A stretch of DNA of 64,000 nucleotides from an uncultured SAR116 cluster alpha proteobacterium (GTDB lineage: Bacteria; Pseudomonadota; Alphaproteobacteria; Puniceispirillales; Marisalimonadaceae): assembly GCA_902590245.1 (NCBI GenBank), contig CACIWG010000008.1, positions 1 to 64,000 of the forward strand. The letters run 5' to 3'. The position numbers and the translations under genes were made by a program. Positions 1-64,000 of the stretch are shown piece by piece. The number at the start of each line of letters is the position of its first letter. Within the stretch, counting starts at the first letter, position 1. The notes beneath the pieces are model-generated. The model saw only the letters and a list, made by a program, of their open reading frames with translations. It was not told where the DNA came from and made no database searches.

Positions 1-302
1 ATGCTCCACATAAGTAGGGCTGAATAAAATCCGTTTGCAAATAAAGCAAATAAAATAAGGCCAATTGAACCAATTAATGATGATATAAAATAAACTTTTT
101 TTGAATCGTAGCTATCAGTTAACCCAACTAGAAAAGGGGTGGCAAAAATGTACCCAAAAAAAAATGCGCCGCTTATCCAGCCTGCTTCAAGATTTGTAAG
201 AGACCATAAATTTTGTAAATCAATAAGATAAATTGGCCAAGCTGCAAATCCAGCCATTGAAAGGACTTGAGAAAAACAAGTTAAATAAACAATAAATGGC
301 AT
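1..302 (-). CDS. MFS transporter, N-terminal part (truncated by window edge)
   Basis: Reading the minus strand from ATG at 302 gives about 100 residues without a stop before the window edge. The start MPFIVYLTCFSQVLSMAGFA is a hydrophobic first helix. It is followed by a second helix (WISGAFFFGYIFATPFLVG) that leads into GLTDSYDSKK, which matches MFS motif A (G-x-L-x-D-R-x-x-R/K) between helices 2 and 3. A third helix follows. This is therefore the 5' end of a major facilitator inner-membrane carrier; the substrate cannot be told. It is divergent from the acyl-CoA synthetase at 383, with 80 nt between the starts. Confidence 0.75.
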   Translation of the reverse strand, partial: MPFIVYLTCFSQVLSMAGFAAWPIYLIDLQNLWSLTNLEAGWISGAFFFGYIFATPFLVGLTDSYDSKKVYFISSLIGSIGLILFALFANGFYSALLMWS

Positions 303-382
303 AATTTTTTATTTTTTATAGAACAATTTATATAACTTATTTAACATGTAAATAGTATTTACTCTATAAAAAGGTTTTTATC

Positions 383-2464
383 ATGTCTGCATTAAAAGAT
401 ATAATGTCACCAAAATCAGTAGCTATTGTTGGAGCTTCAGATGATAAGGGTAGAATTGGCGGCAAACCTCTTTCTTATATGTTAGATCAAAATTATTCTG
501 GTAAAATTTTCCCCGTAAATCCAAAGCATCAAACTATTCAGGGATTGAAATCGTATAAAAGTTTGACTGAAATTGAAGATGATTTAGATTTTGTTTTAGT
601 AGCAGTGCCATCGATTCATGTAACTAATGTCTTAAATGAAGCAGTAAAAAAGAAAGCAAAAACTGCTTTGATTTTTTCCTCTGGATTTGCAGAGATGGGA
701 GGAATAGGAAAAGAATACCAAGACGAAATTGAAAATATCAGTAAAAACTCATCACTTAGAATTATTGGTCCAAATTGTCTAGGATTATTTAATGCAGAGA
801 GTAACTTTTATCCTACATTTACATCAGCTATTGATAGAGCAGCACCAATTCCTGGAGGTATAGCTATCGCAAGTCAGTCTGGTGCATATGGCAGTCACAT
901 TTATATGGTTTCTCATCAGAGAGGTTTAGGAATAAATTATTGGATAACTACAGGAAACGAAGCTGATATATCTGTTTCTGAAGCCATACAATTTTTAGCT
1001 GAAGATGAAAAAGTACATACCATTATGGCGTATGTGGAAAGTGTCAAAGATGGAAAAATGTTTACAAAAGCATTAGATACAGCAAGGCAAGAAAAAAAAC
1101 CTGTAATTTTAATGAAAGTTGGTAGATCAGATGTTGGTGCTGCCGCTGCTAACTCTCACACTGCTTCTCTAGCTGGAGAAGATGCAATTTATAGTGAAGT
1201 AATTAGAGCTCATGGAGCTTATAGAGTTAGAAGTACTGAAGAAATGCTTGATGTGGCTTATGCTACAAAACCCCGTATTTATCCAAGTGGAAAAAATCTT
1301 GGTATTGTTACTATCTCTGGAGGTGGAGGTGTGCTTATGGCAGATGCTGCTTACGATGAAGGTTTAAATGTAAAACCTATGCCTAAAGAAGCTCAACAAA
1401 ATTTAAAAAAAATTGTGCCTTTTGCATCTCCAATGAATCCAGTAGATGTTACAGCCCAATTTTTTAATGATTTATCCTTAGTTCCAACATTTACAGATGT
1501 AATGTTATCTAAAGGTGGATACGATGGAATAATTGGTTTTTGGACATCAGTACCAGGTTCTTCAAAGTTTACTCAGCCACTTCTTGATGCTTTAAAAACA
1601 GCTATGAAAGGATATTCAGATAAAATTTTCATTAATTGCATGGTAGCTCCAAATGAAATTTATAAAAAATATGAAAACGAAGGTTTTTTATGTATTGAAG
1701 ACCCTACCAGAGCTGTTGTATCAATGGCAGCATTGATGCATTTTGGGAGTGAATTTAATAACAATATAGATAAAGTTGAAAGCTTAGAAATAAAAAAACT
1801 AGACATACCCAAAAGAAAATTAAATGAATTTGAAGCAACAAATTTATTGTCCGAATTTGGAATAAATATGAATAAATGTCATTTAATTAAAAATAAGTCT
1901 GAATTAAAATTCATTTTTAAAAATGAAAAAAATAAAAAATTTGTCATGAAAGTTGTTTCAAACGAAATTGAACATAAAACCGAAGTTGGTGGAGTTAAAC
2001 TTAATATAAAAACTTTAGATGAAGCTTTAAAATCATTTGATGATATTACTGAAAATATTTTGACTAAAAAACCAAACATAAAAATTGATGGAATAATGAT
2101 AGCTCCAATGATTGAAAAAGGCATTGAAGTTATTTTAGGTGCAAAAATTGACCCTGTGTTTGGTCCTTTTATAGTGTTTGGCTTAGGCGGAATATATGCA
2201 GAAGCTATTAAAGATGTAGCTTTTGTAGAGGCGCCAGCAAATAAAAAGATGGTTGTTGAAATGATAAAAAGATTAAAATCTTCTAAAATATTTGAAGGTG
2301 ATAGAGGTGTCAAAATTAATTATGATCAATTAGTTGATACAATTGTAAAATTATCTAACTTCATTTATGCTCATAAAGATCACGTAAAAGAAATTGAAAT
2401 GAATCCAGTAATTGTTAATGAAAAAAATGTAATTGGATTAGATGCGTTAATAATAAATTATTAA
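383..2464 (+). CDS. NDP-forming acyl-CoA synthetase (acetate-CoA ligase family), alpha-beta fusion
   Basis: The 693-residue protein has the order of fused ADP-forming acyl-CoA synthetases. An N-terminal CoA-binding Rossmann domain (SVAIVGASDDKGRIGG, residues 12-27) is followed by succinyl-CoA-ligase-like domains and a C-terminal ATP-grasp domain from about residue 480. The phospho-histidine site is visible as NSHTASLAG with His259. The family converts acyl-CoA, NDP and phosphate to acid, CoA and NTP, or the reverse, in the cytoplasm. The acyl substrate is unknown. It heads a three-gene operon with an OB-fold protein and a thiolase-like protein (13 nt to the next start). That context suggests CoA-ester turnover rather than acetate metabolism. 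Confidence 0.88.
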   Translation: MSALKDIMSPKSVAIVGASDDKGRIGGKPLSYMLDQNYSGKIFPVNPKHQTIQGLKSYKSLTEIEDDLDFVLVAVPSIHVTNVLNEAVKKKAKTALIFSSGFAEMGGIGKEYQDEIENISKNSSLRIIGPNCLGLFNAESNFYPTFTSAIDRAAPIPGGIAIASQSGAYGSHIYMVSHQRGLGINYWITTGNEADISVSEAIQFLAEDEKVHTIMAYVESVKDGKMFTKALDTARQEKKPVILMKVGRSDVGAAAANSHTASLAGEDAIYSEVIRAHGAYRVRSTEEMLDVAYATKPRIYPSGKNLGIVTISGGGGVLMADAAYDEGLNVKPMPKEAQQNLKKIVPFASPMNPVDVTAQFFNDLSLVPTFTDVMLSKGGYDGIIGFWTSVPGSSKFTQPLLDALKTAMKGYSDKIFINCMVAPNEIYKKYENEGFLCIEDPTRAVVSMAALMHFGSEFNNNIDKVESLEIKKLDIPKRKLNEFEATNLLSEFGINMNKCHLIKNKSELKFIFKNEKNKKFVMKVVSNEIEHKTEVGGVKLNIKTLDEALKSFDDITENILTKKPNIKIDGIMIAPMIEKGIEVILGAKIDPVFGPFIVFGLGGIYAEAIKDVAFVEAPANKKMVVEMIKRLKSSKIFEGDRGVKINYDQLVDTIVKLSNFIYAHKDHVKEIEMNPVIVNEKNVIGLDALIINY

Positions 2465-2477
2465 GTTGGAGAGATTT

Positions 2478-2867
2478 ATGCCTGAAATTTTAACTAATCA
2501 AGTTGGTCCAGAAAAACAATTTTATGATTTTTTGTCAGATGGTAAAATAAAAATTCAGAGAAATAAAAACACCGGTAAATTTTTCTTCCATCCAAGAGTT
2601 GCATTTCCTGGAACTGGAGAGAGAGAATTAGAATGGGTGGAAATTTCTGGAAAAGGTGTTGTCCATAGTTCAAGTTGTAATAGGAGATTACCTGAAAAGG
2701 GTGGTGATTTTAATTTATCAATTATTAAACTTGAAGAAGGACCTTGTATGATGTCAAGTGTTCTAGGTATTGAGCCAGATCAAGTTAAAATTGGTACTAA
2801 AGTTAATGCAAGAATTGACAATACAGGTGAAAAACCACGAGTTGTCTTTGATATTGCAAAGGATTAA
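2478..2867 (+). CDS. DUF35-type OB-fold protein with degenerate zinc ribbon
   Basis: I place the start at ATG 2478, preceded by GGAGAG at 2468-2473; an upstream in-frame TTG at 2466 is less likely. The 129-residue protein matches the DUF35 layout: short N-terminal helix, rubredoxin-like ribbon region, then an OB-fold (ELEWVEISGKGVVHSSS to KVNARIDNTGEKPRVVFD). In this family the ribbon normally carries four zinc-binding cysteines. Here the segment reads IQRNKNTGKFFFHPRVAFPG and has none of them. Such proteins are usual partners of thiolases and HMG-CoA synthases and help CoA or acyl channelling. The next gene is indeed a thiolase-fold protein, 3 nt downstream. Confidence 0.85.
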   Translation: MPEILTNQVGPEKQFYDFLSDGKIKIQRNKNTGKFFFHPRVAFPGTGERELEWVEISGKGVVHSSSCNRRLPEKGGDFNLSIIKLEEGPCMMSSVLGIEPDQVKIGTKVNARIDNTGEKPRVVFDIAKD

Positions 2868-2870
2868 ATC

Positions 2871-4049
2871 ATGGATGAAATAAATAAAATAAGAGGTAAA
2901 ACTGCAGTTGTAGGGTTGGCAGAGGCTGGCTGTGGTGTGACACCAGGTTGGTCAGCAATGGAATTGATGGCGACTGCTGTTCATGACGCGCTTGATGAAG
3001 CAGGAATAAATTTATCACAAGTTGATGGATTATTTGCAGCAACAGCATTTCACTCAATGGCTGCAATGTCACTATCTGAATATTTAGGTATAAGACCAAA
3101 ATTTGCAGACGGTTCAAATATTGGCGGGTCAAGTTTTTTAGCTCATATAATTACTGCTGCAGTAGCACTAGAAACAGGGTTAATAAATACTGCAGTTATT
3201 GCATATGGTTCTAATCAAAGAAGTGCAGGTGGTTTTAAAACAATTTCAGAGCCTATGCCCTATGAAGCTGATTATAACCCAAGAATGCCAGTTAGCGCTT
3301 ATGCTCTTGCTGCCCAACGATATTTGCATGAATATGGAGCAAAGAAAGAAGATTTAGCACAAGTAGCTGTATCAGCACGTGATTGGGCTTTATTAAATCC
3401 AAGAGCGTATATGCATGACAGAGGGCCTTTGACTATAAATGATGTCATGAGTGCTCGTCCAATTGTAGATCCATTAGGAAAATTAGATTGTTGTCTTGTG
3501 ACAGACGGGGCAGCAGCAATTGTGATGACCAGATCTGACAAAGCTAAAGATTGTAAAACTACACCAATTTATTTATTAGGTGCAGCTATGGAACATCATC
3601 ACAGAATGATTTCAGAAATGCCCGATTTAACAAGAACTTCAGCTTTTGAAAGTGGTCAAAGAGCATTTGAAATGTCAGGTTATAATCCTTCAGATATGGA
3701 TACTATTCAACTATATGACGCATTTACAATTAACCCTATTTTGTTCCTTGAAGATTTAGGTTTTTGTAAAAAAGGTGAGGGTAAAGACTTGATTAAAAAT
3801 ATTGGCCCTTCTGGATCTTTGCCTGTGAATACTAGTGGAGGAGGATTGTCTTGTGTTCATCCCGGAATGTATGGCTTGTTTGTAACTCTTGAGGCTCTAA
3901 GACAACTAAGAAACTCAGCTGGTGATGATGTTGGAAAAAGAAAAGAGGGTGGCTGGCTAAAAGATCCTAAACTTTCGCTAGCTCACGGTAATGGTGGAGT
4001 TTTATCAAGCCAAGTTACAAACATATGGGGATTAGAGGAAACAATATAA
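2871..4049 (+). CDS. SCPx/DUF35-associated thiolase-like protein lacking the nucleophilic cysteine
   Basis: This 392-residue protein has the thiolase fold of the lipid-transfer/SCPx branch, which pairs with DUF35 proteins. The position that carries the acyl-accepting cysteine in true thiolases reads NIGGSSFLAH (residues 83-92), with serine instead. The late histidine is kept in NTSGGGLSCVHPGMYG (His330), and the C-terminal Cys-x-Gly motif is replaced by HGNGG (His372). Family members with this pattern are poorly characterised; they may be non-decarboxylating Claisen or retro-Claisen lyases, or binding proteins. The gene is translated 3 nt after the OB-fold gene, so the two probably form one complex. 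Confidence 0.82.
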   Translation: MDEINKIRGKTAVVGLAEAGCGVTPGWSAMELMATAVHDALDEAGINLSQVDGLFAATAFHSMAAMSLSEYLGIRPKFADGSNIGGSSFLAHIITAAVALETGLINTAVIAYGSNQRSAGGFKTISEPMPYEADYNPRMPVSAYALAAQRYLHEYGAKKEDLAQVAVSARDWALLNPRAYMHDRGPLTINDVMSARPIVDPLGKLDCCLVTDGAAAIVMTRSDKAKDCKTTPIYLLGAAMEHHHRMISEMPDLTRTSAFESGQRAFEMSGYNPSDMDTIQLYDAFTINPILFLEDLGFCKKGEGKDLIKNIGPSGSLPVNTSGGGLSCVHPGMYGLFVTLEALRQLRNSAGDDVGKRKEGGWLKDPKLSLAHGNGGVLSSQVTNIWGLEETI

Positions 4050-4066
4050 TTAAATATTTTTCAAAA

Positions 4067-5104
4067 TTAAATACATTCTAAAATTTCTGTTTCTTGGCCA
4101 CTTTTTAATCTTTTCATTCCAACAGATTTTACATTAACCTCATTTCTGACTGTCATATAAGCATCATTAGATATTAAAATTTGGTTTGGTTCAGAAATAT
4201 CACAAATATTAAATGCTATATTAACATTTTGACCTAATATATCATATTGTACTGTTTTATCACCAACAGTTCCTGCTACTAATGATCCATAGTGAATGCC
4301 TATATGTAAATCCCAAGGTGTTTCTAAATTGGATGCTATTTCTTTCAATTTGTAACCGCAATCTACACAACTTTTTACGGATTGAGTATCAAAAGATGAT
4401 AACCCACTTACAGCTACAATAGCGTCACCAACAGTTTTAATTTTTTCTAAATTAAACTCTAAAAAAGCATTTTCAAATAATTTTATTATATTTTGTAATG
4501 TTTCAATTACTAACTCAGGTTGGTTTTTATCACAAAATGAAGTAAATCCTACTAAATCACATATTAAAATTGAAACCTCATCGTATCTTCTTGGTCTTAC
4601 AAATCCTGTTGTTTGTAATTCACTAACAACAGAGTTTGGCATTACAGTCTTAAGAATTTGTTGAGATTTTTTTTTATCAGTTTCTACTTTGTCTAGATAT
4701 ACTTCTTCTCTATCTCTCATCCCTTTTTTATCCAATGATGCATCCACTCTTGCTCTTAGTAATGTTCTGTTGAATGGCTTTGTAACAAAATCATCTGCAC
4801 CATTTTTTATGCATTCAGCTGCCGTATCTACTTCATCAGAGGCAGTGACCATTATTACAGGAATATTTCTTTGTGATGGATTTCCTTTTAATTGTTTTAA
4901 AACATCAAGGCCACTTATATCTGGCATCATTAAATCTAATAAAATTAAATCAAATTTAGATTCATTGACAAGATTTAATGCGTCCTTACCACAATCTGCT
5001 AAAGCAATATTTTCGTAACCATCTTTTTTAAGACTTCTTTCAAGTGTATATCTATTATCTTCGATATCGTCCACTATAAGAATTTTAGCTTCATTTTTAT
5101 TCAT
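4067..5104 (-). CDS. Receiver domain-class III adenylate/guanylate cyclase fusion
   Basis: The 345-residue soluble protein has a CheY-like receiver at residues 5-125 (phospho-acceptor Asp57 in ILLDLMMPD, Lys109), a helical linker with the MPxxV signature common before cyclase domains, and a class III cyclase domain from about 172. Metal-binding Asp183 (CDLVGF) and Asp227 (VGDAIVAV) are present. Lys223 and Asp288 match the adenine-selecting pair, so cAMP is the likely product. Asn295 is present, but the transition-state arginine four residues later is replaced by Asn299. It is the last gene of a minus-strand signalling operon, 2 nt after the receiver gene, so phosphorylation by the hybrid kinase probably controls it. 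Confidence 0.9.
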   Translation of the reverse strand: MNKNEAKILIVDDIEDNRYTLERSLKKDGYENIALADCGKDALNLVNESKFDLILLDLMMPDISGLDVLKQLKGNPSQRNIPVIMVTASDEVDTAAECIKNGADDFVTKPFNRTLLRARVDASLDKKGMRDREEVYLDKVETDKKKSQQILKTVMPNSVVSELQTTGFVRPRRYDEVSILICDLVGFTSFCDKNQPELVIETLQNIIKLFENAFLEFNLEKIKTVGDAIVAVSGLSSFDTQSVKSCVDCGYKLKEIASNLETPWDLHIGIHYGSLVAGTVGDKTVQYDILGQNVNIAFNICDISEPNQILISNDAYMTVRNEVNVKSVGMKRLKSGQETEILECI

Positions 5105-5106
5105 AA

Positions 5107-5472
5107 TTATAAACCTAGTTGTTTATTTATCTTCTCTAACAATCTTTTAATATCTACTGGTTTAGTATCATAATCATTACAACCAGCTTCAAGAGCTCTT
5201 TTTTTATGTTCTTCCATTGCGTGAGCAGATAGGGCAATTATTGGAATATTATTTAATTCATCTTTACTTTTAATGGTTTTTGTTGCTGTCCAACCATCCA
5301 TTTTTGGTAAACTTAAATCCATTAAAATCAAATCTGGATTTTCTGAGGAAGCCATCTCAACTCCCATTTCTCCGTCAGTTGCTACAACAATTTCAAAGCC
5401 TTTTCGTTTTAATCTTCTAGATAGCATATAAACATTATCTTCGTTATCTTCTACATACAGTATCTTTGTCAT
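5107..5472 (-). CDS. Single-domain response regulator, DivK/CheY-like
   Basis: I start this gene at ATG 5472, which follows GGACAGG in the end of the kinase gene; a longer in-frame start at 5514 lies inside that gene. The 121-residue product is a bare receiver: acidic pocket EDNED at 8-12, phospho-acceptor Asp52 in LILMDLSLPKMDG, and conserved Lys in DTKPVD. It has no output domain. The sequence resembles DivK-type receivers of alphaproteobacteria. It lies 1 nt after the kinase stop and 2 nt before the cyclase start, so it probably shuttles phosphate within this island, perhaps from the kinase to the cyclase receiver. Confidence 0.9.
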   Translation of the reverse strand: MTKILYVEDNEDNVYMLSRRLKRKGFEIVVATDGEMGVEMASSENPDLILMDLSLPKMDGWTATKTIKSKDELNNIPIIALSAHAMEEHKKRALEAGCNDYDTKPVDIKRLLEKINKQLGL

Positions 5473-5473
5473 A

Positions 5474-8400
5474 TCAACCTGTCCTTTTAATAACTTTATT
5501 AATTTCTTCTGCAATACTCAAAACAGTATCATCTGTTTTATGAATAACTTTTTCAGTTTCATTTTTCAAAAAGCTTTTATCATTATCGTCTAAATCAGCT
5601 CCTGTTAAAACTAAAATTGGTATAGATTTTATCTTCGTATCTTTTATTTGACTCAGAAATTCAAAACCATTCATTATAGGCATCATTAAATCGAGAAGAA
5701 TAATATCTGGTAAATTTTCTTCATCATTTAGTTTTATCAATGCTTCTTTTCCATTAGAGGCTTCAGCGACAATATTTCCTTGTTTCTCTAATATCTCTTT
5801 TACTGTAAATCTTAAATTTTCATCATCTTCAATTATAAAAATTTTAAGATTTTCGCTTTTACCAATCAATGAATGAATAGAATTAATTAAACGATCTTTC
5901 TCTATTGGTTTAGAAACAAAATCTGCAGCACCTAGAGAAAAACCTTTGTTTTTTTCATCTAAAATTGAAGCCATTACTACTGGTATTTTTGATACTTCTG
6001 GATCTGCTTTTAGTGTCCTAAGTACTGACCAGCCATCCATCTCAGGCATTAAAATATCTAAAGTTATTAAATTTGGTTTTATTTTTCTGGCCAATTCAAT
6101 TCCCTCTTTGCCATTATTTGCAATAACTACATTATAAGCATCTTTTGTTAATTGACGTTTTATTAATTCACTTACAGTTGGATCGTCATCAATAATCAAA
6201 ATGGTCTTTGCATTTTGGTTTTCAATTGAAACTACATTTTCAATTAATGAACTTTGGGTCAGTTTTTTATTTTTAACATCTTCAGAAGCACCTAAATAGT
6301 CAGCTAGGAAAGTTGCAGTAAATGTAGTTCCTTTATTCATTTCACTTCTGACAGTTACATCACCACCCATCATAATAGCTAATTGCTTAGAAATAGTTAA
6401 ACCTAAACCAGTTCCACCATATTTTCTAGTAGTAGAACTGTCAGCTTGTACAAAAGAATTAAATAATCTATTCATTTGTTCTTTTGTCATGCCAATGCCT
6501 GTGTCAGATACCGAGATAGCAATTAGATCACCTGATTTGTTTTTCTTTTTTTCAACTTTTAACGTAATTTCTCCTTTCTCTGTAAACTTGCAAGCATTTG
6601 AAATTAAATTAAGTGTTATTTGCTTTACTCTTGTTTGGTCTGCTGTAACTGTATCTAATTCTTTTTGAAAATTGACGTTTAACTTATTATTATTTTTATC
6701 TGCTAATGGTTGAGATGTTTTAACTATCTCATCTATAATTAGTTTAAGTTCAAAAGTTTCATTAAATAATTCAATTCGACCAGCTTCAATTTTCGATAAA
6801 TCAAGAACGTCATTTATCAAGGCAAGTAGATGCTTGCCTGCATTGAAAACTCTATCTAATGGTTCGACGAAATCATCAAGTTCATCGTCTAAAGCATCTT
6901 CTTTCAACATCTCTGTCAATCCAATAATTGCATTTAAAGGAGTTCTTAATTCATGTGACATATTTGCTAAGAATTGACTTTTTGTTTTATTAGCTTCATT
7001 TGCTTTTTCTTTTTCTTCGTCAAGTGCAGAAATAGTTTTTATAAGTTCAGTTTCTTTATTTTTTAGCTCGGTTATGTTAGTAAAAATTGTAAATGTACTA
7101 TTATCATCTAATCTCGAGTACGTTGCATTCCAATACGATCCATCATAAAATTGAGGAACGTTAATTGTTTTCGTTCCTGAAAAAGACTTTCTATTCTTGA
7201 ATGCGTTTTCGAAATACTTATTTTTTTCTTCATTACTTTCAAACTTCATGAAATTGAACTTTTTATGTCGTTCCATTTGTTCTTTAAAGGTAAGACCAGG
7301 AAGATAATCTTTTATACCAGCTTTTAAATGAATATTGTAAGCGTATTTATTACACATCACTAATTTGTCTTCGTTATCCCATAAGGAAATTCCATGAGGC
7401 ATACTATCGATAGCATCTTGTAGTCTTTTTTCTGCCTCAAGAGCTTGTCTTTCTTTTTCTTTTAAATCTGTAATGTCATCAAATATTTGCGTATATGTTC
7501 CATCTGGAAGTTTTGTTACAAATCCTGAAAATGTAGATCCATCTGTAAAAGTTTGTTCAAATCTTTTTTTTCCTTTTGTGTTATTTATTTCTTGCTCTCT
7601 TTCGTCTATAAACTGAGAAATTGAAACACCTTTAGGTACTTTTAGATTTCCTGCAGTTATAATAGCTCTAACATATTTTTTTCTTTCAATTCCGTCCTTT
7701 AAGTTTAAATTTAATCTTGATAAAGCTTCTTGTTTAGCTTTTTTGTTTGAATGAATTAACTTGTGGTCTTTACTCCAGAGAAAAATAATATTTGGTATTT
7801 CATCGATTGCATCTATAAGTTGTTGCATGTCTCTTTCTTTTCTTTTCATCTCTGAAATATCTGTCCAAACCTGCAAAAAACCTCCGTCATCTAACCTATT
7901 GGTTATACCTAGCATCGTTACATCATTTTCAAACATTGTTTCAAATTTTGTTTCCTTTTGAGCTTGAGAATATGATCGTAGTCTTTCACTTAACCATTTC
8001 TTAGAATTCACGCCTTTTGGAGTAATTATTTTTTTATTATTTAATGAATGCGAAACCATTTGTCGCCTAGTAACACCCGGTTTCAAATTAAATCCTAATT
8101 TATTTTTTTGAAATATTCGAGATGCTTTATTAGCCATCACGAGTTTGTCAGTGTTATCCCATAAATAAATCTGACTTGGTGTCAATTCTATTGCATCACT
8201 CAATCTTTTTAAAGATTTTTCGTTTTCTTTAATTTCTGTAACATCTGTAAAGAATTGTAATGTTCCTCCATTAGATAAATTAGAGGTACTTACTAAATAG
8301 ATAGATCCATCACCATAAATATTATCTATTGTTCTTTTCCCACTGAGATATTTAGGATCTAAAAATTCTTTTTGTCTTTGTTTTAAAAATTCATTTTGAG

Positions 8401-11320
8401 TAATACCTTTTGGAGCTTTTACAAAGCCCTTTTTTAATGCATGTTTAACAAATTCTAATCTTGAAGTCCCTACTTTGAATTTTTTTCCATATTTCTTTTC
8501 TTTTAATTTTGTTTCTTTATTAGCCATTACCAATTTATGGTCTTTGTCCCATAAAATTACTGGAGTAGGCATGTTATCAACAGCATCACTTAATTGTTTT
8601 AAAGTTTTCTCGTTTTCTTTTAATTTGGTAATATCTGTAATAATTTGTAGAGTCCCTCCATCAGGTAACCTTGATGTAGAAACAAATTCAACACCTCCGT
8701 CATTTATAAAAGTTTCAAAAGATTCTTGTCCCTTAAGACTATCAAATTTTTTAATTCTATCATCTATGAACTTTTTTGCCGTTATGCCTTCTGGCGGTTT
8801 TACTAGCCCTTGTTTAAGTACATTTTGAACCATTTTAATTCTAGATGCACCGGGGGACATATCAAATCCCCATGATTTTTGTTTATCTTTGGCAATTTTA
8901 TTTGCCATTACTAATTTATGGTCTTTATCCCAAAGCATTACACTGTTTGGTAAGAAATCAATTGCATCGACCAATTGTTTGAATTCCTTTTCTTTTTTCT
9001 TAACTTCGGTGATGTTAGTTACAATTTGAAGCGTTCCTCCATCGGGTAATCTCTTCGAAATAGCCAATGAAGAATTTCCACTTGAGAACTCAACTTCTCT
9101 TCTATCTTCGTCAATTAATTTATCAAAAGCTTTCTTTCTCTCTAAAACAAAATCTTTTGTGGATTGTCCTTTTTTTGGAAGAAAAACACCTTTTTTAACA
9201 CCATTTTTTACCATTTCTAATCTTGAGGCGCCTGGTATTAAATTAAAACCAAGCTTTTTTTGATCAGTTCTTGAACTTTGATTTGCCATAACAAGATTAT
9301 TATTTTTGTCCCAAAGCATGAAAGTGTTTGGCATCACATCTACCGCATCAGCAAGTTGTTTTAATTTAGTTTCTCTATTTTTCATGTCTGTAATGTCAGA
9401 CCATAATGAAATAGTGCTTCCATCTTCTAATCTTGTATCATTAAACAATAGGCAAGTTCCATCGGTCAAAATTGTTTCTCTAAATGTTGTTCCTTTTAAT
9501 TCATTCCAACTTTTAATTCTTCGATTTAAATTTTCTTTTAAAGAAATTCCATTCTGAGGTTTTATTAAACCTTTGTTATGCATATGATTTAAAAATTCTT
9601 TTCTATGTCTTCCGACTTTTAAGCTAAATTTAAATCTTTTCAAAAATGAAACAGCACTTTTGTTATGAGCAATTAGATAATTATCTCTATCCCAAAACAT
9701 CATACCATTTGGCAAAACGTCAATACCATCTCTTAACCTTTCAAGTTCTCTTTCATTTTTCTTCATTTCAGTTATATCAGTAAAAAACTGTAAAACTCCA
9801 CCATCTGGCAATCTTGCGGCGGAAACTAGTCTTACAGTCCCATCCTCAAGCGTATTTTGAAAAGTATGTTGTTTTTTTATTTTGTCAAAGTCAGCTAATC
9901 TTTGTTTAAGGTATTGCTTTTTTGTCATACCTTTTGGAGGAATTACAAACCCAGAATTGATTGCAGTGCTAATCATATCTTTTCTTGAAACACCTGGATG
10001 AATATCAAAATTAATATTTTCTTTAAGTCTTTTTTTAGCTTCTTGATTTGCCATTACTAAATTGTAATTTTTATCCCATAACATTAAATTATTTGGTAAT
10101 TGGTCTATGGCGTCACTTAATTGCTGCATTCTTTTTTCTTTTTCTTTAATCTCAGTTATGTCAGTAAAAAGTTGCATCAAGCTTCCATCTGGAAGCCTGA
10201 TTTCATTTAGAAGTGCAGTTGAACCATCTTTATATTTTTGTTCAGTTTGAGAAAAAGATTTATTTTTTCTATCATCAAGTCTTTGTTTTAAATAAGTTTT
10301 TTTGTTTAGACCTTTATCTATGTGATAAACATTTTTTTTAAGGTTATCTCTAACCATGTCTATCCAATTTGTCCCAATTTTAACTGGAGGAACATCCATA
10401 CTCTTGAAAATATCTGGCATTCTTTTATTTTGAGAAATTAAATTATCATTTTCATCCCAAAACATTATACCAATAGGAACATTATCAATTGCGTTTTTTA
10501 ATTTTGCATTTAAAGATTGTTGATTTTTCAAATCAGTTATGTCGTTAAATATACTGAGTAAACTTCCATCTTCAAGCCTTACCTCATTTGCTAAAAAAGT
10601 ACTATTATCCTTTAACTGAATCTCTCTCATTGCAGATTTTATATTTTTTCTATAATTACTTCTTCTTTTTACATAAACTTCAATTTCTTTTGAGGTTAAT
10701 TTTTTATTATTTTTGGGAGCTAATTTACCATCTGTTGATTTGTATAAATTATTGGCTAATTGATGCCTGACCATTTCTTCAAATTGTAATCCAGGTTCTA
10801 GTTTTATCTTAAGGCCCCATTTTTTTTGGAGTTCCTTTGCTGTTTTATTAGCTGATATCAATTGATCATTTTCATCCCAAAATAATACTTGGCTTGGAAA
10901 ATGCTCAATAGCGTTTATAAGTCTTTTTCTTTCAGCTTCTTTTTCGACAATTTTTGTAACATTTGTCATTAAAGTTAAAACATTTCCAGATGGTGTGACA
11001 GTATCTTTTATTTGTATCCACCTCCCTGTAGGACCTTTTACAACACACTCTTGAGATTTTTTTGTTTTTTTTGCTTTTCTAAATTGTTTAATTCTTTCAT
11101 TTATTTCTTCTTCAGAAACTAATTTTTTTTCTCTTATAATGCTTAATCTTTCATAAAAAGACTGTCCAATAATGTAAGGTATATTCAACCTTACAAATCT
11201 TTTTTCCATATCAATATTTCTGTAAAGAAGCTTGTCATTTTTATCCCACAAAAGTATACCAGTCTCTTCGTGATTAAATGCTTCGATAAGACTTTCTGCG
11301 ATTTGAACATCAATATCCAT
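5474..11320 (-). CDS. Giant soluble hybrid histidine kinase with eleven tandem PAS-like units and two receivers
   Basis: The 1948-residue protein has no transmembrane segment, so it is probably cytoplasmic. Residues 10-1430 are eleven diverged PAS_7-like units, each with an (L/F)WD or LWS motif (Trp at 25, 148, 288, 415, 543, 670, 797, 924, 1054, 1182, 1314) followed by LVMANK-type and DGGTLQxxTDIT-type strands. Then come HisKA ([10 protein letters not shown], phospho-acceptor His1456), an HATPase domain (SDTGIGM, GGTGLGL), receiver 1 (Asp1755 in [11 protein letters not shown]) and receiver 2 (Asp1877 in [11 protein letters not shown]). Most hybrid kinases carry one to four PAS domains. It is followed at once by a receiver gene and a receiver-cyclase gene and preceded by a cyclic-nucleotide-binding protein. 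The ligand is unknown. Confidence 0.93.
7050..11300 (-). repeat. Tandem coding repeat: eleven PAS-like modules of about 127 codons
   Basis: Within the kinase gene the LWD motif recurs at steps of 123, 140, 127, 128, 127, 127, 127, 130, 128 and 132 residues, about 380-390 bp per unit. Units 4 and 6-9 are the most alike (LVMAN(Q/K), PGxSRxxMV or close variants, LPDGGTLQ in several), which points to recent internal duplication in the middle of the array. Units 1-3 and 10-11 are more diverged. The repeat is at protein level; DNA identity between neighbours is only partial. Confidence 0.85.
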
Positions 11321-11341
11321 AATTTACTCCAAATAAAAGTA

Positions 11342-11680
11342 TCATAATTTTTTTTCAACTTGTCTTAGTCTATATGAAAGAGCGTTAAGGCAACCCTTTA
11401 CAAATACATCAGATTTATTTACTCTTTCATCAAACTCTTTTTTTGTTATTGCTATTATTTCACACTCTTCAATACATCTTGCTGTAGCCATTCTTAATTG
11501 ATTTTCAATAACTCCCATCTCACCAAATAATTCGTTTTCTTCAATTATAAAGTTAGGGTTTTTAGTATCATTTTTAGGAAGAAAAATACCAACTTTCCCT
11601 TTTACCAGTAAATACATTTTGTCGGGAGCATCTCCAGCCTTAAATATACTTTGATTTAGATTGTATTTTATTCTGTCCAT
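11342..11680 (-). CDS. Stand-alone cyclic nucleotide-binding domain protein
   Basis: The 112-residue protein is little more than one cNMP-binding domain of the CAP/PKA type. The phosphate-binding cassette is at residues 52-69 (FGEMGVIEN then LRMATARC), with Glu54 to hold the ribose hydroxyl and Arg63 to hold the cyclic phosphate. No DNA-binding helix-turn-helix, kinase or channel domain is attached. Its start overlaps the end of the MBL-fold gene by 13 nt, and it lies 21 nt upstream of the giant kinase. The cyclase at the other end of the island suggests this protein reads out the local cAMP or cGMP signal, perhaps by acting on the MBL enzyme or the kinase. Confidence 0.85.
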   Translation of the reverse strand: MDRIKYNLNQSIFKAGDAPDKMYLLVKGKVGIFLPKNDTKNPNFIIEENELFGEMGVIENQLRMATARCIEECEIIAITKKEFDERVNKSDVFVKGCLNALSYRLRQVEKKL

Positions 11681-12459
11681 ATTTTTAAACTCTTGTTTTC
11701 AGATGCAAATTGAATTTGATAGTTTGAATATTTTTTAATTAAATCATTTATTTGTTGATCAGTTCTATCTGGAGAATGATGAGAAATTATAAGATTATTT
11801 AAATCAAGTTTTTCAGCAAATTTTAGTCCTTGTTCTATAGATGAATGACCCCAGCCCTTTTTTGTTTTTATTTCATTTTCTGTATACATACCGTCCCAAA
11901 TAACACTATTTGAACCTTCACAAAAATCTTTTAGACTTGAAAGTTGGTTATCATAAAACTCATTATCCAATAAGTAACAAAACTTGTTGTTATTAATTAT
12001 CAAACTATATCCAAAAGCATCACCAGGGTGGTTCAGTTTAAATGATTTAAAATTGAATTTTTTAAAACTTGTTTCTAAATCTTTAAAATCAACAAAGTTT
12101 ATATTATTAAATTCATTAAAATAATTTATTGGAAAATATGGAGGTGAAAAATAATTTGTTAAAGTTTGCTTAAGTTTATCCTTATTAAATAATGCTGTTG
12201 AAATGAAAATTTTCTTAGATTTCTCTGACAATGTTTTGTTAAATGGTATCCCTTGAATATGATCATGATGGAAATGTGAAATTATTATAATTGATGGTAA
12301 ATCATTTGAAAAGTTTACCTTTGAAAAACCAGTTCCACAGTCAAATATGACTTGTGCCTCATTTGTAATAATTTCAACACAAGGTGTTGAACCACCATAA
12401 TATGATGTGTCTACATTGTAAGTTGGAACTGATCCTCTAACACCATGATTTAAAATCAT
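11668..12459 (-). CDS. MBL-fold metallohydrolase, possible cyclic-phosphate or nucleotide phosphodiesterase
   Basis: The 263-residue protein has a complete metallo-beta-lactamase metal motif, SHFHHDH (His62, His64, Asp66, His67). It also has further ligands in NHPGDAFGY, LLDNEFYD and SHHSPD, so it should bind two metals. The start GVRGSVPTYN plus YYGGSTPCVEI is typical of a soluble MBL subgroup often placed next to signalling genes and related to PhnP/RNase Z-like phosphodiesterases. It is the first gene of the signalling operon and overlaps the cyclic-nucleotide-binding gene. A role in hydrolysing the cyclase product is an attractive inference, but nothing in the sequence proves it. Confidence 0.78.
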   Translation of the reverse strand: MILNHGVRGSVPTYNVDTSYYGGSTPCVEIITNEAQVIFDCGTGFSKVNFSNDLPSIIIISHFHHDHIQGIPFNKTLSEKSKKIFISTALFNKDKLKQTLTNYFSPPYFPINYFNEFNNINFVDFKDLETSFKKFNFKSFKLNHPGDAFGYSLIINNNKFCYLLDNEFYDNQLSSLKDFCEGSNSVIWDGMYTENEIKTKKGWGHSSIEQGLKFAEKLDLNNLIISHHSPDRTDQQINDLIKKYSNYQIQFASENKSLKIWTE

Positions 12460-12569
12460 ATAAAATCCTCTTTATCATTAGAAATTAAATATGAATGAAA
12501 AACAAGATTTATAATTAGAAATAATATTGATTTAAACTAATTATATTAAATTGCTAATCAATATATCAA

Positions 12570-13541
12570 TTATGGGTACAATATTACTTTACCCTTTGTG
12601 CCTCTATTGAGTATTTTATCCAATGCTTTAGTAGCGTCTTGGAGCTTATATCTTTCTTCAACTTGAGGATTTATTTTTCCCTCTTGAAACCATTTAAATA
12701 ATTCATTCATATTTTCTTTGAATGAACTAGTATTATTTCTAGTAAAAGCTCCCCAAAAAACTCCAACTACATCAAATTCTTTAACCAGTGCAAGATTAAT
12801 AGGAAATTTTGGAATTTTTCCAGAAGCAAAACCAATTACTAAAATTTTACCGTATCTTGATAAAGCCCTAGAAGATTCTTCAAAGAGTTCTCCTCCAACA
12901 GGATCAAAAATTACATCAACTCCTATATTATTGGTCAATTCTTTTAATTGATCTTTAATATTATCATAACCAATTGTAATATCTGCACCTAATCCTTTTG
13001 TGTATTGTTGTTTTTCAATTGAAGACGATGCTGCAATAACTTTTGCACCCATTGTTTTACCTATCTGAATGGCAGCAACACCCGTTGATCCAGATGCTCC
13101 TAATACTACTAATGTATTACCTTTTTTTAATTTAGCTCTTTGTTTAAGAGCATAGTGTGATGTGCCATACGCACATAATAACGCACATGCTTGATCATGG
13201 TTCATTTCAACTGGTATTTTGTATACAGAGTTTTTATTTAACACAATATTTTCTGAATATCCTCCTAATTGGGATAAACCAGCAACTCTATCTCCTATTT
13301 TGAATTCAGTAACTTCTGAGCCTATACTTAACACCTCACCTGAAACTTCCATCCCTGGTGTAAAAGGTACAGGTGGTTTAAGTTGATATTTTCCTTGAAC
13401 AAGAAGACCGTCTGGAAAATTAACACCAGAAGAAAAAACTTTAATTAAAACATCATTAGGATTTTGTATCTCTGGGGTTTCAACTTCTTTGTAAACCAAA
13501 GAATTTAAAGGACCAAAATTTTCACAAATTATTGATTTCAT
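12570..13541 (-). CDS. Zinc-independent MDR oxidoreductase, NADPH:quinone reductase-like
   Basis: The 323-residue protein belongs to the medium-chain dehydrogenase/reductase superfamily. A GroES-like N-terminal half (PFTPGMEVSGEVLSIGSEV) is followed by a Rossmann domain with VVLGASGSTGVAAIQIGK near residue 144. The cysteine and histidine ligands of zinc alcohol dehydrogenases are not evident, which fits the quinone oxidoreductase/enoyl reductase branch. It probably reduces an enone or quinone, or an acyl-CoA enoyl group, with NADPH. It lies 6 nt after the MaoC gene in a minus-strand unit (14352 to 12570), so an acyl-CoA or thioester-linked role is plausible. Confidence 0.85.
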   Translation of the reverse strand: MKSIICENFGPLNSLVYKEVETPEIQNPNDVLIKVFSSGVNFPDGLLVQGKYQLKPPVPFTPGMEVSGEVLSIGSEVTEFKIGDRVAGLSQLGGYSENIVLNKNSVYKIPVEMNHDQACALLCAYGTSHYALKQRAKLKKGNTLVVLGASGSTGVAAIQIGKTMGAKVIAASSSIEKQQYTKGLGADITIGYDNIKDQLKELTNNIGVDVIFDPVGGELFEESSRALSRYGKILVIGFASGKIPKFPINLALVKEFDVVGVFWGAFTRNNTSSFKENMNELFKWFQEGKINPQVEERYKLQDATKALDKILNRGTKGKVILYP

Positions 13542-13547
13542 CTTTTT

Positions 13548-14006
13548 TTAGGGAAATACTAGAGATATAGTTTCTGCAACAAATGCTGGTTTTTCTTTAC
13601 CATCTATTTCCATTTCATAATTATTAATAACTCTATAACCACCATTTTCCATTAAATTAACTTTTTTAATTTTTCTATGTAAACGTACTTTTGAATTTAC
13701 TTGAACAGGATTAATGAATCTAATTTTATCACTTCCATAATTTATAGTTCTACTTGAATTGTTTATTTTTGATGTTTGAGCCGATAGTACAGGTAATAAA
13801 GATACCATGAAGTAACCATGAGCAATTGTTTTTCCTTCGGGCATTTCTTCTTTTGCTTTTTCAATATCAACATGTATCCATTGAAAATCTCCTGTAGATT
13901 TTGCAAATTCATTTATTTTTTCTTGTGTCACTTCAAACCAATTACTTGGAGTTAATGGTTTATCTACAAAAGTTTCAATTAGTGAAGGGCTATCAATAAT
14001 AATCAT
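13548..14006 (-). CDS. MaoC/NodN-family (R)-specific enoyl-CoA hydratase-like protein
   Basis: I start at ATG 14006, 1 nt after the stop of the upstream gene; a longer frame reaching 14135 overlaps that gene and adds only non-family sequence. The 152-residue product is a single hotdog domain of the NodN/MaoC type. It has the hydratase motif as GDFQWIHVD (Asp and His of D-x-x-x-x-H) followed by IAHGYFMVSLLP, and it ends in EMEIDGKEKPAFVAE. The family hydrates trans-2-enoyl-CoA. It is followed by an MDR reductase, which suggests a short enoyl-CoA processing pair. Confidence 0.87.
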   Translation of the reverse strand: MIIIDSPSLIETFVDKPLTPSNWFEVTQEKINEFAKSTGDFQWIHVDIEKAKEEMPEGKTIAHGYFMVSLLPVLSAQTSKINNSSRTINYGSDKIRFINPVQVNSKVRLHRKIKKVNLMENGGYRVINNYEMEIDGKEKPAFVAETISLVFP

Positions 14007-14007
14007 T

Positions 14008-14352
14008 TTAAATATACTTATACATGAAATGTGATCTATCTGAAGTATGTTCTCTGACTTGTTCACTCCATCTTCCTTTTTCAACAGCTGTTGCCCATTC
14101 AGGGCTTTTGACAACTTCTGGGGCGTCAATTTCATATAAAGCTACGAACTTTTGGTAAGGAGCATCCATATCTTTGGTTTCACCAGCAATCGAAAATTGA
14201 AAGGGTTCGCCTTTTCCTCTTGTTACTTTATTTACACCTGGCACCTCTAACAAATATGGAACATGTTCATCATCATAAACTTCATTAAATAAATCTTCAT
14301 ATTCAGTTTTTACATTCATTGAAACAATAAAAAGATATTTTGAAACACTCAT
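14008..14352 (-). CDS. Dimeric alpha/beta-barrel (EthD-like) small protein
   Basis: The 114-residue protein begins KYLFIVSMNVKTEYEDLFNE and continues VYDDEHVPYLLEVPGVNKVTR. This is the beta-alpha-beta pattern of the ferredoxin-like dimeric barrel superfamily (EthD, antibiotic monooxygenase, SnoaL-like neighbours). The repeated short helix plus a second half (YQKFVALYEIDAPEVVKSPEW) supports it. The exact reaction is unknown; relatives are cofactor-free oxygenases, isomerases or lactone-related enzymes of aromatic catabolism. It is the first gene of a three-gene minus-strand unit and is divergent from the DapA-like gene with 114 nt between starts, which probably holds both promoters. Confidence 0.65.
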   Translation of the reverse strand: MSVSKYLFIVSMNVKTEYEDLFNEVYDDEHVPYLLEVPGVNKVTRGKGEPFQFSIAGETKDMDAPYQKFVALYEIDAPEVVKSPEWATAVEKGRWSEQVREHTSDRSHFMYKYI

Positions 14353-14466
14353 GACTTTTCCTTAAATATAATCATTTCTTAAACTAAGACATATTTTATA
14401 TTAAATCAAAATTAAAGTGATTAAAACAATTGTTGTAAATAAAATTACTCTTACTAAAATATAAAA

Positions 14467-15432
14467 ATGGTAATGAGAAAAAAATTTAAATTAGAAGGTG
14501 TTATACCAGCAACATTACTTTCATTTAATGAGGATATGTCAATTAATGAAAAAGAAAGTAGGTCTCATATTAAATCTTGTGGTCTTACAGATGGTATTAA
14601 TGCCATAACGGTAAACGGGCACTCTTCAGAAATACATGCTTGTAATTTTGAAGAACAAAAAAGAATTCTTGACTTTTCTTTAGAGGAAGTAGGGGACAAC
14701 GTGCCAGTTATAAATGGTGTCTATTCTGATGGAAGTTTAGAGGCTGCAAAAATTGCACGCATGGCAGATGATTTAGGTGCATCTGCATTATTATGTTTTC
14801 CGCCTCAAAGTATGAGCATGGGCGGTTCATTAAGACCTGAGATGGCGATTGAACACTTTAAAAGAATATCAGATTCATCTGATTTGCCTTTAATATGTTT
14901 TAATTATCCATCTTCGGGGGGGTTATCTTATCCTTTTGAAACTCTATTAAAATTATTTGAGAAAGTTCCAACAATCAAAGCAATTAAAGATTGGTGTAAT
15001 GAACCAATGTTGCATGAAAAACACATAAGAGTATTTCAAAACTTACCAAACCCGGTTAATGTATTGACTACTCATAGTGCATGGTTAATGTCTTCGCTAG
15101 TAATGGGAGCAAATGGATTATTATCTGGAGCTGGCAGTGTAATTGCACCATTACAAGTAAGATTATTTAATGCGGTAAAAAATAATAACTTGGAAGAAGC
15201 TAAAGATATTAATGATAAAATATTTCCTTTAGTTCAACTATTTTATAAACCACCTTTTTTAGATATGCATAATAGGATGAAAGAGACTTTAGTTATTTTA
15301 AATGCAATGAAAAAAGCTGTTGTTAGACCTCCTCTTATGAAACTACCGTTTGAAGAAATTGATGAATTAAAAAATACAGTTAACAATATTAATCTAGATA
15401 ACAAATTAAATTTTGTTAAACCAGTTGTTTAA
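14467..15432 (+). CDS. DapA/N-acetylneuraminate lyase family aldolase
   Basis: The 321-residue TIM-barrel protein belongs to the dihydrodipicolinate synthase family. The Schiff-base lysine is Lys174 in IKAIKDW and the catalytic tyrosine is Tyr147 in CFNYPSSGG. The GTTGE substrate loop of DapA is changed to GHSSE (51-55), so it is probably not the lysine-biosynthesis enzyme. It is more likely a pyruvate-dependent lyase or hydratase for a ring-cleavage or sugar-acid product. A second ATG lies two codons in (14473), and neither start has a clear Shine-Dalgarno. It stands alone on the plus strand between two minus units. Confidence 0.85.
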   Translation: MVMRKKFKLEGVIPATLLSFNEDMSINEKESRSHIKSCGLTDGINAITVNGHSSEIHACNFEEQKRILDFSLEEVGDNVPVINGVYSDGSLEAAKIARMADDLGASALLCFPPQSMSMGGSLRPEMAIEHFKRISDSSDLPLICFNYPSSGGLSYPFETLLKLFEKVPTIKAIKDWCNEPMLHEKHIRVFQNLPNPVNVLTTHSAWLMSSLVMGANGLLSGAGSVIAPLQVRLFNAVKNNNLEEAKDINDKIFPLVQLFYKPPFLDMHNRMKETLVILNAMKKAVVRPPLMKLPFEEIDELKNTVNNINLDNKLNFVKPVV

Positions 15433-15437
15433 TAAAA

Positions 15438-16265
15438 TCATTTAATATTATTTATTGAATTTATTATTGTTTTTTTACCAACTTTTCTTACTAAATCTCT
15501 TTTATAGATCGCTGAAGCATGTTGGTCATCTTCTAAATCTAACGTCCATGCAAAATCATTTAGTAAATCGTCAATAAATTTAAAATCATTCATATCCCAT
15601 TCTATTACTGTGGGTTTAGATGGAATGCCACCAAGTGCAAATCTAATTTTATTATTATCTGATACCACTGCAAATGAAGATATTGCATAATCAGAATATT
15701 TTTCTGACACTTCATCAAATGCATAACCAAAATTATCTTTTCTAACTGGTAATTCTAATTTTATGGCCATTTCATTTGAATTCTTTGAGGTTAGTAGGGG
15801 GCCAAGATAAAAATCATCTGCTGAAATTGATCTATCTCCTTTTTTGCTTTTTAAATGAATTTTACCATTAAGTGCCAAAAAACATAGTGGCAGTTCTGAA
15901 GTAGGGTCACCGTGACAAATTGAACCTATAACTGTACCTCTAGCTCTATGTTGAATGTGCCCTACATACTTAATTGCTTGATCAATTAATGGTAATTTAG
16001 TTTTTAAACTATGCCAATTTTCTAATTCAAGTTGTTTATACAATGGTCCAATTACAATTGTATCTTCTTTTTCCTCAATGGAAATTATATCTTTCAAAAA
16101 ATTTATATCTATTATAATTTCAGGATTTACAATTCTCATGTTCATCATTGAAATTAAAGATTGACCGCCTGCAAGAATTTGAGCTTTGTTACCAAACTCA
16201 TTTAGTATTTGAATGACATCACTAATTGTGAAGCACTTCGTATATTCAAAGTTACACGGTTTCAA
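15438..16265 (-). CDS. CoxM-type FAD subunit of a molybdenum hydroxylase
   Basis: The 275-residue protein is the FAD-binding middle subunit of the xanthine dehydrogenase/CO dehydrogenase family. FAD-binding signatures are AGGQSLISMMNMRIVNPE (residues 37-54) and RARGTVIGSICHGDPTSELP, which is close to the usual T-I-G-G/A motif. The C-terminal CO_deh_flav domain follows. It passes electrons from the iron-sulfur subunit to an acceptor. Its start overlaps the large subunit stop by 4 nt (ATGA), so the two are co-translated. The matching small subunit lies about 7 kb upstream at 23418 in the same direction. Confidence 0.9.
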   Translation of the reverse strand: MKPCNFEYTKCFTISDVIQILNEFGNKAQILAGGQSLISMMNMRIVNPEIIIDINFLKDIISIEEKEDTIVIGPLYKQLELENWHSLKTKLPLIDQAIKYVGHIQHRARGTVIGSICHGDPTSELPLCFLALNGKIHLKSKKGDRSISADDFYLGPLLTSKNSNEMAIKLELPVRKDNFGYAFDEVSEKYSDYAISSFAVVSDNNKIRFALGGIPSKPTVIEWDMNDFKFIDDLLNDFAWTLDLEDDQHASAIYKRDLVRKVGKKTIINSINNIK

Positions 16266-19213
16266 ATATTTATCCCCAAAATTTTAAGAAATTTCTTTAA
16301 AATTGTTTCATTTGATCTTTTTTTATGAACAAAAGATTGAAAGGTTTGATTTATTAATAATTTTACTGAAGCATTTATTAATCTATTACCAACAATCATA
16401 ATTTTTCCATCAACCTTTGCACCATATGAATAAGATAAATATTTCTGATCATTTTTATTAATTATTGAAATCTTAGCTTTGCCATTTCCATTTCCCAATT
16501 CACCATGCCCATTTCCAATTATTTCAAAAGACTTTTTAGGTTTAATATTTTTAATCGAAACATTAAATAAATATTCGCCTTTAACTGGTCCAATATTAAT
16601 TTTAATTACGCCATTTAAATTATTTTTACTTACTTCTTTTAAAAATTTACATCCGGGAATAATCTTATATAAATTACCATAATCAAAAATTTGATTCCAA
16701 ATTTCTTTATGATTGATTTTTATTTCAAATTCTCCAGAACCATTAATTGGATAATTTTTAAAATTAAAACTTTTAGAATAATTTTTAGATTTTTTTTCAA
16801 TCTTTTTTAAATTCAGACATTCATGAACGCTAGAGTTTGTAAGTGGAAGTTTAATGTTTTTTATTTTGGTTGCATCCGCAAATGCATTTGCAATTGCAAC
16901 AGGTGTAGACATACAATTGCCTTCACCAAGACCTTTAGCTCCTAGTGGTGTAAACGGACTGGGTGTTTCTATATGAACAATCTCTGGTTCATTTATTTCA
17001 CATGTAGTTGGCATATGATAATCTTGAAAAGATCCAGACAAAAAACTTCCATTGTTGTTATATTTAAATTCTTCAAGGAGAGCTGCTCCTACTGCATGTG
17101 CATATGCCCCATATATTTGACCATTTGCTAAAAGCGGATTAAGAATTTTTCCAGCATCATGACCAGTTACATATCTATCTATTTTGACTTTAGAAGTTAT
17201 AGGATCAATTTCTAGACCGCATACGTCAAATACAAAACCATAAGCAAGAGATCCATTAATTTCGTCTTTTTCATTTGGAGGACTTAATTCTTCGGCACCC
17301 CAAAAGCAAGTTTCTTTCAAACTTGGATTTAAATTTTCTGGTAAATTTCCTGGAGACCAATGAGGTATTCCAGCAAGCCTTTTGAATTTTAAATAGTTAT
17401 CGGAATTTTTTATGTCAAAAACTTTTCCTTTATCGAATAAAACATTTTCACTTTTACAATTAAGTTCACTAGCTGCAATTTTTTGAAGTTTTTTCTTAAG
17501 ATTGATTGCTGCATTATAAGCAGATCCAGCTACTGCTCCTGCAAATCTACTTGAATAATTACCAGCGGCTATAGACCAGGAATCTTTATGCGTATCATGA
17601 GTTGAATTTACAAAAATTTCATTCAATTTTACTCCAAAAACATCGGCAACAATTTGTGACAAAATTGTCTCATGACCTTGACCTTGAGGCAAACTATCAC
17701 AAGTTACATATACGCTGCCTGTTGGACCAATTGATACACTTGTTGAAGCTAAAGCGCCTCCTTTATGTCCAGACTTTTCTCTATCCTGATAAGGTAAAGC
17801 AGTTGTTACATATCCCATATTTGATATAGAAGGTTCAATTATTGCAGAATATCCAATACCATAAATTTTACCATTCTTTATTGAATTATTTTTGTTCTTT
17901 AATATTTTTTTGTAAGTAGAAGACTCAATTACTTTTTTTACTAGTTTTTGAAAATTACCTGAATCTAACAATGCCCCAGAAGGAGATTTATATGGGAATT
18001 GATTTTTTTCAAGAAGATTAATTTTTATAATATCAAGCACATTTAATTTTAATTCTACAGCAATTTGATGTACTAGCCTTTCTAATGCAAAATAGTGTTG
18101 AGGACCTCCAAATCCTCTATTAAGGCCTGAAGGGGTTTTATTAGTAAGAATAACTCTGTTTCTACATCTAATATTTTTAACTTTATATGCTCCACTGAGA
18201 TTACCATGCATTCTGTAAAGTGATGCCGGTTCTGGAGCTCTTGGATAAGCGCCAACATCATCAATCTGATCATAATCTAATGCATGAATGGTACCTTGGT
18301 CATCAACACTTGCTTTTATCTTTGTCAATCTACCAGTAGCAGATGAAGCTGCTGTAAGGTGCTCCATTCTATCTTCAACCCATACAACCTGTTTGTTAGA
18401 CAATCTTGAGGCTAAACAGGTTAAAATAATCATTGGCATTATAGCTTGTTTAATACCAAAACTACCTCCAGAGTTTTCAAAAGATATTAGCCTTAAATTT
18501 CCTTCTTCAACTTTAAGAGCGCGAGATAAAACAGAGTGTAAACTAAAAGGACCTTGAAAATTAGACTTAACATTATAAACACCACTTGCATTATCATATT
18601 CACTGTGAACAACGAATCCTTCAAGAGGAGTGCAGCTATTTCTTGGATATTCCACTTCAATTTCGACAACTTTATGGGATTTAGTAAAAAATTTATTTGG
18701 TTTCCCATATTCAAAATTTCTATCACTAACTACATTCGACTTATAATAATTTTTATGTACAAATTTTGTTGTTGTATTTAGTGCATCTTTTATTGAAATT
18801 ACTGGTTGATTAACTGAATATTCCACATCTATCAACTGAAGTGCATCTTCACCGATGTACCTTGAGGTTGCTAATATTATAGCTATTGGTTCGCCCACAT
18901 AATGAACTTCATCAACAGCACAACACCAAGTTTTAAATTCTGTTCGAATAACAGATAAAAGTGGGTTGGATATTTTACTAAAATCCTTCCCAGTAATAAT
19001 TTTATAAACACCTTTAAGTTTTTGTGCTTTTGAAAAATTTATTTTTTTAATTTTTGCTGAGGCATATTCTGACCTTAATACCACCGCATGAAGAGCATCC
19101 GGTTTAAAAGGGGTATCACTTCCAAACTGTCCCTTACCATTAAGAAGTTTATCATCTTCAACTCTACTTATGTTATTTCCTATAAAACAATCTATAGGTT
19201 GGTTTTCAAGCAT
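16262..19213 (-). CDS. CoxL-type molybdopterin subunit fused to a CoxG-like SRPBCC domain
   Basis: Residues 1-780 are a molybdopterin-binding subunit of the xanthine dehydrogenase family. The Moco segment is GLNRGFGGPQHYFALE, and the catalytic glutamate lies in GAKGLGEGNC near residue 765. The CO dehydrogenase active-site loop (AYxCSFR) is absent, so this is not a form I CO dehydrogenase. After a lysine-rich linker, residues about 830-965 (FEIKINHKEIWNQIFDYGNL then IPGCKFLKEVSKNNLNGVIK) form a CoxG/START-like domain. CoxG is normally a separate gene. Family enzymes hydroxylate carbon next to N in a heteroaromatic ring, or aromatic CoA esters and aldehydes. It starts 5 nt after the crotonase stop. 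Confidence 0.9.
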   Translation of the reverse strand: MLENQPIDCFIGNNISRVEDDKLLNGKGQFGSDTPFKPDALHAVVLRSEYASAKIKKINFSKAQKLKGVYKIITGKDFSKISNPLLSVIRTEFKTWCCAVDEVHYVGEPIAIILATSRYIGEDALQLIDVEYSVNQPVISIKDALNTTTKFVHKNYYKSNVVSDRNFEYGKPNKFFTKSHKVVEIEVEYPRNSCTPLEGFVVHSEYDNASGVYNVKSNFQGPFSLHSVLSRALKVEEGNLRLISFENSGGSFGIKQAIMPMIILTCLASRLSNKQVVWVEDRMEHLTAASSATGRLTKIKASVDDQGTIHALDYDQIDDVGAYPRAPEPASLYRMHGNLSGAYKVKNIRCRNRVILTNKTPSGLNRGFGGPQHYFALERLVHQIAVELKLNVLDIIKINLLEKNQFPYKSPSGALLDSGNFQKLVKKVIESSTYKKILKNKNNSIKNGKIYGIGYSAIIEPSISNMGYVTTALPYQDREKSGHKGGALASTSVSIGPTGSVYVTCDSLPQGQGHETILSQIVADVFGVKLNEIFVNSTHDTHKDSWSIAAGNYSSRFAGAVAGSAYNAAINLKKKLQKIAASELNCKSENVLFDKGKVFDIKNSDNYLKFKRLAGIPHWSPGNLPENLNPSLKETCFWGAEELSPPNEKDEINGSLAYGFVFDVCGLEIDPITSKVKIDRYVTGHDAGKILNPLLANGQIYGAYAHAVGAALLEEFKYNNNGSFLSGSFQDYHMPTTCEINEPEIVHIETPSPFTPLGAKGLGEGNCMSTPVAIANAFADATKIKNIKLPLTNSSVHECLNLKKIEKKSKNYSKSFNFKNYPINGSGEFEIKINHKEIWNQIFDYGNLYKIIPGCKFLKEVSKNNLNGVIKINIGPVKGEYLFNVSIKNIKPKKSFEIIGNGHGELGNGNGKAKISIINKNDQKYLSYSYGAKVDGKIMIVGNRLINASVKLLINQTFQSFVHKKRSNETILKKFLKILGINI

Positions 19214-19218
19214 AAAAT

Positions 19219-19998
19219 TTAATTACCTTTATAGGAGGGAGGTCTTTTTTCAGAAAAACTTTTTACCCCTTCTTTAAAATCATTTGAACTTCTAAGTCTT
19301 CCATAAGCTTCTCCCTCTAAATCTATAGAAGTATGAAGTGTTGCATTTTGTGTCGCATTTAAAACAGATTTTATTGTTCTCTGAGCTAATGGAGATACAC
19401 CCAGAAGTTCTTTAACAATTTTATTTGTCATATTTTCAAGTTCAGATTTTTCTACAACTTCACAAGCAATACCTAATTGAAAAGCTTCTTCACCAGACAG
19501 TCTTTTTCCACGCATAATTATATTCTTAGTTCTTGAAATTCCAATCATTTTAGCTAATCTTGCTGACCCCCCAGAACCAGGGATCATTCCAATTTTCATT
19601 TCAGGTAATGATAACTGTGAATCTTTTGTAACTATTCTAAAATCACAAGCTAGAGAAAACTCAAACCCAACGCCTAAACAATATCCTTGTATTGCTGCAA
19701 TGACAGGTTTTTTAATTTTTTCAGGTGTCATTACATTTTGTGCTAACATTGATAAGTCCTCAGGCGTCTCTTCAAGGAAGCCAGAAATATTTCCACCTGA
19801 TGAAAAGTTGTCACCATCTGCTCTTAAAACTATAACTCTTATATTTTCATTTTTATCAATTTCATAAAATTGATTTGCCATAACTTTTCTCTGAGAAAAT
19901 AAAACTACATTCAAAGGAGGTCTTGACAAAACTATGTCAGCTCGATGGTTACTTTCATCAATTTCTACTCTAAATCCATCAAATTTTGATATTTCCAC
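19219..19998 (-). CDS. Enoyl-CoA hydratase/isomerase (crotonase family)
   Basis: The 259-residue protein is a full-length crotonase. Both glutamates needed for hydration are present: Glu113 in GVGFEFSLACD and Glu133 in LSLPEMKIGMIPGSGG, spaced 20 residues apart as in rat mitochondrial hydratase. The oxyanion hole segment is FSSGGNISGF. It probably hydrates an enoyl-CoA or dienoyl-CoA product of the surrounding pathway in the cytoplasm. It lies between the HpaB-like monooxygenase (17 nt) and the CoxL-type subunit (5 nt) in one operon, so an aromatic or alicyclic CoA-ester substrate is likely but not shown. Confidence 0.9.
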   Translation of the reverse strand: MEISKFDGFRVEIDESNHRADIVLSRPPLNVVLFSQRKVMANQFYEIDKNENIRVIVLRADGDNFSSGGNISGFLEETPEDLSMLAQNVMTPEKIKKPVIAAIQGYCLGVGFEFSLACDFRIVTKDSQLSLPEMKIGMIPGSGGSARLAKMIGISRTKNIIMRGKRLSGEEAFQLGIACEVVEKSELENMTNKIVKELLGVSPLAQRTIKSVLNATQNATLHTSIDLEGEAYGRLRSSNDFKEGVKSFSEKRPPSYKGN

Positions 19999-20015
19999 AA
20001 TATACCTCTGTAAAA

Positions 20016-21491
20016 CTATTCTGCAGCTTTATTGTGTTTTATAGGTACATCGTATTTACTCATTACTTTATCAACTACTTCTTCAAAATGATCCCAAGGT
20101 GTTTCTCTAAAATTATGATTTCTAATTATAAATGAAGCACCAGCATAAAATTTTTCATATTGAAGTTGTCTACCAGCGAATTCTGAACCAACAACATCCC
20201 AAGCTAATTTAAATAATTTCATTCTATCTAAAGCATTCATTTGAGGTGTTTGGAAATAAGTCTCAAAGTCATTTAATAGTTCATTATTTTTCATGACTTT
20301 AATACTTGCAGGCATTTGAAATACGCCACCACCACATAAAGTTCTTAATTCATCAATAATCATCGAGTAATTATCAGTACAAAAATTTAAGGCTGCATAC
20401 ATAATACGTCTATTAAATGTTTTAAAATTTTTTGGCCAATTTTCAGCATTTTCTATTTGTCCATAAATCATTCCAGAAAGAGTTGATTCTAATGCTGACA
20501 TTTTTCCTAAAGTTTCTCTTACAGCTGGAACTTCATCTGCACCAGTTGCTTTTGCAACTTTATAACAAAGACCAACAATTAATTCCATTTTTGACCAATA
20601 TCTAACGTTAGATTGATGATTTCCATAACAATGTGCGGGAGTTTTAAAATATATTTCTCTTGCTTGTATTGCATCATCTTTTACAAATATTCTTTCCCAA
20701 GGCACCAAAACTTTATCACACATCACAAGAACATCAGTTTCGTCTTGGTTCCAAGATAAAGGTGCATCAAATTGATTATCATAATGATTAGAAAGAGGTT
20801 GTCTCATCCACAAGGATAATCCATTTGAATTACACGGTATCGCACAGGTTATTGATTGTTTTACTTGATCAGGTGCTAAAGGTATTAAATTTCCAATCCA
20901 AATTTCATTTGCAAAGATTGCACTAGTTGCAAGCATTTTCATGCCTGATATAACTACTCCTTTATCATTTTCAGAAACTACAGATAATGTTGGAATTGGC
21001 AAATTTCTTTTTTGATAAAAATCAGGATTTCTTGCCGCTTGAGGGGGGACAACAGCATATGATGCGAATACATCATTTTTTTTCATATATTCATAATAAT
21101 TTAGTAAGTTTTTACTGAATTTATATTTTTCATTATCAAATATATCTGTACTAGTTGACATACCAGTCACAAAACTAGCAACATGATCCATTGATCTTCC
21201 CATCATTCCTGAAGTATGGTCAGCTATAATTTTGTGAGCTTTTGAACGTTTTCTTAAGTCATCTTTGTTTTTGGCTTGTATAAACCATGTTGAAAATGTG
21301 TCTCCATTTTCTTCATAGGTTAGATCGTTTTTATGTTCTTTTGTATGTTTTAAATCATACAATTGAGCAACAGTTTTAGCTGCTCTTTTTAAAGATGGGT
21401 GTTTTGTTACATCGGAGACCTTTTCATCTCCAATATATACTATTCTTCCATCTTGTAATTGCTCTAGATGATCTTTTCCTGTTTTAATCAT
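20016..21491 (-). CDS. HpaB-type (4-hydroxyphenylacetate 3-hydroxylase family) flavin monooxygenase
   Basis: The 491-residue protein shows the family start (QLQDGRIVYIGDEKVSDVT then HPSLKRAAKTVAQLYDL), GMMGRSMDHVASFV near residue 100 and the flavin-binding core with VMCDKVLVPWERIFV. The [4Fe-4S] cysteines of the related 4-hydroxybutyryl-CoA dehydratase are missing in the GRSMDH region, so a two-component FADH2-dependent monooxygenase is the better call. No HpaC-type reductase sits beside it; the flavin reductase at 58618 is a possible but distant partner. Its ATG overlaps the cupin stop (TAATG). Confidence 0.85.
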   Translation of the reverse strand: MIKTGKDHLEQLQDGRIVYIGDEKVSDVTKHPSLKRAAKTVAQLYDLKHTKEHKNDLTYEENGDTFSTWFIQAKNKDDLRKRSKAHKIIADHTSGMMGRSMDHVASFVTGMSTSTDIFDNEKYKFSKNLLNYYEYMKKNDVFASYAVVPPQAARNPDFYQKRNLPIPTLSVVSENDKGVVISGMKMLATSAIFANEIWIGNLIPLAPDQVKQSITCAIPCNSNGLSLWMRQPLSNHYDNQFDAPLSWNQDETDVLVMCDKVLVPWERIFVKDDAIQAREIYFKTPAHCYGNHQSNVRYWSKMELIVGLCYKVAKATGADEVPAVRETLGKMSALESTLSGMIYGQIENAENWPKNFKTFNRRIMYAALNFCTDNYSMIIDELRTLCGGGVFQMPASIKVMKNNELLNDFETYFQTPQMNALDRMKLFKLAWDVVGSEFAGRQLQYEKFYAGASFIIRNHNFRETPWDHFEEVVDKVMSKYDVPIKHNKAAE

Positions 21492-21877
21492 TAAAAATCC
21501 TCATCAGTTTTATAATAATGTAATTCAAATAAAGTACAGCCTTTTTCAGATTTAAACGGCCCATGATATACTCCAGGGGGCCTGCAAGCATAAGTTGCTG
21601 TATTGAATGAGTTTCCGCCATTGCCGTTTTTATCGTTACCAACAATTAAGTCTCCAGAAACTAAAAAAACTTCTTCCCAATGATCATGTACAAATGGTTC
21701 TTTTGTATAAACACCAGGATCAAATCTCAGTAACCTTGATCTGCTTCCTGTTTTAGTATTTTCGTTAATATCAGAAGCTAAGATTTTTTGTTTAATTCCT
21801 TTTGGATATCCTAAAGGTGTTTCCCAACCATTTTCATCAGATACCATTTCAAATTCAATGTGAGGTTTTCTATTCAT
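21491..21877 (-). CDS. Cupin-domain protein
   Basis: The 128-residue protein is a single cupin barrel. Cupin motif 1 is visible as FVHDHWEEVFLVSGDLIVG, and motif 2 as CRPPGVYHGPF followed by GCTLFELHYYK. The two histidines and the glutamate of motif 1 could hold a metal, as in ChrR-like cupins and small ring-cleaving dioxygenases or isomerases. It is translationally coupled to the HpaB-type monooxygenase and preceded by an acyl-CoA ligase. A role in opening or rearranging the hydroxylated ring is possible but not shown. Confidence 0.8.
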   Translation of the reverse strand: MNRKPHIEFEMVSDENGWETPLGYPKGIKQKILASDINENTKTGSRSRLLRFDPGVYTKEPFVHDHWEEVFLVSGDLIVGNDKNGNGGNSFNTATYACRPPGVYHGPFKSEKGCTLFELHYYKTDEDF

Positions 21878-21901
21878 ATTAAGAGTATTATATTTTTGAA
21901 T

Positions 21902-23425
21902 TTAATTGTCTAGTTCATATTCGCCAGATAGAATTTTTCTTCTTAAAATTTTACCTGTAGGAGATTTTGGTATCTCTTTTATAAAAACATAATCTTTTGG
22001 TCTTTTAAAATTAGATAAATCTGAATTTTTACAAAATTCATCTAATTCATTAAAATTAATTTTTTTATTACTTTTGATAAAAGCAGTAACTTTTTGGCCC
22101 CACTTTGCATCTTTAAGTCCAACAATTACCACTTCATTAACGTCAGGATGTAGTGAAATTACATTCTCTATTTCTATTGGAAACACATTTTCACCACCAG
22201 TAATAATCATATCATCAACTCTTCCAGTTACGTGCAGATCACCATTTTCATCAAAGTATCCCGTATCTTTAGTAAAATACCAGTCATCAATAATTGAACT
22301 TTTGTCAGCATCAGGTCTTTCTAAATAACCTTCAAAAGCTTCATCATTTTTTATATATGCTATAATTTCACCTTCTTCATTTATTTTTGTTTTAGAATTT
22401 ATATTTTTAGAATTTATATTAACAACTCTTATATTTTGGTTTATTCCTGCCTTTCCTGCAGATCCAGGTTTGTTTAATGCGTTAGGTTCTATTGTAAAGG
22501 TATAAATTTCAGAAGAGCCATAATGATTTATTAATTGAGAAACTGAAAAGCTTTGCTTTATTTTTTTTATTAACCCGTCTGTCATTGGTGCTCCAGCAAA
22601 TCCTAGCTTATGACATGTCAACAATTTTTCTTTTTTAAAGTAGGGGGAATTTATCAAATCGTGATAAAGCGTAGGGACTAAATATAAAGATGAAATTTTA
22701 TTTTTATTTATTAACTCTATAGCTTCTTGAGTATTATATTTAGGTTGAGCAACAAAGTTACCATTTACTAATGTCATAGATAATAAAGATCTTACACCCA
22801 TTGTATGATATAAGGGCATTACACCTAAAGTAGATTCATATCTTTCATATCTATTTTGTGCGATGTGAGCTATCGCAGAACTTCTTTCTGCAAAATGAGA
22901 TCTTGGAACACCTTTTGGTTGGCCGGTAGTACCTGAGGTATATAGAATAATTGAACAATCTTTATAATGAGCTTCGGATGAAACAAATATTTTTTTCAAG
23001 TTAATTAAATTTTTAAAATTTTCATATTTTGAAATTTGTGAGGATATTGAAATTTTAATAATAGAATTTGATAAATTAGATAAATTTATTTCTTTTTCAG
23101 AAAAGTCATCAAATATAATACATTTTGATTTTGAATTTTTTAAAAAAAAAATTATTTCTTCAGATTTTACTCTCCAATTGATTGGAACTATTACAATTCC
23201 AATTAGTTGACATGCCCAGTGAATTGTACAAGCCTCAAAAGTATTTGGTAAAAGGGTCATTAACCTATCACCTTTTCTTAGCCCCATTTTTTTTAACGAG
23301 ATCGCTAAACTTGAAATTTTATTTAACCAATTTGAATAATTGAGATGTTTGTTTTGATACGTTATTGCTATAGCTTCAGGACAACGATCAACTGATGATA
23401 AAAAAGTTGTACCTAAATCAATCAT
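21902..23425 (-). CDS. AMP-forming acyl-CoA ligase, probably aromatic or carboxylic acid specific
   Basis: The 507-residue ANL-superfamily enzyme has the P-loop YTSGTTGQPKGVPRSH (162-177), the adenylate motif NHYGSSEIYTF, a TGYFDENGDLHVTGRVDD hinge and the catalytic lysine Lys492 in SPTGKILRR. It activates a carboxylate as acyl-AMP and transfers it to CoA. Its start overlaps the CoxS-type gene stop by 8 nt, and it precedes the cupin and the HpaB-type monooxygenase. The imported carboxylate is therefore probably handled as a CoA thioester. The exact acid cannot be read from the sequence. Confidence 0.88.
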   Translation of the reverse strand: MIDLGTTFLSSVDRCPEAIAITYQNKHLNYSNWLNKISSLAISLKKMGLRKGDRLMTLLPNTFEACTIHWACQLIGIVIVPINWRVKSEEIIFFLKNSKSKCIIFDDFSEKEINLSNLSNSIIKISISSQISKYENFKNLINLKKIFVSSEAHYKDCSIILYTSGTTGQPKGVPRSHFAERSSAIAHIAQNRYERYESTLGVMPLYHTMGVRSLLSMTLVNGNFVAQPKYNTQEAIELINKNKISSLYLVPTLYHDLINSPYFKKEKLLTCHKLGFAGAPMTDGLIKKIKQSFSVSQLINHYGSSEIYTFTIEPNALNKPGSAGKAGINQNIRVVNINSKNINSKTKINEEGEIIAYIKNDEAFEGYLERPDADKSSIIDDWYFTKDTGYFDENGDLHVTGRVDDMIITGGENVFPIEIENVISLHPDVNEVVIVGLKDAKWGQKVTAFIKSNKKINFNELDEFCKNSDLSNFKRPKDYVFIKEIPKSPTGKILRRKILSGEYELDN

Positions 23426-23924
23426 TTTTTGATTTTTTGAACCTATTTAAAAACACTTCTTCAACTGCTTTGACTATGCCAGTATAACCGGTACATCTAC
23501 AAATATTACCACTTAATTTTTCTCTTATTTCTTCTTCTTTTAGAAATTGTTTCTTTTCTAAAAGGTAGACTATAGTTGTTATAAAGCCAGGTGTACAATA
23601 GCCACATTGAAGGGCATGATATTTTTTAAATGCCTCTCTTAAATCATCATAAGAACTGTTTTCTGATATACCTTCAATAGTGGTTATTTCACCATTGTCT
23701 ATTTGAGGGGCTAGCATTAAACAAGATCTTACAGGTTCGTTATTAAACAATATTGTACATGCTCCACAAATACCATGTTCACATCCAACATGAGTGCCGG
23801 TCATGCCACAATCAAATCTCAAAAAATCACTTAAAAGTTGTCTAGGTTTTACTTGTTTTTGAATTAATTCATTATTGAGTTTGAAACTTATTTTTAACCT
23901 ATTGTCATCATTATAGATTCTCAT
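23418..23924 (-). CDS. CoxS-type [2Fe-2S] subunit of a molybdenum hydroxylase
   Basis: The 168-residue protein carries both [2Fe-2S] clusters of the family: plant-type ferredoxin cysteines 48, 53, 56 and 68 (GCEHGICGAC) and the C-terminal helical cluster cysteines 107, 110, 142 and 144 (QCGYCTPG and CRCTGY). It moves electrons from the molybdenum centre to the FAD subunit. No other unfused small subunit is present in the window, so it should pair with the CoxL/CoxM-type genes at 16262 and 15438 even though six kilobases of other genes lie between them. Confidence 0.9.
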   Translation of the reverse strand: MRIYNDDNRLKISFKLNNELIQKQVKPRQLLSDFLRFDCGMTGTHVGCEHGICGACTILFNNEPVRSCLMLAPQIDNGEITTIEGISENSSYDDLREAFKKYHALQCGYCTPGFITTIVYLLEKKQFLKEEEIREKLSGNICRCTGYTGIVKAVEEVFLNRFKKSKND

Positions 23925-23947
23925 ATAAAAACTTTTACAGTATTATA

Positions 23948-24592
23948 TTATTTTTTTTTAATTTCTCCGCGTTCAATTGTGAATGTTCGATCTAACATTT
24001 TTTCATAATGTTTTTCATTACTTTCAGCAACCAAAGTAGTAACGCCTTGTTTTTTTAAATTATTTAAGATTTCAATAATTCTTTTAGTTAATGCTGGTGC
24101 AATACCTTCAGTAGGTTCGTCTAATAACAATAATTTTCTACCCACCATAAGAGCTCTTGATAAAGCTATTAATTTTTGTTGTCCACCAGATAAACTTGTT
24201 GAAGGTCTGTCTTTTAAATCTTTGGCTTCTGGAATGATTTGATATATCCATTCAAGTCTTTCATTCCAATCATCTAGACCAACTGCCCATACTGGTATCA
24301 TTATATTTTCTTCAGACGACATAGAGGGTATTAACCTTCTATCTTCAGGCATATAACCTATTAACATTTGAGCTCTTTTTTCAGAAGGATGAACAACTAA
24401 ATCTTCATTTTCGAAATTTATTTCTCCAGATTTTGTTTTTAGTATACCCATAATAGTTTTGAGCAACGTGGTTTTACCTGCGCCATTTCTTCCAATCAAA
24501 CCAACCATTTCTCCTTGACTTAGATCAAGAGAGGCATTTTTTAAAATTCCAACTGGACCAATATCTACATTAATTTTATTTAGTGACAACAT
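23948..24592 (-). CDS. livF: Branched-chain-type ABC transporter ATPase, LivF-like
   Basis: The 214-residue ATPase has Walker A GRNGAGKTT (34-42), signature LSGGQQK (134-140) and Walker B LLLLDEP (154-160). It is about 20 residues shorter than typical LivF, mainly at the C-terminus, which ends in EIKKK. It energises uptake together with LivG, LivH, LivM and LivK in the same operon, 14 nt after LivG. This class imports branched amino acids, urea, amides or aromatic acids; the surrounding catabolic genes favour an aromatic or heteroaromatic carboxylate. Confidence 0.9.
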   Translation of the reverse strand: MLSLNKINVDIGPVGILKNASLDLSQGEMVGLIGRNGAGKTTLLKTIMGILKTKSGEINFENEDLVVHPSEKRAQMLIGYMPEDRRLIPSMSSEENIMIPVWAVGLDDWNERLEWIYQIIPEAKDLKDRPSTSLSGGQQKLIALSRALMVGRKLLLLDEPTEGIAPALTKRIIEILNNLKKQGVTTLVAESNEKHYEKMLDRTFTIERGEIKKK

Positions 24593-24606
24593 TATACTAT
24601 CCTAAT

Positions 24607-25353
24607 TTAACCTAAAACATATTGAATTACTTTTTTATCTTTTAAAGCTTGTTTTGGTGGCGCATCACAGATTATTTGTCCTTGATAAAAAGCCATGACT
24701 CTATCAACATACCTCTCAACAATCTCCATGTCGTGTTCCACGAAGAGGACTGTTGTGCCACTTTTCTTAAGAGCAGAAATAACAATATCCATTATTCCAA
24801 ATTTTTCTTCTACAGATACACCCGAAGTTGGTTCATCAAGAAGCAAAATTTTGGGTTCACCTACAACTGCCATAGCTATATCAAGTAATTTTCTCATACC
24901 TTGAGATAGGGTGCTTACTATAAGATCTTTTTGTTTGATAATATTATACTGTTTTAAAATTTTATCACATTCTTTAGATAAATTTTCATCATCTATTGGG
25001 TTAAGAAGTTGAGACCCACTTTTTTTGGCTAATGACATTGCAATCATTAAGTTTTGTTTAACTGTCATAGACATAAAAACTTGACTAACTTGAAATGATC
25101 TACATACACCAATATGTGTTGCTTCTCTTGGTTTGATACCAGTTATATCACTACCATTAAACTCAATGGTACCGCTTGTTGGTTTTAAATAACCAGTTAT
25201 CATATTTACAAAAACTGTTTTTCCTGCACCATTTGCACCAATAATGCCAATTATTTCTCCTTCTTTAACGGAAATATTAATATCTTCAGCAGCAATAATT
25301 CCCGAAAAAGATTTTTGAAGATTACTAGTTTTCAAAATCTCTTTAATAGCCAT
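24607..25353 (-). CDS. livG: Branched-chain-type ABC transporter ATPase, LivG-like
   Basis: The 248-residue ATPase has Walker A GANGAGKT (39-46), signature LSQGMRK and Walker B ILLLDEPTSGVS, with the switch histidine in VLFVEHDMEIVERYVDRV. The LivG-type C-terminus is present. It starts 1 nt after the LivM stop codon, so it is part of the liv operon and dimerises with LivF on the inner face of the membrane. Confidence 0.92.
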   Translation of the reverse strand: MAIKEILKTSNLQKSFSGIIAAEDINISVKEGEIIGIIGANGAGKTVFVNMITGYLKPTSGTIEFNGSDITGIKPREATHIGVCRSFQVSQVFMSMTVKQNLMIAMSLAKKSGSQLLNPIDDENLSKECDKILKQYNIIKQKDLIVSTLSQGMRKLLDIAMAVVGEPKILLLDEPTSGVSVEEKFGIMDIVISALKKSGTTVLFVEHDMEIVERYVDRVMAFYQGQIICDAPPKQALKDKKVIQYVLG

Positions 25354-25354
25354 T

Positions 25355-26311
25355 TTACTTTTTTTCTTTCTTAAAAGGGTTTATTTTTTGAAATAATGAC
25401 CATAAGCCTCCAGGTAGAAAGAAAATTATTGCAAGTAATGTTCCTCCAATGATCATTTGCCATGCCTGAGGTGCAAACTCATAAGCATATGTCCTAATAA
25501 ATTCAAAAAATATTGCTCCAACAAATGGAGCTAGAATATTACCTAAGCCAGCCATTATTGTAACAAAAACTAATTCACCAGATACACTCCATAAAACCAT
25601 TGAGTCCGGGTCAACTTGTCCAAGAGCTGCGGCCATAAGACCACCAGCACCTCCAGCTAAACAAGCAGAAATAACATATTTTATGTGAATTGCTTTTTCT
25701 ACTGAATAACCTAGATACTCGACTCTAATTTCATTATCCATGATAGCAGTTGTTAAATGTCCTAAACTTGACCTTAAATATGCATGGGCAAATATTAAAG
25801 ACAATATAACAACAAACCCAATAAAGTAAAAAAGGCCAAATCTACCAAGTTCAAACCCAAACATAGTTGAAGGAGAAATCGACATTCCATCTGTTGAGCC
25901 TAAAAATTCTGCTTTAGCAAGTAGTCCATATAAAACCATGGAAAAAGCCAAAGATAGCATTGCAAAAAATATTTCTCTATATCTTCTAAGAATAAATCCA
26001 AGAACAAATCCTAACAATCCCGCAGCAGCTATTGCTATAATAATTCTTAAAAAAACATCAGTTACTCCTAAATATTTTTGAGCCATTGCAACAGCGTATG
26101 CACCAAATCCATAATATAAAGCGTGTCCAAAAGAAACCAAATTAGTTCTCCACAAGATCATCAACCCTAGAACAGCTAGACCCCTAGACAAACCATACAT
26201 AAAATTATTTGACATCCATTCTGGTAAAATAAATGTTCCTAATAATACAACTATAAAAACAAATCCTATTCCGACCTGTATTGTTTGTTCTTTTAAAATA
26301 CCTTTAAACAT
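25355..26311 (-). CDS. livM: Branched-chain-type ABC transporter permease, LivM-like
   Basis: The 318-residue protein has about ten hydrophobic segments and the LivM pattern FGHALYYGFGAYAVA near residue 62, SLGHLTTAIMDNEIRVEYLGY as the ATPase-facing loop, and GGAGGLMAAALGQVDPDSM. Its ATG overlaps the LivH stop (TAATG at 26309-26313), so the two permeases are co-translated. The C-terminus is basic (INPFKKEKK), which fits a cytoplasmic tail. Confidence 0.9.
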   Translation of the reverse strand: MFKGILKEQTIQVGIGFVFIVVLLGTFILPEWMSNNFMYGLSRGLAVLGLMILWRTNLVSFGHALYYGFGAYAVAMAQKYLGVTDVFLRIIIAIAAAGLLGFVLGFILRRYREIFFAMLSLAFSMVLYGLLAKAEFLGSTDGMSISPSTMFGFELGRFGLFYFIGFVVILSLIFAHAYLRSSLGHLTTAIMDNEIRVEYLGYSVEKAIHIKYVISACLAGGAGGLMAAALGQVDPDSMVLWSVSGELVFVTIMAGLGNILAPFVGAIFFEFIRTYAYEFAPQAWQMIIGGTLLAIIFFLPGGLWSLFQKINPFKKEKK

Positions 26312-27207
26312 TATATTTTCCTTGGTTTTGGAGGAGCAAATAATCCTTCAGGTTTAATTATCAGCACTATAGCCATAATTGCGTATATTATGAATAACTC
26401 TAAGATTGGTGCTTGATGGACGGCAAATGCTCTAACTAATCCAACAATTAAAGATCCAATAAGCGCGCCGGGAACTGATCCCATCCCACCAATAACAACA
26501 ACAGCAAAACTCATAACTACAACATCAATTGCAAACCCTGGTGATACAGATATTGTTGGAGCTATATAAGCACCGCCTAGAGCTCCAAGCATACCACCTA
26601 TAATAAAAGTTATTAAATAAACTTTTGTTACATTTATGCCCATAGAAACACTAACTTCTCTATCAAAAATAACTGATTGAAGAACTTTTCCATATTTTGT
26701 TTTTTTGAGGAAATACCAACAAATAAAAGCAACAATTATTGCAAGTCCAGCAAGTGTAAGAGAATAAACACCTTGAAAAATTCCACCAAGTTCAATGCCA
26801 CCTAATTCCATCGCAGGGTAATATGGCATAAGAGGGTCAACGCCAAATACATGTAATATTAGATCTTCAAGAATCCAAAAAAGTCCAAAAGTTGCAAGTA
26901 CTATTAAATGAATATCTTCATTATACATTTTTCTTAAAATAAATCTTTCTATTATATAACCAAAAAAAAGCCCTACAATTATTGCAGATAGGAAAATAGC
27001 AAAGTAATATAAAAATGAATTGTATTCATTATTACCCAAATAAATTATAGAAATTGATGCTAGATATGCACCCCAAGCAAAAAAACCACCATGAGCTACA
27101 TTTAATATTTTCATTACACCAAAAGTTATTGTGAGGCCTAAACTTACAATAAATAAATAAGAAGCATAAATTAAGCCGTCTAAAAGAACTGTTATTAAAA
27201 ATTGCAT
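26311..27207 (-). CDS. livH: Branched-chain-type ABC transporter permease, LivH-like
   Basis: The 298-residue protein has eight or so membrane segments and LivH landmarks: LGLTITFGVMKILNVAHGGFFAWGAYLA-type N-terminus (near residues 23-50), the EAA-like loop SVIFDREVSVSMGINVTKVY, and GGMGSVPGALIGSLIVGLV. It pairs with LivM as the channel. It is separated from the binding-protein gene by 60 nt that contain a strong hairpin (27228-27253), which may keep permease expression below that of the binding protein. Confidence 0.9.
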   Translation of the reverse strand: MQFLITVLLDGLIYASYLFIVSLGLTITFGVMKILNVAHGGFFAWGAYLASISIIYLGNNEYNSFLYYFAIFLSAIIVGLFFGYIIERFILRKMYNEDIHLIVLATFGLFWILEDLILHVFGVDPLMPYYPAMELGGIELGGIFQGVYSLTLAGLAIIVAFICWYFLKKTKYGKVLQSVIFDREVSVSMGINVTKVYLITFIIGGMLGALGGAYIAPTISVSPGFAIDVVVMSFAVVVIGGMGSVPGALIGSLIVGLVRAFAVHQAPILELFIIYAIMAIVLIIKPEGLFAPPKPRKI

Positions 27208-27227
27208 TATTTCCTGCTTTGAAAATC

Positions 27228-27253
27228 AGAGGAGAGTGAATGAACTCTCCTCT
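27228..27253 (-). terminator. Hairpin between binding-protein and permease genes (attenuator or mRNA stabiliser)
   Basis: Perfect 10-bp arms AGAGGAGAGT (27228-27237) and ACTCTCCTCT (27244-27253) enclose a 6-nt loop. It starts 14 nt after the binding-protein stop on the minus strand. Only a short T-rich stretch (GATTTTC) follows, so termination would be partial. Such hairpins commonly protect binding-protein mRNA ends and reduce read-through into permease genes. Confidence 0.65.
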
Positions 27254-27267
27254 AAAATGATAATATA

Positions 27268-28596
27268 CTAGTTACATTTTCTTCCAGGCATACCAGACTC
27301 TACCCATTTTTGAGATATCGCGCCTGCTGGCGGATAAATACATGATGCTGAGTATTTTATAACCTTTTCAATTCCTGGTTCACCTTTTGCTTTGTTGTAT
27401 TTTGTAACACCGTATGCGATAGAATGAACAGCTTGATGGCCATTACCTCTTTTCATTTCAATAGTGTCAGCAAAAGACTCAAACGTAATACCTTTCATTG
27501 CTGCAATGACTTGGTCTTGTGTAGGAAATTTTCCTGCAGCTTTGGCAGCTTTATCCATTCCAATTTTGTAAAGCATTACGGCTCTTGCATATTGATAAGA
27601 TGGTCCAAGAGGGTATGCACCATATCTTTTTTTGTAAGAATCAATAAACCATTTGTTTAATGGTGTAGTATCATTTCGAACTATTAAACCAACATTACCA
27701 CGTGTTCCCATAATAACTCCATCAGGAAACTTTTTGTCGAGAGAATCCACGCCTGATCCACCAACAGATGACACTAAGATTTTCTTTTGGAAAAAACCTC
27801 TTACAAGTGCCTGCAGCATAAATGCTTCAAAGTCACCATTCCAAAAACTAGTATGAACTATTTTAGCCTTATCAAGAGATAATGCAGAAATTTCTGATCC
27901 ATACTGACCAGAAAAAAGTTTTGGAAATTGAGGTTTGCTTGACCCTACAGCACTAGGCATATACTGAGCCATTCCAAGTTTGAAGAACTTATAAGAATCT
28001 TGACCCCAAGCATAATTTTGATTTATGCCTGTATACATTTTGTCAGCTGTTGATACTTTCCCTTTAAAATATTCATCTGCAATATATTTGGCTGCGGCTA
28101 AACTATCTCCAACAGCGTTACCTTGTGTTCTGAAGACGTGACTTCTAAGCTTTTCTTCATAGAGTCTTTCAGTTCCACATGTACTAAAGATTGTTAGCAT
28201 TTTCACTTCATCAGCTACTGGACCAATGGCCATGCAATTTCCTGATGAGATATATCCAATCATTGCGTCAACATTTTGTTTTTGAACAAAATCTCTAAAT
28301 AATCCAACTTGTTTTGTTCCACCGCCTGATTCGTCACTGAATATTGGGTTCATTGTTGCACCAGCAAAACCCTTAATGTTATATGGAGCTGGCATAGTTC
28401 CAGAATTTATAGCATCAATCACAAGTTCAGCACCTTGCTTAGCTGGAGTTCCAAAAGGACCGGCAGCAGGACCTGTTAGAAATGATACCACACCAACTTT
28501 TACGGTATCTTTGGCATTTACAGACATAGGGAGAATAGAAGCAATTAAACCTGTAATTGCAATCTTACCCAATGTCTTTAAATTTGTTAATTTCAT
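27268..28596 (-). CDS. livK: Periplasmic substrate-binding protein of the liv-type ABC transporter
   Basis: The 442-residue protein has a Sec signal peptide (basic KLTNLKTLGK, hydrophobic core, SVNA at 25-28 before KD) with no lipobox, so it is periplasmic. The mature part begins DTVKVGVVSFLTGPAAGPFGTPAKQGAELV, the type I periplasmic fold of Leu/Ile/Val-binding proteins (Peripla_BP_6). It is longer than LivK (about 370), as in binding proteins for amides or aromatic acids. The start has a strong AGGAGGAG Shine-Dalgarno (minus strand, about 28600-28610). It lies 95 nt below the BenE-type gene and heads the transporter genes. Confidence 0.9.
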   Translation of the reverse strand: MKLTNLKTLGKIAITGLIASILPMSVNAKDTVKVGVVSFLTGPAAGPFGTPAKQGAELVIDAINSGTMPAPYNIKGFAGATMNPIFSDESGGGTKQVGLFRDFVQKQNVDAMIGYISSGNCMAIGPVADEVKMLTIFSTCGTERLYEEKLRSHVFRTQGNAVGDSLAAAKYIADEYFKGKVSTADKMYTGINQNYAWGQDSYKFFKLGMAQYMPSAVGSSKPQFPKLFSGQYGSEISALSLDKAKIVHTSFWNGDFEAFMLQALVRGFFQKKILVSSVGGSGVDSLDKKFPDGVIMGTRGNVGLIVRNDTTPLNKWFIDSYKKRYGAYPLGPSYQYARAVMLYKIGMDKAAKAAGKFPTQDQVIAAMKGITFESFADTIEMKRGNGHQAVHSIAYGVTKYNKAKGEPGIEKVIKYSASCIYPPAGAISQKWVESGMPGRKCN

Positions 28597-28691
28597 TATC
28601 TCCTCCTAGTTAAAGACTAACCTTATACTTCAACAAAATATTTTAATAATCAAGAGGTTCTTTGAATAAAGGTGAATTAATTAAAAAAATA

Positions 28692-29840
28692 TTATTTTTC
28701 AATAAATTTAGAAACTAAAAAACCAAGCAAAAGTCCCCAAAATGGGGCACCAATATTAAATAAGCTAAATTCAGATAATGTAACCAAAAATGTTAATAAT
28801 GCGCTCAATGCATATTTGCTTTTGAAAGAATCAACAAATGATTGTTGTAAAACATTTAAAAGTGCAAGTCCTCCAAGGGTTATAATAAATTCTTTAGGCA
28901 ATTCTTGAAGTAAATTTAAAACAAAAGGAGAATATAAACCAAATACTATGCATAAAAATGAAAATAATATTGCAGAAATATATTGATTTTGGGTATTGGG
29001 GTTACTCGTTAATATACCAGTTACAGGGCCTGTTAAACAAGTTGATACAGCACCTAAATAAGCATTAAAAAATGAACCTAATCCACAATAGTATGTAATT
29101 TGATTTAAGGGTGGAGTATATTTTTTGTTTTCAAGTAAGACTATTCCTTGTCCATTTTGAATGAAAATAACTGTTATTATTAATGGTATAGTTAATTCTA
29201 TGATTGGTTTTAAATTAAATTCAGGCATTGTTAAATAAATATTAATTAAACTTACTTCTTTAGTAGAAATATTAATATTGTTTGTAAAATACATGACTAA
29301 TAGTCCTGATATCAAACATCCTAATAGAGGAGGTATAGTTTTAATCTTCTTAGATAAAAATAACAAAATGAAAAATGTTAAACTCATTATGCTTGCAAGC
29401 ATCGGATAAGTGTTTAGAGAGTTTATCCAATCAACACAGAAACTCAAAAAAATAGCTGAAACCATTCCCATAACAATTTCTGTTGGTATATTTTTTTTTA
29501 AAAAATTAATTATGTTAGTAAAACTAATTAAAAAAAGTAAGAAACTTGAGGTTAAGTAAACCCCTACAATTTCGTTTAATGAATAATTTTTTAGTGAATA
29601 ACCAATTAAGATCATTCCTGGTATGCTCCACATCAAAACAAGAGGTTGTTTGTTTTTAAACGTAAGTATTATACTAAAAAATCCATTTACAGCAAAGCAA
29701 CCAAAAAGCCATATAGACACATCTCTTGGGTCAATATTATTTGCAGATGTAATTGAGAGCATAATTGCAACTGGACCAGAGATTGCAAAAAGAAAAGCAA
29801 TAAAACTATCAACAAAATTATTTATAATTGAATTGTTCAT
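28692..29840 (-). CDS. BenE-type benzoate/proton symporter family permease
   Basis: The 382-residue protein is almost wholly hydrophobic with about eleven or twelve membrane helices. Family features are FAISGPVAIMLSITSAN near the start, PLVLMWSIPGMILIGYSLKN (helix 3 region), NIPTEIVMGMVSAIFLSFC and YLGAVSTCLTGPVTGILTS. These correspond to the wstPGaal, iPxxia and NlGavt blocks of BenE. The family imports benzoate with protons; here the substrate may be the related heteroaromatic acid. It follows UPF0280 by 12 nt in the molybdenum hydroxylase/reductase operon. Confidence 0.8.
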   Translation of the reverse strand: MNNSIINNFVDSFIAFLFAISGPVAIMLSITSANNIDPRDVSIWLFGCFAVNGFFSIILTFKNKQPLVLMWSIPGMILIGYSLKNYSLNEIVGVYLTSSFLLFLISFTNIINFLKKNIPTEIVMGMVSAIFLSFCVDWINSLNTYPMLASIMSLTFFILLFLSKKIKTIPPLLGCLISGLLVMYFTNNINISTKEVSLINIYLTMPEFNLKPIIELTIPLIITVIFIQNGQGIVLLENKKYTPPLNQITYYCGLGSFFNAYLGAVSTCLTGPVTGILTSNPNTQNQYISAILFSFLCIVFGLYSPFVLNLLQELPKEFIITLGGLALLNVLQQSFVDSFKSKYALSALLTFLVTLSEFSLFNIGAPFWGLLLGFLVSKFIEK

Positions 29841-29852
29841 ATCAATTTTATT

Positions 29853-30695
29853 TCAAACCTCTAATATTTTAATTTTTTTATTAAACTTAATATTAAATTT
29901 ATGTCCTAAAATTAATATTTTGTCTTGAAGGTTAATTATAACTGATTTTATTAAATTTTTACTAATATAATGTTCAGAAATATTTTTCCCTTTTGATATA
30001 GCTTGTCTTATTTCAGTTTCCGTTAAATTTTCAACAGATACAGTTATTAATTTATTATTAAGATCAGTATCTTCGTATAGATTGTTAGCAAATGTTTTTT
30101 TTACCTTATTTGAATTTTTAAGGTCTATATGATTACCGATTATTGTCGCAGCGGCATCTGCTACTGAAGCTTTTTCGGCTATTACTGTGACGCTATCAGC
30201 TATTCCCATTGAAAAGCTTCTTCCTTTCCATCCAGATGTAGCAATTCCTCCAAAACCATCAATACCTGTATATTCAATAACACAACTTGTTTCGCCACCA
30301 ATGCTAAAATTAAACTTTTCATTTTTAGAAATATATAAAGAAATGTCTCCACCATTATTTATATAAATTTTTTTTACTTTAAATTTTTCTAAAACTTTCA
30401 ACAAAAGCAACTCAGATATAGATCCTGCAACTGATGCCATTGGTGTGACAAAATTAGGTAAAAATAATTTAGTAGATTCAAACATTGTATTTGCTATATC
30501 ACTTACGAATTTATTTTTTTGAGAAGTTGGTTTTTTTAGCTTTTCAATTTCAAGACTTAAATCTTTTAAAAATTTTGATGAATATTCAAAAATAAGATTA
30601 TAAATTTCTTTTTTTTCTGAAGAAAAGGCCTCAGCTATAATATTTGTAGGACCATTTTCAATAAATAATTTATCATCTTCAATTAATGATTTCAT
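29853..30695 (-). CDS. UPF0280 family protein (ApbE superfamily)
   Basis: The 280-residue protein matches the UPF0280/COG2122 family: DDKLFIENGPTNIIAEAF at the start, FVTPMASVAGSISELLL and YINNGGDISLYISKNEKFN in the middle (residues about 84-125), then GGIATSGWKGRSFSMGIADS with ASVADAAATIIGNHID. The last two blocks mirror the T-S-G/D-A-A-T segments of ApbE flavin transferases. The family has no established function. Its ATG overlaps the 6-hydroxynicotinate reductase-like stop (TAATG), so it probably serves that enzyme, for example in flavin attachment (inference). Confidence 0.82.
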   Translation of the reverse strand: MKSLIEDDKLFIENGPTNIIAEAFSSEKKEIYNLIFEYSSKFLKDLSLEIEKLKKPTSQKNKFVSDIANTMFESTKLFLPNFVTPMASVAGSISELLLLKVLEKFKVKKIYINNGGDISLYISKNEKFNFSIGGETSCVIEYTGIDGFGGIATSGWKGRSFSMGIADSVTVIAEKASVADAAATIIGNHIDLKNSNKVKKTFANNLYEDTDLNNKLITVSVENLTETEIRQAISKGKNISEHYISKNLIKSVIINLQDKILILGHKFNIKFNKKIKILEV

Positions 30696-32134
30696 TAATC
30701 ATCTTCTAAAACTTTCTTATCTCTACCGTATTCGCCACCATTTAAAAAAATATCTTTTATGGTTCTAATGTCATCTACATGACCGCCAAGATTTTGATAG
30801 TTTTCTTTTGTTAATGTGAATTCTAACGGTGCTACAATTGCAGGTGTTGGGACATAACCAAATGCGTTTTCTGGCATATCAAGAACATTCACCATAAATG
30901 TAATGCCTCCTCCAGGCCATATGTATGGAGTGGCACCACCTGAAGTTAGTTCAGTTTTCTTGTTTTGTATTGATTTTGTCAGTTTAACAGGATTTTTTGT
31001 GACACCTGATCTTAATGACCCTCCTGCGCCTCCAACAAATAAAACAGTGCATAAAGCTGGTTCACAATTTTCTTCTATTAATTTAACAGTATCAACTAGT
31101 TTTTTAGGGAATGGCTGTTTTTGTGGAATTAATTTTTCGTCTAATATGTAGTATGAGTATTCTTCACCAGTTGTAGATACCATCAAAAGAGACAATCCAG
31201 GTTTTGCACCTTTTTTTTCATTCCAACTTTTTAGTATTGTTAGAGGATCTGTAATGTCAGTACCTCCCCAACCTGAACCAGGATTAGCAACTTGAAAATA
31301 TCTTCCTGGAGTGGATCGACGACCGTTAATAGAGATTCCAGTACTTTCCCAACCTAATACTTTTCCAGCTTGATGTTCAGAAACAACTGCAGTTATATGA
31401 TCATCAACTATAACAACTTCATCAACTAATCCTCTCCATTGAGATGCAAACATTCCAACTGTAGCAGAACCGCAACCCACTCTCATTTTATTTTCTTTAA
31501 CATCATTGATAATTGGAGGTTTTCCGGCTTGGACAATTATTTTTGAACCATTATCAATCGTCAATTCAACGGCCTCTTTATTACAAAGGTTCATAATAAC
31601 TTCACATGTCATTTTACCTTCAATTTTGGAACTGCCTGTTAAATGATCTACGCCTCCAAGTGACATCATTTGGGATCCGTATTCACTTGTCATAACGTGA
31701 CCAACGGCTTCACCATTATATCTAACAATGTCTCTTTCAGATCCAATATGTCGATCCGTATCTACCTTAATTTTGACACCACAATACGAAAATATTGCTT
31801 CCGTAACAATTGTCACAAAATCAATATCATCAATTTTTCTATTAAATATAAAAGGTGCTGGCTTGTAATCAGGATATGTGGTTCCAGAGCCAATAGCAGT
31901 AATAAAAATATCTTTATCTGGAATTATTTCCCCATCCCAATCTTCATTTAAAAATGGTTTGATTTTCATTCCATTTTCAATACATCTATTCAAAATTACT
32001 AAAGGATCCAATCTTATGATTTGGCCATTTTTATTTGCATATCTGTCACAAGCTCCAGATTTTCCTTCAGCTATGTAACACATCACAGGACATGCATCAC
32101 ATCGTATTTTTTCAACTTTATTTATTTGATCCAT
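30695..32134 (-). CDS. 6-hydroxynicotinate reductase-like iron-sulfur protein
   Basis: The 479-residue protein starts with a cysteine cluster Cys12, Cys15, Cys19 and Cys29 (RCDACPVMC then GACDRY), suited to a [4Fe-4S] cluster. It continues through conserved blocks VGCGSATVGMFASQW, GRRSTPGRYFQVANPG, ENCEPALCTVLFVGGAGG and YIWPGGGITFMV. I recognise this as the family annotated 6-hydroxynicotinate reductase, which reduces 6-hydroxynicotinate to 1,4,5,6-tetrahydro-6-oxonicotinate with ferredoxin. The characterised Eubacterium enzyme holds iron-sulfur and covalent flavin. A TSGGAT segment (397-402) resembles flavinylation motifs. It overlaps the molybdenum hydroxylase end by 17 nt. Confidence 0.78.
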   Translation of the reverse strand: MDQINKVEKIRCDACPVMCYIAEGKSGACDRYANKNGQIIRLDPLVILNRCIENGMKIKPFLNEDWDGEIIPDKDIFITAIGSGTTYPDYKPAPFIFNRKIDDIDFVTIVTEAIFSYCGVKIKVDTDRHIGSERDIVRYNGEAVGHVMTSEYGSQMMSLGGVDHLTGSSKIEGKMTCEVIMNLCNKEAVELTIDNGSKIIVQAGKPPIINDVKENKMRVGCGSATVGMFASQWRGLVDEVVIVDDHITAVVSEHQAGKVLGWESTGISINGRRSTPGRYFQVANPGSGWGGTDITDPLTILKSWNEKKGAKPGLSLLMVSTTGEEYSYYILDEKLIPQKQPFPKKLVDTVKLIEENCEPALCTVLFVGGAGGSLRSGVTKNPVKLTKSIQNKKTELTSGGATPYIWPGGGITFMVNVLDMPENAFGYVPTPAIVAPLEFTLTKENYQNLGGHVDDIRTIKDIFLNGGEYGRDKKVLEDD

Positions 32135-34871
32135 TTTTACTAATCTCTAATGCTTCTAAAATTCTATCTGGTAGCGCAGGTAGTTTTGTTATTATCGCTC
32201 CAGTAGCATTTCGAAGTGCATTCATTATTGCAGGTGCCGTTGGGATTAAAACATGTTCACCAAGGCCCCTTGCTCCAAAAGGTCCTTCTGGATCGTTTTT
32301 CTCTATTAATATTGATTCAATTTCAGGAACATCTCCAATAGATGGAATTAAATAATCATGAAGATTTTCAGTTTTTGAAGGAATATACTCTTCCATTAAA
32401 GCAAAGCCTATCCCTTGTGCAATTCCTCCTTCAATTTGGCCCTCAGCAAGAAGTGGGTTTATTGTTTTTCCAAGATCATGTGCAGCTGTTATTTTGTCAA
32501 TTTTTAATAAGCCAAGTTCAGTATCTACTGTAATTTCTGCCATCTGAGCTCCATATCCATAAATTGCATACGGTATTCCTTGCCCATTCTCATCTAAAGA
32601 TGTAGTTGGTGGGTCATATGTTTCTTCAGCAATTAGAACATAATCATTTTCAATTAATTGAAGTTTAGTTAAATCAATTTTTTGTCTCTTATCTTGATTG
32701 GAAATTATAAGTTCATTTTTTTCAATTTTAATTAAAGAGTCGTTTCCCATGTTGCTAAGTCTAAGTATTTCAGATCTAAGTTTAAACCCTGCATTGTACG
32801 CAGCTTTTCCAGTTACATAAGTTTGTCTAGAAGCTGAGGTTTTGCCACAATCAGGGGATAAAAATGTATCAGGGCTAACTAGGTTTATATTTTCAATGGA
32901 CACACCAATTGCATCCGCTGTAATTTGTGCGATGACCGTATTTGAACCTTGTCCAATATCTGTTGCCCCTTGATGTAAAGAGATTCTGCCATTATTAGTT
33001 AATCCAATTTTAATTGTTGAGGGGTTAGGAAGGGCAGTGTTACCACAACCATACCAACAAGTAGCAATGCCAACACCTTTTTTATATCTTTTGGAGGTTT
33101 TGTTAAAAGTAATGTAACCTTCTTTTTTTTGGATCCAATTATCTTTTAAGGCTTCTAAACAATCAATAATTCCAACCGAATCTAATTTTTGACCACAAAC
33201 AGTTTTATCTCCATCTTTTAATGAATTCTTTAATCTGAATTCTAATTGATCAATCTGAAGTTTGTCGGCGAGTTGATCCATTAATGTTTCTTGCAATGCT
33301 GTTGCTTGTGGAACACCAAATCCACGAAATGCTCCAGCAACAGGGCCATTGGTATGAATTGCTCTTCCAACAGCTTTATAATTTGGAACTTTATATGGTC
33401 CACTTGCATGAACTGGAACACGGTTAGCAACTGTAGGTCCCCAGCTTGCATAAGCACCAGTATTAAAATCTCCAGAGAAGTTGATTGAATTTAAAAAACC
33501 TTTACTATCACATGAAATTGAAGAACTCATCAATCCAGGATGTCTTTTTGTTGTTGATATCATGGATTCATTTCGAGAATATACAATTCTACAGGGTTTT
33601 TTTGTTTTTAAGGCTACTAGGCCAAGATAAGGTTGAATTGATATATCTAGTTTTGACCCAAATCCACCGCCAGTTGCAGAAGGTATTATTCTGATATTAT
33701 CTGGCTCAATATCTAATATTTTAGCAGTATCATCTCTATCCATATAGGGGGCTTGAGTACAGGCTTGTATAACTAAAACATTTTTCTCCATCCAAGCTGA
33801 CCCCGCTTCAGGTTCAATGTACGCATGTTCAACATAAGAAGTTTCTAAAATTCCATTTACTTTAAATTCAGTAGAAACATTTTTTTCAGGATTTCCAGTG
33901 AAAACCTTTCCAAAAGTTAAAATATTATTTTTTAAGTTTTCATTTCCAATTTTAACTTTAGTGTTTAAGGAGTCGTCAATTGTCATTACATCATCATCTT
34001 TTTTCCAGGTGATAGGAAAAGTATCCAGATTTAAATTTTTAATACTATCATATGAACCAGCTATAATTGCTACAGCCTCTCCACGAAAATTGACTTTCTT
34101 TTTTGCTAAGACTGGTTGGTCAGCAAATGGTGGAATAACACCAAAAATATTTTTCCCTGGTATATCTTTTTCTGTTACAACTATCTCGATCCCATGGTTT
34201 TTTTCGATCCAGTCTTTATAATTACCAATTGTAAATGATGCTCTGTTAAATGGAGATCTTAAGACTTTAACTAGCAAAGAATTTTCTGGTGAAAAATCAT
34301 CTCCAAATATTTCAGTGCCATCTAACTTTTTTTCACCATCAATTCTTTCAATTCTTTTCCCAACCTCTTTCATGTTATTGGAAGAAGTATTTTTATTTTC
34401 TGTAATTTTATTAGCATTCATTACTGCGTTGATAATTTTTTGATATCCAGTACATCTACATAAAACTCCAGAGAGAGCAAATTCCACTTCTTCTTTTTTT
34501 GGAAATTTATTTTTTCTAAGGAGCGCTAGAGCAGACATGATTATTCCAGGGGTACATATCCCACACTGAGCGGCACCATGAATTGATAAAGATTTTTTTA
34601 AAAGAATAAATTGTTTATCTTCACTAACTCCCTCGATAGTTTCAATTTTTTTATTTTTGACTTTCCCTAAAGTTAAAAGACAAGAGCAAAAAGGATTATC
34701 ATCCATTAAGATAGTGCAGGAACCGCAATCACCAGCATTACAACCAACTTTTGTCCCTTTAATTTTCTGGCTTTCCCTTAAAAATTCACTCAGTCTGACA
34801 TTTAAATTTTCAATAGATGAAATTTTTTTTTTGTTTAATGTAAATTTTATAGTTTCTTTGTGAAAATTCAT
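32118..34871 (-). CDS. Molybdenum hydroxylase with fused [2Fe-2S] and molybdopterin subunits (nicotinate dehydrogenase-like)
   Basis: The 917-residue protein joins a small subunit to a large one. Residues 1-160 hold both [2Fe-2S] clusters (Cys44, 49, 52, 64, then QCGICTPG and CRCTGY). From about 175 on it is a molybdopterin domain with PVAGAFRGFGVPQATALQE and the catalytic glutamate in FGARGLGEHVL near the C-terminus. These enzymes hydroxylate carbon next to N in heteroaromatic rings using water. Its neighbours, a FAD subunit overlapping by 4 nt and a 6-hydroxynicotinate reductase-like gene, make nicotinate or a similar pyridine/azine carboxylate the likely substrate class. Confidence 0.88.
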   Translation of the reverse strand: MNFHKETIKFTLNKKKISSIENLNVRLSEFLRESQKIKGTKVGCNAGDCGSCTILMDDNPFCSCLLTLGKVKNKKIETIEGVSEDKQFILLKKSLSIHGAAQCGICTPGIIMSALALLRKNKFPKKEEVEFALSGVLCRCTGYQKIINAVMNANKITENKNTSSNNMKEVGKRIERIDGEKKLDGTEIFGDDFSPENSLLVKVLRSPFNRASFTIGNYKDWIEKNHGIEIVVTEKDIPGKNIFGVIPPFADQPVLAKKKVNFRGEAVAIIAGSYDSIKNLNLDTFPITWKKDDDVMTIDDSLNTKVKIGNENLKNNILTFGKVFTGNPEKNVSTEFKVNGILETSYVEHAYIEPEAGSAWMEKNVLVIQACTQAPYMDRDDTAKILDIEPDNIRIIPSATGGGFGSKLDISIQPYLGLVALKTKKPCRIVYSRNESMISTTKRHPGLMSSSISCDSKGFLNSINFSGDFNTGAYASWGPTVANRVPVHASGPYKVPNYKAVGRAIHTNGPVAGAFRGFGVPQATALQETLMDQLADKLQIDQLEFRLKNSLKDGDKTVCGQKLDSVGIIDCLEALKDNWIQKKEGYITFNKTSKRYKKGVGIATCWYGCGNTALPNPSTIKIGLTNNGRISLHQGATDIGQGSNTVIAQITADAIGVSIENINLVSPDTFLSPDCGKTSASRQTYVTGKAAYNAGFKLRSEILRLSNMGNDSLIKIEKNELIISNQDKRQKIDLTKLQLIENDYVLIAEETYDPPTTSLDENGQGIPYAIYGYGAQMAEITVDTELGLLKIDKITAAHDLGKTINPLLAEGQIEGGIAQGIGFALMEEYIPSKTENLHDYLIPSIGDVPEIESILIEKNDPEGPFGARGLGEHVLIPTAPAIMNALRNATGAIITKLPALPDRILEALEISKNGSNK

Positions 34872-35719
34872 CTTGCAATCTCTTGTTTATTGATAGCATC
34901 TTTAACAACATCTTTTATTAATAATTGAGATGCTTTTAATCTATAAACGTGTGTTGATCTTATGTCGGTAATAGGTGAAATTTCGTTTAACTGACTAAAA
35001 TCAACTTGATTAAAAATATCTTCATTTATGTCTTTTTTAATTAATTGACGTTCTATTGAAAAAATTCTTTTTGCTACCTCACTACATGACCCAACACTAA
35101 TAGAAATATCTTCTATAATGTTATTTGAAATAAGTATACGACAAGCTACCATGGAAATTGATATTACAAGATATTTTCTAGCCCCAATTTTTCTAAAAGA
35201 TGAGCTTCCATTTTCTTTTTCTTTTGGAATTATTATTGAAGTTAATATTTCACCCTGTTCCAGTTTCGTTTTTCTGGAACCCAATATAAATTCATCTATA
35301 GGAATAATTCTTTGATTATTTGCAGATGATAATTCTAACTTTGCATCTAAGGCAAGCAAGCACGGTATGCTATCAGCAGCTGGGGACGCATTACAAATAT
35401 TACCACCAATTGTCCCTAAGTTTTGAATTTGTATTGAACCAACTTCCTTGGCACATGCTTTTAACATGTCATAACAACTGGGCAAATTTTCATTTATTAT
35501 ATCTGTCCAAGTTGTAGCAGAGCCAATTTTAGTTTCTTTACTATTAAACTGAAAACCTTTGATAGACTTGATATTAGTTATGTCCAATATATTTTTATCT
35601 AAAGACATGTTATTTGTTATTGGAAATAAATCAGTACACCCTGCAGCAATTGTTAAGTCACTGTTGTTTTGTAATACATCAAGAGCAGAGTTCAAGTCAT
35701 TTGGTTGAAAATAATTCAT
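34868..35719 (-). CDS. FAD subunit of the second molybdenum hydroxylase
   Basis: The 283-residue CoxM/XdhB-like protein has the FAD-binding sequences TIAAGCTDLFPITNN (residues 23-37) and LGTIGGNICNASPAADSIP, followed by a C-terminal CO_deh_flav domain (FRKIGARKYLVISISMVACR). It is the first gene of a long minus-strand operon and overlaps the fused Fe-S/Mo subunit by 4 nt (ATGA). It is divergent from hyuA with 79 nt between the starts, an interval that should contain both promoters. Confidence 0.9.
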   Translation of the reverse strand: MNYFQPNDLNSALDVLQNNSDLTIAAGCTDLFPITNNMSLDKNILDITNIKSIKGFQFNSKETKIGSATTWTDIINENLPSCYDMLKACAKEVGSIQIQNLGTIGGNICNASPAADSIPCLLALDAKLELSSANNQRIIPIDEFILGSRKTKLEQGEILTSIIIPKEKENGSSSFRKIGARKYLVISISMVACRILISNNIIEDISISVGSCSEVAKRIFSIERQLIKKDINEDIFNQVDFSQLNEISPITDIRSTHVYRLKASQLLIKDVVKDAINKQEIAR

Positions 35720-35798
35720 TATTGATTTTGCAAATTTTAAATTTTAATCATATTGTAAATTCTTATTTTATCATTAATCAAGTAATTTGTTACATATT

Positions 35799-37835
35799 AT
35801 GGCCCAGATAAAAGATAATTTAGTTGGAATTGATGTAGGGGGAACTTTTACTGATTTAATTTGTTTTGATTCTAAATCAAAAAGTTATAATTTTACAAAA
35901 GTTTTTACATCTGCAAAAAATCAATCACAGGGTGTTTTGAATGCAATTGATAAAGCTTCAATTAATTTAAAAAAGCAAGACCTTATAATTCATGGAACAA
36001 CTACTACTACAAACGCTTTACTTGAAAGAAAAATTTCAAAAACAGCCTTAATAACTACAAAAGGTTTTAGAGATGTTCTTGAGTTAGGTAGAAGAACAAG
36101 ACCTTTCCCTTATGGATTGATAGCACATTTTAAACCACTAATCCCTAGAAACTTAAGATTTGAAGTAGAAGAGAGAATTGATTTTAAAGGCAATGTTTTA
36201 AAGAAACTTAATGAAAGTGAATTATTAAAAATCTTAAAAAAAATAAAAGAATTAAATTGTGAATCCATAGTGATTCATTTTTTACATTCATATGCCAACT
36301 CTTATCATGAAGTAAAAGCAAAAAATTTAATTTTAAAAAATTGGACTAATAAGTATGTTACAGCAGGTTATGAAATACTCTCAGAAAGCAGAGAATTTGA
36401 AAGAGGTGTAACAGCTTCGATTAATGCTTCAGTTCAACCCATACTTGAAAATTATATTTACGATTTACAACAAAGACTTAGAAACAATGGTTACAAAAAA
36501 GAACTTCTAGTAATGAATGGTAATGGGGGAACTGTTTCTTCAAAAATTGTTTCAAAAGAAGCTGCAAAGACAGTAATGTCAGGTCCAGCTTCAGGAGTAA
36601 TAGCAGCAACATATGTGAGCAAATTATCAAAAGTTAAAAATATAATAACCTATGACATGGGTGGAACATCTACTGATGTGTCACTTGTTGTAAACAACAA
36701 GCCAGCAGTATCTTCTGAGACTGAAATTGAATATAGTATGCCTGTTCACGTTCCTATGGTTGATGTAAGAACAATAGGTGCAGGAGGGGGGTCAATCGCT
36801 AAGATTAATGAAGCTGGTTTACTTGAAGTTGGTCCTGAAAGTTCTGGATCTGATCCAGGTCCAATATGTTATGGAAATGGAGGAAAAAATCCTACTATAT
36901 CAGATGCAAATTTTTTACTTGGAAGACTAAATCCAGAATCTTTAAATATAAAAGAAAATATTAAAATTAAAGAAGATACAAAATCAATTTTAGAGAATGA
37001 AATTTCTAAAAAATTAAAACTGAATAATTACCAATCTGCAGAAGCAATTCTTAAAATAGCAAATAATAAAATGGCAAATGCCATTCGTATGGTTTCAATA
37101 TCTGTTGGAGAGGACCCAAGAGAATTTAATCTTTTTTCTTTTGGTGGAGCTGGCCCAATGCATGCTTGTGAATTAGCAAGAGAATTAGATATTCCAAAGG
37201 TTTTTATACCTGCCAGGCCTGGACTGACAAATGCTCTTGGTTGTTTAGTAGCTGATTTGAGACAAGATTTTACACAAACACTTAATATTTCCTTGGAAGA
37301 AACTAATATAAAAAACTTACACTCTATACTAGAAAAATTTAAAAGTGACGGTGTTTCATTAATAAAAAAACAAAAAGTTGAAATTGAAAAATTTTATATA
37401 GAGTTCAGCTTAGATATGCAATTTTTAGGACAAACTCATATTATTAAAATTCCTCTTAAAGATGCAAAACCTTCTAAAAATTTTATCAATAAGGAGTTTG
37501 AAAATATTTATTTTAAGAGATTTAAAGTAAAGTTAGAAAAAATTTTACCAATTATTGTCAATATAAATGTATCAGTCATTGGCAAAAGAAAGGAACTGGA
37601 CTTAAAAAAATTAATTAACTTTACCAAGAGTGAAAAAATTTCTTACAGAAAAGTTTATTTCAATGGAAAGTGGCACAGGACACCGATTTATTTAAGAGAA
37701 AATTTATTCCCTAAATTTAAACAAAATGGACCTGCAATTATTGAACAATTAGATACAACAATTGTAATACACCCCAAGGACAATTTTTTTGTAGATGATT
37801 TTGGGAACATTATTATTGAGATATATAATGATTAA
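35799..37835 (+). CDS. hyuA: Hydantoinase/oxoprolinase family protein, HyuA-like subunit
   Basis: I use ATG 35799 (MAQIKDNLVGIDVGG) rather than an in-frame TTG at 35787. The 678-residue protein carries the ASKHA ATP-binding motifs: phosphate 1 GIDVGGTFTDLI (residues 9-20), phosphate 2 YDMGGTSTDVSLV, and GAGGGSIAKINEAG. HyuA with HyuB hydrolyses the amide of cyclic imides or lactams (hydantoins, 5-oxoproline) in an ATP-dependent way, or carboxylates ketones in a variant branch. It overlaps hyuB by 8 nt. Facing the reductase operon, it could open a lactam made from a reduced heteroaromatic ring. Confidence 0.9.
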   Translation: MAQIKDNLVGIDVGGTFTDLICFDSKSKSYNFTKVFTSAKNQSQGVLNAIDKASINLKKQDLIIHGTTTTTNALLERKISKTALITTKGFRDVLELGRRTRPFPYGLIAHFKPLIPRNLRFEVEERIDFKGNVLKKLNESELLKILKKIKELNCESIVIHFLHSYANSYHEVKAKNLILKNWTNKYVTAGYEILSESREFERGVTASINASVQPILENYIYDLQQRLRNNGYKKELLVMNGNGGTVSSKIVSKEAAKTVMSGPASGVIAATYVSKLSKVKNIITYDMGGTSTDVSLVVNNKPAVSSETEIEYSMPVHVPMVDVRTIGAGGGSIAKINEAGLLEVGPESSGSDPGPICYGNGGKNPTISDANFLLGRLNPESLNIKENIKIKEDTKSILENEISKKLKLNNYQSAEAILKIANNKMANAIRMVSISVGEDPREFNLFSFGGAGPMHACELARELDIPKVFIPARPGLTNALGCLVADLRQDFTQTLNISLEETNIKNLHSILEKFKSDGVSLIKKQKVEIEKFYIEFSLDMQFLGQTHIIKIPLKDAKPSKNFINKEFENIYFKRFKVKLEKILPIIVNINVSVIGKRKELDLKKLINFTKSEKISYRKVYFNGKWHRTPIYLRENLFPKFKQNGPAIIEQLDTTIVIHPKDNFFVDDFGNIIIEIYND

Positions 37836-39522
37836 AGTTGATAAAATTACATTAGGTGTAATTCAAGCTGGTTTACAACAAGTTTGTGATGAAATGGATC
37901 TCTCTTTTTCACGTTCTGCTTTTTCTCCTGTGATATCAGAAGCAAATGACAGGTCAAATGGAATTTATTCTGCAATTAATGGAAGCTTGATTTCGCAGGG
38001 GTATAATGGTTTACCGGTCTTTGTTGGTACAATGGAGTATTCTACTTCTGAAATAATCAGACTTATCAAAGAAGAAAAAGTAGAAAAACCAGATCCTGGT
38101 GATATTTACATAGTAAATGATCCTTATTTGGGTGGCACTCATTTAATGGACGTAAGGTTTGCAAAACCATATTTCAGAAATAAAAAAATATGTTTTTGGT
38201 TGTCAAATACTGGACATTGGCCTGATATTGGCGGGAGTGTCCCTGGAGGTTTTTCTGCTTCTGCTAATTCAGTAGAACAAGAAGGATTAAGATTACCACC
38301 TGTAAAATTATTTAAAAAAGGTGTTTTAGATAAAGAGATTTACTCAATTATTTGTTCAAATATTAGGATATCTGAACAAAGGATAGGTGATGTAAAAGCA
38401 CAAGAGGCCGCATTACTGGTTGGAGAAGAAAGATTAAATCATCTATTTAATAAATTTGGTGATGAACTTATTCATAATTCCATAGAGGAACTAAGAAAAA
38501 GTGGCTCAAATCAAATGAAATCATTTATAAATCAAATTCCAAATGGCATTTATAAATCTAAAGCTTACGTTGATAGTGATGGCATTAAAAATGTCCCTTT
38601 AGAAATAAATCTTGAGGTAAAAAAACAAAAAGATAAACTTATTTTTGACCTTTCTAAATCTTCCCTACCATGCATTGGTCCTATGAACTCAGTGTTCGCT
38701 ACGACAAAAAGTTCAATATACTTGGCAATGAGACATATATTTCCTGAAGTTGCTATAAATGGTGGTGCTTTTGAACCTTTAGAAATAAAAAGGCCTTCAG
38801 GAACATTTTTAGATGCAGTTTATCCTAGGCCAGTTTCTGGCTGTGCTGCAGAAGTTTCACAAAGAATTGCTGAAGCAGTTTTTTTAGCTTTTGTTAATGT
38901 CCTAAAGAATAGGGTTACAGCTGCTCCTGCAGGAACTAGTGGGAATTTTGCTTTAGGTGGATTTAATGATCTGAAAGGTAGTAATTTTGTTATGTATCAA
39001 TTATCTGGAGGAGGATATGGAGGTAATTCTTTGAATGATGGCATATCAAATGGATGTTCAACAATTGGTATTTCTAAAGCACCTCCAGTTGAAATAATGG
39101 AACAAAAATTTCCAGTTTTATATAATCATTATTCACTTCATGATAAATCTTCTGGTGCAGGAGAATTCAGAGGTGGATTTGGACTAGATTATGAAATAGA
39201 AATTTTATGCAAAGAGGCAACAGCAAGTTTTGTGATGGATCATGGGCGATTTGGTCCCCCAGGTGTATTGGGTGGAGCTGATGGTGGTAAAAATAAAGTA
39301 AAAATAAAAAGAAAAAATAAAAAAGATTATGTGCCTGAACATTTGTCTAAGGAACAAGATATAAGATTAAAAAAAGGTGATAAAGTTCAAGTTCAAACTC
39401 CTGGTGGGGGAGGTTTTGGAAATCCAAAGAAAAGAAAAAAACATTTAATTATTAATGATATATTAGAAGAAAAACTTTCACATAAAGATGCATTAAAAAT
39501 ATATGGAAAAAAAATTATTTGA
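37828..39522 (+). CDS. hyuB: Hydantoinase/oxoprolinase family protein, HyuB-like subunit
   Basis: The start is ATG 37828 (MIKVDKITLGVIQAGLQQVC), overlapping the hyuA end; an upstream ATG at 37795 lies inside hyuA. The 564-residue protein has the HyuB landmarks VNDPYLGGTHLMDVRF, TGHWPDIGGSVPGGFS, a metal-binding segment near EGLRLPP, and the C-terminal TPGGGGFGNP. It forms the amide-hydrolysing partner of HyuA. The C-terminal tail after residue 500 is very lysine-rich (KKRKKH), which may reflect AT-rich drift. Confidence 0.9.
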   Translation: MIKVDKITLGVIQAGLQQVCDEMDLSFSRSAFSPVISEANDRSNGIYSAINGSLISQGYNGLPVFVGTMEYSTSEIIRLIKEEKVEKPDPGDIYIVNDPYLGGTHLMDVRFAKPYFRNKKICFWLSNTGHWPDIGGSVPGGFSASANSVEQEGLRLPPVKLFKKGVLDKEIYSIICSNIRISEQRIGDVKAQEAALLVGEERLNHLFNKFGDELIHNSIEELRKSGSNQMKSFINQIPNGIYKSKAYVDSDGIKNVPLEINLEVKKQKDKLIFDLSKSSLPCIGPMNSVFATTKSSIYLAMRHIFPEVAINGGAFEPLEIKRPSGTFLDAVYPRPVSGCAAEVSQRIAEAVFLAFVNVLKNRVTAAPAGTSGNFALGGFNDLKGSNFVMYQLSGGGYGGNSLNDGISNGCSTIGISKAPPVEIMEQKFPVLYNHYSLHDKSSGAGEFRGGFGLDYEIEILCKEATASFVMDHGRFGPPGVLGGADGGKNKVKIKRKNKKDYVPEHLSKEQDIRLKKGDKVQVQTPGGGGFGNPKKRKKHLIINDILEEKLSHKDALKIYGKKII

Positions 39523-39546
39523 ATTAATAAAATTTAATATTGTTAG

Positions 39547-41103
39547 ATGATTAAACAGGAAATTCATTTAGAGAATGTTTTTAGCAGAAATTTAAAATGT
39601 TTCAAACACCGCCCACAAAATATATGGGAATTTATTGAAGTATCTATCAGATTACATTCTAAAAAAACATGTATTATTGACGAAAACAAAAATTATTCAT
39701 ATTCACAAATTTTGAAATTAGTAAATTCTATAGAAACATTGTTTGTGAAATATAATTTTAAAAAGAAAGATAGAATCGGTATACTTTTTGAAAATGATAT
39801 CAGTTTTGTAATTGTTTCATTGTATTGTATTAGAAGAGGCTTAATACTAGTACCTTTAAATCCTAGATCCTCAAGATTTGAAAATAATATTATTTTAAAT
39901 GATTGTAATGCAACTGCTGTGGTTTTTGATACATCCTTAACTAATAAAATTTCTGATATAGAAAAAGATGTAATTAAAATTAGTTTTAAACTTGAAGATT
40001 TAAATAATCCCTCTAATAAAGATTTTTCCAAGGAAGCTAATTTAATTGATACTGAAACTGCTATAATATTATATACCTCTGGAACAACTGGAAAACCTAA
40101 AGGAGCAATGTTAACACATTTTAATGTAATACATTCTTGTTTACATTATAAAAATGCTTTTAATTTAACGTCTAATGATCATTCAATTTTAGTTGTTCCA
40201 GCAAGTCATGTTACAGGAATAGTCGCACATTTTTTACTTATGATATTTGTAGGTGGTAGTTTAACTCTTAAAAAGAAATTTGAGGTTAAAGATTTTTTAA
40301 ACACCGCTGAAGATCAAGGGTTAACATATTTGATTATGGTGCCTGCAATGTATAATTTATGTATTGAAAGAGGAGAATTTAATAGTCCAAGATTGTCTAA
40401 ATGGAGAATTGGTGGATTTGGCGGGGCACCAATGCCAATTGGTACATTGAAAAAACTAAAAAAAGTTCTTCCAAACTTGTCACTTATTAACATTTACGGG
40501 GCAACAGAAACAACTTCTCCAACTACTATAATGCCAAAAGAATATTCAATTGATAAGTTAAATAGTGTTGGGAAATGTGTTCCAACTGGTCAAATAAAAA
40601 TCATTAATGAAAAACAAGAAGAATTAAGGTCAAATCAACACGGTGAATTATTAATCTCAGGCCCAATGGTTATTCCAGGTTATTGGAATAATGATGTAGC
40701 TACAAAAAAAGAATTTACAGAAAATGGCTTTTGGAAATCAGGTGATGTTGGCTTTAAGGATGAGGAAGGTTATATCTATATATTAGATAGAAAAAAAGAT
40801 ATTATTAATAGGGGTGGATATAATGTTTATTCTTCAGAAATTGAAAATTTAATAAGTTTACAAAATGGTGTAATTGAAGTTGCGGTTATACCTCATCCAG
40901 ATGAAATTCTTGGTGAGAAAATTCATGTGGTAATTTTTAAAAATGATACATTGTTAGTTGATCAATTAAAGTTAATTTGTAAAACTAAACTGGCTGACTA
41001 CAAAAAACCTGATTATTGGACAGTTGTCAAAGATTATTTGCCCAAAAATAAAAATGGTAAAGTTATGAAAAAAGATTTATCAAAATTATATAATTTATTT
41101 TAA
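39547..41103 (+). CDS. AMP-forming acyl-CoA ligase
   Basis: The 518-residue ANL enzyme has P-loop LYTSGTTGKPKGAMLTH near residue 177, adenylate motif INIYGATETTSPT, the hinge DRKKDIINRGGYNVYSSEIE and a C-terminal KNKNGKVMKKD lysine. The substrate is unknown. It lies 24 nt after hyuB and 14 nt before another ligase, so the three probably form one plus-strand operon. An acid released by HyuAB ring opening could be its substrate (inference from order). No Shine-Dalgarno is evident before ATG 39547. Confidence 0.87.
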   Translation: MIKQEIHLENVFSRNLKCFKHRPQNIWEFIEVSIRLHSKKTCIIDENKNYSYSQILKLVNSIETLFVKYNFKKKDRIGILFENDISFVIVSLYCIRRGLILVPLNPRSSRFENNIILNDCNATAVVFDTSLTNKISDIEKDVIKISFKLEDLNNPSNKDFSKEANLIDTETAIILYTSGTTGKPKGAMLTHFNVIHSCLHYKNAFNLTSNDHSILVVPASHVTGIVAHFLLMIFVGGSLTLKKKFEVKDFLNTAEDQGLTYLIMVPAMYNLCIERGEFNSPRLSKWRIGGFGGAPMPIGTLKKLKKVLPNLSLINIYGATETTSPTTIMPKEYSIDKLNSVGKCVPTGQIKIINEKQEELRSNQHGELLISGPMVIPGYWNNDVATKKEFTENGFWKSGDVGFKDEEGYIYILDRKKDIINRGGYNVYSSEIENLISLQNGVIEVAVIPHPDEILGEKIHVVIFKNDTLLVDQLKLICKTKLADYKKPDYWTVVKDYLPKNKNGKVMKKDLSKLYNLF

Positions 41104-41117
41104 GTAGGAGATAATTT

Positions 41118-42740
41118 ATGAAAGGTTTAATGCAAGATCATCCATTGTTGATTTCATCAATATTTGAGCATGCTATTAATAATTACCCAACCCAAGAAAT
41201 AGTAAGTAATTCAGTTGAGGGGGGTATTCATAAATATACTTATGAAGACTGGGGTAATAGAACAAAACAATTAGCTAATGCACTAAAGGATTATGGTGTT
41301 TTAGAAGGTGACAGAATTGGAACATTAGCGTGGAATGGTTACAGGCATTTAGAACTTTATTATGCAACTTCTTCTAGTGGTTTAATTTGTCATACCATGA
41401 ATCCAAGGTTACATCACGATCAAATAGCTTACATTGTAAATCATGCAGAAGATAAAATCATTTTTGTCGATTTAAACATTGTAGATTTGATTAAACTAGC
41501 AGCGCCAAGCTTTAAATCGGTTAAAGCTATTGTGGTTATGACTGATAGTAAAAATATGATCGATTTAGAATTATCTAATGGAATTGAAGTTTTATGTTAC
41601 GAAGACTTTATTGATAAAAAACCCATTGAATTTGATTGGCCAAATTTAGATGAAAAAACTGCATCATCGCTTTGTTATACTTCAGGAACAACTGGAAATC
41701 CAAAAGGTGTATTATATACTCATAGATCAACTGTTCTTCATGCTTATGGGATTAATCTAAAAGATGCAATACCATATGGCGCAAAAGATGTTGTGATGCC
41801 AGTTGTACCAATGTTTCATGTAAATGCATGGGGGACACCTTATGCTGCGGCTATGTGTGGAACAAAATTTGTATTTCCTGGTGCTAAATTAGATGGGGAA
41901 AGTTTAACTGATTTAATGAATCAAGAGAAAGTAACAATATCCTTAGGGGTTCCAACTGTTTGGTTATTACTATTAAATCATTTGAGAGACAGTGGCAAAA
42001 AACTAGATACAGTCCAAAGATTAATTATTGGTGGTTCAGCATGTCCAAGAACATTATTTGAAGGTTTTGGGGAAGAATACAATGTAGATGTTATACATGC
42101 ATGGGGTATGACAGAAATGAGTCCGATTGGAACTGCAAATATGCCTCTATATAATACTACAGTAAAAAATAAAGAAGAATATTATGATCAAAAAATACCT
42201 CAAGGAAGAACTGTTTTTGGCCATCAAATGAAGCTCATTGATGATGAAGGTAACATCATGCCAAATGATGGCAAAACACAAGGAAGATTGCTTTCAAGAG
42301 GTTATTGGGTTTTAAAAAGTTATTATAATGACGACACTCAAAAAGACAGGTTCTTTGACGGTGGATGGTTTGACACTGGAGATATTGCCACAATTGATAA
42401 AAATGGATTTATGACAGTAACAGATAGAAATAAAGATATTATTAAATCAGGAGGAGAATGGATAAGTTCTATTGATTTAGAAAATATTTGTGTAGGCCAT
42501 CCCTCAGTAGCTAATGCAGCTGCAATTGCAATTCCAGATGAGAAATGGGATGAAAGGCCTATGATTGTTGTTCAACTTTTACCAGGTAAAGAAGTTTCAA
42601 AAGATGAAATTTTAAATTTCTACTCAGGTAAAATTGCCAAATGGATGATACCAGATAGAGTAGAGTTTGTAGATAACATACCCTTAGGTGCAACAGGTAA
42701 AATTTTGAAAACTAAATTAAGGGATATGTTCATTAATTAG
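41118..42740 (+). CDS. Medium/long-chain fatty acyl-CoA ligase, AlkK/FadD-like
   Basis: The 540-residue protein begins KGLMQDHPLLISSIFEHA and EIVSNSVEGGIHKYTYEDW, which is the typical start of AlkK-type acyl-CoA synthetases. P-loop YTSGTTGNPKGVLYTH near residue 192, adenylate motif HAWGMTEMSPIGT, and GATGKILKTKLR at the end are all present. A clear AGGAGA precedes ATG 41118. It activates medium or long-chain acids. It is the last gene of the plus-strand unit, and its stop codon directly touches the stop of the opposing SDR gene. Confidence 0.88.
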   Translation: MKGLMQDHPLLISSIFEHAINNYPTQEIVSNSVEGGIHKYTYEDWGNRTKQLANALKDYGVLEGDRIGTLAWNGYRHLELYYATSSSGLICHTMNPRLHHDQIAYIVNHAEDKIIFVDLNIVDLIKLAAPSFKSVKAIVVMTDSKNMIDLELSNGIEVLCYEDFIDKKPIEFDWPNLDEKTASSLCYTSGTTGNPKGVLYTHRSTVLHAYGINLKDAIPYGAKDVVMPVVPMFHVNAWGTPYAAAMCGTKFVFPGAKLDGESLTDLMNQEKVTISLGVPTVWLLLLNHLRDSGKKLDTVQRLIIGGSACPRTLFEGFGEEYNVDVIHAWGMTEMSPIGTANMPLYNTTVKNKEEYYDQKIPQGRTVFGHQMKLIDDEGNIMPNDGKTQGRLLSRGYWVLKSYYNDDTQKDRFFDGGWFDTGDIATIDKNGFMTVTDRNKDIIKSGGEWISSIDLENICVGHPSVANAAAIAIPDEKWDERPMIVVQLLPGKEVSKDEILNFYSGKIAKWMIPDRVEFVDNIPLGATGKILKTKLRDMFIN

Positions 42741-43523
42741 TTAGACCATGTGACGTCTGGCAATTAGTGACCCACCGTCAACTGGTAATACTATTCCAGT
42801 AATGTAAGCACTTGCTTTTGAGGAAAGAAAGATAGCTGCTCCTGCCATGTCTTCAGGTACGCCTATTCTTTTTCTTGGTACAGAGTTAATTATTTCTTTT
42901 TCATACTTTTTTAAAGTTTCATTCATCATTTGACTTTGAAAAGGTCCTGGAGCAATGGCATTAATGTTAATATTTCTCTCTGCCAATCTATTAGCCAACA
43001 CCCTTGTTAATTGATGCACGGCAGCTTTTGAAGCTGGATATGAATATGTTTCAGTTCGAGGTATCCCAATTCCATCAATAGAGCCAACATTAATAACTCT
43101 AGAGGGATCCGAATTAGTACCACTTTTTTCAAGCAATTTAACAAACTTTTGAGTTAAAAAAAATATTGATTTAACATTTGTATCCATAACTTTGTCCCAA
43201 CCATTTTCTGGAAAATTGTCAAAGTCTGCACCCCAGACCGCTCCAGCATTATTGACTAAAATATGCAATTTTTTTTCATTTTTATTAATTGTTGAAAATA
43301 AATTCTGTATTTCATTTATTTGCGTAAGATCTGCTGGTATTGATATACATTGACCAAACTTTGATAATCTCATGGCTGTATTATCACATTGTTCTTTTTT
43401 TCTTGAAGAAATATAAGTTTTTACCCCTTGCTTAACAAAACCTTCGGCAATCATTTCGCCTATACCTCTTGACCCACCTGTAATTAAAGCCACCTTACCT
43501 TTTATATCAAAAAGATTATTCAT
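42741..43523 (-). CDS. Short-chain dehydrogenase/reductase (3-oxoacyl reductase-like)
   Basis: The 260-residue classical SDR has the cofactor motif TGGSRGIG (residues 15-22), the NNAG motif (ILVNNAGAVWG), catalytic Ser in VGSIDGIG and Tyr/Lys in SYPASKAAVHQL. It ends in a typical ITGIVLPVDGGSL. An arginine after the glycine motif (SSRKKEQ) suggests NADPH preference. The substrate is unknown; 3-hydroxyacyl thioesters or cyclic alcohols are usual. It is divergent from the APH-like kinase gene with 74 nt between the starts. Confidence 0.88.
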   Translation of the reverse strand: MNNLFDIKGKVALITGGSRGIGEMIAEGFVKQGVKTYISSRKKEQCDNTAMRLSKFGQCISIPADLTQINEIQNLFSTINKNEKKLHILVNNAGAVWGADFDNFPENGWDKVMDTNVKSIFFLTQKFVKLLEKSGTNSDPSRVINVGSIDGIGIPRTETYSYPASKAAVHQLTRVLANRLAERNININAIAPGPFQSQMMNETLKKYEKEIINSVPRKRIGVPEDMAGAAIFLSSKASAYITGIVLPVDGGSLIARRHMV

Positions 43524-43597
43524 ATAAACACCTTCACTTGTAATAAAATTTATAATAATTTAATTAAAAAAAAATTAAATTAAAAACATTAGCAACA

Positions 43598-44674
43598 ATG
43601 AATACTGAGCTTATAGAAGTTAGAAAAGATGAAAAACTAAATGAAGAAAGTTTAAAATTATTTTTCTCAGATTTGTTAAAAAGTAAAATAAATAACTTTA
43701 TTTTAAAACAATTTAGCGGAGGTCATGCAAATTTAACTTATTTGATTTCAGTCAATGATAAAGAGTACGTATTAAGAAGACCGCCTTTAGGGCCAATAGC
43801 TCCATCAGCTCATGATATGAAAAGAGAGCATAAAGTACAAAGATCATTACATAGTGTTTTTCCTTTAGTTCCAAATAGCATTTATTTTAGTGATGATGTG
43901 TCTATTGTGGGAAGTCCATTTCACATTATTGAAAGGAAAAAGGGATTTGTAATCAGAAAAGAATTCCCTGATTTTTTACCATTAAATTTAAATTTCATAA
44001 ATGAAATGTCTGATCAAATGATAAAGATTTTGTCTGATTTACATAAGATTAACCCTATTAAGGTTGGTTTAGAAAAATTGGGTAGACCAGAAGGTTTTGT
44101 AGAAAGACAATTACTAGGGTGGGAAAAAAGATGGAAATTAGCAACAGAAAATACATCACTAAATACTATCTTTGATGATTTACTAGAAAATTTAAAATTA
44201 AATATTCCAAAGTCAAAAATTGTTTCGATTATTCATAATGATTTTAAATTAGATAATATAATGTGGAATAATAGTAATTTTTTAACTCCTGAAGCAATAT
44301 TTGATTGGGATATGTGTACTTTAGGCGATCCACTTATGGATTTAGGACATATGTTAAACTACTGGATAGATAAAGAAGATGATAAAGATGCAAAGCTGAT
44401 TACTTCAATGCCAACAACTGGAAACAAAATTTTGTTTCCTTTGAAAAGTGAAATTATTAAGCTATATTCAAAATATACGGGTTTTGATGTAAAAAATATA
44501 AATTGGTATTACGCATTTGGAGCCTTTAAATTATCTGTTATTTTACAGCAAATTTATGTTAGGTATTTAAAAGGGCAAACTAAGGATAAAAGGTTTGCAA
44601 ATTTTAATAAAAGAATTAATGCTCTGATTAAAAGAGCAAATAAAATAAATTTAAATGAGGTTGGAGAAAAGTAA
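43598..44674 (+). CDS. APH-family phosphotransferase of the ACAD10/11-associated type
   Basis: The 358-residue kinase-fold protein has the N-lobe [25 protein letters not shown] (residues 39-63), catalytic loop [14 protein letters not shown] with Asp215, and metal-binding Asp236 in [12 protein letters not shown]. This subgroup is commonly next to, or fused with, acyl-CoA dehydrogenases and, in the characterised human ACAD10/11 proteins, phosphorylates 4-hydroxyacyl-CoA so that the group can be eliminated. Its stop overlaps the start of an acyl-CoA dehydrogenase (TAATG), which fits a 4-hydroxy acid catabolic pair. Confidence 0.87.
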
Positions 44675-45876
44675 TGAATTTTGAGTTTTCTAATAAAGTT
44701 ATAGAATTACAAAATAAATTAACAAATTTTATGAATGAAAACGTTTACAAAAACGAAGAAGTTTTTGAAGATCAATTAAATAAAAATGGACGTTGGACTA
44801 TACCACCTATTCTTGAGGAATTAAAAGAAAAAGCAAAAAAAGAAGGATTATGGAATTTGTTTTTACCTGAAAGTGATTTAGGAGCTGGTCTTAAAAATAT
44901 TGAATATGCTCCTTTATGTGAAATCATGGGAAGATCTCCGATTGGCGCTGAAATTTTCAATTGTTCTGCTCCAGATACAGGTAATATGGAAGTTTTTGTT
45001 AGATATGGAACTGATAATCAGAAAGAAAAGTGGTTAAAACCTCTATTAAATGGAGAGATAAGGTCTGCATTTGCAATGACTGAGCCTAATGTTGCATCTT
45101 CTGATGCATCCAATATTCAAGGTTCAATTGTTAGAGATGGTAATCATTATATTATTAATGCAAGGAAGTGGTGGACTTCAGGAGCTATGGATCCAAGATG
45201 TAAGATTATGATTTTTATGGGTAAATCCGATCCAAATGCAGAGAAGTATAAGCAACAATCTATGATTTTGGTGCCTATTGATACTAAAGGCGTAAAAGTT
45301 TTACGTCATTTACCGGTGTTTGGCTATGATGATGCACCTCATGGTCATGCTGAGGTTGAGTTTGACAATGTAAGAGTTCCTGTTGAGAATATACTGCTCG
45401 GTGAAGGTAGGGGGTTTGAAATTGCTCAGGGTAGGCTTGGTCCAGGTAGAATACATCATTGTATGAGATTGATTGGTCAGGCTGAAAGAGCATTAGAATT
45501 AATGGTTGCTCGTGCAAAGTCTAGAGTTGCTTTTGGAAAAACACTTGCTGAACAAGGCGTTGTTATGGATCAAATAGCTTCAAGTCGTTCTGAAATAGAG
45601 CAATCTAGATTATTGGTTTTAAAAGCTGCTCACATGATGGATACAGTAGGTAACAAAGTAGCTCGTAAGGAAATTGCTATGATCAAAGTAGTAGTTCCGA
45701 ACATGGCTGCAAGAGTTATAGATAGGGCGATACAGGTTCATGGAGGTGGCGGAGTTTCAGCTGATTTTCCTTTATCATACGCATACGCCAATGCAAGATA
45801 TTTAAGACTTGCAGATGGTCCTGATGAAGTTCACAACATGACTATAGCTAAATTAGAATTAAAAGATAAAAATTAA
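44674..45876 (+). CDS. Acyl-CoA dehydrogenase (ACAD10/11-like)
   Basis: The 400-residue flavoprotein has the family blocks [18 protein letters not shown] (FAD/substrate, residues about 133-150), [40 protein letters not shown] and the C-terminal [20 protein letters not shown] with [15 protein letters not shown]. These are typical of the ACAD10/11 branch, which accepts 4-hydroxy or 4-phospho acyl-CoA. It is translationally coupled to the kinase gene. A 7-bp palindrome begins at the last base of its stop codon. Confidence 0.9.
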
Positions 45877-45893
45877 TTAGGAAAAATCCTAAT
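45876..45893. promoter_or_regulatory. Palindrome ATTAGGA-AAAA-TCCTAAT just before a start codon
   Basis: Perfect 7-bp arms at 45876-45882 and 45887-45893 flank AAAA. It begins at the stop of the acyl-CoA dehydrogenase and ends 3 nt before ATG 45897. The AGGA in the left arm may act as the ribosome site and be hidden in the hairpin. Related palindromes occur at 58031 and 59278. It could be an operator or an RNA hairpin. Confidence 0.5.
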
Positions 45894-45896
45894 ATA

Positions 45897-47126
45897 ATGT
45901 TTAACTTTACTAGCTTTAAGTCAATAATATCTAAAGATGATATTTCAAATAGTGTAATTAAGTTAAGTTCTATTGAAAGAATATTTGAGGATTCGTATGT
46001 ATTTTGTCAAAGAGTTTTAGGTTTCAAGTCAACAAAAAATTCTAGTACTTCACTTAAAACTCTTAGAATAAACTCTATTAATGATGATATTTATATAAAC
46101 ACTAAAATATCAAAAATTCACAATAAAAAAGTAAAATTTGTGAATACTTTAATAGTCTCATCAGGCATTAAAGAAAGTAAAATTGGTGTTAGAGTTTTCG
46201 AAGTTAACGAAGTTTTTGAAACTTTGCTAAAAAATACGAAGGTTTTTGATCGAAAACTAAACTTTTTTTCTTCTTATAAAGGTATAGTTCGGACTGAAGA
46301 ATGTGACCAAATGTATCACATGAATGTTCAGTTTTATTTTGACAAACATTCTAAAGCTCTAAAAAAATTTACAAATCATATTTTTAAAAATAAACTTTTT
46401 AAAATTAAATCTGAAAGATGTATCTTTTACAAAGAAGTAAATGAATTTTCTGCACTAGAGATAGTGATTTTTGTAAAAAATTTAAAAAAAAATCATTTAA
46501 CTTTGCAATCTAAACTTTATTGTACTTCAAAATATTATGTTTCAGCTTATTTTGAAACTGAAATTGCATTTGAAAGTGATGCAAAGCAAATTTTTAAAGC
46601 TATTGATAGTTTATTACAAAAGAAACAAAACACTTTTGTTAACGATTTTAATTTTATAAAATTAAGAAAAATTAGACCGTTTAGAATTTTAAAAAAACCC
46701 TCAGAAAACTCTATTATCACTTGCAAAAAAGCTTCAAATACGTGGGACCTTGATTTTGATGGATATGCCACTCATAGATTTCTTATATCTTGTGTTTCAG
46801 ATGCAGCCACTCAATTATTTACAAAATGTGGAGTTAATCATAAATGGAGAGCAGACTATCAAATTGGTTCAGCTGCTTTAGATTATATTGTTAGATATTA
46901 TAATTATCCTACAATTGGGATGGCAGTTTCTTTAAAATCAAACTTTATTGAAATTAACGAAAAATCTTTTAAATTTTGTCATCATCTTATTGATGATGCC
47001 TCAAATAGAGTTTTGATGGATATCCAAATAGTTGCAGTACTTTTTGATTTAAAGAAAAGAGTTGCTATTAAATTACCAAAAAGTTTTAGAAAAAAAGCAG
47101 AATCCCTTTTAATTAAAAATCAGTAA
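45897..47126 (+). CDS. Putative multi-hotdog acyl-CoA thioesterase-like protein
   Basis: The 409-residue protein is lysine-rich and diverged. Residues 130-250 look like a 4-hydroxybenzoyl-CoA thioesterase-type hotdog: YKGIVRTEECDQMYHMNVQF matches the V-R-x-x-x-x-D-x-x-x-H-M-N active-site strand, followed by a long helix (FYFDKHSKALKKFTNHIF). A second unit lies at about 285-400 (ATHRFLISCVSDAATQLFTK, YNYPTIGMAVSLKSNFIEIN), and residues 30-120 may be a third with LRINSINDDIYINTKISKI. The canonical Asp is kept only in the middle unit. It sits between two acyl-CoA dehydrogenase genes. Confidence 0.55.
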   Translation: MFNFTSFKSIISKDDISNSVIKLSSIERIFEDSYVFCQRVLGFKSTKNSSTSLKTLRINSINDDIYINTKISKIHNKKVKFVNTLIVSSGIKESKIGVRVFEVNEVFETLLKNTKVFDRKLNFFSSYKGIVRTEECDQMYHMNVQFYFDKHSKALKKFTNHIFKNKLFKIKSERCIFYKEVNEFSALEIVIFVKNLKKNHLTLQSKLYCTSKYYVSAYFETEIAFESDAKQIFKAIDSLLQKKQNTFVNDFNFIKLRKIRPFRILKKPSENSIITCKKASNTWDLDFDGYATHRFLISCVSDAATQLFTKCGVNHKWRADYQIGSAALDYIVRYYNYPTIGMAVSLKSNFIEINEKSFKFCHHLIDDASNRVLMDIQIVAVLFDLKKRVAIKLPKSFRKKAESLLIKNQ

Positions 47127-48238
47127 TTGCTATAAAGTTTAAATTTTTCTAAATGATGATCACTATCACCCATTAAATGATCTATCATAACTAGTCTTTT
47201 GGCATAATTATGTAAATTATATTCCCAAGTCATTGCAATACCACCATGTAATTGAATGCACTCTTCAGCCACAAGTTTTCCTGCACGGCCAACTAAGTTT
47301 TTTGCAGCAGATATATTTTTATATTTTGTATTTTTATCTGCTTCATATGTTCCTGAAGCAAGCATAACAGCTGATTTTGCTTGCTCTATTTCAATCATTA
47401 TATCAACCATTCGGTGCTGTAATGCTTGAAATGATCCAATGGCTTTGCCAAATTGTTCTCTGGTTTTAAGATATTCTAGTGTCATATTGAAACAAACTTC
47501 CATTGCTCCAATAGATTCTGCTGATAAAGCAAAAGCACCTGCGTAAAGTGTTTCAAGAAGAGCGTTATAAGCATCAGAATTTTTACATAATTCTTTAGCA
47601 GGTATTTCAGAAAACTTTAATTCAGCTGCCCTGTATCCATCAATTGTATTATAAGATCTTATGTCACAATGTGTTTTGTCTATTTCATAAAGGCCAAAGC
47701 CATTTTGATCAAAATCATTTCCTGAAAACCTTGCAGTACAAATTATTTTGTCAGCATAGTCACCATTAAGTACAAAAGATTTTTGTCCAGTTAAAAAAAC
47801 AGCATCATTTTTATAATTTGCCTTTGTTTTTATATAAGTTTCATCATATCTTGTATCAACTTCGCTATGACCAAAGGCATAAATTTTTGAAGCTGATGAA
47901 ATTTCATCAAGTACTGATGTCTCAATATCTTTAGAATTTGTTAGAGAAGTAATTGATAGAATACCCGATGAAAGGAAAGGCTCAACAACTAAATGCTTAC
48001 CAATTAACTCAAAAACAATCATAATATCTTCACCAGTTCCTCCTAATCCATTAAAATTTGGAGAAATTAAAGCACTTAACATTCCAATTTCCGAGCATTC
48101 TTCCCAAAATTTTTTATTAAAACCTGTCTCGGAGCTTGATACTTCATGGTGATTTTTATATTGTGTATAATGATCATTAAGAAGTCTGTCACAACTTTCC
48201 TTAAGCATTTTTCTTTCTTCTGACAAATTAAAGTGCAT
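47120..48238 (-). CDS. Acyl-CoA dehydrogenase, smaller subunit of a probable heteromer
   Basis: The 372-residue protein starts MHFNLSEERKMLKESCDRLL and keeps the helical ends of the family: TREQFGKAIGSFQALQHRMVDIMI near residue 255 and CIQLHGGIAMTWEYNLHNYAKR near 330. The FAD/substrate block common in the middle (TEP) is not clear. It lies 6 nt downstream of a second acyl-CoA dehydrogenase gene; such adjacent unequal pairs often form alpha2beta2 enzymes for large ring or CoA-ester substrates. Its stop overlaps the opposing hotdog gene by 7 nt. Confidence 0.85.
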   Translation of the reverse strand: MHFNLSEERKMLKESCDRLLNDHYTQYKNHHEVSSSETGFNKKFWEECSEIGMLSALISPNFNGLGGTGEDIMIVFELIGKHLVVEPFLSSGILSITSLTNSKDIETSVLDEISSASKIYAFGHSEVDTRYDETYIKTKANYKNDAVFLTGQKSFVLNGDYADKIICTARFSGNDFDQNGFGLYEIDKTHCDIRSYNTIDGYRAAELKFSEIPAKELCKNSDAYNALLETLYAGAFALSAESIGAMEVCFNMTLEYLKTREQFGKAIGSFQALQHRMVDIMIEIEQAKSAVMLASGTYEADKNTKYKNISAAKNLVGRAGKLVAEECIQLHGGIAMTWEYNLHNYAKRLVMIDHLMGDSDHHLEKFKLYSNY

Positions 48239-48244
48239 TTTAAA

Positions 48245-49441
48245 TCACATTCTAAATTCTGATTTGGCCACAATATTTTTTTGAATTTCATTTGATCCAC
48301 CATAAATAGATATTTTACGATAAATAAAATATTGTTTAGCTAATGGACCAGCGTATTCAGGGCCTATTGTTTCTTGATTCCAACCTTCATCGAATTGTTC
48401 GGAAATGTATGGTAATGCTTGGGGTCCTATGGCTTTACGAAGCAAATCAGAGGTTTTTTGTCTAATGATTGATCCTTTGATTTTTAAAAGCGAACTTTCC
48501 ATGACTGGAGCTTTACCAGACTCAGCAGATGATATTGCTCTTAAATTGAAAATTTCCATAGCTTTTAAATCAATTTCCAGCTCTGCTATTTGAGAAGAAA
48601 ATAATGGGTCTTGAATTAGGGGTTTCCCATTTTTATAAGTCTTATTAGCAATTACTTTTAAATGATTGATTGCTGATTTTGAATTGGGGACACCGGCTAT
48701 ACCAGTTCTTTCATGAGTAAGAAGATATTTGGCGTAAGTCCAGCCTTTATTTTCTTCTCCCAATAGGTTTTCTTTTGGAACCTTAACGTCTTTTAACCAT
48801 ACTTCATTGACCTCATGTTCTCCATCAAGGGTAATAATTGGTCTAACTTCAATGCCAGGACTGTCAATATCAATCAGTAAAAAAGAAATACCATTTTGAG
48901 GTTTGCAATCCGTGTCTGTTTTAACTAAGCAAAATATTTTGTTTGCAAACTGACCAAGAGTTGTCCATGTTTTTTGACCATTAACTATGTAGTGATCTCC
49001 ATGATCAACAGCTCTGGTTTTTAAACTTGCTAAATCAGACCCTGAACCTGGCTCTGAATAGCCTTGAGCCCACCAATCATCACAATTTAAAATTCTTGGC
49101 AGGTAGTATTTTTTTTGTTCCTCGTTTCCAAATTCCATTAAAACAGGGCCAAGCATATTTAACCCAAAAGGTACAACTCTTGGTGCACCTGCTTTCACAA
49201 TTTCTTCTTCAAAAATATGCTTTTGAGTATTTGACCAACCAGTTCCGCCATGTTCCTTTGGCCAATTTACCGCAAGCCAACCCTTGGCACTAAGTGCTTT
49301 CATAAACTCTTCATAATCATTTTTGTCTAATCTCTGAAATTTTTTAACTTTATTTGAAATACGTTGTGATAAATTTTTAGATAACCAGTCTTTAATTTCT
49401 TGCCTAAAATCATTTTCATCTTGTGTAAAGTTAAAATCCAT
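48245..49441 (-). CDS. Acyl-CoA dehydrogenase
   Basis: The 398-residue flavoprotein has QGYSEPGSGSDLASLKTRAV (substrate/FAD block near residues 131-150), NGQKTWTTLGQFANKIFCLV, and the C-terminal YGGSNEIQKNIVAKSEFRM. These are the standard signatures of the family. The protein opens a minus-strand two-gene unit with the smaller dehydrogenase at 47120. It oxidises an acyl-CoA to the 2-enoyl-CoA and hands electrons to electron-transfer flavoprotein, which is not encoded here. It is divergent from the CoA-transferase genes with 55 nt between the starts. Confidence 0.92.
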   Translation of the reverse strand: MDFNFTQDENDFRQEIKDWLSKNLSQRISNKVKKFQRLDKNDYEEFMKALSAKGWLAVNWPKEHGGTGWSNTQKHIFEEEIVKAGAPRVVPFGLNMLGPVLMEFGNEEQKKYYLPRILNCDDWWAQGYSEPGSGSDLASLKTRAVDHGDHYIVNGQKTWTTLGQFANKIFCLVKTDTDCKPQNGISFLLIDIDSPGIEVRPIITLDGEHEVNEVWLKDVKVPKENLLGEENKGWTYAKYLLTHERTGIAGVPNSKSAINHLKVIANKTYKNGKPLIQDPLFSSQIAELEIDLKAMEIFNLRAISSAESGKAPVMESSLLKIKGSIIRQKTSDLLRKAIGPQALPYISEQFDEGWNQETIGPEYAGPLAKQYFIYRKISIYGGSNEIQKNIVAKSEFRM

Positions 49442-49496
49442 TTGTAACCTTCAGTAAAATATTTATATTGTTTATAAATATAAAAGTAGAGAATCT

Positions 49497-50210
49497 ATGA
49501 AAATAAACAAGCTTTTTAATTCAGTAAATGATGTTATGTCAGATGTTTTTGACGGTGCTGTGATTATGTTAGGAGGGTTTGGTGAAGCAGGTAGTCCAGT
49601 AGAATTAATACATGGTTTAATTGATACAAAATGCAAGGAACTAACAATTATTGCAAATAATGCGGGCAACGGGAAAATAGGACTTGGAGCTCTCATTGGA
49701 GAAAACCAAGTTAAAAAAGTTATATGTTCTTTTGCTAGATCACCTAAGAGTATTACTTTCAAAGAATTATATGAAAATAACAAAATTGAACTAGAAGTAG
49801 TTCCTCAGGGTACACTTGCTGAAAGAATAAGGTCTGCTGGAGCAGGCATACCAGGCTTTTATACACAAACATCCGTAGGGACGCCATTAGCTGAAGGAAA
49901 AGAAATAAAAATCTTTAATGGTAAAGAATATGTTTTAGAAAAATCGCTAAAAGCTGATTTTGCTCTTATAAAAGCAGAGACTTCTGATCGGTACGGTAAT
50001 TTAACATATAATAAAACTGCAAGAAATTTTAATCCTATTATGTGTATGGCTGCAAACCAAACTATAGTTCAAGTAAAAAGAATTGAAAAAGAAGAAAATA
50101 CTGATCCAGAAAAAATAATTACGCCAGGTATTTTTGTAAACAAGGTAACTATTGTAAATAATCCAATTATAGAAAGTATTGCAATTGACAATGGGGAGAC
50201 ATATCCATGA
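49497..50210 (+). CDS. 3-oxoacid CoA-transferase subunit A
   Basis: The 237-residue protein has the family I CoA-transferase alpha motif VIMLGGFGEAGSPVELIHGL (residues 22-41) and KELTIIANNAGNGKIGLGAL, with FNGKEYVLEKSLKADFALIKA in the second half. It pairs with subunit B, whose ATG overlaps its stop by 4 nt (ATGA). The enzyme moves CoA between succinyl-CoA (or acetyl-CoA) and a 3-oxo or other acid such as 3-oxoadipate or acetoacetate. Which acid cannot be told. Operon context with acyl-CoA dehydrogenases fits the end of a degradation route. Confidence 0.9.
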   Translation: MKINKLFNSVNDVMSDVFDGAVIMLGGFGEAGSPVELIHGLIDTKCKELTIIANNAGNGKIGLGALIGENQVKKVICSFARSPKSITFKELYENNKIELEVVPQGTLAERIRSAGAGIPGFYTQTSVGTPLAEGKEIKIFNGKEYVLEKSLKADFALIKAETSDRYGNLTYNKTARNFNPIMCMAANQTIVQVKRIEKEENTDPEKIITPGIFVNKVTIVNNPIIESIAIDNGETYP

Positions 50211-50854
50211 ATGAATTTATAAACATAGGTTGGACCAAAGATGAGATTGCAAAGAAAATTGCTTATGAATTTCCTCATGGTTCGTATGTAAATTTAGGTA
50301 TTGGTATGCCTGAGTTGGTATCAAAGTTTGTAGATGAGAGTAAGGAAATTATTTATCATTCGGAAAATGGTCTTTTAGGTATGGGACCTCCTGCCAAGGA
50401 AAATGAATTAGATTATGAATTAATTAATGCTGGAAAAAAGCCAGTTACTATTTTGCCTGGAGGAAGTTATTGCCATCATGCTGATAGTTTTTCGATGATA
50501 AGAGGTGGCCATATAGATTATTGTGTATTAGGTGCGATGGAGGTTTCGGAGGGTGGTGATCTTGCAAATTGGACGACTGGAAAAGGAATTCCTGCTGTAG
50601 GCGGTGCAATGGATTTAGTTGTTGGTGCAAAAAATGTTTTTGTTATGTCACAACACACAACTAAAGATGGCAGCCCAAAATTTTTAAAAAATTGTTCATT
50701 ACCTCTAACTGGAAAATCAGTGGTCACAAGAGTTTATTCTAATTTAGCTATCTTAGATGTAACACCTGATGGATTTAAACTAAAAGAAATGTACGAAAAA
50801 ATTGACTTTGATTTTTTACAAAAAGCAACAGAAGCGAAAATAATATCAAATTAA
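50207..50854 (+). CDS. 3-oxoacid CoA-transferase subunit B
   Basis: The 215-residue protein carries the catalytic glutamate in IIYHSENGLLGMGP (Glu53), the S-E-N-G signature of the family, and YVNLGIGMPELVSKFV upstream. The C-terminus TPDGFKLKEMYEKIDFDFLQKAT is typical. It forms the heteromeric transferase with the preceding subunit. Its stop codon TAA and the stop of the opposing RraA-like gene share a single TTAA (50851-50854). Confidence 0.92.
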   Translation: MNEFINIGWTKDEIAKKIAYEFPHGSYVNLGIGMPELVSKFVDESKEIIYHSENGLLGMGPPAKENELDYELINAGKKPVTILPGGSYCHHADSFSMIRGGHIDYCVLGAMEVSEGGDLANWTTGKGIPAVGGAMDLVVGAKNVFVMSQHTTKDGSPKFLKNCSLPLTGKSVVTRVYSNLAILDVTPDGFKLKEMYEKIDFDFLQKATEAKIISN

Positions 50855-51552
50855 TCATAATATTTAACTTTATCGCTATTTATAAGTTCAACTATCTTTT
50901 GTGGTATTTTTAGACCATTTTGAACTTCAGCGTCTCTTCCTTTTTCTATTTCTGCAACTCTTTGAACTTTTGTTGCAATCTCATCAATCCTTTCAAAAGG
51001 TACTACTGCAACACCATCTATATCTCCTACGATTAAATCGCCAGATTTAACAGACATACCTCCAATTGTAATAGGAAAGCCAATTTTAGCAGGCCCGCTA
51101 TTATAAGGTGAATTTGGATTTATTCCTGTACAAAAACAAGGAACTTTTGTTTCAATTACTCCATTATAATCTCTTATAGGTCCATCAGTTACAATTGCTT
51201 TTCCACCATTATTTCTTATCATGCCAATTATACTGTCGCCTACTGATGCTGTTTCTTGCCAACCGTTAACAGTGTTCACAATTATATCATTAGTTTTGAT
51301 TTCATTTAATACGATTTGCATACCTAAAACGTCTGCAGCACCACTATCAACAGTTAGAGCAGAGCCAACTACATGAAGTTTTTTATCTGAATCATCTAAA
51401 AGTTTTATATTACCATTTAATGCAGCATAACCCTCAAGTGCGTCGCATATAAAGCCAGTTGGAACATTGTGAAATAAAGCCATCTGTTCCGACGTAGGTT
51501 TATTTTCTGGTTTAATCTTCTTTATTTGGATCAATGGTGGGTTTTCAATCAT
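50851..51552 (-). CDS. RraA-like family protein, possible class II pyruvate aldolase
   Basis: The 233-residue protein belongs to the RraA/4-hydroxy-4-methyl-2-oxoglutarate aldolase family. The signature is AIVTDGPIRDYNGV (Arg127, Asp128, which in aldolases bind substrate and metal) and DLIVGDIDGVAVVP near residue 185. Keeping both points to a working metal-dependent aldolase or decarboxylase of ring-cleavage products rather than an RNase E inhibitor. It is a single minus-strand gene, convergent with the CoA-transferase (4-nt overlap) and divergent from the FMN oxidase. Confidence 0.85.
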   Translation of the reverse strand: MIENPPLIQIKKIKPENKPTSEQMALFHNVPTGFICDALEGYAALNGNIKLLDDSDKKLHVVGSALTVDSGAADVLGMQIVLNEIKTNDIIVNTVNGWQETASVGDSIIGMIRNNGGKAIVTDGPIRDYNGVIETKVPCFCTGINPNSPYNSGPAKIGFPITIGGMSVKSGDLIVGDIDGVAVVPFERIDEIATKVQRVAEIEKGRDAEVQNGLKIPQKIVELINSDKVKYYD

Positions 51553-51630
51553 TTTTTTTCTTTTTATTTTTACAAATTATTTTTTTAATAATATTAATAT
51601 TATATAAACTTTATTAAAAACCAACTCTAT

Positions 51631-52812
51631 ATGAAAAATTTAATGGATAAATTTCCTAGAGTACTTGATTTGCTTCCAAAAGCAAAAAAAAAGTTACCTC
51701 ATTTTGCATCTGAATATCTTTTTTCAGGAACAGGTTATGATCTTGCAATTAAAAACAATACAGAGATTTTAAAAAATATTTTTCTCACACCAAAATATGT
51801 TCAAGGCGTGGTTAACCCAAACTTAAAGGTTAATCTGTTTGGTGATATATATGATGCCCCATTTGGTGTTGCTCCAGTTGGGTTAACAGGTTTAATTTGG
51901 CCTCGTGCTGAAAAATATTTGGCAAAAATGTCAGTAAAAAACAACATCCCCTTTGCATTATCAACTGTTGCTTGTGCATCAATAGAGGATACAGCAAAAC
52001 ATTTAGATGGGAGAGGATGGTTTCAACTTTATCCGCCAGATGACAAATCAATTCGAAATGATTTATTAAAAAGAGCTAAAAATTCAAATTATAAAGTGCT
52101 AGTTGTTACTGCTGACATTCCAGCATCGAGTAGAAGAGAAAGATTACGATTAGCAGGCGTGTCGGTTCCTCCAAAAAATAATTTAAGAACATTTTATCAT
52201 GCTGCAATTAGACCTTCATGGTCTTTTCAAACACTAACAAATGGGTTGCCGAAATTTGGAACAATGGATCAATATATGGATGGCAATTGGCATGGGACAA
52301 AAAAAGTCAAAGCTGGTTTTGCTGGAAGTCAAATGAAAAGGTTTTTGGATTGGGATTATTTAAAGGAAGTAAAAGACATTTGGAAAGGACCAGTTGTATT
52401 AAAGGGTATAATGCATTTAGATGATGCAGTAAAAGCATCGAGAATCATTGACTGCATTTATTTATCAAATCACGGCGGAAGACAACTTGATTTAGCCCCA
52501 AGTCCAATACAAATTCTTCCGGAAGTTAGAAAAAGCCTAAAAAAAGATTTTCCTATTATTATAGATAGTGGCTTTTACTCTGGGCAAGATATGTGCAAAG
52601 CAATTATGTTAGGAGCAAACTTTGTGATGACTGGCAGACCATTTTTTATTGGTATAGCTGCTTTGGGTGAAATAGGTGCTCAACATGTTCATGATATAAT
52701 AAAAGATGAAATACAAAATGTGATGGAGCAAGTTTGTTGCGAAGATATTAAAAGTTTGCCAAAAGAAAAACTATCTATAAACAATAATTTTTACCTTAAA
52801 GATTTAAATTAA
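51631..52812 (+). CDS. FMN-dependent alpha-hydroxy-acid dehydrogenase/oxidase (LldD/MdlB-like)
   Basis: The 393-residue TIM-barrel protein has FGVAPVGLTGLIWPRAE near residues 78-94, VLKGI with FMN-contacting Lys258, and the active-site SNHGGRQLD with catalytic His281 and substrate Arg284, followed by MTGRPFFIG. It oxidises an (S)-2-hydroxy acid such as lactate, mandelate or glycolate to the 2-oxo acid. A second in-frame ATG lies at 51643. It is convergent with a TPP-dependent enzyme that could decarboxylate the 2-oxo acid; the two stops share TTAA. Confidence 0.9.
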   Translation: MKNLMDKFPRVLDLLPKAKKKLPHFASEYLFSGTGYDLAIKNNTEILKNIFLTPKYVQGVVNPNLKVNLFGDIYDAPFGVAPVGLTGLIWPRAEKYLAKMSVKNNIPFALSTVACASIEDTAKHLDGRGWFQLYPPDDKSIRNDLLKRAKNSNYKVLVVTADIPASSRRERLRLAGVSVPPKNNLRTFYHAAIRPSWSFQTLTNGLPKFGTMDQYMDGNWHGTKKVKAGFAGSQMKRFLDWDYLKEVKDIWKGPVVLKGIMHLDDAVKASRIIDCIYLSNHGGRQLDLAPSPIQILPEVRKSLKKDFPIIIDSGFYSGQDMCKAIMLGANFVMTGRPFFIGIAALGEIGAQHVHDIIKDEIQNVMEQVCCEDIKSLPKEKLSINNNFYLKDLN

Positions 52813-54473
52813 ATCTGATCAAATCTTTTGCCAGGTAATACCATTTCCTGACCAGTTTTTAAGTGTAATAGACTTGGCAGATTATTTTTATCTGACCATT
52901 CTTTTGCAGTTTTGAATTTATCAATAAAATCGTTTGTATTATCAATTGTTATTCCAACTCCACCCATGGCATCAGCAAATTTTGCAAAATCAGGATTCTT
53001 TAATCCTGTATGTTTATATTTACCTTGATAATTTTTATGTTGATGCATTCGAATAGTACCATACATTTCATTATCAATAACTATGATTACTATACCAGCA
53101 TTGAATTGGACTGCAGTAGCAAATTCATTATGTGTCATTTGAAAACAACCATCACCTGCAAATGCAATAACATTTGAATTTTTAAATCTCAATTTTGCGG
53201 CGATTGCTGCAGGAACTCCATAACCCATTGATCCTGAAATTGGTGCTAATTGAGTTTGTGTTTTTGTAAATCTAAACAATCTATGAACCCAAACAGCATA
53301 ATTGCCAGCTCCATTGGTAATTATTGTCTTTTCATCAATTTCAGATTTTAATTCCCTAATGCACCTTGTTAAGTCCACTCCAGAGTTAGGTGAAAGTAAA
53401 TTTTGATCACCCCATTCTAAATAGTTTTTATGTAAACTGTCACAATTATTTTCTTTTTTGAAGAAATTTGTATTACTTAAATTTTCAATTGTATTTTTTA
53501 GACTTTCAATAAAATTTATCGGATTAGAAACTATTCCAAGATTAGGTTTGTAAATTTTACCTATTTCTTCAGGCCCAGGGTGAATATGAGCTATAAATTT
53601 TTTATTCTCAGGTATATTTAAAAGCGTAAAAGCTTGTGATGGGTTTTCACTTAGCCTATTTCCCAATAAAGTTATAAAATCACTTTCCTTAATATTATTA
53701 ATAACTTCAGGGTTTACTCCAAGCCCAAGATCTCCTGCATAATTTTTGTGTAAGTTATTAAAAAAACTTTGTCTTCTATGAGAAGTATATATGGGAATGT
53801 TTGTAAGTTCTGAAACTTTTTCAAGATTTAATGCAGCTTCTTTAGACCAAACTGAACCACCTACAATGATGACAGGATTTTTTGAAGATTTTAATTGTTC
53901 AACGTATATTGCCAAGTCTTCATTAGTTGGCCCTGACTTTGGAATAGTTACAAAATTAATAGGATTTTCATCAACTTCATCTCTCAACATGTCTTCTGGT
54001 AATGTTATTATAACCGGACCTGGTCTGCCACTTAAACTGGTATGAAATGCTCGCGAAAGAATTTCAGGAATTCTTTGAGCATCTTGAATTTCAAATACCA
54101 TTTTGCACATGCCGCCAAAAAACTGTTGGTAATCCACCTCTTGAAATGCATCCCTTGCAAACATCTTTCTTTCAACTTGTCCAACAAACATTATTAAAGG
54201 GGTACTATCTTGTTGAGCTATGTGTATTCCAGATGCCGCGTTTGTTGCGCCAGGACCTCTGGTTACAAAAGCAATTCCCGGACGTCCTGTGAGCTTGCCA
54301 TCTGCTTCAGCCATAATAGAAGCGCCACCCTCATGTTTACATAAAATCGTTTCAATTGAAGTATCTTGTAATCCATTCATTACGGATAAATAACTCTCGC
54401 CAGGAACACAAAAAACTCGTTCTATATTTTGTTTTTCTAAAATTTTAACGATTAATGTTCCGGCTTCTATCAT
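52809..54473 (-). CDS. Thiamine-diphosphate-dependent enzyme, acetolactate synthase/2-oxoacid decarboxylase-like
   Basis: The 554-residue protein has all three domains of the ThDP decarboxylase/carboligase superfamily. The pyrimidine-activating glutamate is Glu26 in FCVPGESYL; GPGATNAASGIHIAQQDSTP follows. The ThDP-Mg motif runs from AGDGCFQMTHNEF to VIDNEMYG near residues 415-455. No regulatory subunit gene adjoins, so biosynthetic acetolactate synthase is unlikely. It is the last gene of a minus unit with AtuA-like genes (14 nt after the smaller one). Confidence 0.87.
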   Translation of the reverse strand: MIEAGTLIVKILEKQNIERVFCVPGESYLSVMNGLQDTSIETILCKHEGGASIMAEADGKLTGRPGIAFVTRGPGATNAASGIHIAQQDSTPLIMFVGQVERKMFARDAFQEVDYQQFFGGMCKMVFEIQDAQRIPEILSRAFHTSLSGRPGPVIITLPEDMLRDEVDENPINFVTIPKSGPTNEDLAIYVEQLKSSKNPVIIVGGSVWSKEAALNLEKVSELTNIPIYTSHRRQSFFNNLHKNYAGDLGLGVNPEVINNIKESDFITLLGNRLSENPSQAFTLLNIPENKKFIAHIHPGPEEIGKIYKPNLGIVSNPINFIESLKNTIENLSNTNFFKKENNCDSLHKNYLEWGDQNLLSPNSGVDLTRCIRELKSEIDEKTIITNGAGNYAVWVHRLFRFTKTQTQLAPISGSMGYGVPAAIAAKLRFKNSNVIAFAGDGCFQMTHNEFATAVQFNAGIVIIVIDNEMYGTIRMHQHKNYQGKYKHTGLKNPDFAKFADAMGGVGITIDNTNDFIDKFKTAKEWSDKNNLPSLLHLKTGQEMVLPGKRFDQI

Positions 54474-54487
54474 ATTAAATCCCTTTT

Positions 54488-54862
54488 TTATTTGAATTTT
54501 TCTCTGTAAGGAGAATTATTTGGCATCATATCCAAAGATACATTCAGTATCAAATGATATAGCAAGTAAGAAGATAATGTTTTGCCATGTCTGTCAAGAC
54601 GTAAAGAACTATTTACACCACCTCCAAGAGCATTTTGAACAACAAAATTTAAAGCCATTAAATTTGGTAATTCATATCTTTTTACACTTGTAGCGCCCAA
54701 ATGCTTAAAAATTGATAATACTTTAGCTTCTGTTGCATTTTCTATAATATTTTTCCAGCCAAACTTATTATATGCTATAAGGGAAACGTTTGATACATCT
54801 CCTTTGTCCCCAGCTCGCCCGTGCGCTATAGAATGAACAGGTAGTTTAATTTTATGTAACAT
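54488..54862 (-). CDS. AtuA-related protein (separate C-terminal domain)
   Basis: The 124-residue protein begins LPVHSIAHGRAGDKGDVSNVSLIAYN and goes on with LPNLMALNFVVQNALGGGVNSSLRLDRHGKTLS. These blocks match the C-terminal domain that is fused to the main domain in AtuA of acyclic terpene catabolism. Here it is its own gene, 12 nt after the main domain gene. The two most likely assemble. The precise reaction of AtuA is not settled. Confidence 0.82.
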   Translation of the reverse strand: MLHKIKLPVHSIAHGRAGDKGDVSNVSLIAYNKFGWKNIIENATEAKVLSIFKHLGATSVKRYELPNLMALNFVVQNALGGGVNSSLRLDRHGKTLSSYLLYHLILNVSLDMMPNNSPYREKFK

Positions 54863-54874
54863 ATTTACTTTAGT

Positions 54875-56236
54875 TTAAATTATTTCAATTTTAATTTGTG
54901 GCTCAACAATATTTCTATCAATTAAAATGGAGGCTGTAGATGTCTCTTTTGTAATTGATGTTCTTGCACCTCCTCCAGCAGAAGGACCAGAACAATAAAG
55001 AGAATAAGTTTCAGCTACGAATTGTTCAGCATCTTCTTTGTTTTCAAAAAACCCTGCTGATCTAATTCTGTAATCACCATCTAATTCGTTATTATAGGTA
55101 TTTTCTTCACTAGATGAAAAATGAACAGAACCAGCACCAATAATATCAAATCTAGTTTTGCCTTGTAATCCAATTTTTTGGATCCTTTTTTCAATAACTT
55201 CTATAGCTAATTTGGCTCTTTGAAGAGCATTTGGTCCAGCATAACTCATTTCAGCCTCTCCCATGAAGCCGCTTTCAGAGCAAATAGTTGCTTTTAAAAG
55301 ATCTGGTTTTTTATGACCAATAGCACCTTTTACTAACACCTTATTAGGCTCTTCTTCTATCAAATTTAGCTCAGACATGTCTGCGACTACATCAGGAACA
55401 ATATACTGATTAGGATTATGTGTTTCATAGAGTAATTGTTCAGTTATTGTAGCTTTATTAACTAAACCACCAGTATTTTTAGGTTTAGAAATCAAGAAAT
55501 CGCCATTTTCATAAAATTCTGCTATTGGGAAGCCAACATTATACAGATCTGGTACATCTTTAAAGCCTGGATCCGCAAAATAAGCCCCAGTCACTTGAGC
55601 ACCGCACTCTAAAAGATGTCCACAAATAGTTCCAGAAGAAAGCATCTTCAAATCACTGGCATTCCATTTGAACTCATAAATTAATGGGCCCAAAGCTAGT
55701 GCACTGTCAACAGATCTTCCAACTATTACAATATCTACATCTTTTTTTAATGCGTTTGCTATTGGAAAAGCACCTAAATAGACATTAGCTGCAGTGATTT
55801 TTGTGTTTTTAATATCTAATCCTTCCATAGTGGGGGAATTTAGAATATCTTTTTCGCTCATATAATTTAAAATATCGTCACCTTGAACTATTGCAATTTT
55901 AGGCTTTCTAATTTTTTTTTCTTTTGCAATTTCAATTATTCTTTTGGCTGCGCCAAAGGGATTGGCTGCTCCCATATTTGAGATAATCTTTATTTTATGT
56001 TCTAAACAATCTTGTAATATTGGGTTTATGTAATAATCCAAATATGGAGAATATCCTTTAGATGCATCATTAATTCTATATTGCTGTGCGATAGCAAGAG
56101 TTCTTTCAGCTAAAACTTCGAACATCAGATATTTTGGTTCATTTATGCTTTTGAAATCTTCAACAATGGGAATTGATGCATCATATCTATCTCCAGCAAA
56201 ACCAGCACCACAACCTATGTAAACTTTTTTTGACAT
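54875..56236 (-). CDS. Acyclic terpene utilization AtuA-family protein (DUF1446, main domain)
   Basis: I start at ATG 56236 (MSKKVYIGCGAGFAGDRYD), where family similarity begins; in-frame ATGs lie upstream at 56254 and 56266 but lack a ribosome site. The 453-residue protein shows IISNMGAANPFGAAKRIIEIA, VDIVIVGRSVDSALALGPLIYEF and GYGAQ-like SGTICGHLLECGAQVTGAYFADPG, all DUF1446 features. The role in terpene acid oxidation is known only for the pathway as a whole. It is divergent from the SDR at 56301 with 64 nt between the starts. Confidence 0.87.
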   Translation of the reverse strand: MSKKVYIGCGAGFAGDRYDASIPIVEDFKSINEPKYLMFEVLAERTLAIAQQYRINDASKGYSPYLDYYINPILQDCLEHKIKIISNMGAANPFGAAKRIIEIAKEKKIRKPKIAIVQGDDILNYMSEKDILNSPTMEGLDIKNTKITAANVYLGAFPIANALKKDVDIVIVGRSVDSALALGPLIYEFKWNASDLKMLSSGTICGHLLECGAQVTGAYFADPGFKDVPDLYNVGFPIAEFYENGDFLISKPKNTGGLVNKATITEQLLYETHNPNQYIVPDVVADMSELNLIEEEPNKVLVKGAIGHKKPDLLKATICSESGFMGEAEMSYAGPNALQRAKLAIEVIEKRIQKIGLQGKTRFDIIGAGSVHFSSSEENTYNNELDGDYRIRSAGFFENKEDAEQFVAETYSLYCSGPSAGGGARTSITKETSTASILIDRNIVEPQIKIEII

Positions 56237-56300
56237 TGTTATATAATTCAACATAATTTGTTTCATGTAAATTTGTTTTTAATTAAGATTGGAGAATTTT

Positions 56301-57041
56301 ATGTCAAAAATAGCAATAGTTACTGGCGCTGGTACTGGTGTAGGTCAAGTTGTTGCAAAAAAGCTATCTGAAGACGAAATGAAAGTAATGCTTGTTGGAA
56401 GAAGACTTGAAAAATTAGAAGAAACAAAAGCTATTTGTAATGGCGATGTTGAGATTTTTTCATTGGATGTTAGTAAGCCTGATGATGTTGAAAAATTCTA
56501 TAAAAACATTGAAAGTAAATATGGTAGATTAGATGTTCTTTTTAATAACGCAGGAGTAGGTATTCCTGCAAAGACTATGGACCAGATATCATTTGATGAA
56601 TGGAAGTATGTAGTTGATATAAACCTTAATGGTATGTTTTTATGTGCAAAATATGCCTTTGATTTAATGAAAAGACAAAACCCTCAAGGTGGTAGGATTA
56701 TTAATAATGGTAGTGTATCCTCAATGACACCTAGGCCAGGCTCAATTGCATATACATCGACAAAACACGCAATTACTGGCATGACTAAAACAATTTCTTT
56801 AGATGGTAGACCTTTTAAAATTGTATGTAGTCAAATTGATATTGGAAACGCTGAAACACCAATGACCCAAAGAATGAAAGAAGGTGTCCCTCAAGCTACA
56901 GGAAAAACTGCTATAGAGCCTGTATTTGACGCTAGTTATATAGCAGATGCAATATCTTCCATATGTAAAATGCCATTAAACGCAAATGTTTTAAATATGA
57001 CAATTATGGCTAATGAAATGCCATTTGTTGGAAGAGGATAA
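56301..57041 (+). CDS. Short-chain dehydrogenase/reductase
   Basis: I use ATG 56301, with GGAG at 56291-56294; a TTG at 56289 would add four residues. The 246-residue SDR has TGAGTGVGQVVA (cofactor motif), VLFNNAGVGIP (N-N-A-G), catalytic Ser in NNGSVSSMTP and Tyr/Lys in AYTSTKHAITGM. The late sequence DIGNAETPMTQRMKEGVP is of the classical type, although the usual VDGG end is replaced by MANEMPFVGRG. It is a single plus-strand gene, ending 2 nt before the stop of the opposing dehydrogenase. Confidence 0.87.
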   Translation: MSKIAIVTGAGTGVGQVVAKKLSEDEMKVMLVGRRLEKLEETKAICNGDVEIFSLDVSKPDDVEKFYKNIESKYGRLDVLFNNAGVGIPAKTMDQISFDEWKYVVDINLNGMFLCAKYAFDLMKRQNPQGGRIINNGSVSSMTPRPGSIAYTSTKHAITGMTKTISLDGRPFKIVCSQIDIGNAETPMTQRMKEGVPQATGKTAIEPVFDASYIADAISSICKMPLNANVLNMTIMANEMPFVGRG

Positions 57042-57043
57042 AG

Positions 57044-57925
57044 TTATAAAATTTTTTTAATAACTGGGAAATAAAGATCTCCATAACCTTCTTTAATTGC
57101 TTTATTAAATAAATTGTTAATTGTTGCACTTCCAGGTGTGCTTAATCCCATTTGACCAGCCATTTCTAAAGCATATGATAAATCTTTTTGAGCGTATTTT
57201 ACTGAGAATGCTGGTTTAGGGAAATTATCTTGAGCAATACTATTTAACCCATGATTTTTTAAAGCAAAGCTATCTCCGGAACAATTTGAAATATTTTTAA
57301 ATAATATTTCTGTGTCAATTTTATAATGTTCAGCAATTTTAGAAGCTTCTGAAAGGGCTAAAACATTTTGAAAAAGTATCATGTTATTTATTATTTTTGT
57401 AAATTGGCCAGTTCCAACAGGACCGCAATGTATAATTTCTGTACCCATTAGTTTAAGAATTGGCTTTATTTTTTTAAAAATATCATTGGTTGCACCCACC
57501 ATTATTGCTAATGTGGCATCAATCGCAGCTTGTCGGGTTCGAGCTATTGGTGCGTCAGCAATAAAAGCATCTTTTATTTTAAGATCTTTTTCTAATTTTA
57601 GCATTAAATCAGGTTGAGATGTCGACATATCAATAATGATTTGATTTTTTTTTATAAAAGACATTGCATTTTTCTCATAGTATAAGTTCTCAACCTGTTT
57701 TCCGCCAGGCAAACAGGTAATAATTAGGTCATTTTTTTTATATATTTCTTCAATATTTGAGGCTTGTTTCAAACTCATATTTTGTAGAGTGCTTAATTTA
57801 GAGTTATCGTTGTCAAATCCTTGTACAGAGAATTCTTTACATTTTGCTAAATTTTTGAACATAGACATTCCCATAACTCCTAATCCTACAAATCCAATTT
57901 TATTTATGTTGATATCTTTTTGCAT
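57044..57925 (-). CDS. Beta-hydroxyacid dehydrogenase (3-hydroxyisobutyrate dehydrogenase family)
   Basis: The 293-residue protein has NAD(P)-binding GFVGLGVMGMSMFKNLAK, the substrate-binding segment IADAPIARTRQAAIDATLAIMVGA, catalytic lysine in GTGQFTKIINNMI, and the C-terminal KDLSYALEMA. Family members act on 3-hydroxyisobutyrate, tartronate semialdehyde or 2-(hydroxymethyl)glutarate. The last is the step after ring opening in anaerobic nicotinate breakdown, so the link to the reductase locus at 30695 is worth testing, although the genes are 22 kb apart. Confidence 0.88.
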   Translation of the reverse strand: MQKDININKIGFVGLGVMGMSMFKNLAKCKEFSVQGFDNDNSKLSTLQNMSLKQASNIEEIYKKNDLIITCLPGGKQVENLYYEKNAMSFIKKNQIIIDMSTSQPDLMLKLEKDLKIKDAFIADAPIARTRQAAIDATLAIMVGATNDIFKKIKPILKLMGTEIIHCGPVGTGQFTKIINNMILFQNVLALSEASKIAEHYKIDTEILFKNISNCSGDSFALKNHGLNSIAQDNFPKPAFSVKYAQKDLSYALEMAGQMGLSTPGSATINNLFNKAIKEGYGDLYFPVIKKIL

Positions 57926-58030
57926 AATTTACTTCCTAAAATTTTTTTAAACCAATATTAACTGTAGTTATAGATTTTAAAAATTTTTATTTTTAATAAA
58001 ATCAAATAGACATAACATTGAAAACTAATT

Positions 58031-58046
58031 TAGGAAATATCCTAAT
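58031..58046. promoter_or_regulatory. Palindrome TTAGGA-AATA-TCCTAA upstream of the YCII/flavin reductase unit
   Basis: Perfect 6-bp arms at 58031-58036 and 58041-58046 lie in the 281-nt gap between the hydroxyacid dehydrogenase and the YCII gene, about 160 nt before ATG 58207. No T-run follows, so a terminator is unlikely. It is the same core as at 45876 and 59278 (TAGGA, four A/T bases, TCCTA) and may be a shared operator. The rest of the gap is AT-rich with no gene. Confidence 0.45.
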
Positions 58047-58206
58047 ATGAGACAAGCTTTAATTTGCTTAAAAAAAATTTGAATAATAATAATTATAGCT
58101 TTTTTATCTGAAACTTTTATTATGACACAATAATATCTATAAATTCAGATATCATTTAAGATGAATACAAAAATACTATCCATTTTTAGAGAAAAGGGAG
58201 AGAAAA

Positions 58207-58599
58207 ATGAGTGAGCCAAAGGTAACAAAACAAGATATATTGAATGCATCAAGCCAAATGTTGAATAAGGATTTATATGTTGTGTTTACTAAGCCAACTA
58301 ATGGCTTAGGTCCTGTAATGGAAAACATTGAGGAGCATTTAAAATTTCAAGTGTCTCTTGAAGAAAGAGGTATTATGTTTGGTGCTGGCCCATTTTGGGA
58401 AGATAATGAGATTGATTGGTCTGGTGAAGGCATGGTTATTATAAGAGCTAGCTCCTTGACAGAAGCAAAAGAAATTGCTGCAACTGACCCTATGCATAAA
58501 TCTGGTGCCAGATCATTTAAAGTTAGACCTTGGCTTTTAAATGAAGGTACGATAAATTTATCTGTAAATTATTCAAAAGGAAGTTTTACTTTAAAGTAA
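58207..58599 (+). CDS. YCII-related domain protein
   Basis: The 130-residue protein has a ferredoxin-like YciI fold: a long helix (MENIEEHLKFQVSLEERGIMFGAGPF), a strand GMVIIRASSLTEAKEIAATDPMHKSGA and a basic end. The ATDPMHKSG block is the usual D-P-F/M-x-x-x-G part. The domain is a small dimeric alpha/beta barrel with weak or unknown catalysis (chloromuconolactone dehalogenase-like). A good Shine-Dalgarno (GGGAGAG) precedes ATG 58207. It is 18 nt from the flavin reductase gene and co-transcribed with it. Confidence 0.8.
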   Translation: MSEPKVTKQDILNASSQMLNKDLYVVFTKPTNGLGPVMENIEEHLKFQVSLEERGIMFGAGPFWEDNEIDWSGEGMVIIRASSLTEAKEIAATDPMHKSGARSFKVRPWLLNEGTINLSVNYSKGSFTLK

Positions 58600-58617
58600 T
58601 ATATTTAAGGAGATTTT

Positions 58618-59280
58618 ATGCATTATGATTGTGTCAATGGAAGTCATGGATTACCTCACGACCCCTTCAAGGCAATTGTAGCACCAAGACCTATTGGTTG
58701 GATTGGGTCTAAGGGAAAATCAGGGATTAAAAATTTAGCTCCTTATAGTTATTTCAATGCAGTTGCCGATAAACCTCATTTTGTGATGTTTTCATCTGTC
58801 GGGATTAAAGATAGTGTTAAAAATATTGAAGAAACTGGAGTATTTACTTTTTCTTTGGCTACAGAAAAGTTGTTTGATGCCATGAATGGTAGTTCTGTAC
58901 CTGCAAATTATGAAATTGATGAATTTAATTTAACAAATTTATCTCATATTCAAGGTAAGTTTGTGGACGCTCCTTATGTAAAAGAAAGTCCAGCAGCATT
59001 AGAATGTGAATACTGGAAAACTGTAGATATGCCAGGTGCTGATAGAGAGGCTGGGAAAGGGACCTTTGTTATTTTTGGAAAAGTAGTAGGCGTCTATATA
59101 GATGATGAATTTGTCACTGATGGTTTATTTAATGCTTCAAAGGCTAGGCCTCTGGTGAGGTTGGGTTATATGAATTATGGTGTTGTTGGTGAAGAGAATA
59201 CTTTTACAAAAAATAGACCGCAACTAGATGAAAACGGAAACCTCCAAGAGGTAAGAGAATGGGACGGTATTTATAGATAG
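58618..59280 (+). CDS. Flavin reductase family (DIM6/NTAB) split-barrel flavoprotein
   Basis: The 220-residue protein has the FMN-binding split-barrel pattern FKAIVAPRPIGWIGSKGKSGI (residues 18-38), NLAPYSYFNAVADKPHFVMF and later LVRLGYMNYGVVGE. The family either reduces free FMN/FAD for a partner monooxygenase or acts as a flavin-bound oxidoreductase. The HpaB-type enzyme at 20016 lacks an adjacent reductase and could use it, but the distance is 37 kb. AAGGAGA precedes ATG 58618. A short palindrome begins at its stop codon. Confidence 0.85.
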   Translation: MHYDCVNGSHGLPHDPFKAIVAPRPIGWIGSKGKSGIKNLAPYSYFNAVADKPHFVMFSSVGIKDSVKNIEETGVFTFSLATEKLFDAMNGSSVPANYEIDEFNLTNLSHIQGKFVDAPYVKESPAALECEYWKTVDMPGADREAGKGTFVIFGKVVGVYIDDEFVTDGLFNASKARPLVRLGYMNYGVVGEENTFTKNRPQLDENGNLQEVREWDGIYR

Positions 59281-59291
59281 GAATTATCCTA
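59278..59291. promoter_or_regulatory. Palindrome TAGGA-ATTA-TCCTA at the end of the flavin reductase gene
   Basis: Five-bp arms (59278-59282 and 59287-59291) begin at the stop codon TAG itself. It shares the core and the following AATA/AATAT with the copies at 45876 and 58031. It may be a weak terminator for the reductase, or an operator ahead of the secretion genes. Confidence 0.4.
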
Positions 59292-59634
59292 ATAATATAA
59301 TTTATTTATTTTTTTTCAATGCAATTATTAATAGATATTTATTTAATCTTTCGACACACCTAATATAAAGTGTAAAATTACAAAATCTCGAGCTCAAATT
59401 TTTGACAAAAAAATCACGTTTAGTGAAATTAATTTTAAAAAAAATAATCTTTTTGCCAATTTATTGACACTATATTTTGTCCTATAAATTTATAAAAATA
59501 CAAGATATTCTATAAATTTAAAATTTTATAAATTTAAACAAACTATACGACATAAATTGTATAAATTTTAGTTTTAAATCTTAAATTTCATAATTAGAAT
59601 CTTCCTTCAAATTCTTAAAAAGAAAGAACTTATT
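59281..59634 (+). promoter_or_regulatory. 354-nt AT-rich leader of the two-partner secretion operon with four TATAAATTT repeats
   Basis: No gene is visible. Copies of TATAAATTTA lie at 59483-59492, 59511-59520 and 59527-59536, with TATAAATTTT at 59560-59569. Each contains the palindromic TAAATTTA or a near copy. Two TTGACA hexamers occur (59402 and 59464), but no good -10 stands at 16-18 nt. The region probably holds the promoter and a bent or silencer-like AT-rich element. A short palindrome begins at 59278. Confidence 0.5.
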
Positions 59635-61392
59635 GTGAAAAGACTTAAAAATTCAAGAGTAAAAATAAGGAAATTTCTAATTATTTTATCTACTCTATTA
59701 CTTTTCTCTTCAAAAACTGCAAATAGTGTGCCAGATGCAGGCAGTTTGTTAAAAGGTGAAGAAGATATAAAAAACTATAAAAAAATTCCTCGATCTATTC
59801 CTAAAATTGACAAAGAAAAAGAAAAAAAATCAAAGCCTGTTGAGGGTTTAAAATCAGAAATATTTGTTAAAGACATAAGGTTTTTAGGAAAATTCGAGAA
59901 ATTTACAACTGCTAAACTAAAATCTCTGCTAAAAGACTACACAAATAAAAAATTGAGTTTTTCTGAAATAAATGAAGCTGTTGAATTAATTCAGGAATTT
60001 TATCTTGTTAATGATTTTTTTCTTGCAAAAGTAACACTTCCAGAACAAGAGGTCGTTGATGGTATTATTTATATCAATATCAATGAAGGTAAATTAGATA
60101 AAAAAGATCCGTACGTAATAAAATCTGAAAATCTTAGATTATACAAAGATATTTTAACAGATTATCTAGAAAATGCACTCAGTACTGGTGTTACTAAAAA
60201 TGGATTAGAAAGAGCCCTTTTAAATATCAATGATCTGCCTGGAATATCTGCTGTATCAACCATTGAGCCAGGGGTTGAAGAAGGGTCTTCTAAAATAATA
60301 CTTAATGTGGTTGAGGACGATCTAGTAACTGGAAGCATTACTGTAGACAATCACGGAAACAGATATACTGCCAAGCAAAGAAGTAGTGTCAAAATAGATG
60401 TTAATAACCCATCTAAAATTGGTGATAAATTATCAATAACAAAAACATTCAATACTGGACAAAAATTTGATTATTCACAATTTGACTATGAAGTTCCTGT
60501 TGGACAAAGTGGTCTAAAGTTATTTGCTACAGCTTCAAGACTTGAGTTTGAAATTGGAAAAGAGTTGAAAACAAATCCAGTTTCCCTTGGTAATGCTGAC
60601 ACTTACGAAGTTGGAGTTAAATATCCTATTCAAAGAACTAACAATCAATCTTTATTTTTAAGATCAAGTATTGAGAAAAAAGACATTTACAATGAAACGA
60701 CAGGAGTGTTAACAAATGACAAAACGCTTGAAAATGCAAAAATAGGATTTGATTTTGAAGGGAAAAATGTCTTTCAAAATGATAGTATTTCTGGATTTTC
60801 CTTATCTGGTATTTTCGGTGAATTAGACTTATCAAAAGTTAATTCTGATTATACAAATGATCAAAGCTCTACTGGTGCTAAAACACATGGAGACTTTAAT
60901 AAAGCTATTTTTGATGTTTATCATATTCATAGATTTACGGAGAAAATTAATTTTAAATACTATGGATCATTACAATATGCATCCAAAAACTTAGATAGTT
61001 CAGAAAAAATGTCACTTGGTGGTATTTCAGGTGTTAGAGCGTATCCTTCTGGTGAGGCTTCTGGTGATGAGGGCTATAAATTATCCTTAGAAGTTCAATA
61101 TGACCTTTCAAAACCTGATATGGATTTTGATTTGATAGGAACGTTATTTTATGACTATGGAAGAATAAGACAATACAAAGATTCGACAAATATCAATCTT
61201 ACAACTCCTAACGAATATAGTTTATCTGGATGGGGTGTGTCATTTGACTTGATAGCTAACGAAAGAGTTAAATTAAACTTAGGATGGGCTAAAGCTATCG
61301 GAGATAATGATGGACAATCTTCATCTGGTAATAACAGTGATGGTAGAGGTGGCTCCTCTCGTGCTTGGTTTCAGGTTGTTTTTAGGTTTTAA
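59635..61392 (+). CDS. Two-partner secretion transporter TpsB (ShlB/FhaC/HecB family)
   Basis: The GTG start gives a 585-residue protein with a signal peptide (KIRKFLIILSTLLLFSSKTA). Two POTRA domains follow (about residues 75-215: VKDIRFLGKFEKFTTAKLKS, and GLERALLNINDLPGISAV), then a TpsB-type beta-barrel from about 220 (SITVDNHGNRYTAKQRSSV). The plug-lid loop GISGVRAYPSGEASGDEGY and the C-terminal aromatic residue (VVFRF) are typical of outer-membrane insertion by BAM. It exports the TpsA protein encoded 2 nt downstream. AGAAAG stands ahead of the start. Confidence 0.92.
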   Translation: MKRLKNSRVKIRKFLIILSTLLLFSSKTANSVPDAGSLLKGEEDIKNYKKIPRSIPKIDKEKEKKSKPVEGLKSEIFVKDIRFLGKFEKFTTAKLKSLLKDYTNKKLSFSEINEAVELIQEFYLVNDFFLAKVTLPEQEVVDGIIYININEGKLDKKDPYVIKSENLRLYKDILTDYLENALSTGVTKNGLERALLNINDLPGISAVSTIEPGVEEGSSKIILNVVEDDLVTGSITVDNHGNRYTAKQRSSVKIDVNNPSKIGDKLSITKTFNTGQKFDYSQFDYEVPVGQSGLKLFATASRLEFEIGKELKTNPVSLGNADTYEVGVKYPIQRTNNQSLFLRSSIEKKDIYNETTGVLTNDKTLENAKIGFDFEGKNVFQNDSISGFSLSGIFGELDLSKVNSDYTNDQSSTGAKTHGDFNKAIFDVYHIHRFTEKINFKYYGSLQYASKNLDSSEKMSLGGISGVRAYPSGEASGDEGYKLSLEVQYDLSKPDMDFDLIGTLFYDYGRIRQYKDSTNINLTTPNEYSLSGWGVSFDLIANERVKLNLGWAKAIGDNDGQSSSGNNSDGRGGSSRAWFQVVFRF

Positions 61393-61394
61393 AA

Positions 61395-64000
61395 ATGACC
61401 TTCTTCAAGGGCAAAATATTTAAGTTAATTGCTATAAACTCTATAGTATTTTCATCTTTTGTTTTTGATGTTAATTCTCAAGAACTTCCAGAAAACCCCT
61501 CAGTTATTCATGGTAATGCTTCTTTTGAAAAAAAAGACAATAATCTCACAATCAAGCAAAGTACTCAAAAACTAATAACAAATTGGTCATCATTCAACAT
61601 TGGAAAGTCAAGTCAGGTTGAATTTAAACAACCAAGTTCTGTTTCTACAGCATTAAATAGGGTGCAATCAAATGACCCAACGCATATTTACGGAAGTTTA
61701 AAGTCAAATGGAAAAATAATTCTTATTAATCCAAGTGGTGTTTTATTTCAAAACGGTTCTAAAGTAGATGTAGGCTCAATAATAGCATCAACATTGAATA
61801 TGAAAGATGGAGATTTTATCAATGACAAATATGTTTTTCAAAAAAGTGGGGTATCTGGTGTTGTAAATAATCATGGAGAAATCAAGGCTTTTGAAGGAGG
61901 AACTGTAGCTCTTATTGCTCCACAAATAAAAAATAAAGGAAATATTGAAACTATAAATGGAACTGCTGCCTTGATTTCAGGTGAAAGGGTTAGTTTAAGC
62001 TTAAATGGAAACAATTTAATCCAATATTCGATAGAAAGAGGTGTCTTAAACTCTCTAATTGATAATAAACAAGCCATTAGAGTTGATAATGGAACAATCA
62101 TTTTATCTGCAATGGGGGTTAAAGAAGTAAAAAATGCAGTTGTAAATAATTCTGGAACATTAAGAGCTGACGCTATAATCAAGAAAGGTGGCAAGATTTT
62201 TCTTACTGCGAGAAACGGAAAAATATCAAACTCTGGAACTATTGCAGCTAATTCAAATAAAAATAAAGCTGGTTTAGTAAGAGTTACTGCTGAAAAAATT
62301 GAAATTAATGATAATTCATCCATTGAAGCAATTGGAGAAAAATCAGGTGGGTTAATTGAAATTGGAGGAAGCTGGCAAAATAATAATAAAGATGTTTATC
62401 AAGCAACGACAACAAAAATTGCAGAAGGAGCATCACTTGATGCATCAGCTTATGATTTTGGAGATGGTGGTGAAATTGTGGTTTGGTCAAATATCAATGA
62501 TGCAAATTCAAAAACAACTGTTAAAGGTTATTTGAAAGCTGATGCAGGAAAAATTAAAGGTAATGGAGGTAGAATTGAAACTTCAGGGCGTTCTCTTGAT
62601 ATAAATAATATAAAAATCTCAACTAAATCTAACGTTGGTTTAGATGGTCAATGGTTAATTGACCCTTATGACATAACAATAAGCTCTGGAAGTGATTCTA
62701 ATACTTCAGGTGCTTTTTCAGCAACTGATAATGATGCAATTATAAATGTTGGAACTTTGGAAACTGCTCTTCAGTCGAGTAATGTAACGGTTACAACTGC
62801 TGGAGGAGGGTTTCAGAATGGTGATATTACTGTTGCCAACGCTATCTCATCAAGCAGTTCTAATGATTTAACGCTAGATTCAAATAATGATATCATTATC
62901 AACGCAAATATTACAAGATCTGGCAGTGGTGGTCTAGTTCTTAACGCTAATTCTAATCAAGTTTATGGAACAGGAACTATTAATTTGGCCTCAGGGAGTA
63001 GTATCTCTGCTGAAACAGGGGTGACAGTTCAAAATAATATAAATCTTACAAGTTCTGGAAATGTGAACTTTGGCGGTAGTACTGGCACTTCAACATATTC
63101 TGGATCAATATCTGGATCAGGAAATATTAATAAAGTTGACAATGGAACTGTAATTTTGAATGGATCAAACTCTTATAGTGGTACAACTTTAGTAAACGCT
63201 GGGACATTGAGAATTGATAGCACAAATTCTGTGCCTTCTAACCACACCTTAACATCAAACGGTGGTATTTATGATGTTAGAAGTAGCATCACTTTAGAAA
63301 GTTTGTCAGGTACTGGTGAAGTTAGACTTTCATCTGGAGGAACATTAACTTTAGATAGTAGTTCAAATATATCTTTCAATGGAATTTTTTCTGGTCAAGG
63401 TACCTTAACTAAAGATGGATCAAATGAATTAACTCTTCTTGGCACCAATACACATTATGGTTCTACTAATGTAAATACCGGTACCCTTACTGTTAAGGGA
63501 TTATTGGGTAATACAAATTTAACTGTTGCTTCTGGGGCCACTTATTCTGTAGAAGGTGGTGATGACACAATTGGTTATATAGATGGAGCTGGAAATATTC
63601 ATATTCCGTCAGGCGTTGCACTTACAACCAATACCAATTCTAGCACAACTTTTTCGGGTGTGATATCAGGCCCAAGTGGTGATGTTGGTGGTAATTTAAT
63701 TAAATCTGGGAGTGGAAACTTAACCCTGTCCGGAATAAATACTTATGCAGGTTCAACCACTATAAGGGGTGGAACAATTAGTATTTCTGCAGATAGTAGT
63801 TTAGGAGCAGTACCAGGTTCTGCTACAGCAGGACATCTTACTTTAAATGGTGGAACGTTAGAAGCAAAAGCAAGTTTTACACTAAATCCAAATCGCGAAA
63901 TATCTCTTGGTTCTAACAATGGGGCTTTTAATGTCGATAATGGAATAACTTTAAACTATGACGGAATTATTAGAGGTTCAAATAATCTTACCAAAACAGA
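61395..64000 (+). CDS. Two-partner secretion exoprotein TpsA (filamentous haemagglutinin-like), truncated at window end
   Basis: From ATG 61395, 2 nt after the TpsB stop, the frame stays open for 868 codons to the window edge. It starts with a signal peptide (IFKLIAINSIVFSSF up to VNSQ). The TPS secretion domain (residues about 30-260) contains ILINPSGVLFQNGSKVDVG, matching the N-P-N-G-I signature, and LIDNKQAIRVDNG. Beyond residue 410 (GQWLIDPYDITISSG) come autotransporter-type beta-repeats such as GNLTLSGINTYAGSTTI and GTVILNGSNSYSGTTLV. A large beta-helical surface adhesin or secreted protein is expected. Confidence 0.92.
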   Translation, partial: MTFFKGKIFKLIAINSIVFSSFVFDVNSQELPENPSVIHGNASFEKKDNNLTIKQSTQKLITNWSSFNIGKSSQVEFKQPSSVSTALNRVQSNDPTHIYGSLKSNGKIILINPSGVLFQNGSKVDVGSIIASTLNMKDGDFINDKYVFQKSGVSGVVNNHGEIKAFEGGTVALIAPQIKNKGNIETINGTAALISGERVSLSLNGNNLIQYSIERGVLNSLIDNKQAIRVDNGTIILSAMGVKEVKNAVVNNSGTLRADAIIKKGGKIFLTARNGKISNSGTIAANSNKNKAGLVRVTAEKIEINDNSSIEAIGEKSGGLIEIGGSWQNNNKDVYQATTTKIAEGASLDASAYDFGDGGEIVVWSNINDANSKTTVKGYLKADAGKIKGNGGRIETSGRSLDINNIKISTKSNVGLDGQWLIDPYDITISSGSDSNTSGAFSATDNDAIINVGTLETALQSSNVTVTTAGGGFQNGDITVANAISSSSSNDLTLDSNNDIIINANITRSGSGGLVLNANSNQVYGTGTINLASGSSISAETGVTVQNNINLTSSGNVNFGGSTGTSTYSGSISGSGNINKVDNGTVILNGSNSYSGTTLVNAGTLRIDSTNSVPSNHTLTSNGGIYDVRSSITLESLSGTGEVRLSSGGTLTLDSSSNISFNGIFSGQGTLTKDGSNELTLLGTNTHYGSTNVNTGTLTVKGLLGNTNLTVASGATYSVEGGDDTIGYIDGAGNIHIPSGVALTTNTNSSTTFSGVISGPSGDVGGNLIKSGSGNLTLSGINTYAGSTTIRGGTISISADSSLGAVPGSATAGHLTLNGGTLEAKASFTLNPNREISLGSNNGAFNVDNGITLNYDGIIRGSNNLTKT

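Follow-up and report, generated by a model that had tools for sequence, protein, structure and literature searches.

Organisation of the locus

The window, a stretch of 64,000 nucleotides from an uncultured SAR116 alphaproteobacterium, carries on its minus strand an operon of four overlapping genes. These code for the FAD-binding subunit and the fused [2Fe-2S]/molybdopterin subunit of an XDH-family enzyme, followed by the 6-hydroxynicotinate-reductase-like protein Hnr and, at the end, by UPF0280.

34868..35719, minus strand: XDH-family FAD-binding subunit, overlapping the next gene by 4 bases
32118..34871, minus strand: XDH-family fused [2Fe-2S]/molybdopterin subunit, overlapping hnr by 17 bases
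30695..32134, minus strand: Hnr, 479 residues
29853..30695, minus strand: UPF0280 (COG2122, DUF375) protein, 280 residues, predicted ApbE-type double T-fold
28692..29840, minus strand: BenE-type transporter, directly after UPF0280

Both the Hnr and the UPF0280 reading frames were found where an earlier sequence-only reading of this DNA had placed them, sharing a single base: the stop codon TAA of Hnr ends in the A with which the UPF0280 start codon begins (TAATG). The fused [2Fe-2S]/molybdopterin subunit probably belongs to a nicotinate-type hydroxylase. The transporter is kept at this position only in near SAR116 relatives (loci L046, L047 and L048). The nearest named relative, as judged from Hnr (98% identity), is also an uncultured SAR116 alphaproteobacterium.

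Hnr itself gave no match in Pfam or NCBIfam. Its homologues in plasmid records are annotated as '6-hydroxynicotinate reductase'. A proteobacterial relative is 42% identical to the 6-hydroxynicotinate reductase (EC 1.3.7.1) of Eubacterium barkeri, and the homologues of Azorhizobium and Bradyrhizobium relatives lie within nicotinate clusters, for which conversion of 6-hydroxynicotinate to THON has been described (PMC3511419).

Two further sets of genes were observed in the window. At 35787-39522, a divergent hydantoinase A/B pair was detected, whose top NCBIfam matches are the caprolactamase alpha and beta subunits, far under the cut-off; these proteins could open the lactam ring produced by Hnr. 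An A-like gene was present in 17 and a B-like gene in 13 of 52 full-length loci. A second catabolic set follows ABC transporter genes at 16262-23924 and comprises a molybdenum hydroxylase large subunit fused to CoxG, a separate [2Fe-2S] gene, an HpaB-type monooxygenase, an enoyl-CoA hydratase and an acyl-CoA ligase.

Pairing of Hnr and UPF0280 across genomes

The sequence-only reading had suggested checking whether both families occur together, and the outcome was positive in both directions. Using family profiles of both proteins, Hnr was identified in 77 out of 387 alphaproteobacterial genomes (44 genera), and strong UPF0280 matches were obtained in the same 77. In a sample of 299 Proteobacteria genomes, in which each protein was searched, Hnr was found in 21 and UPF0280 in exactly those 21. 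The two alphaproteobacterial genes reside on one contig and one strand in 76 of the 77 genomes, with a gap of at most 203 bases in 75 and of 1,570 bases in one more, while the 77th genome has them on two separate contigs. The odds of such a coincidence arising by chance are about 1e-82 if genomes are taken as independent and about 1e-50 if counted by genera; kinship makes both values too extreme, but the pattern is seen in many families.

The same picture was obtained from 80 loci of named genomes, where UPF0280 adjoins Hnr in 78, that is in 78 of the 79 informative ones. One exception is a contig that ends too soon, the other a MAG contig (L056) devoid of UPF0280. The genes overlap in 52 of the 78 measured pairs and are at most 30 bases apart in 74. 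All 26 plasmid records with Hnr also contain UPF0280, and the one further record, with UPF0280 but no Hnr, is a Hydrogenophaga plasmid (NZ_CP044550.1), with IS1071 directly upstream of the copy examined. XDH genes accompany the pair in 51 of 52 full-length loci. On a betaproteobacterial plasmid of the Comamonadaceae (L150), Hnr and UPF0280 are still together, although the XDH genes have moved away. The pairing of the two genes is far beyond chance, and UPF0280 is almost certainly an obligate partner of Hnr.

Weak UPF0280 matches without Hnr were obtained in four further alphaproteobacterial genomes, all of them partial. One (G337) turned out to be a short-chain dehydrogenase. Two others (G366 and G467) correspond to a divergent protein lacking the NNGGD and ADxxxT motifs, and a weak match of the same kind was obtained in G663, which belongs to the same genus; the first three were rejected as orphan copies. 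In loci L152 (5982-6776) and L153 (6033-6848), from one alphaproteobacterial genus, a divergent UPF0280-like protein without GGD and ADxxxT is encoded close to an old-yellow-enzyme gene, flanked by a protein of 900 residues and a methyltransferase.

Predicted fold and conserved residues of UPF0280

UPF0280 of the window matched the PRK04334/UPF0280 profile NF003322 over residues 3-267 (E 3.8e-69) with 233 bits, below the curated cut-off of 290. It gave no Pfam match, so the cut-off of PF02424 was not reached; one relative matched PF02424 at E 7.6e-4, under the cut-off. In the PDB, its sequence has a single relative, 2O34 (DVU1097, DUF375; phmmer E 1.8e-6). The structural model (pLDDT 93.7) superposed on DVU1097 with a VIA Z of 21.4 (212 residues, 2.9 A), on Ftp of Treponema with a Z of 18.5 (215 residues) and on FAD-bound FmnB with a Z of 17.3. 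ApbE proteins overall scored between 15.6 and 18.5 over about 200-218 of the 280 residues, and the next T-fold enzymes scored far lower (urate oxidase, Z 8.5). A profile alignment of UPF0280 with ApbE using hhalign gave an E value of 1.7e-6. According to the model, UPF0280 has the whole ApbE double T-fold, and the fold match to Ftp bears out its earlier assignment to the ApbE superfamily. Price et al. remarked that the ApbE homology of COG2122 seems not to extend to the flavin-binding region (PMC5764234).

The residues of 73 UPF0280 homologues were compared with those of 20 ApbE sequences and with published ligands (PMC4767422, PMC12052999); the equivalences given here derive from the sequence-profile alignment and not from distances in coordinates. 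The relevant codons are located as follows.

30345..30353, minus strand: G115-G116-D117 (NNGGD motif, common to ApbE)
30204..30239, minus strand: T153-S154-G155..G158-R159-S160..G164
30144..30158, minus strand: D180 to T184 (ADAAAT motif)

D180 and T184 are invariant in the 73 homologues and align with the ligands of metal site 1 in ApbE, D280 and T284 of the E. coli protein (PMC4767422). Like ApbE, Ftp and FmnB (PF02424; 4XDR, 7ESA, 6NXI), UPF0280 thus displays GGD, the TSG serine (as S154) and the ADxxxT metal ligands. In contrast, the catalytic general-base His with the HxxDPxTG loop (His257 in V. cholerae), a His present in 19 of the 20 ApbE sequences, is deleted in the alignment, and an invariant GRSxSxGIAD stretch stands in its place. 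The position of the site-2 Glu, which is Lys in most of the ApbE sampled, is an invariant Ala (A90). No lipoprotein signal is apparent in the UPF0280 sequence. Inspection of the ApbE metal and FAD residues, as proposed in the sequence-only reading, therefore gave a divided answer, with Asp and Thr of metal site 1 kept and the His loop and site-2 Glu/Lys lost. Column identity averages 45%, yet the metal-site Asp and Thr, GGD, TSG and GRSxSxG vary hardly or not at all, which suggests that the active site of UPF0280 has been kept. None of the Cys residues is conserved in proteobacterial UPF0280, and 8 of the 73 homologues have no Cys at all.

Cysteines and candidate flavin sites of Hnr

Three elements of Hnr were considered.

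32048..32101, minus strand: N-terminal Cys motif C12-x2-C15-x3-C19-x9-C29, invariant
31460..31477, minus strand: GCGSAT, residues 220-225
30929..30946, minus strand: TSGGAT, residues 397-402

The four cysteines of the N-terminal motif are probable Fe-S ligands. Overall, 8 Cys are invariant in all 79 sequences and 2 are nearly so. The E. barkeri enzyme reportedly contains one [2Fe-2S] and two [4Fe-4S] clusters, for whose 12 thiolate ligands the 9-10 or so conserved Cys of Hnr are too few. It is also said to hold a covalent flavin. No demonstration of covalent flavin on a proteobacterial Hnr was found in the literature.

GCGSAT and TSGGAT are both present at the positions given by the sequence-only reading, which had considered them close to a flavinylation motif and named Thr225 and Thr402 as possible attachment sites. 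As flavinylation motifs they carry little weight: when Hnr is shuffled, [GS]A[ST] triples arise 0.40 times per copy on average, and 5% of the shuffles have at least two. The strict ApbE motif D-x-x-[S/T]-G-A-[S/T] occurs in none of the 79 Hnr sequences. The two threonines did not hold up either. Position 402 is Pro in 57 sequences, Glu in 13 and Thr in 3. Position 225 is Thr in 75 sequences and Ala in 4 (L091, L099, L102 and L103), all of which keep UPF0280, while C221 and S223 are invariant. A flavin, if attached to Hnr, thus sits elsewhere. Another protein of the window operon was considered as target and rejected, as the strict motif is found in none of the 8 other proteins of the region.

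The model of Hnr (pLDDT 75) gave no outstanding fold match in the PDB except for a weak resemblance of residues 115-206 to the C-terminal barrel of GcvT (PF08669 in 9 of 10 members, best E 0.0047; model Z 5.0 to 1WOO). No PF01837 (DUF39) match was obtained among ten members. A distant relationship to DUF39 was also considered: hhalign aligned a DUF39 stretch, confirmed as PF01837 by Pfam (E 2.2e-81), to residues 361-402 of Hnr, but equally high scores came from 47 of 190 shuffles and from 18 of 99 decoys, and the idea was dropped.

Canonical ApbE and DUF39 in genomes with the pair

Among 20 near-complete genomes that contain both genes, canonical ApbE was detected in 11 and not in the other 9. 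Eight of these nine have no PF02424 match, and the sole match of the ninth (G159), under the cut-off, is its own UPF0280. UPF0280 is therefore the only detected ApbE-superfamily protein in many such organisms. The genome of the window, 75% complete, likewise gave no canonical ApbE. It should be kept in mind that some covalent flavins form without any transferase.

The sequence-only reading had regarded UPF0280 as an unassigned family. This is accurate in so far as no biochemical role has been agreed upon, but in Desulfovibrio COG2122 is known to be needed for making homocysteine, along with DUF39 and a NIL/ferredoxin protein; methionine rescues the mutants, and their fitness correlates with that of DUF39 (r = 0.98; PMC5764234). 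MA1715 of Methanosarcina has been described as a sulfur trafficking protein (PMC12068725). By sequence and fold, these proteins (DVU1097, 2O34; MA1715) and proteobacterial UPF0280 form one family, but the partner differs. DUF39 (PF01837) was found in none of the 299 Proteobacteria genomes and in none of 61 close relatives, whereas control genomes were positive, so UPF0280 serves something else in Proteobacteria, where it accompanies Hnr. A Cys-rich C-terminus noted in a methanogen COG2122 is also missing from proteobacterial UPF0280.

Proposed function of UPF0280

The attachment of UPF0280 to one specific redox enzyme is the thread common to the Hnr and DUF39 partnerships. As both partners use different substrates, a function in making the partner work fits UPF0280 better than a step in the pathway, and a role in the maturation of Hnr is considered probable. 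Flavin attachment is the leading chemistry because the metal ligands of the nucleotide site are kept and a covalent flavin is reported for E. barkeri Hnr. The missing general base means that UPF0280 cannot simply be called an ApbE.

UPF0280 may well be a dedicated maturation partner of Hnr, acting most likely by an altered ApbE-type flavin attachment at a non-consensus site; this reading is put forward tentatively, and flavin transfer taken by itself is possible rather than likely. In the nicotinate-type catabolic operon, the XDH-family hydroxylase would produce a 6-hydroxy compound, the ring of which would then be reduced by Hnr. For the altered reaction, UPF0280 would rely on metal site 1 and on a fold like that of ApbE. 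Hnr would receive FMN taken from FAD, or a different nucleotide-linked group, at a position outside the ApbE consensus. We infer the action of UPF0280 on Hnr as such, flavin as the group and the site of attachment. The dedicated transferase of the sequence-only reading is retained here as far as the partnership, the ApbE fold, metal site 1 and the 9 of 20 genomes without ApbE are concerned, and both sites named for it are abandoned.

A sulfur-handling or Fe-S maturation partner, delivering sulfide or persulfide to the Fe-S clusters or to Cys221 of Hnr, would follow what has been proposed for COG2122 with DUF39 and SepCysS. The Desulfovibrio genetics (PMC5764234), the sulfur trafficking ascribed to MA1715 (PMC12068725) and the many conserved cysteines of Hnr are consistent with it. 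However, having no conserved Cys, UPF0280 cannot itself carry a persulfide, and with the methanogen-type C-terminal Cys cluster missing and DUF39 absent from the Proteobacteria sample, this function appears unlikely.

Urate oxidase and other T-fold enzymes bind heterocycles, and the operon neighbours of UPF0280 are catabolic, so an enzyme that converts what Hnr consumes or produces, by isomerisation or lactam hydrolysis, was also considered. The much stronger structural matches to ApbE make this improbable, as do COG2122 and DUF39 of Desulfovibrio and methanogens, which involve no such heterocycle (PMC5764234), and the hydantoinase A genes of the window and of about one third of the full-length loci, often joined by B, whose products could do the opening of the lactam.

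An ApbE-derived protein that is no longer an enzyme and serves as a subunit or chaperone in a complex with Hnr would be compatible with the missing ApbE base and site-2 ligand, and with the translational overlap in most pairs; this is distinctly improbable in view of the near-invariant metal-site Asp/Thr, GGD, TSG and GRSxSxG. A canonical ApbE-type transfer onto Thr402 or Thr225, suggested by the fold and by the SAT and GAT tripeptides of the window Hnr, is hardly credible with Thr402 already largely refuted, Thr225 replaced in loci that keep UPF0280, and the upstream Asp and S/T-G of the motif missing in Hnr.

If UPF0280 attaches flavin, as in the maturation function preferred here, the ApbE superfamily would contain a flavin transferase other than ApbE itself, and the part that COG2122 plays in making homocysteine could be seen in a new light. 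A broader proposal, that UPF0280/COG2122 proteins transfer flavin (or nucleotide) as a class of their own beside ApbE, with an unlike catalytic apparatus and each copy serving one ferredoxin-linked enzyme, is regarded as somewhat unlikely; if true, one chemistry would cover the partnerships with Hnr in Proteobacteria and with DUF39 in sulfate reducers and methanogens. Some eighty Alphaproteobacteria in which UPF0280 and one reductase are strictly paired in both directions, with DUF39 absent, offer a clean system for finding the chemistry of UPF0280, consisting of two genes, a coloured cofactor and cultivable hosts.

Additional observations on individual loci

An AA_synth gene (PF06684) follows UPF0280 in many loci, at times as two copies in tandem (for example L112, 12266-12946; L149, 16254-16835; L150, 16458-17722), and is absent at this place in the window. 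On plasmid L150, a ferredoxin-NADP-reductase-type gene (12893-13666) lies next to the pair, divergent from Hnr, and is a candidate for the electron donor system. The Hydrogenophaga plasmid NZ_CP044550.1 (L146) gave four UPF0280 matches; in the stretch examined, a unit is present in two near-identical copies, and IS1071 lies in between and again after the second. In a one-contig genome (G016 contig 1, 2969814-2971237; L021/L022), Hnr appears as two overlapping reading frames with the break at residue 236/237, which is either a frameshift or a true fission. A single internal TGA was observed in one UPF0280 gene (G346 contig 1, 765541-766422) and in one Hnr gene (G671 contig 1, 17465-18868).
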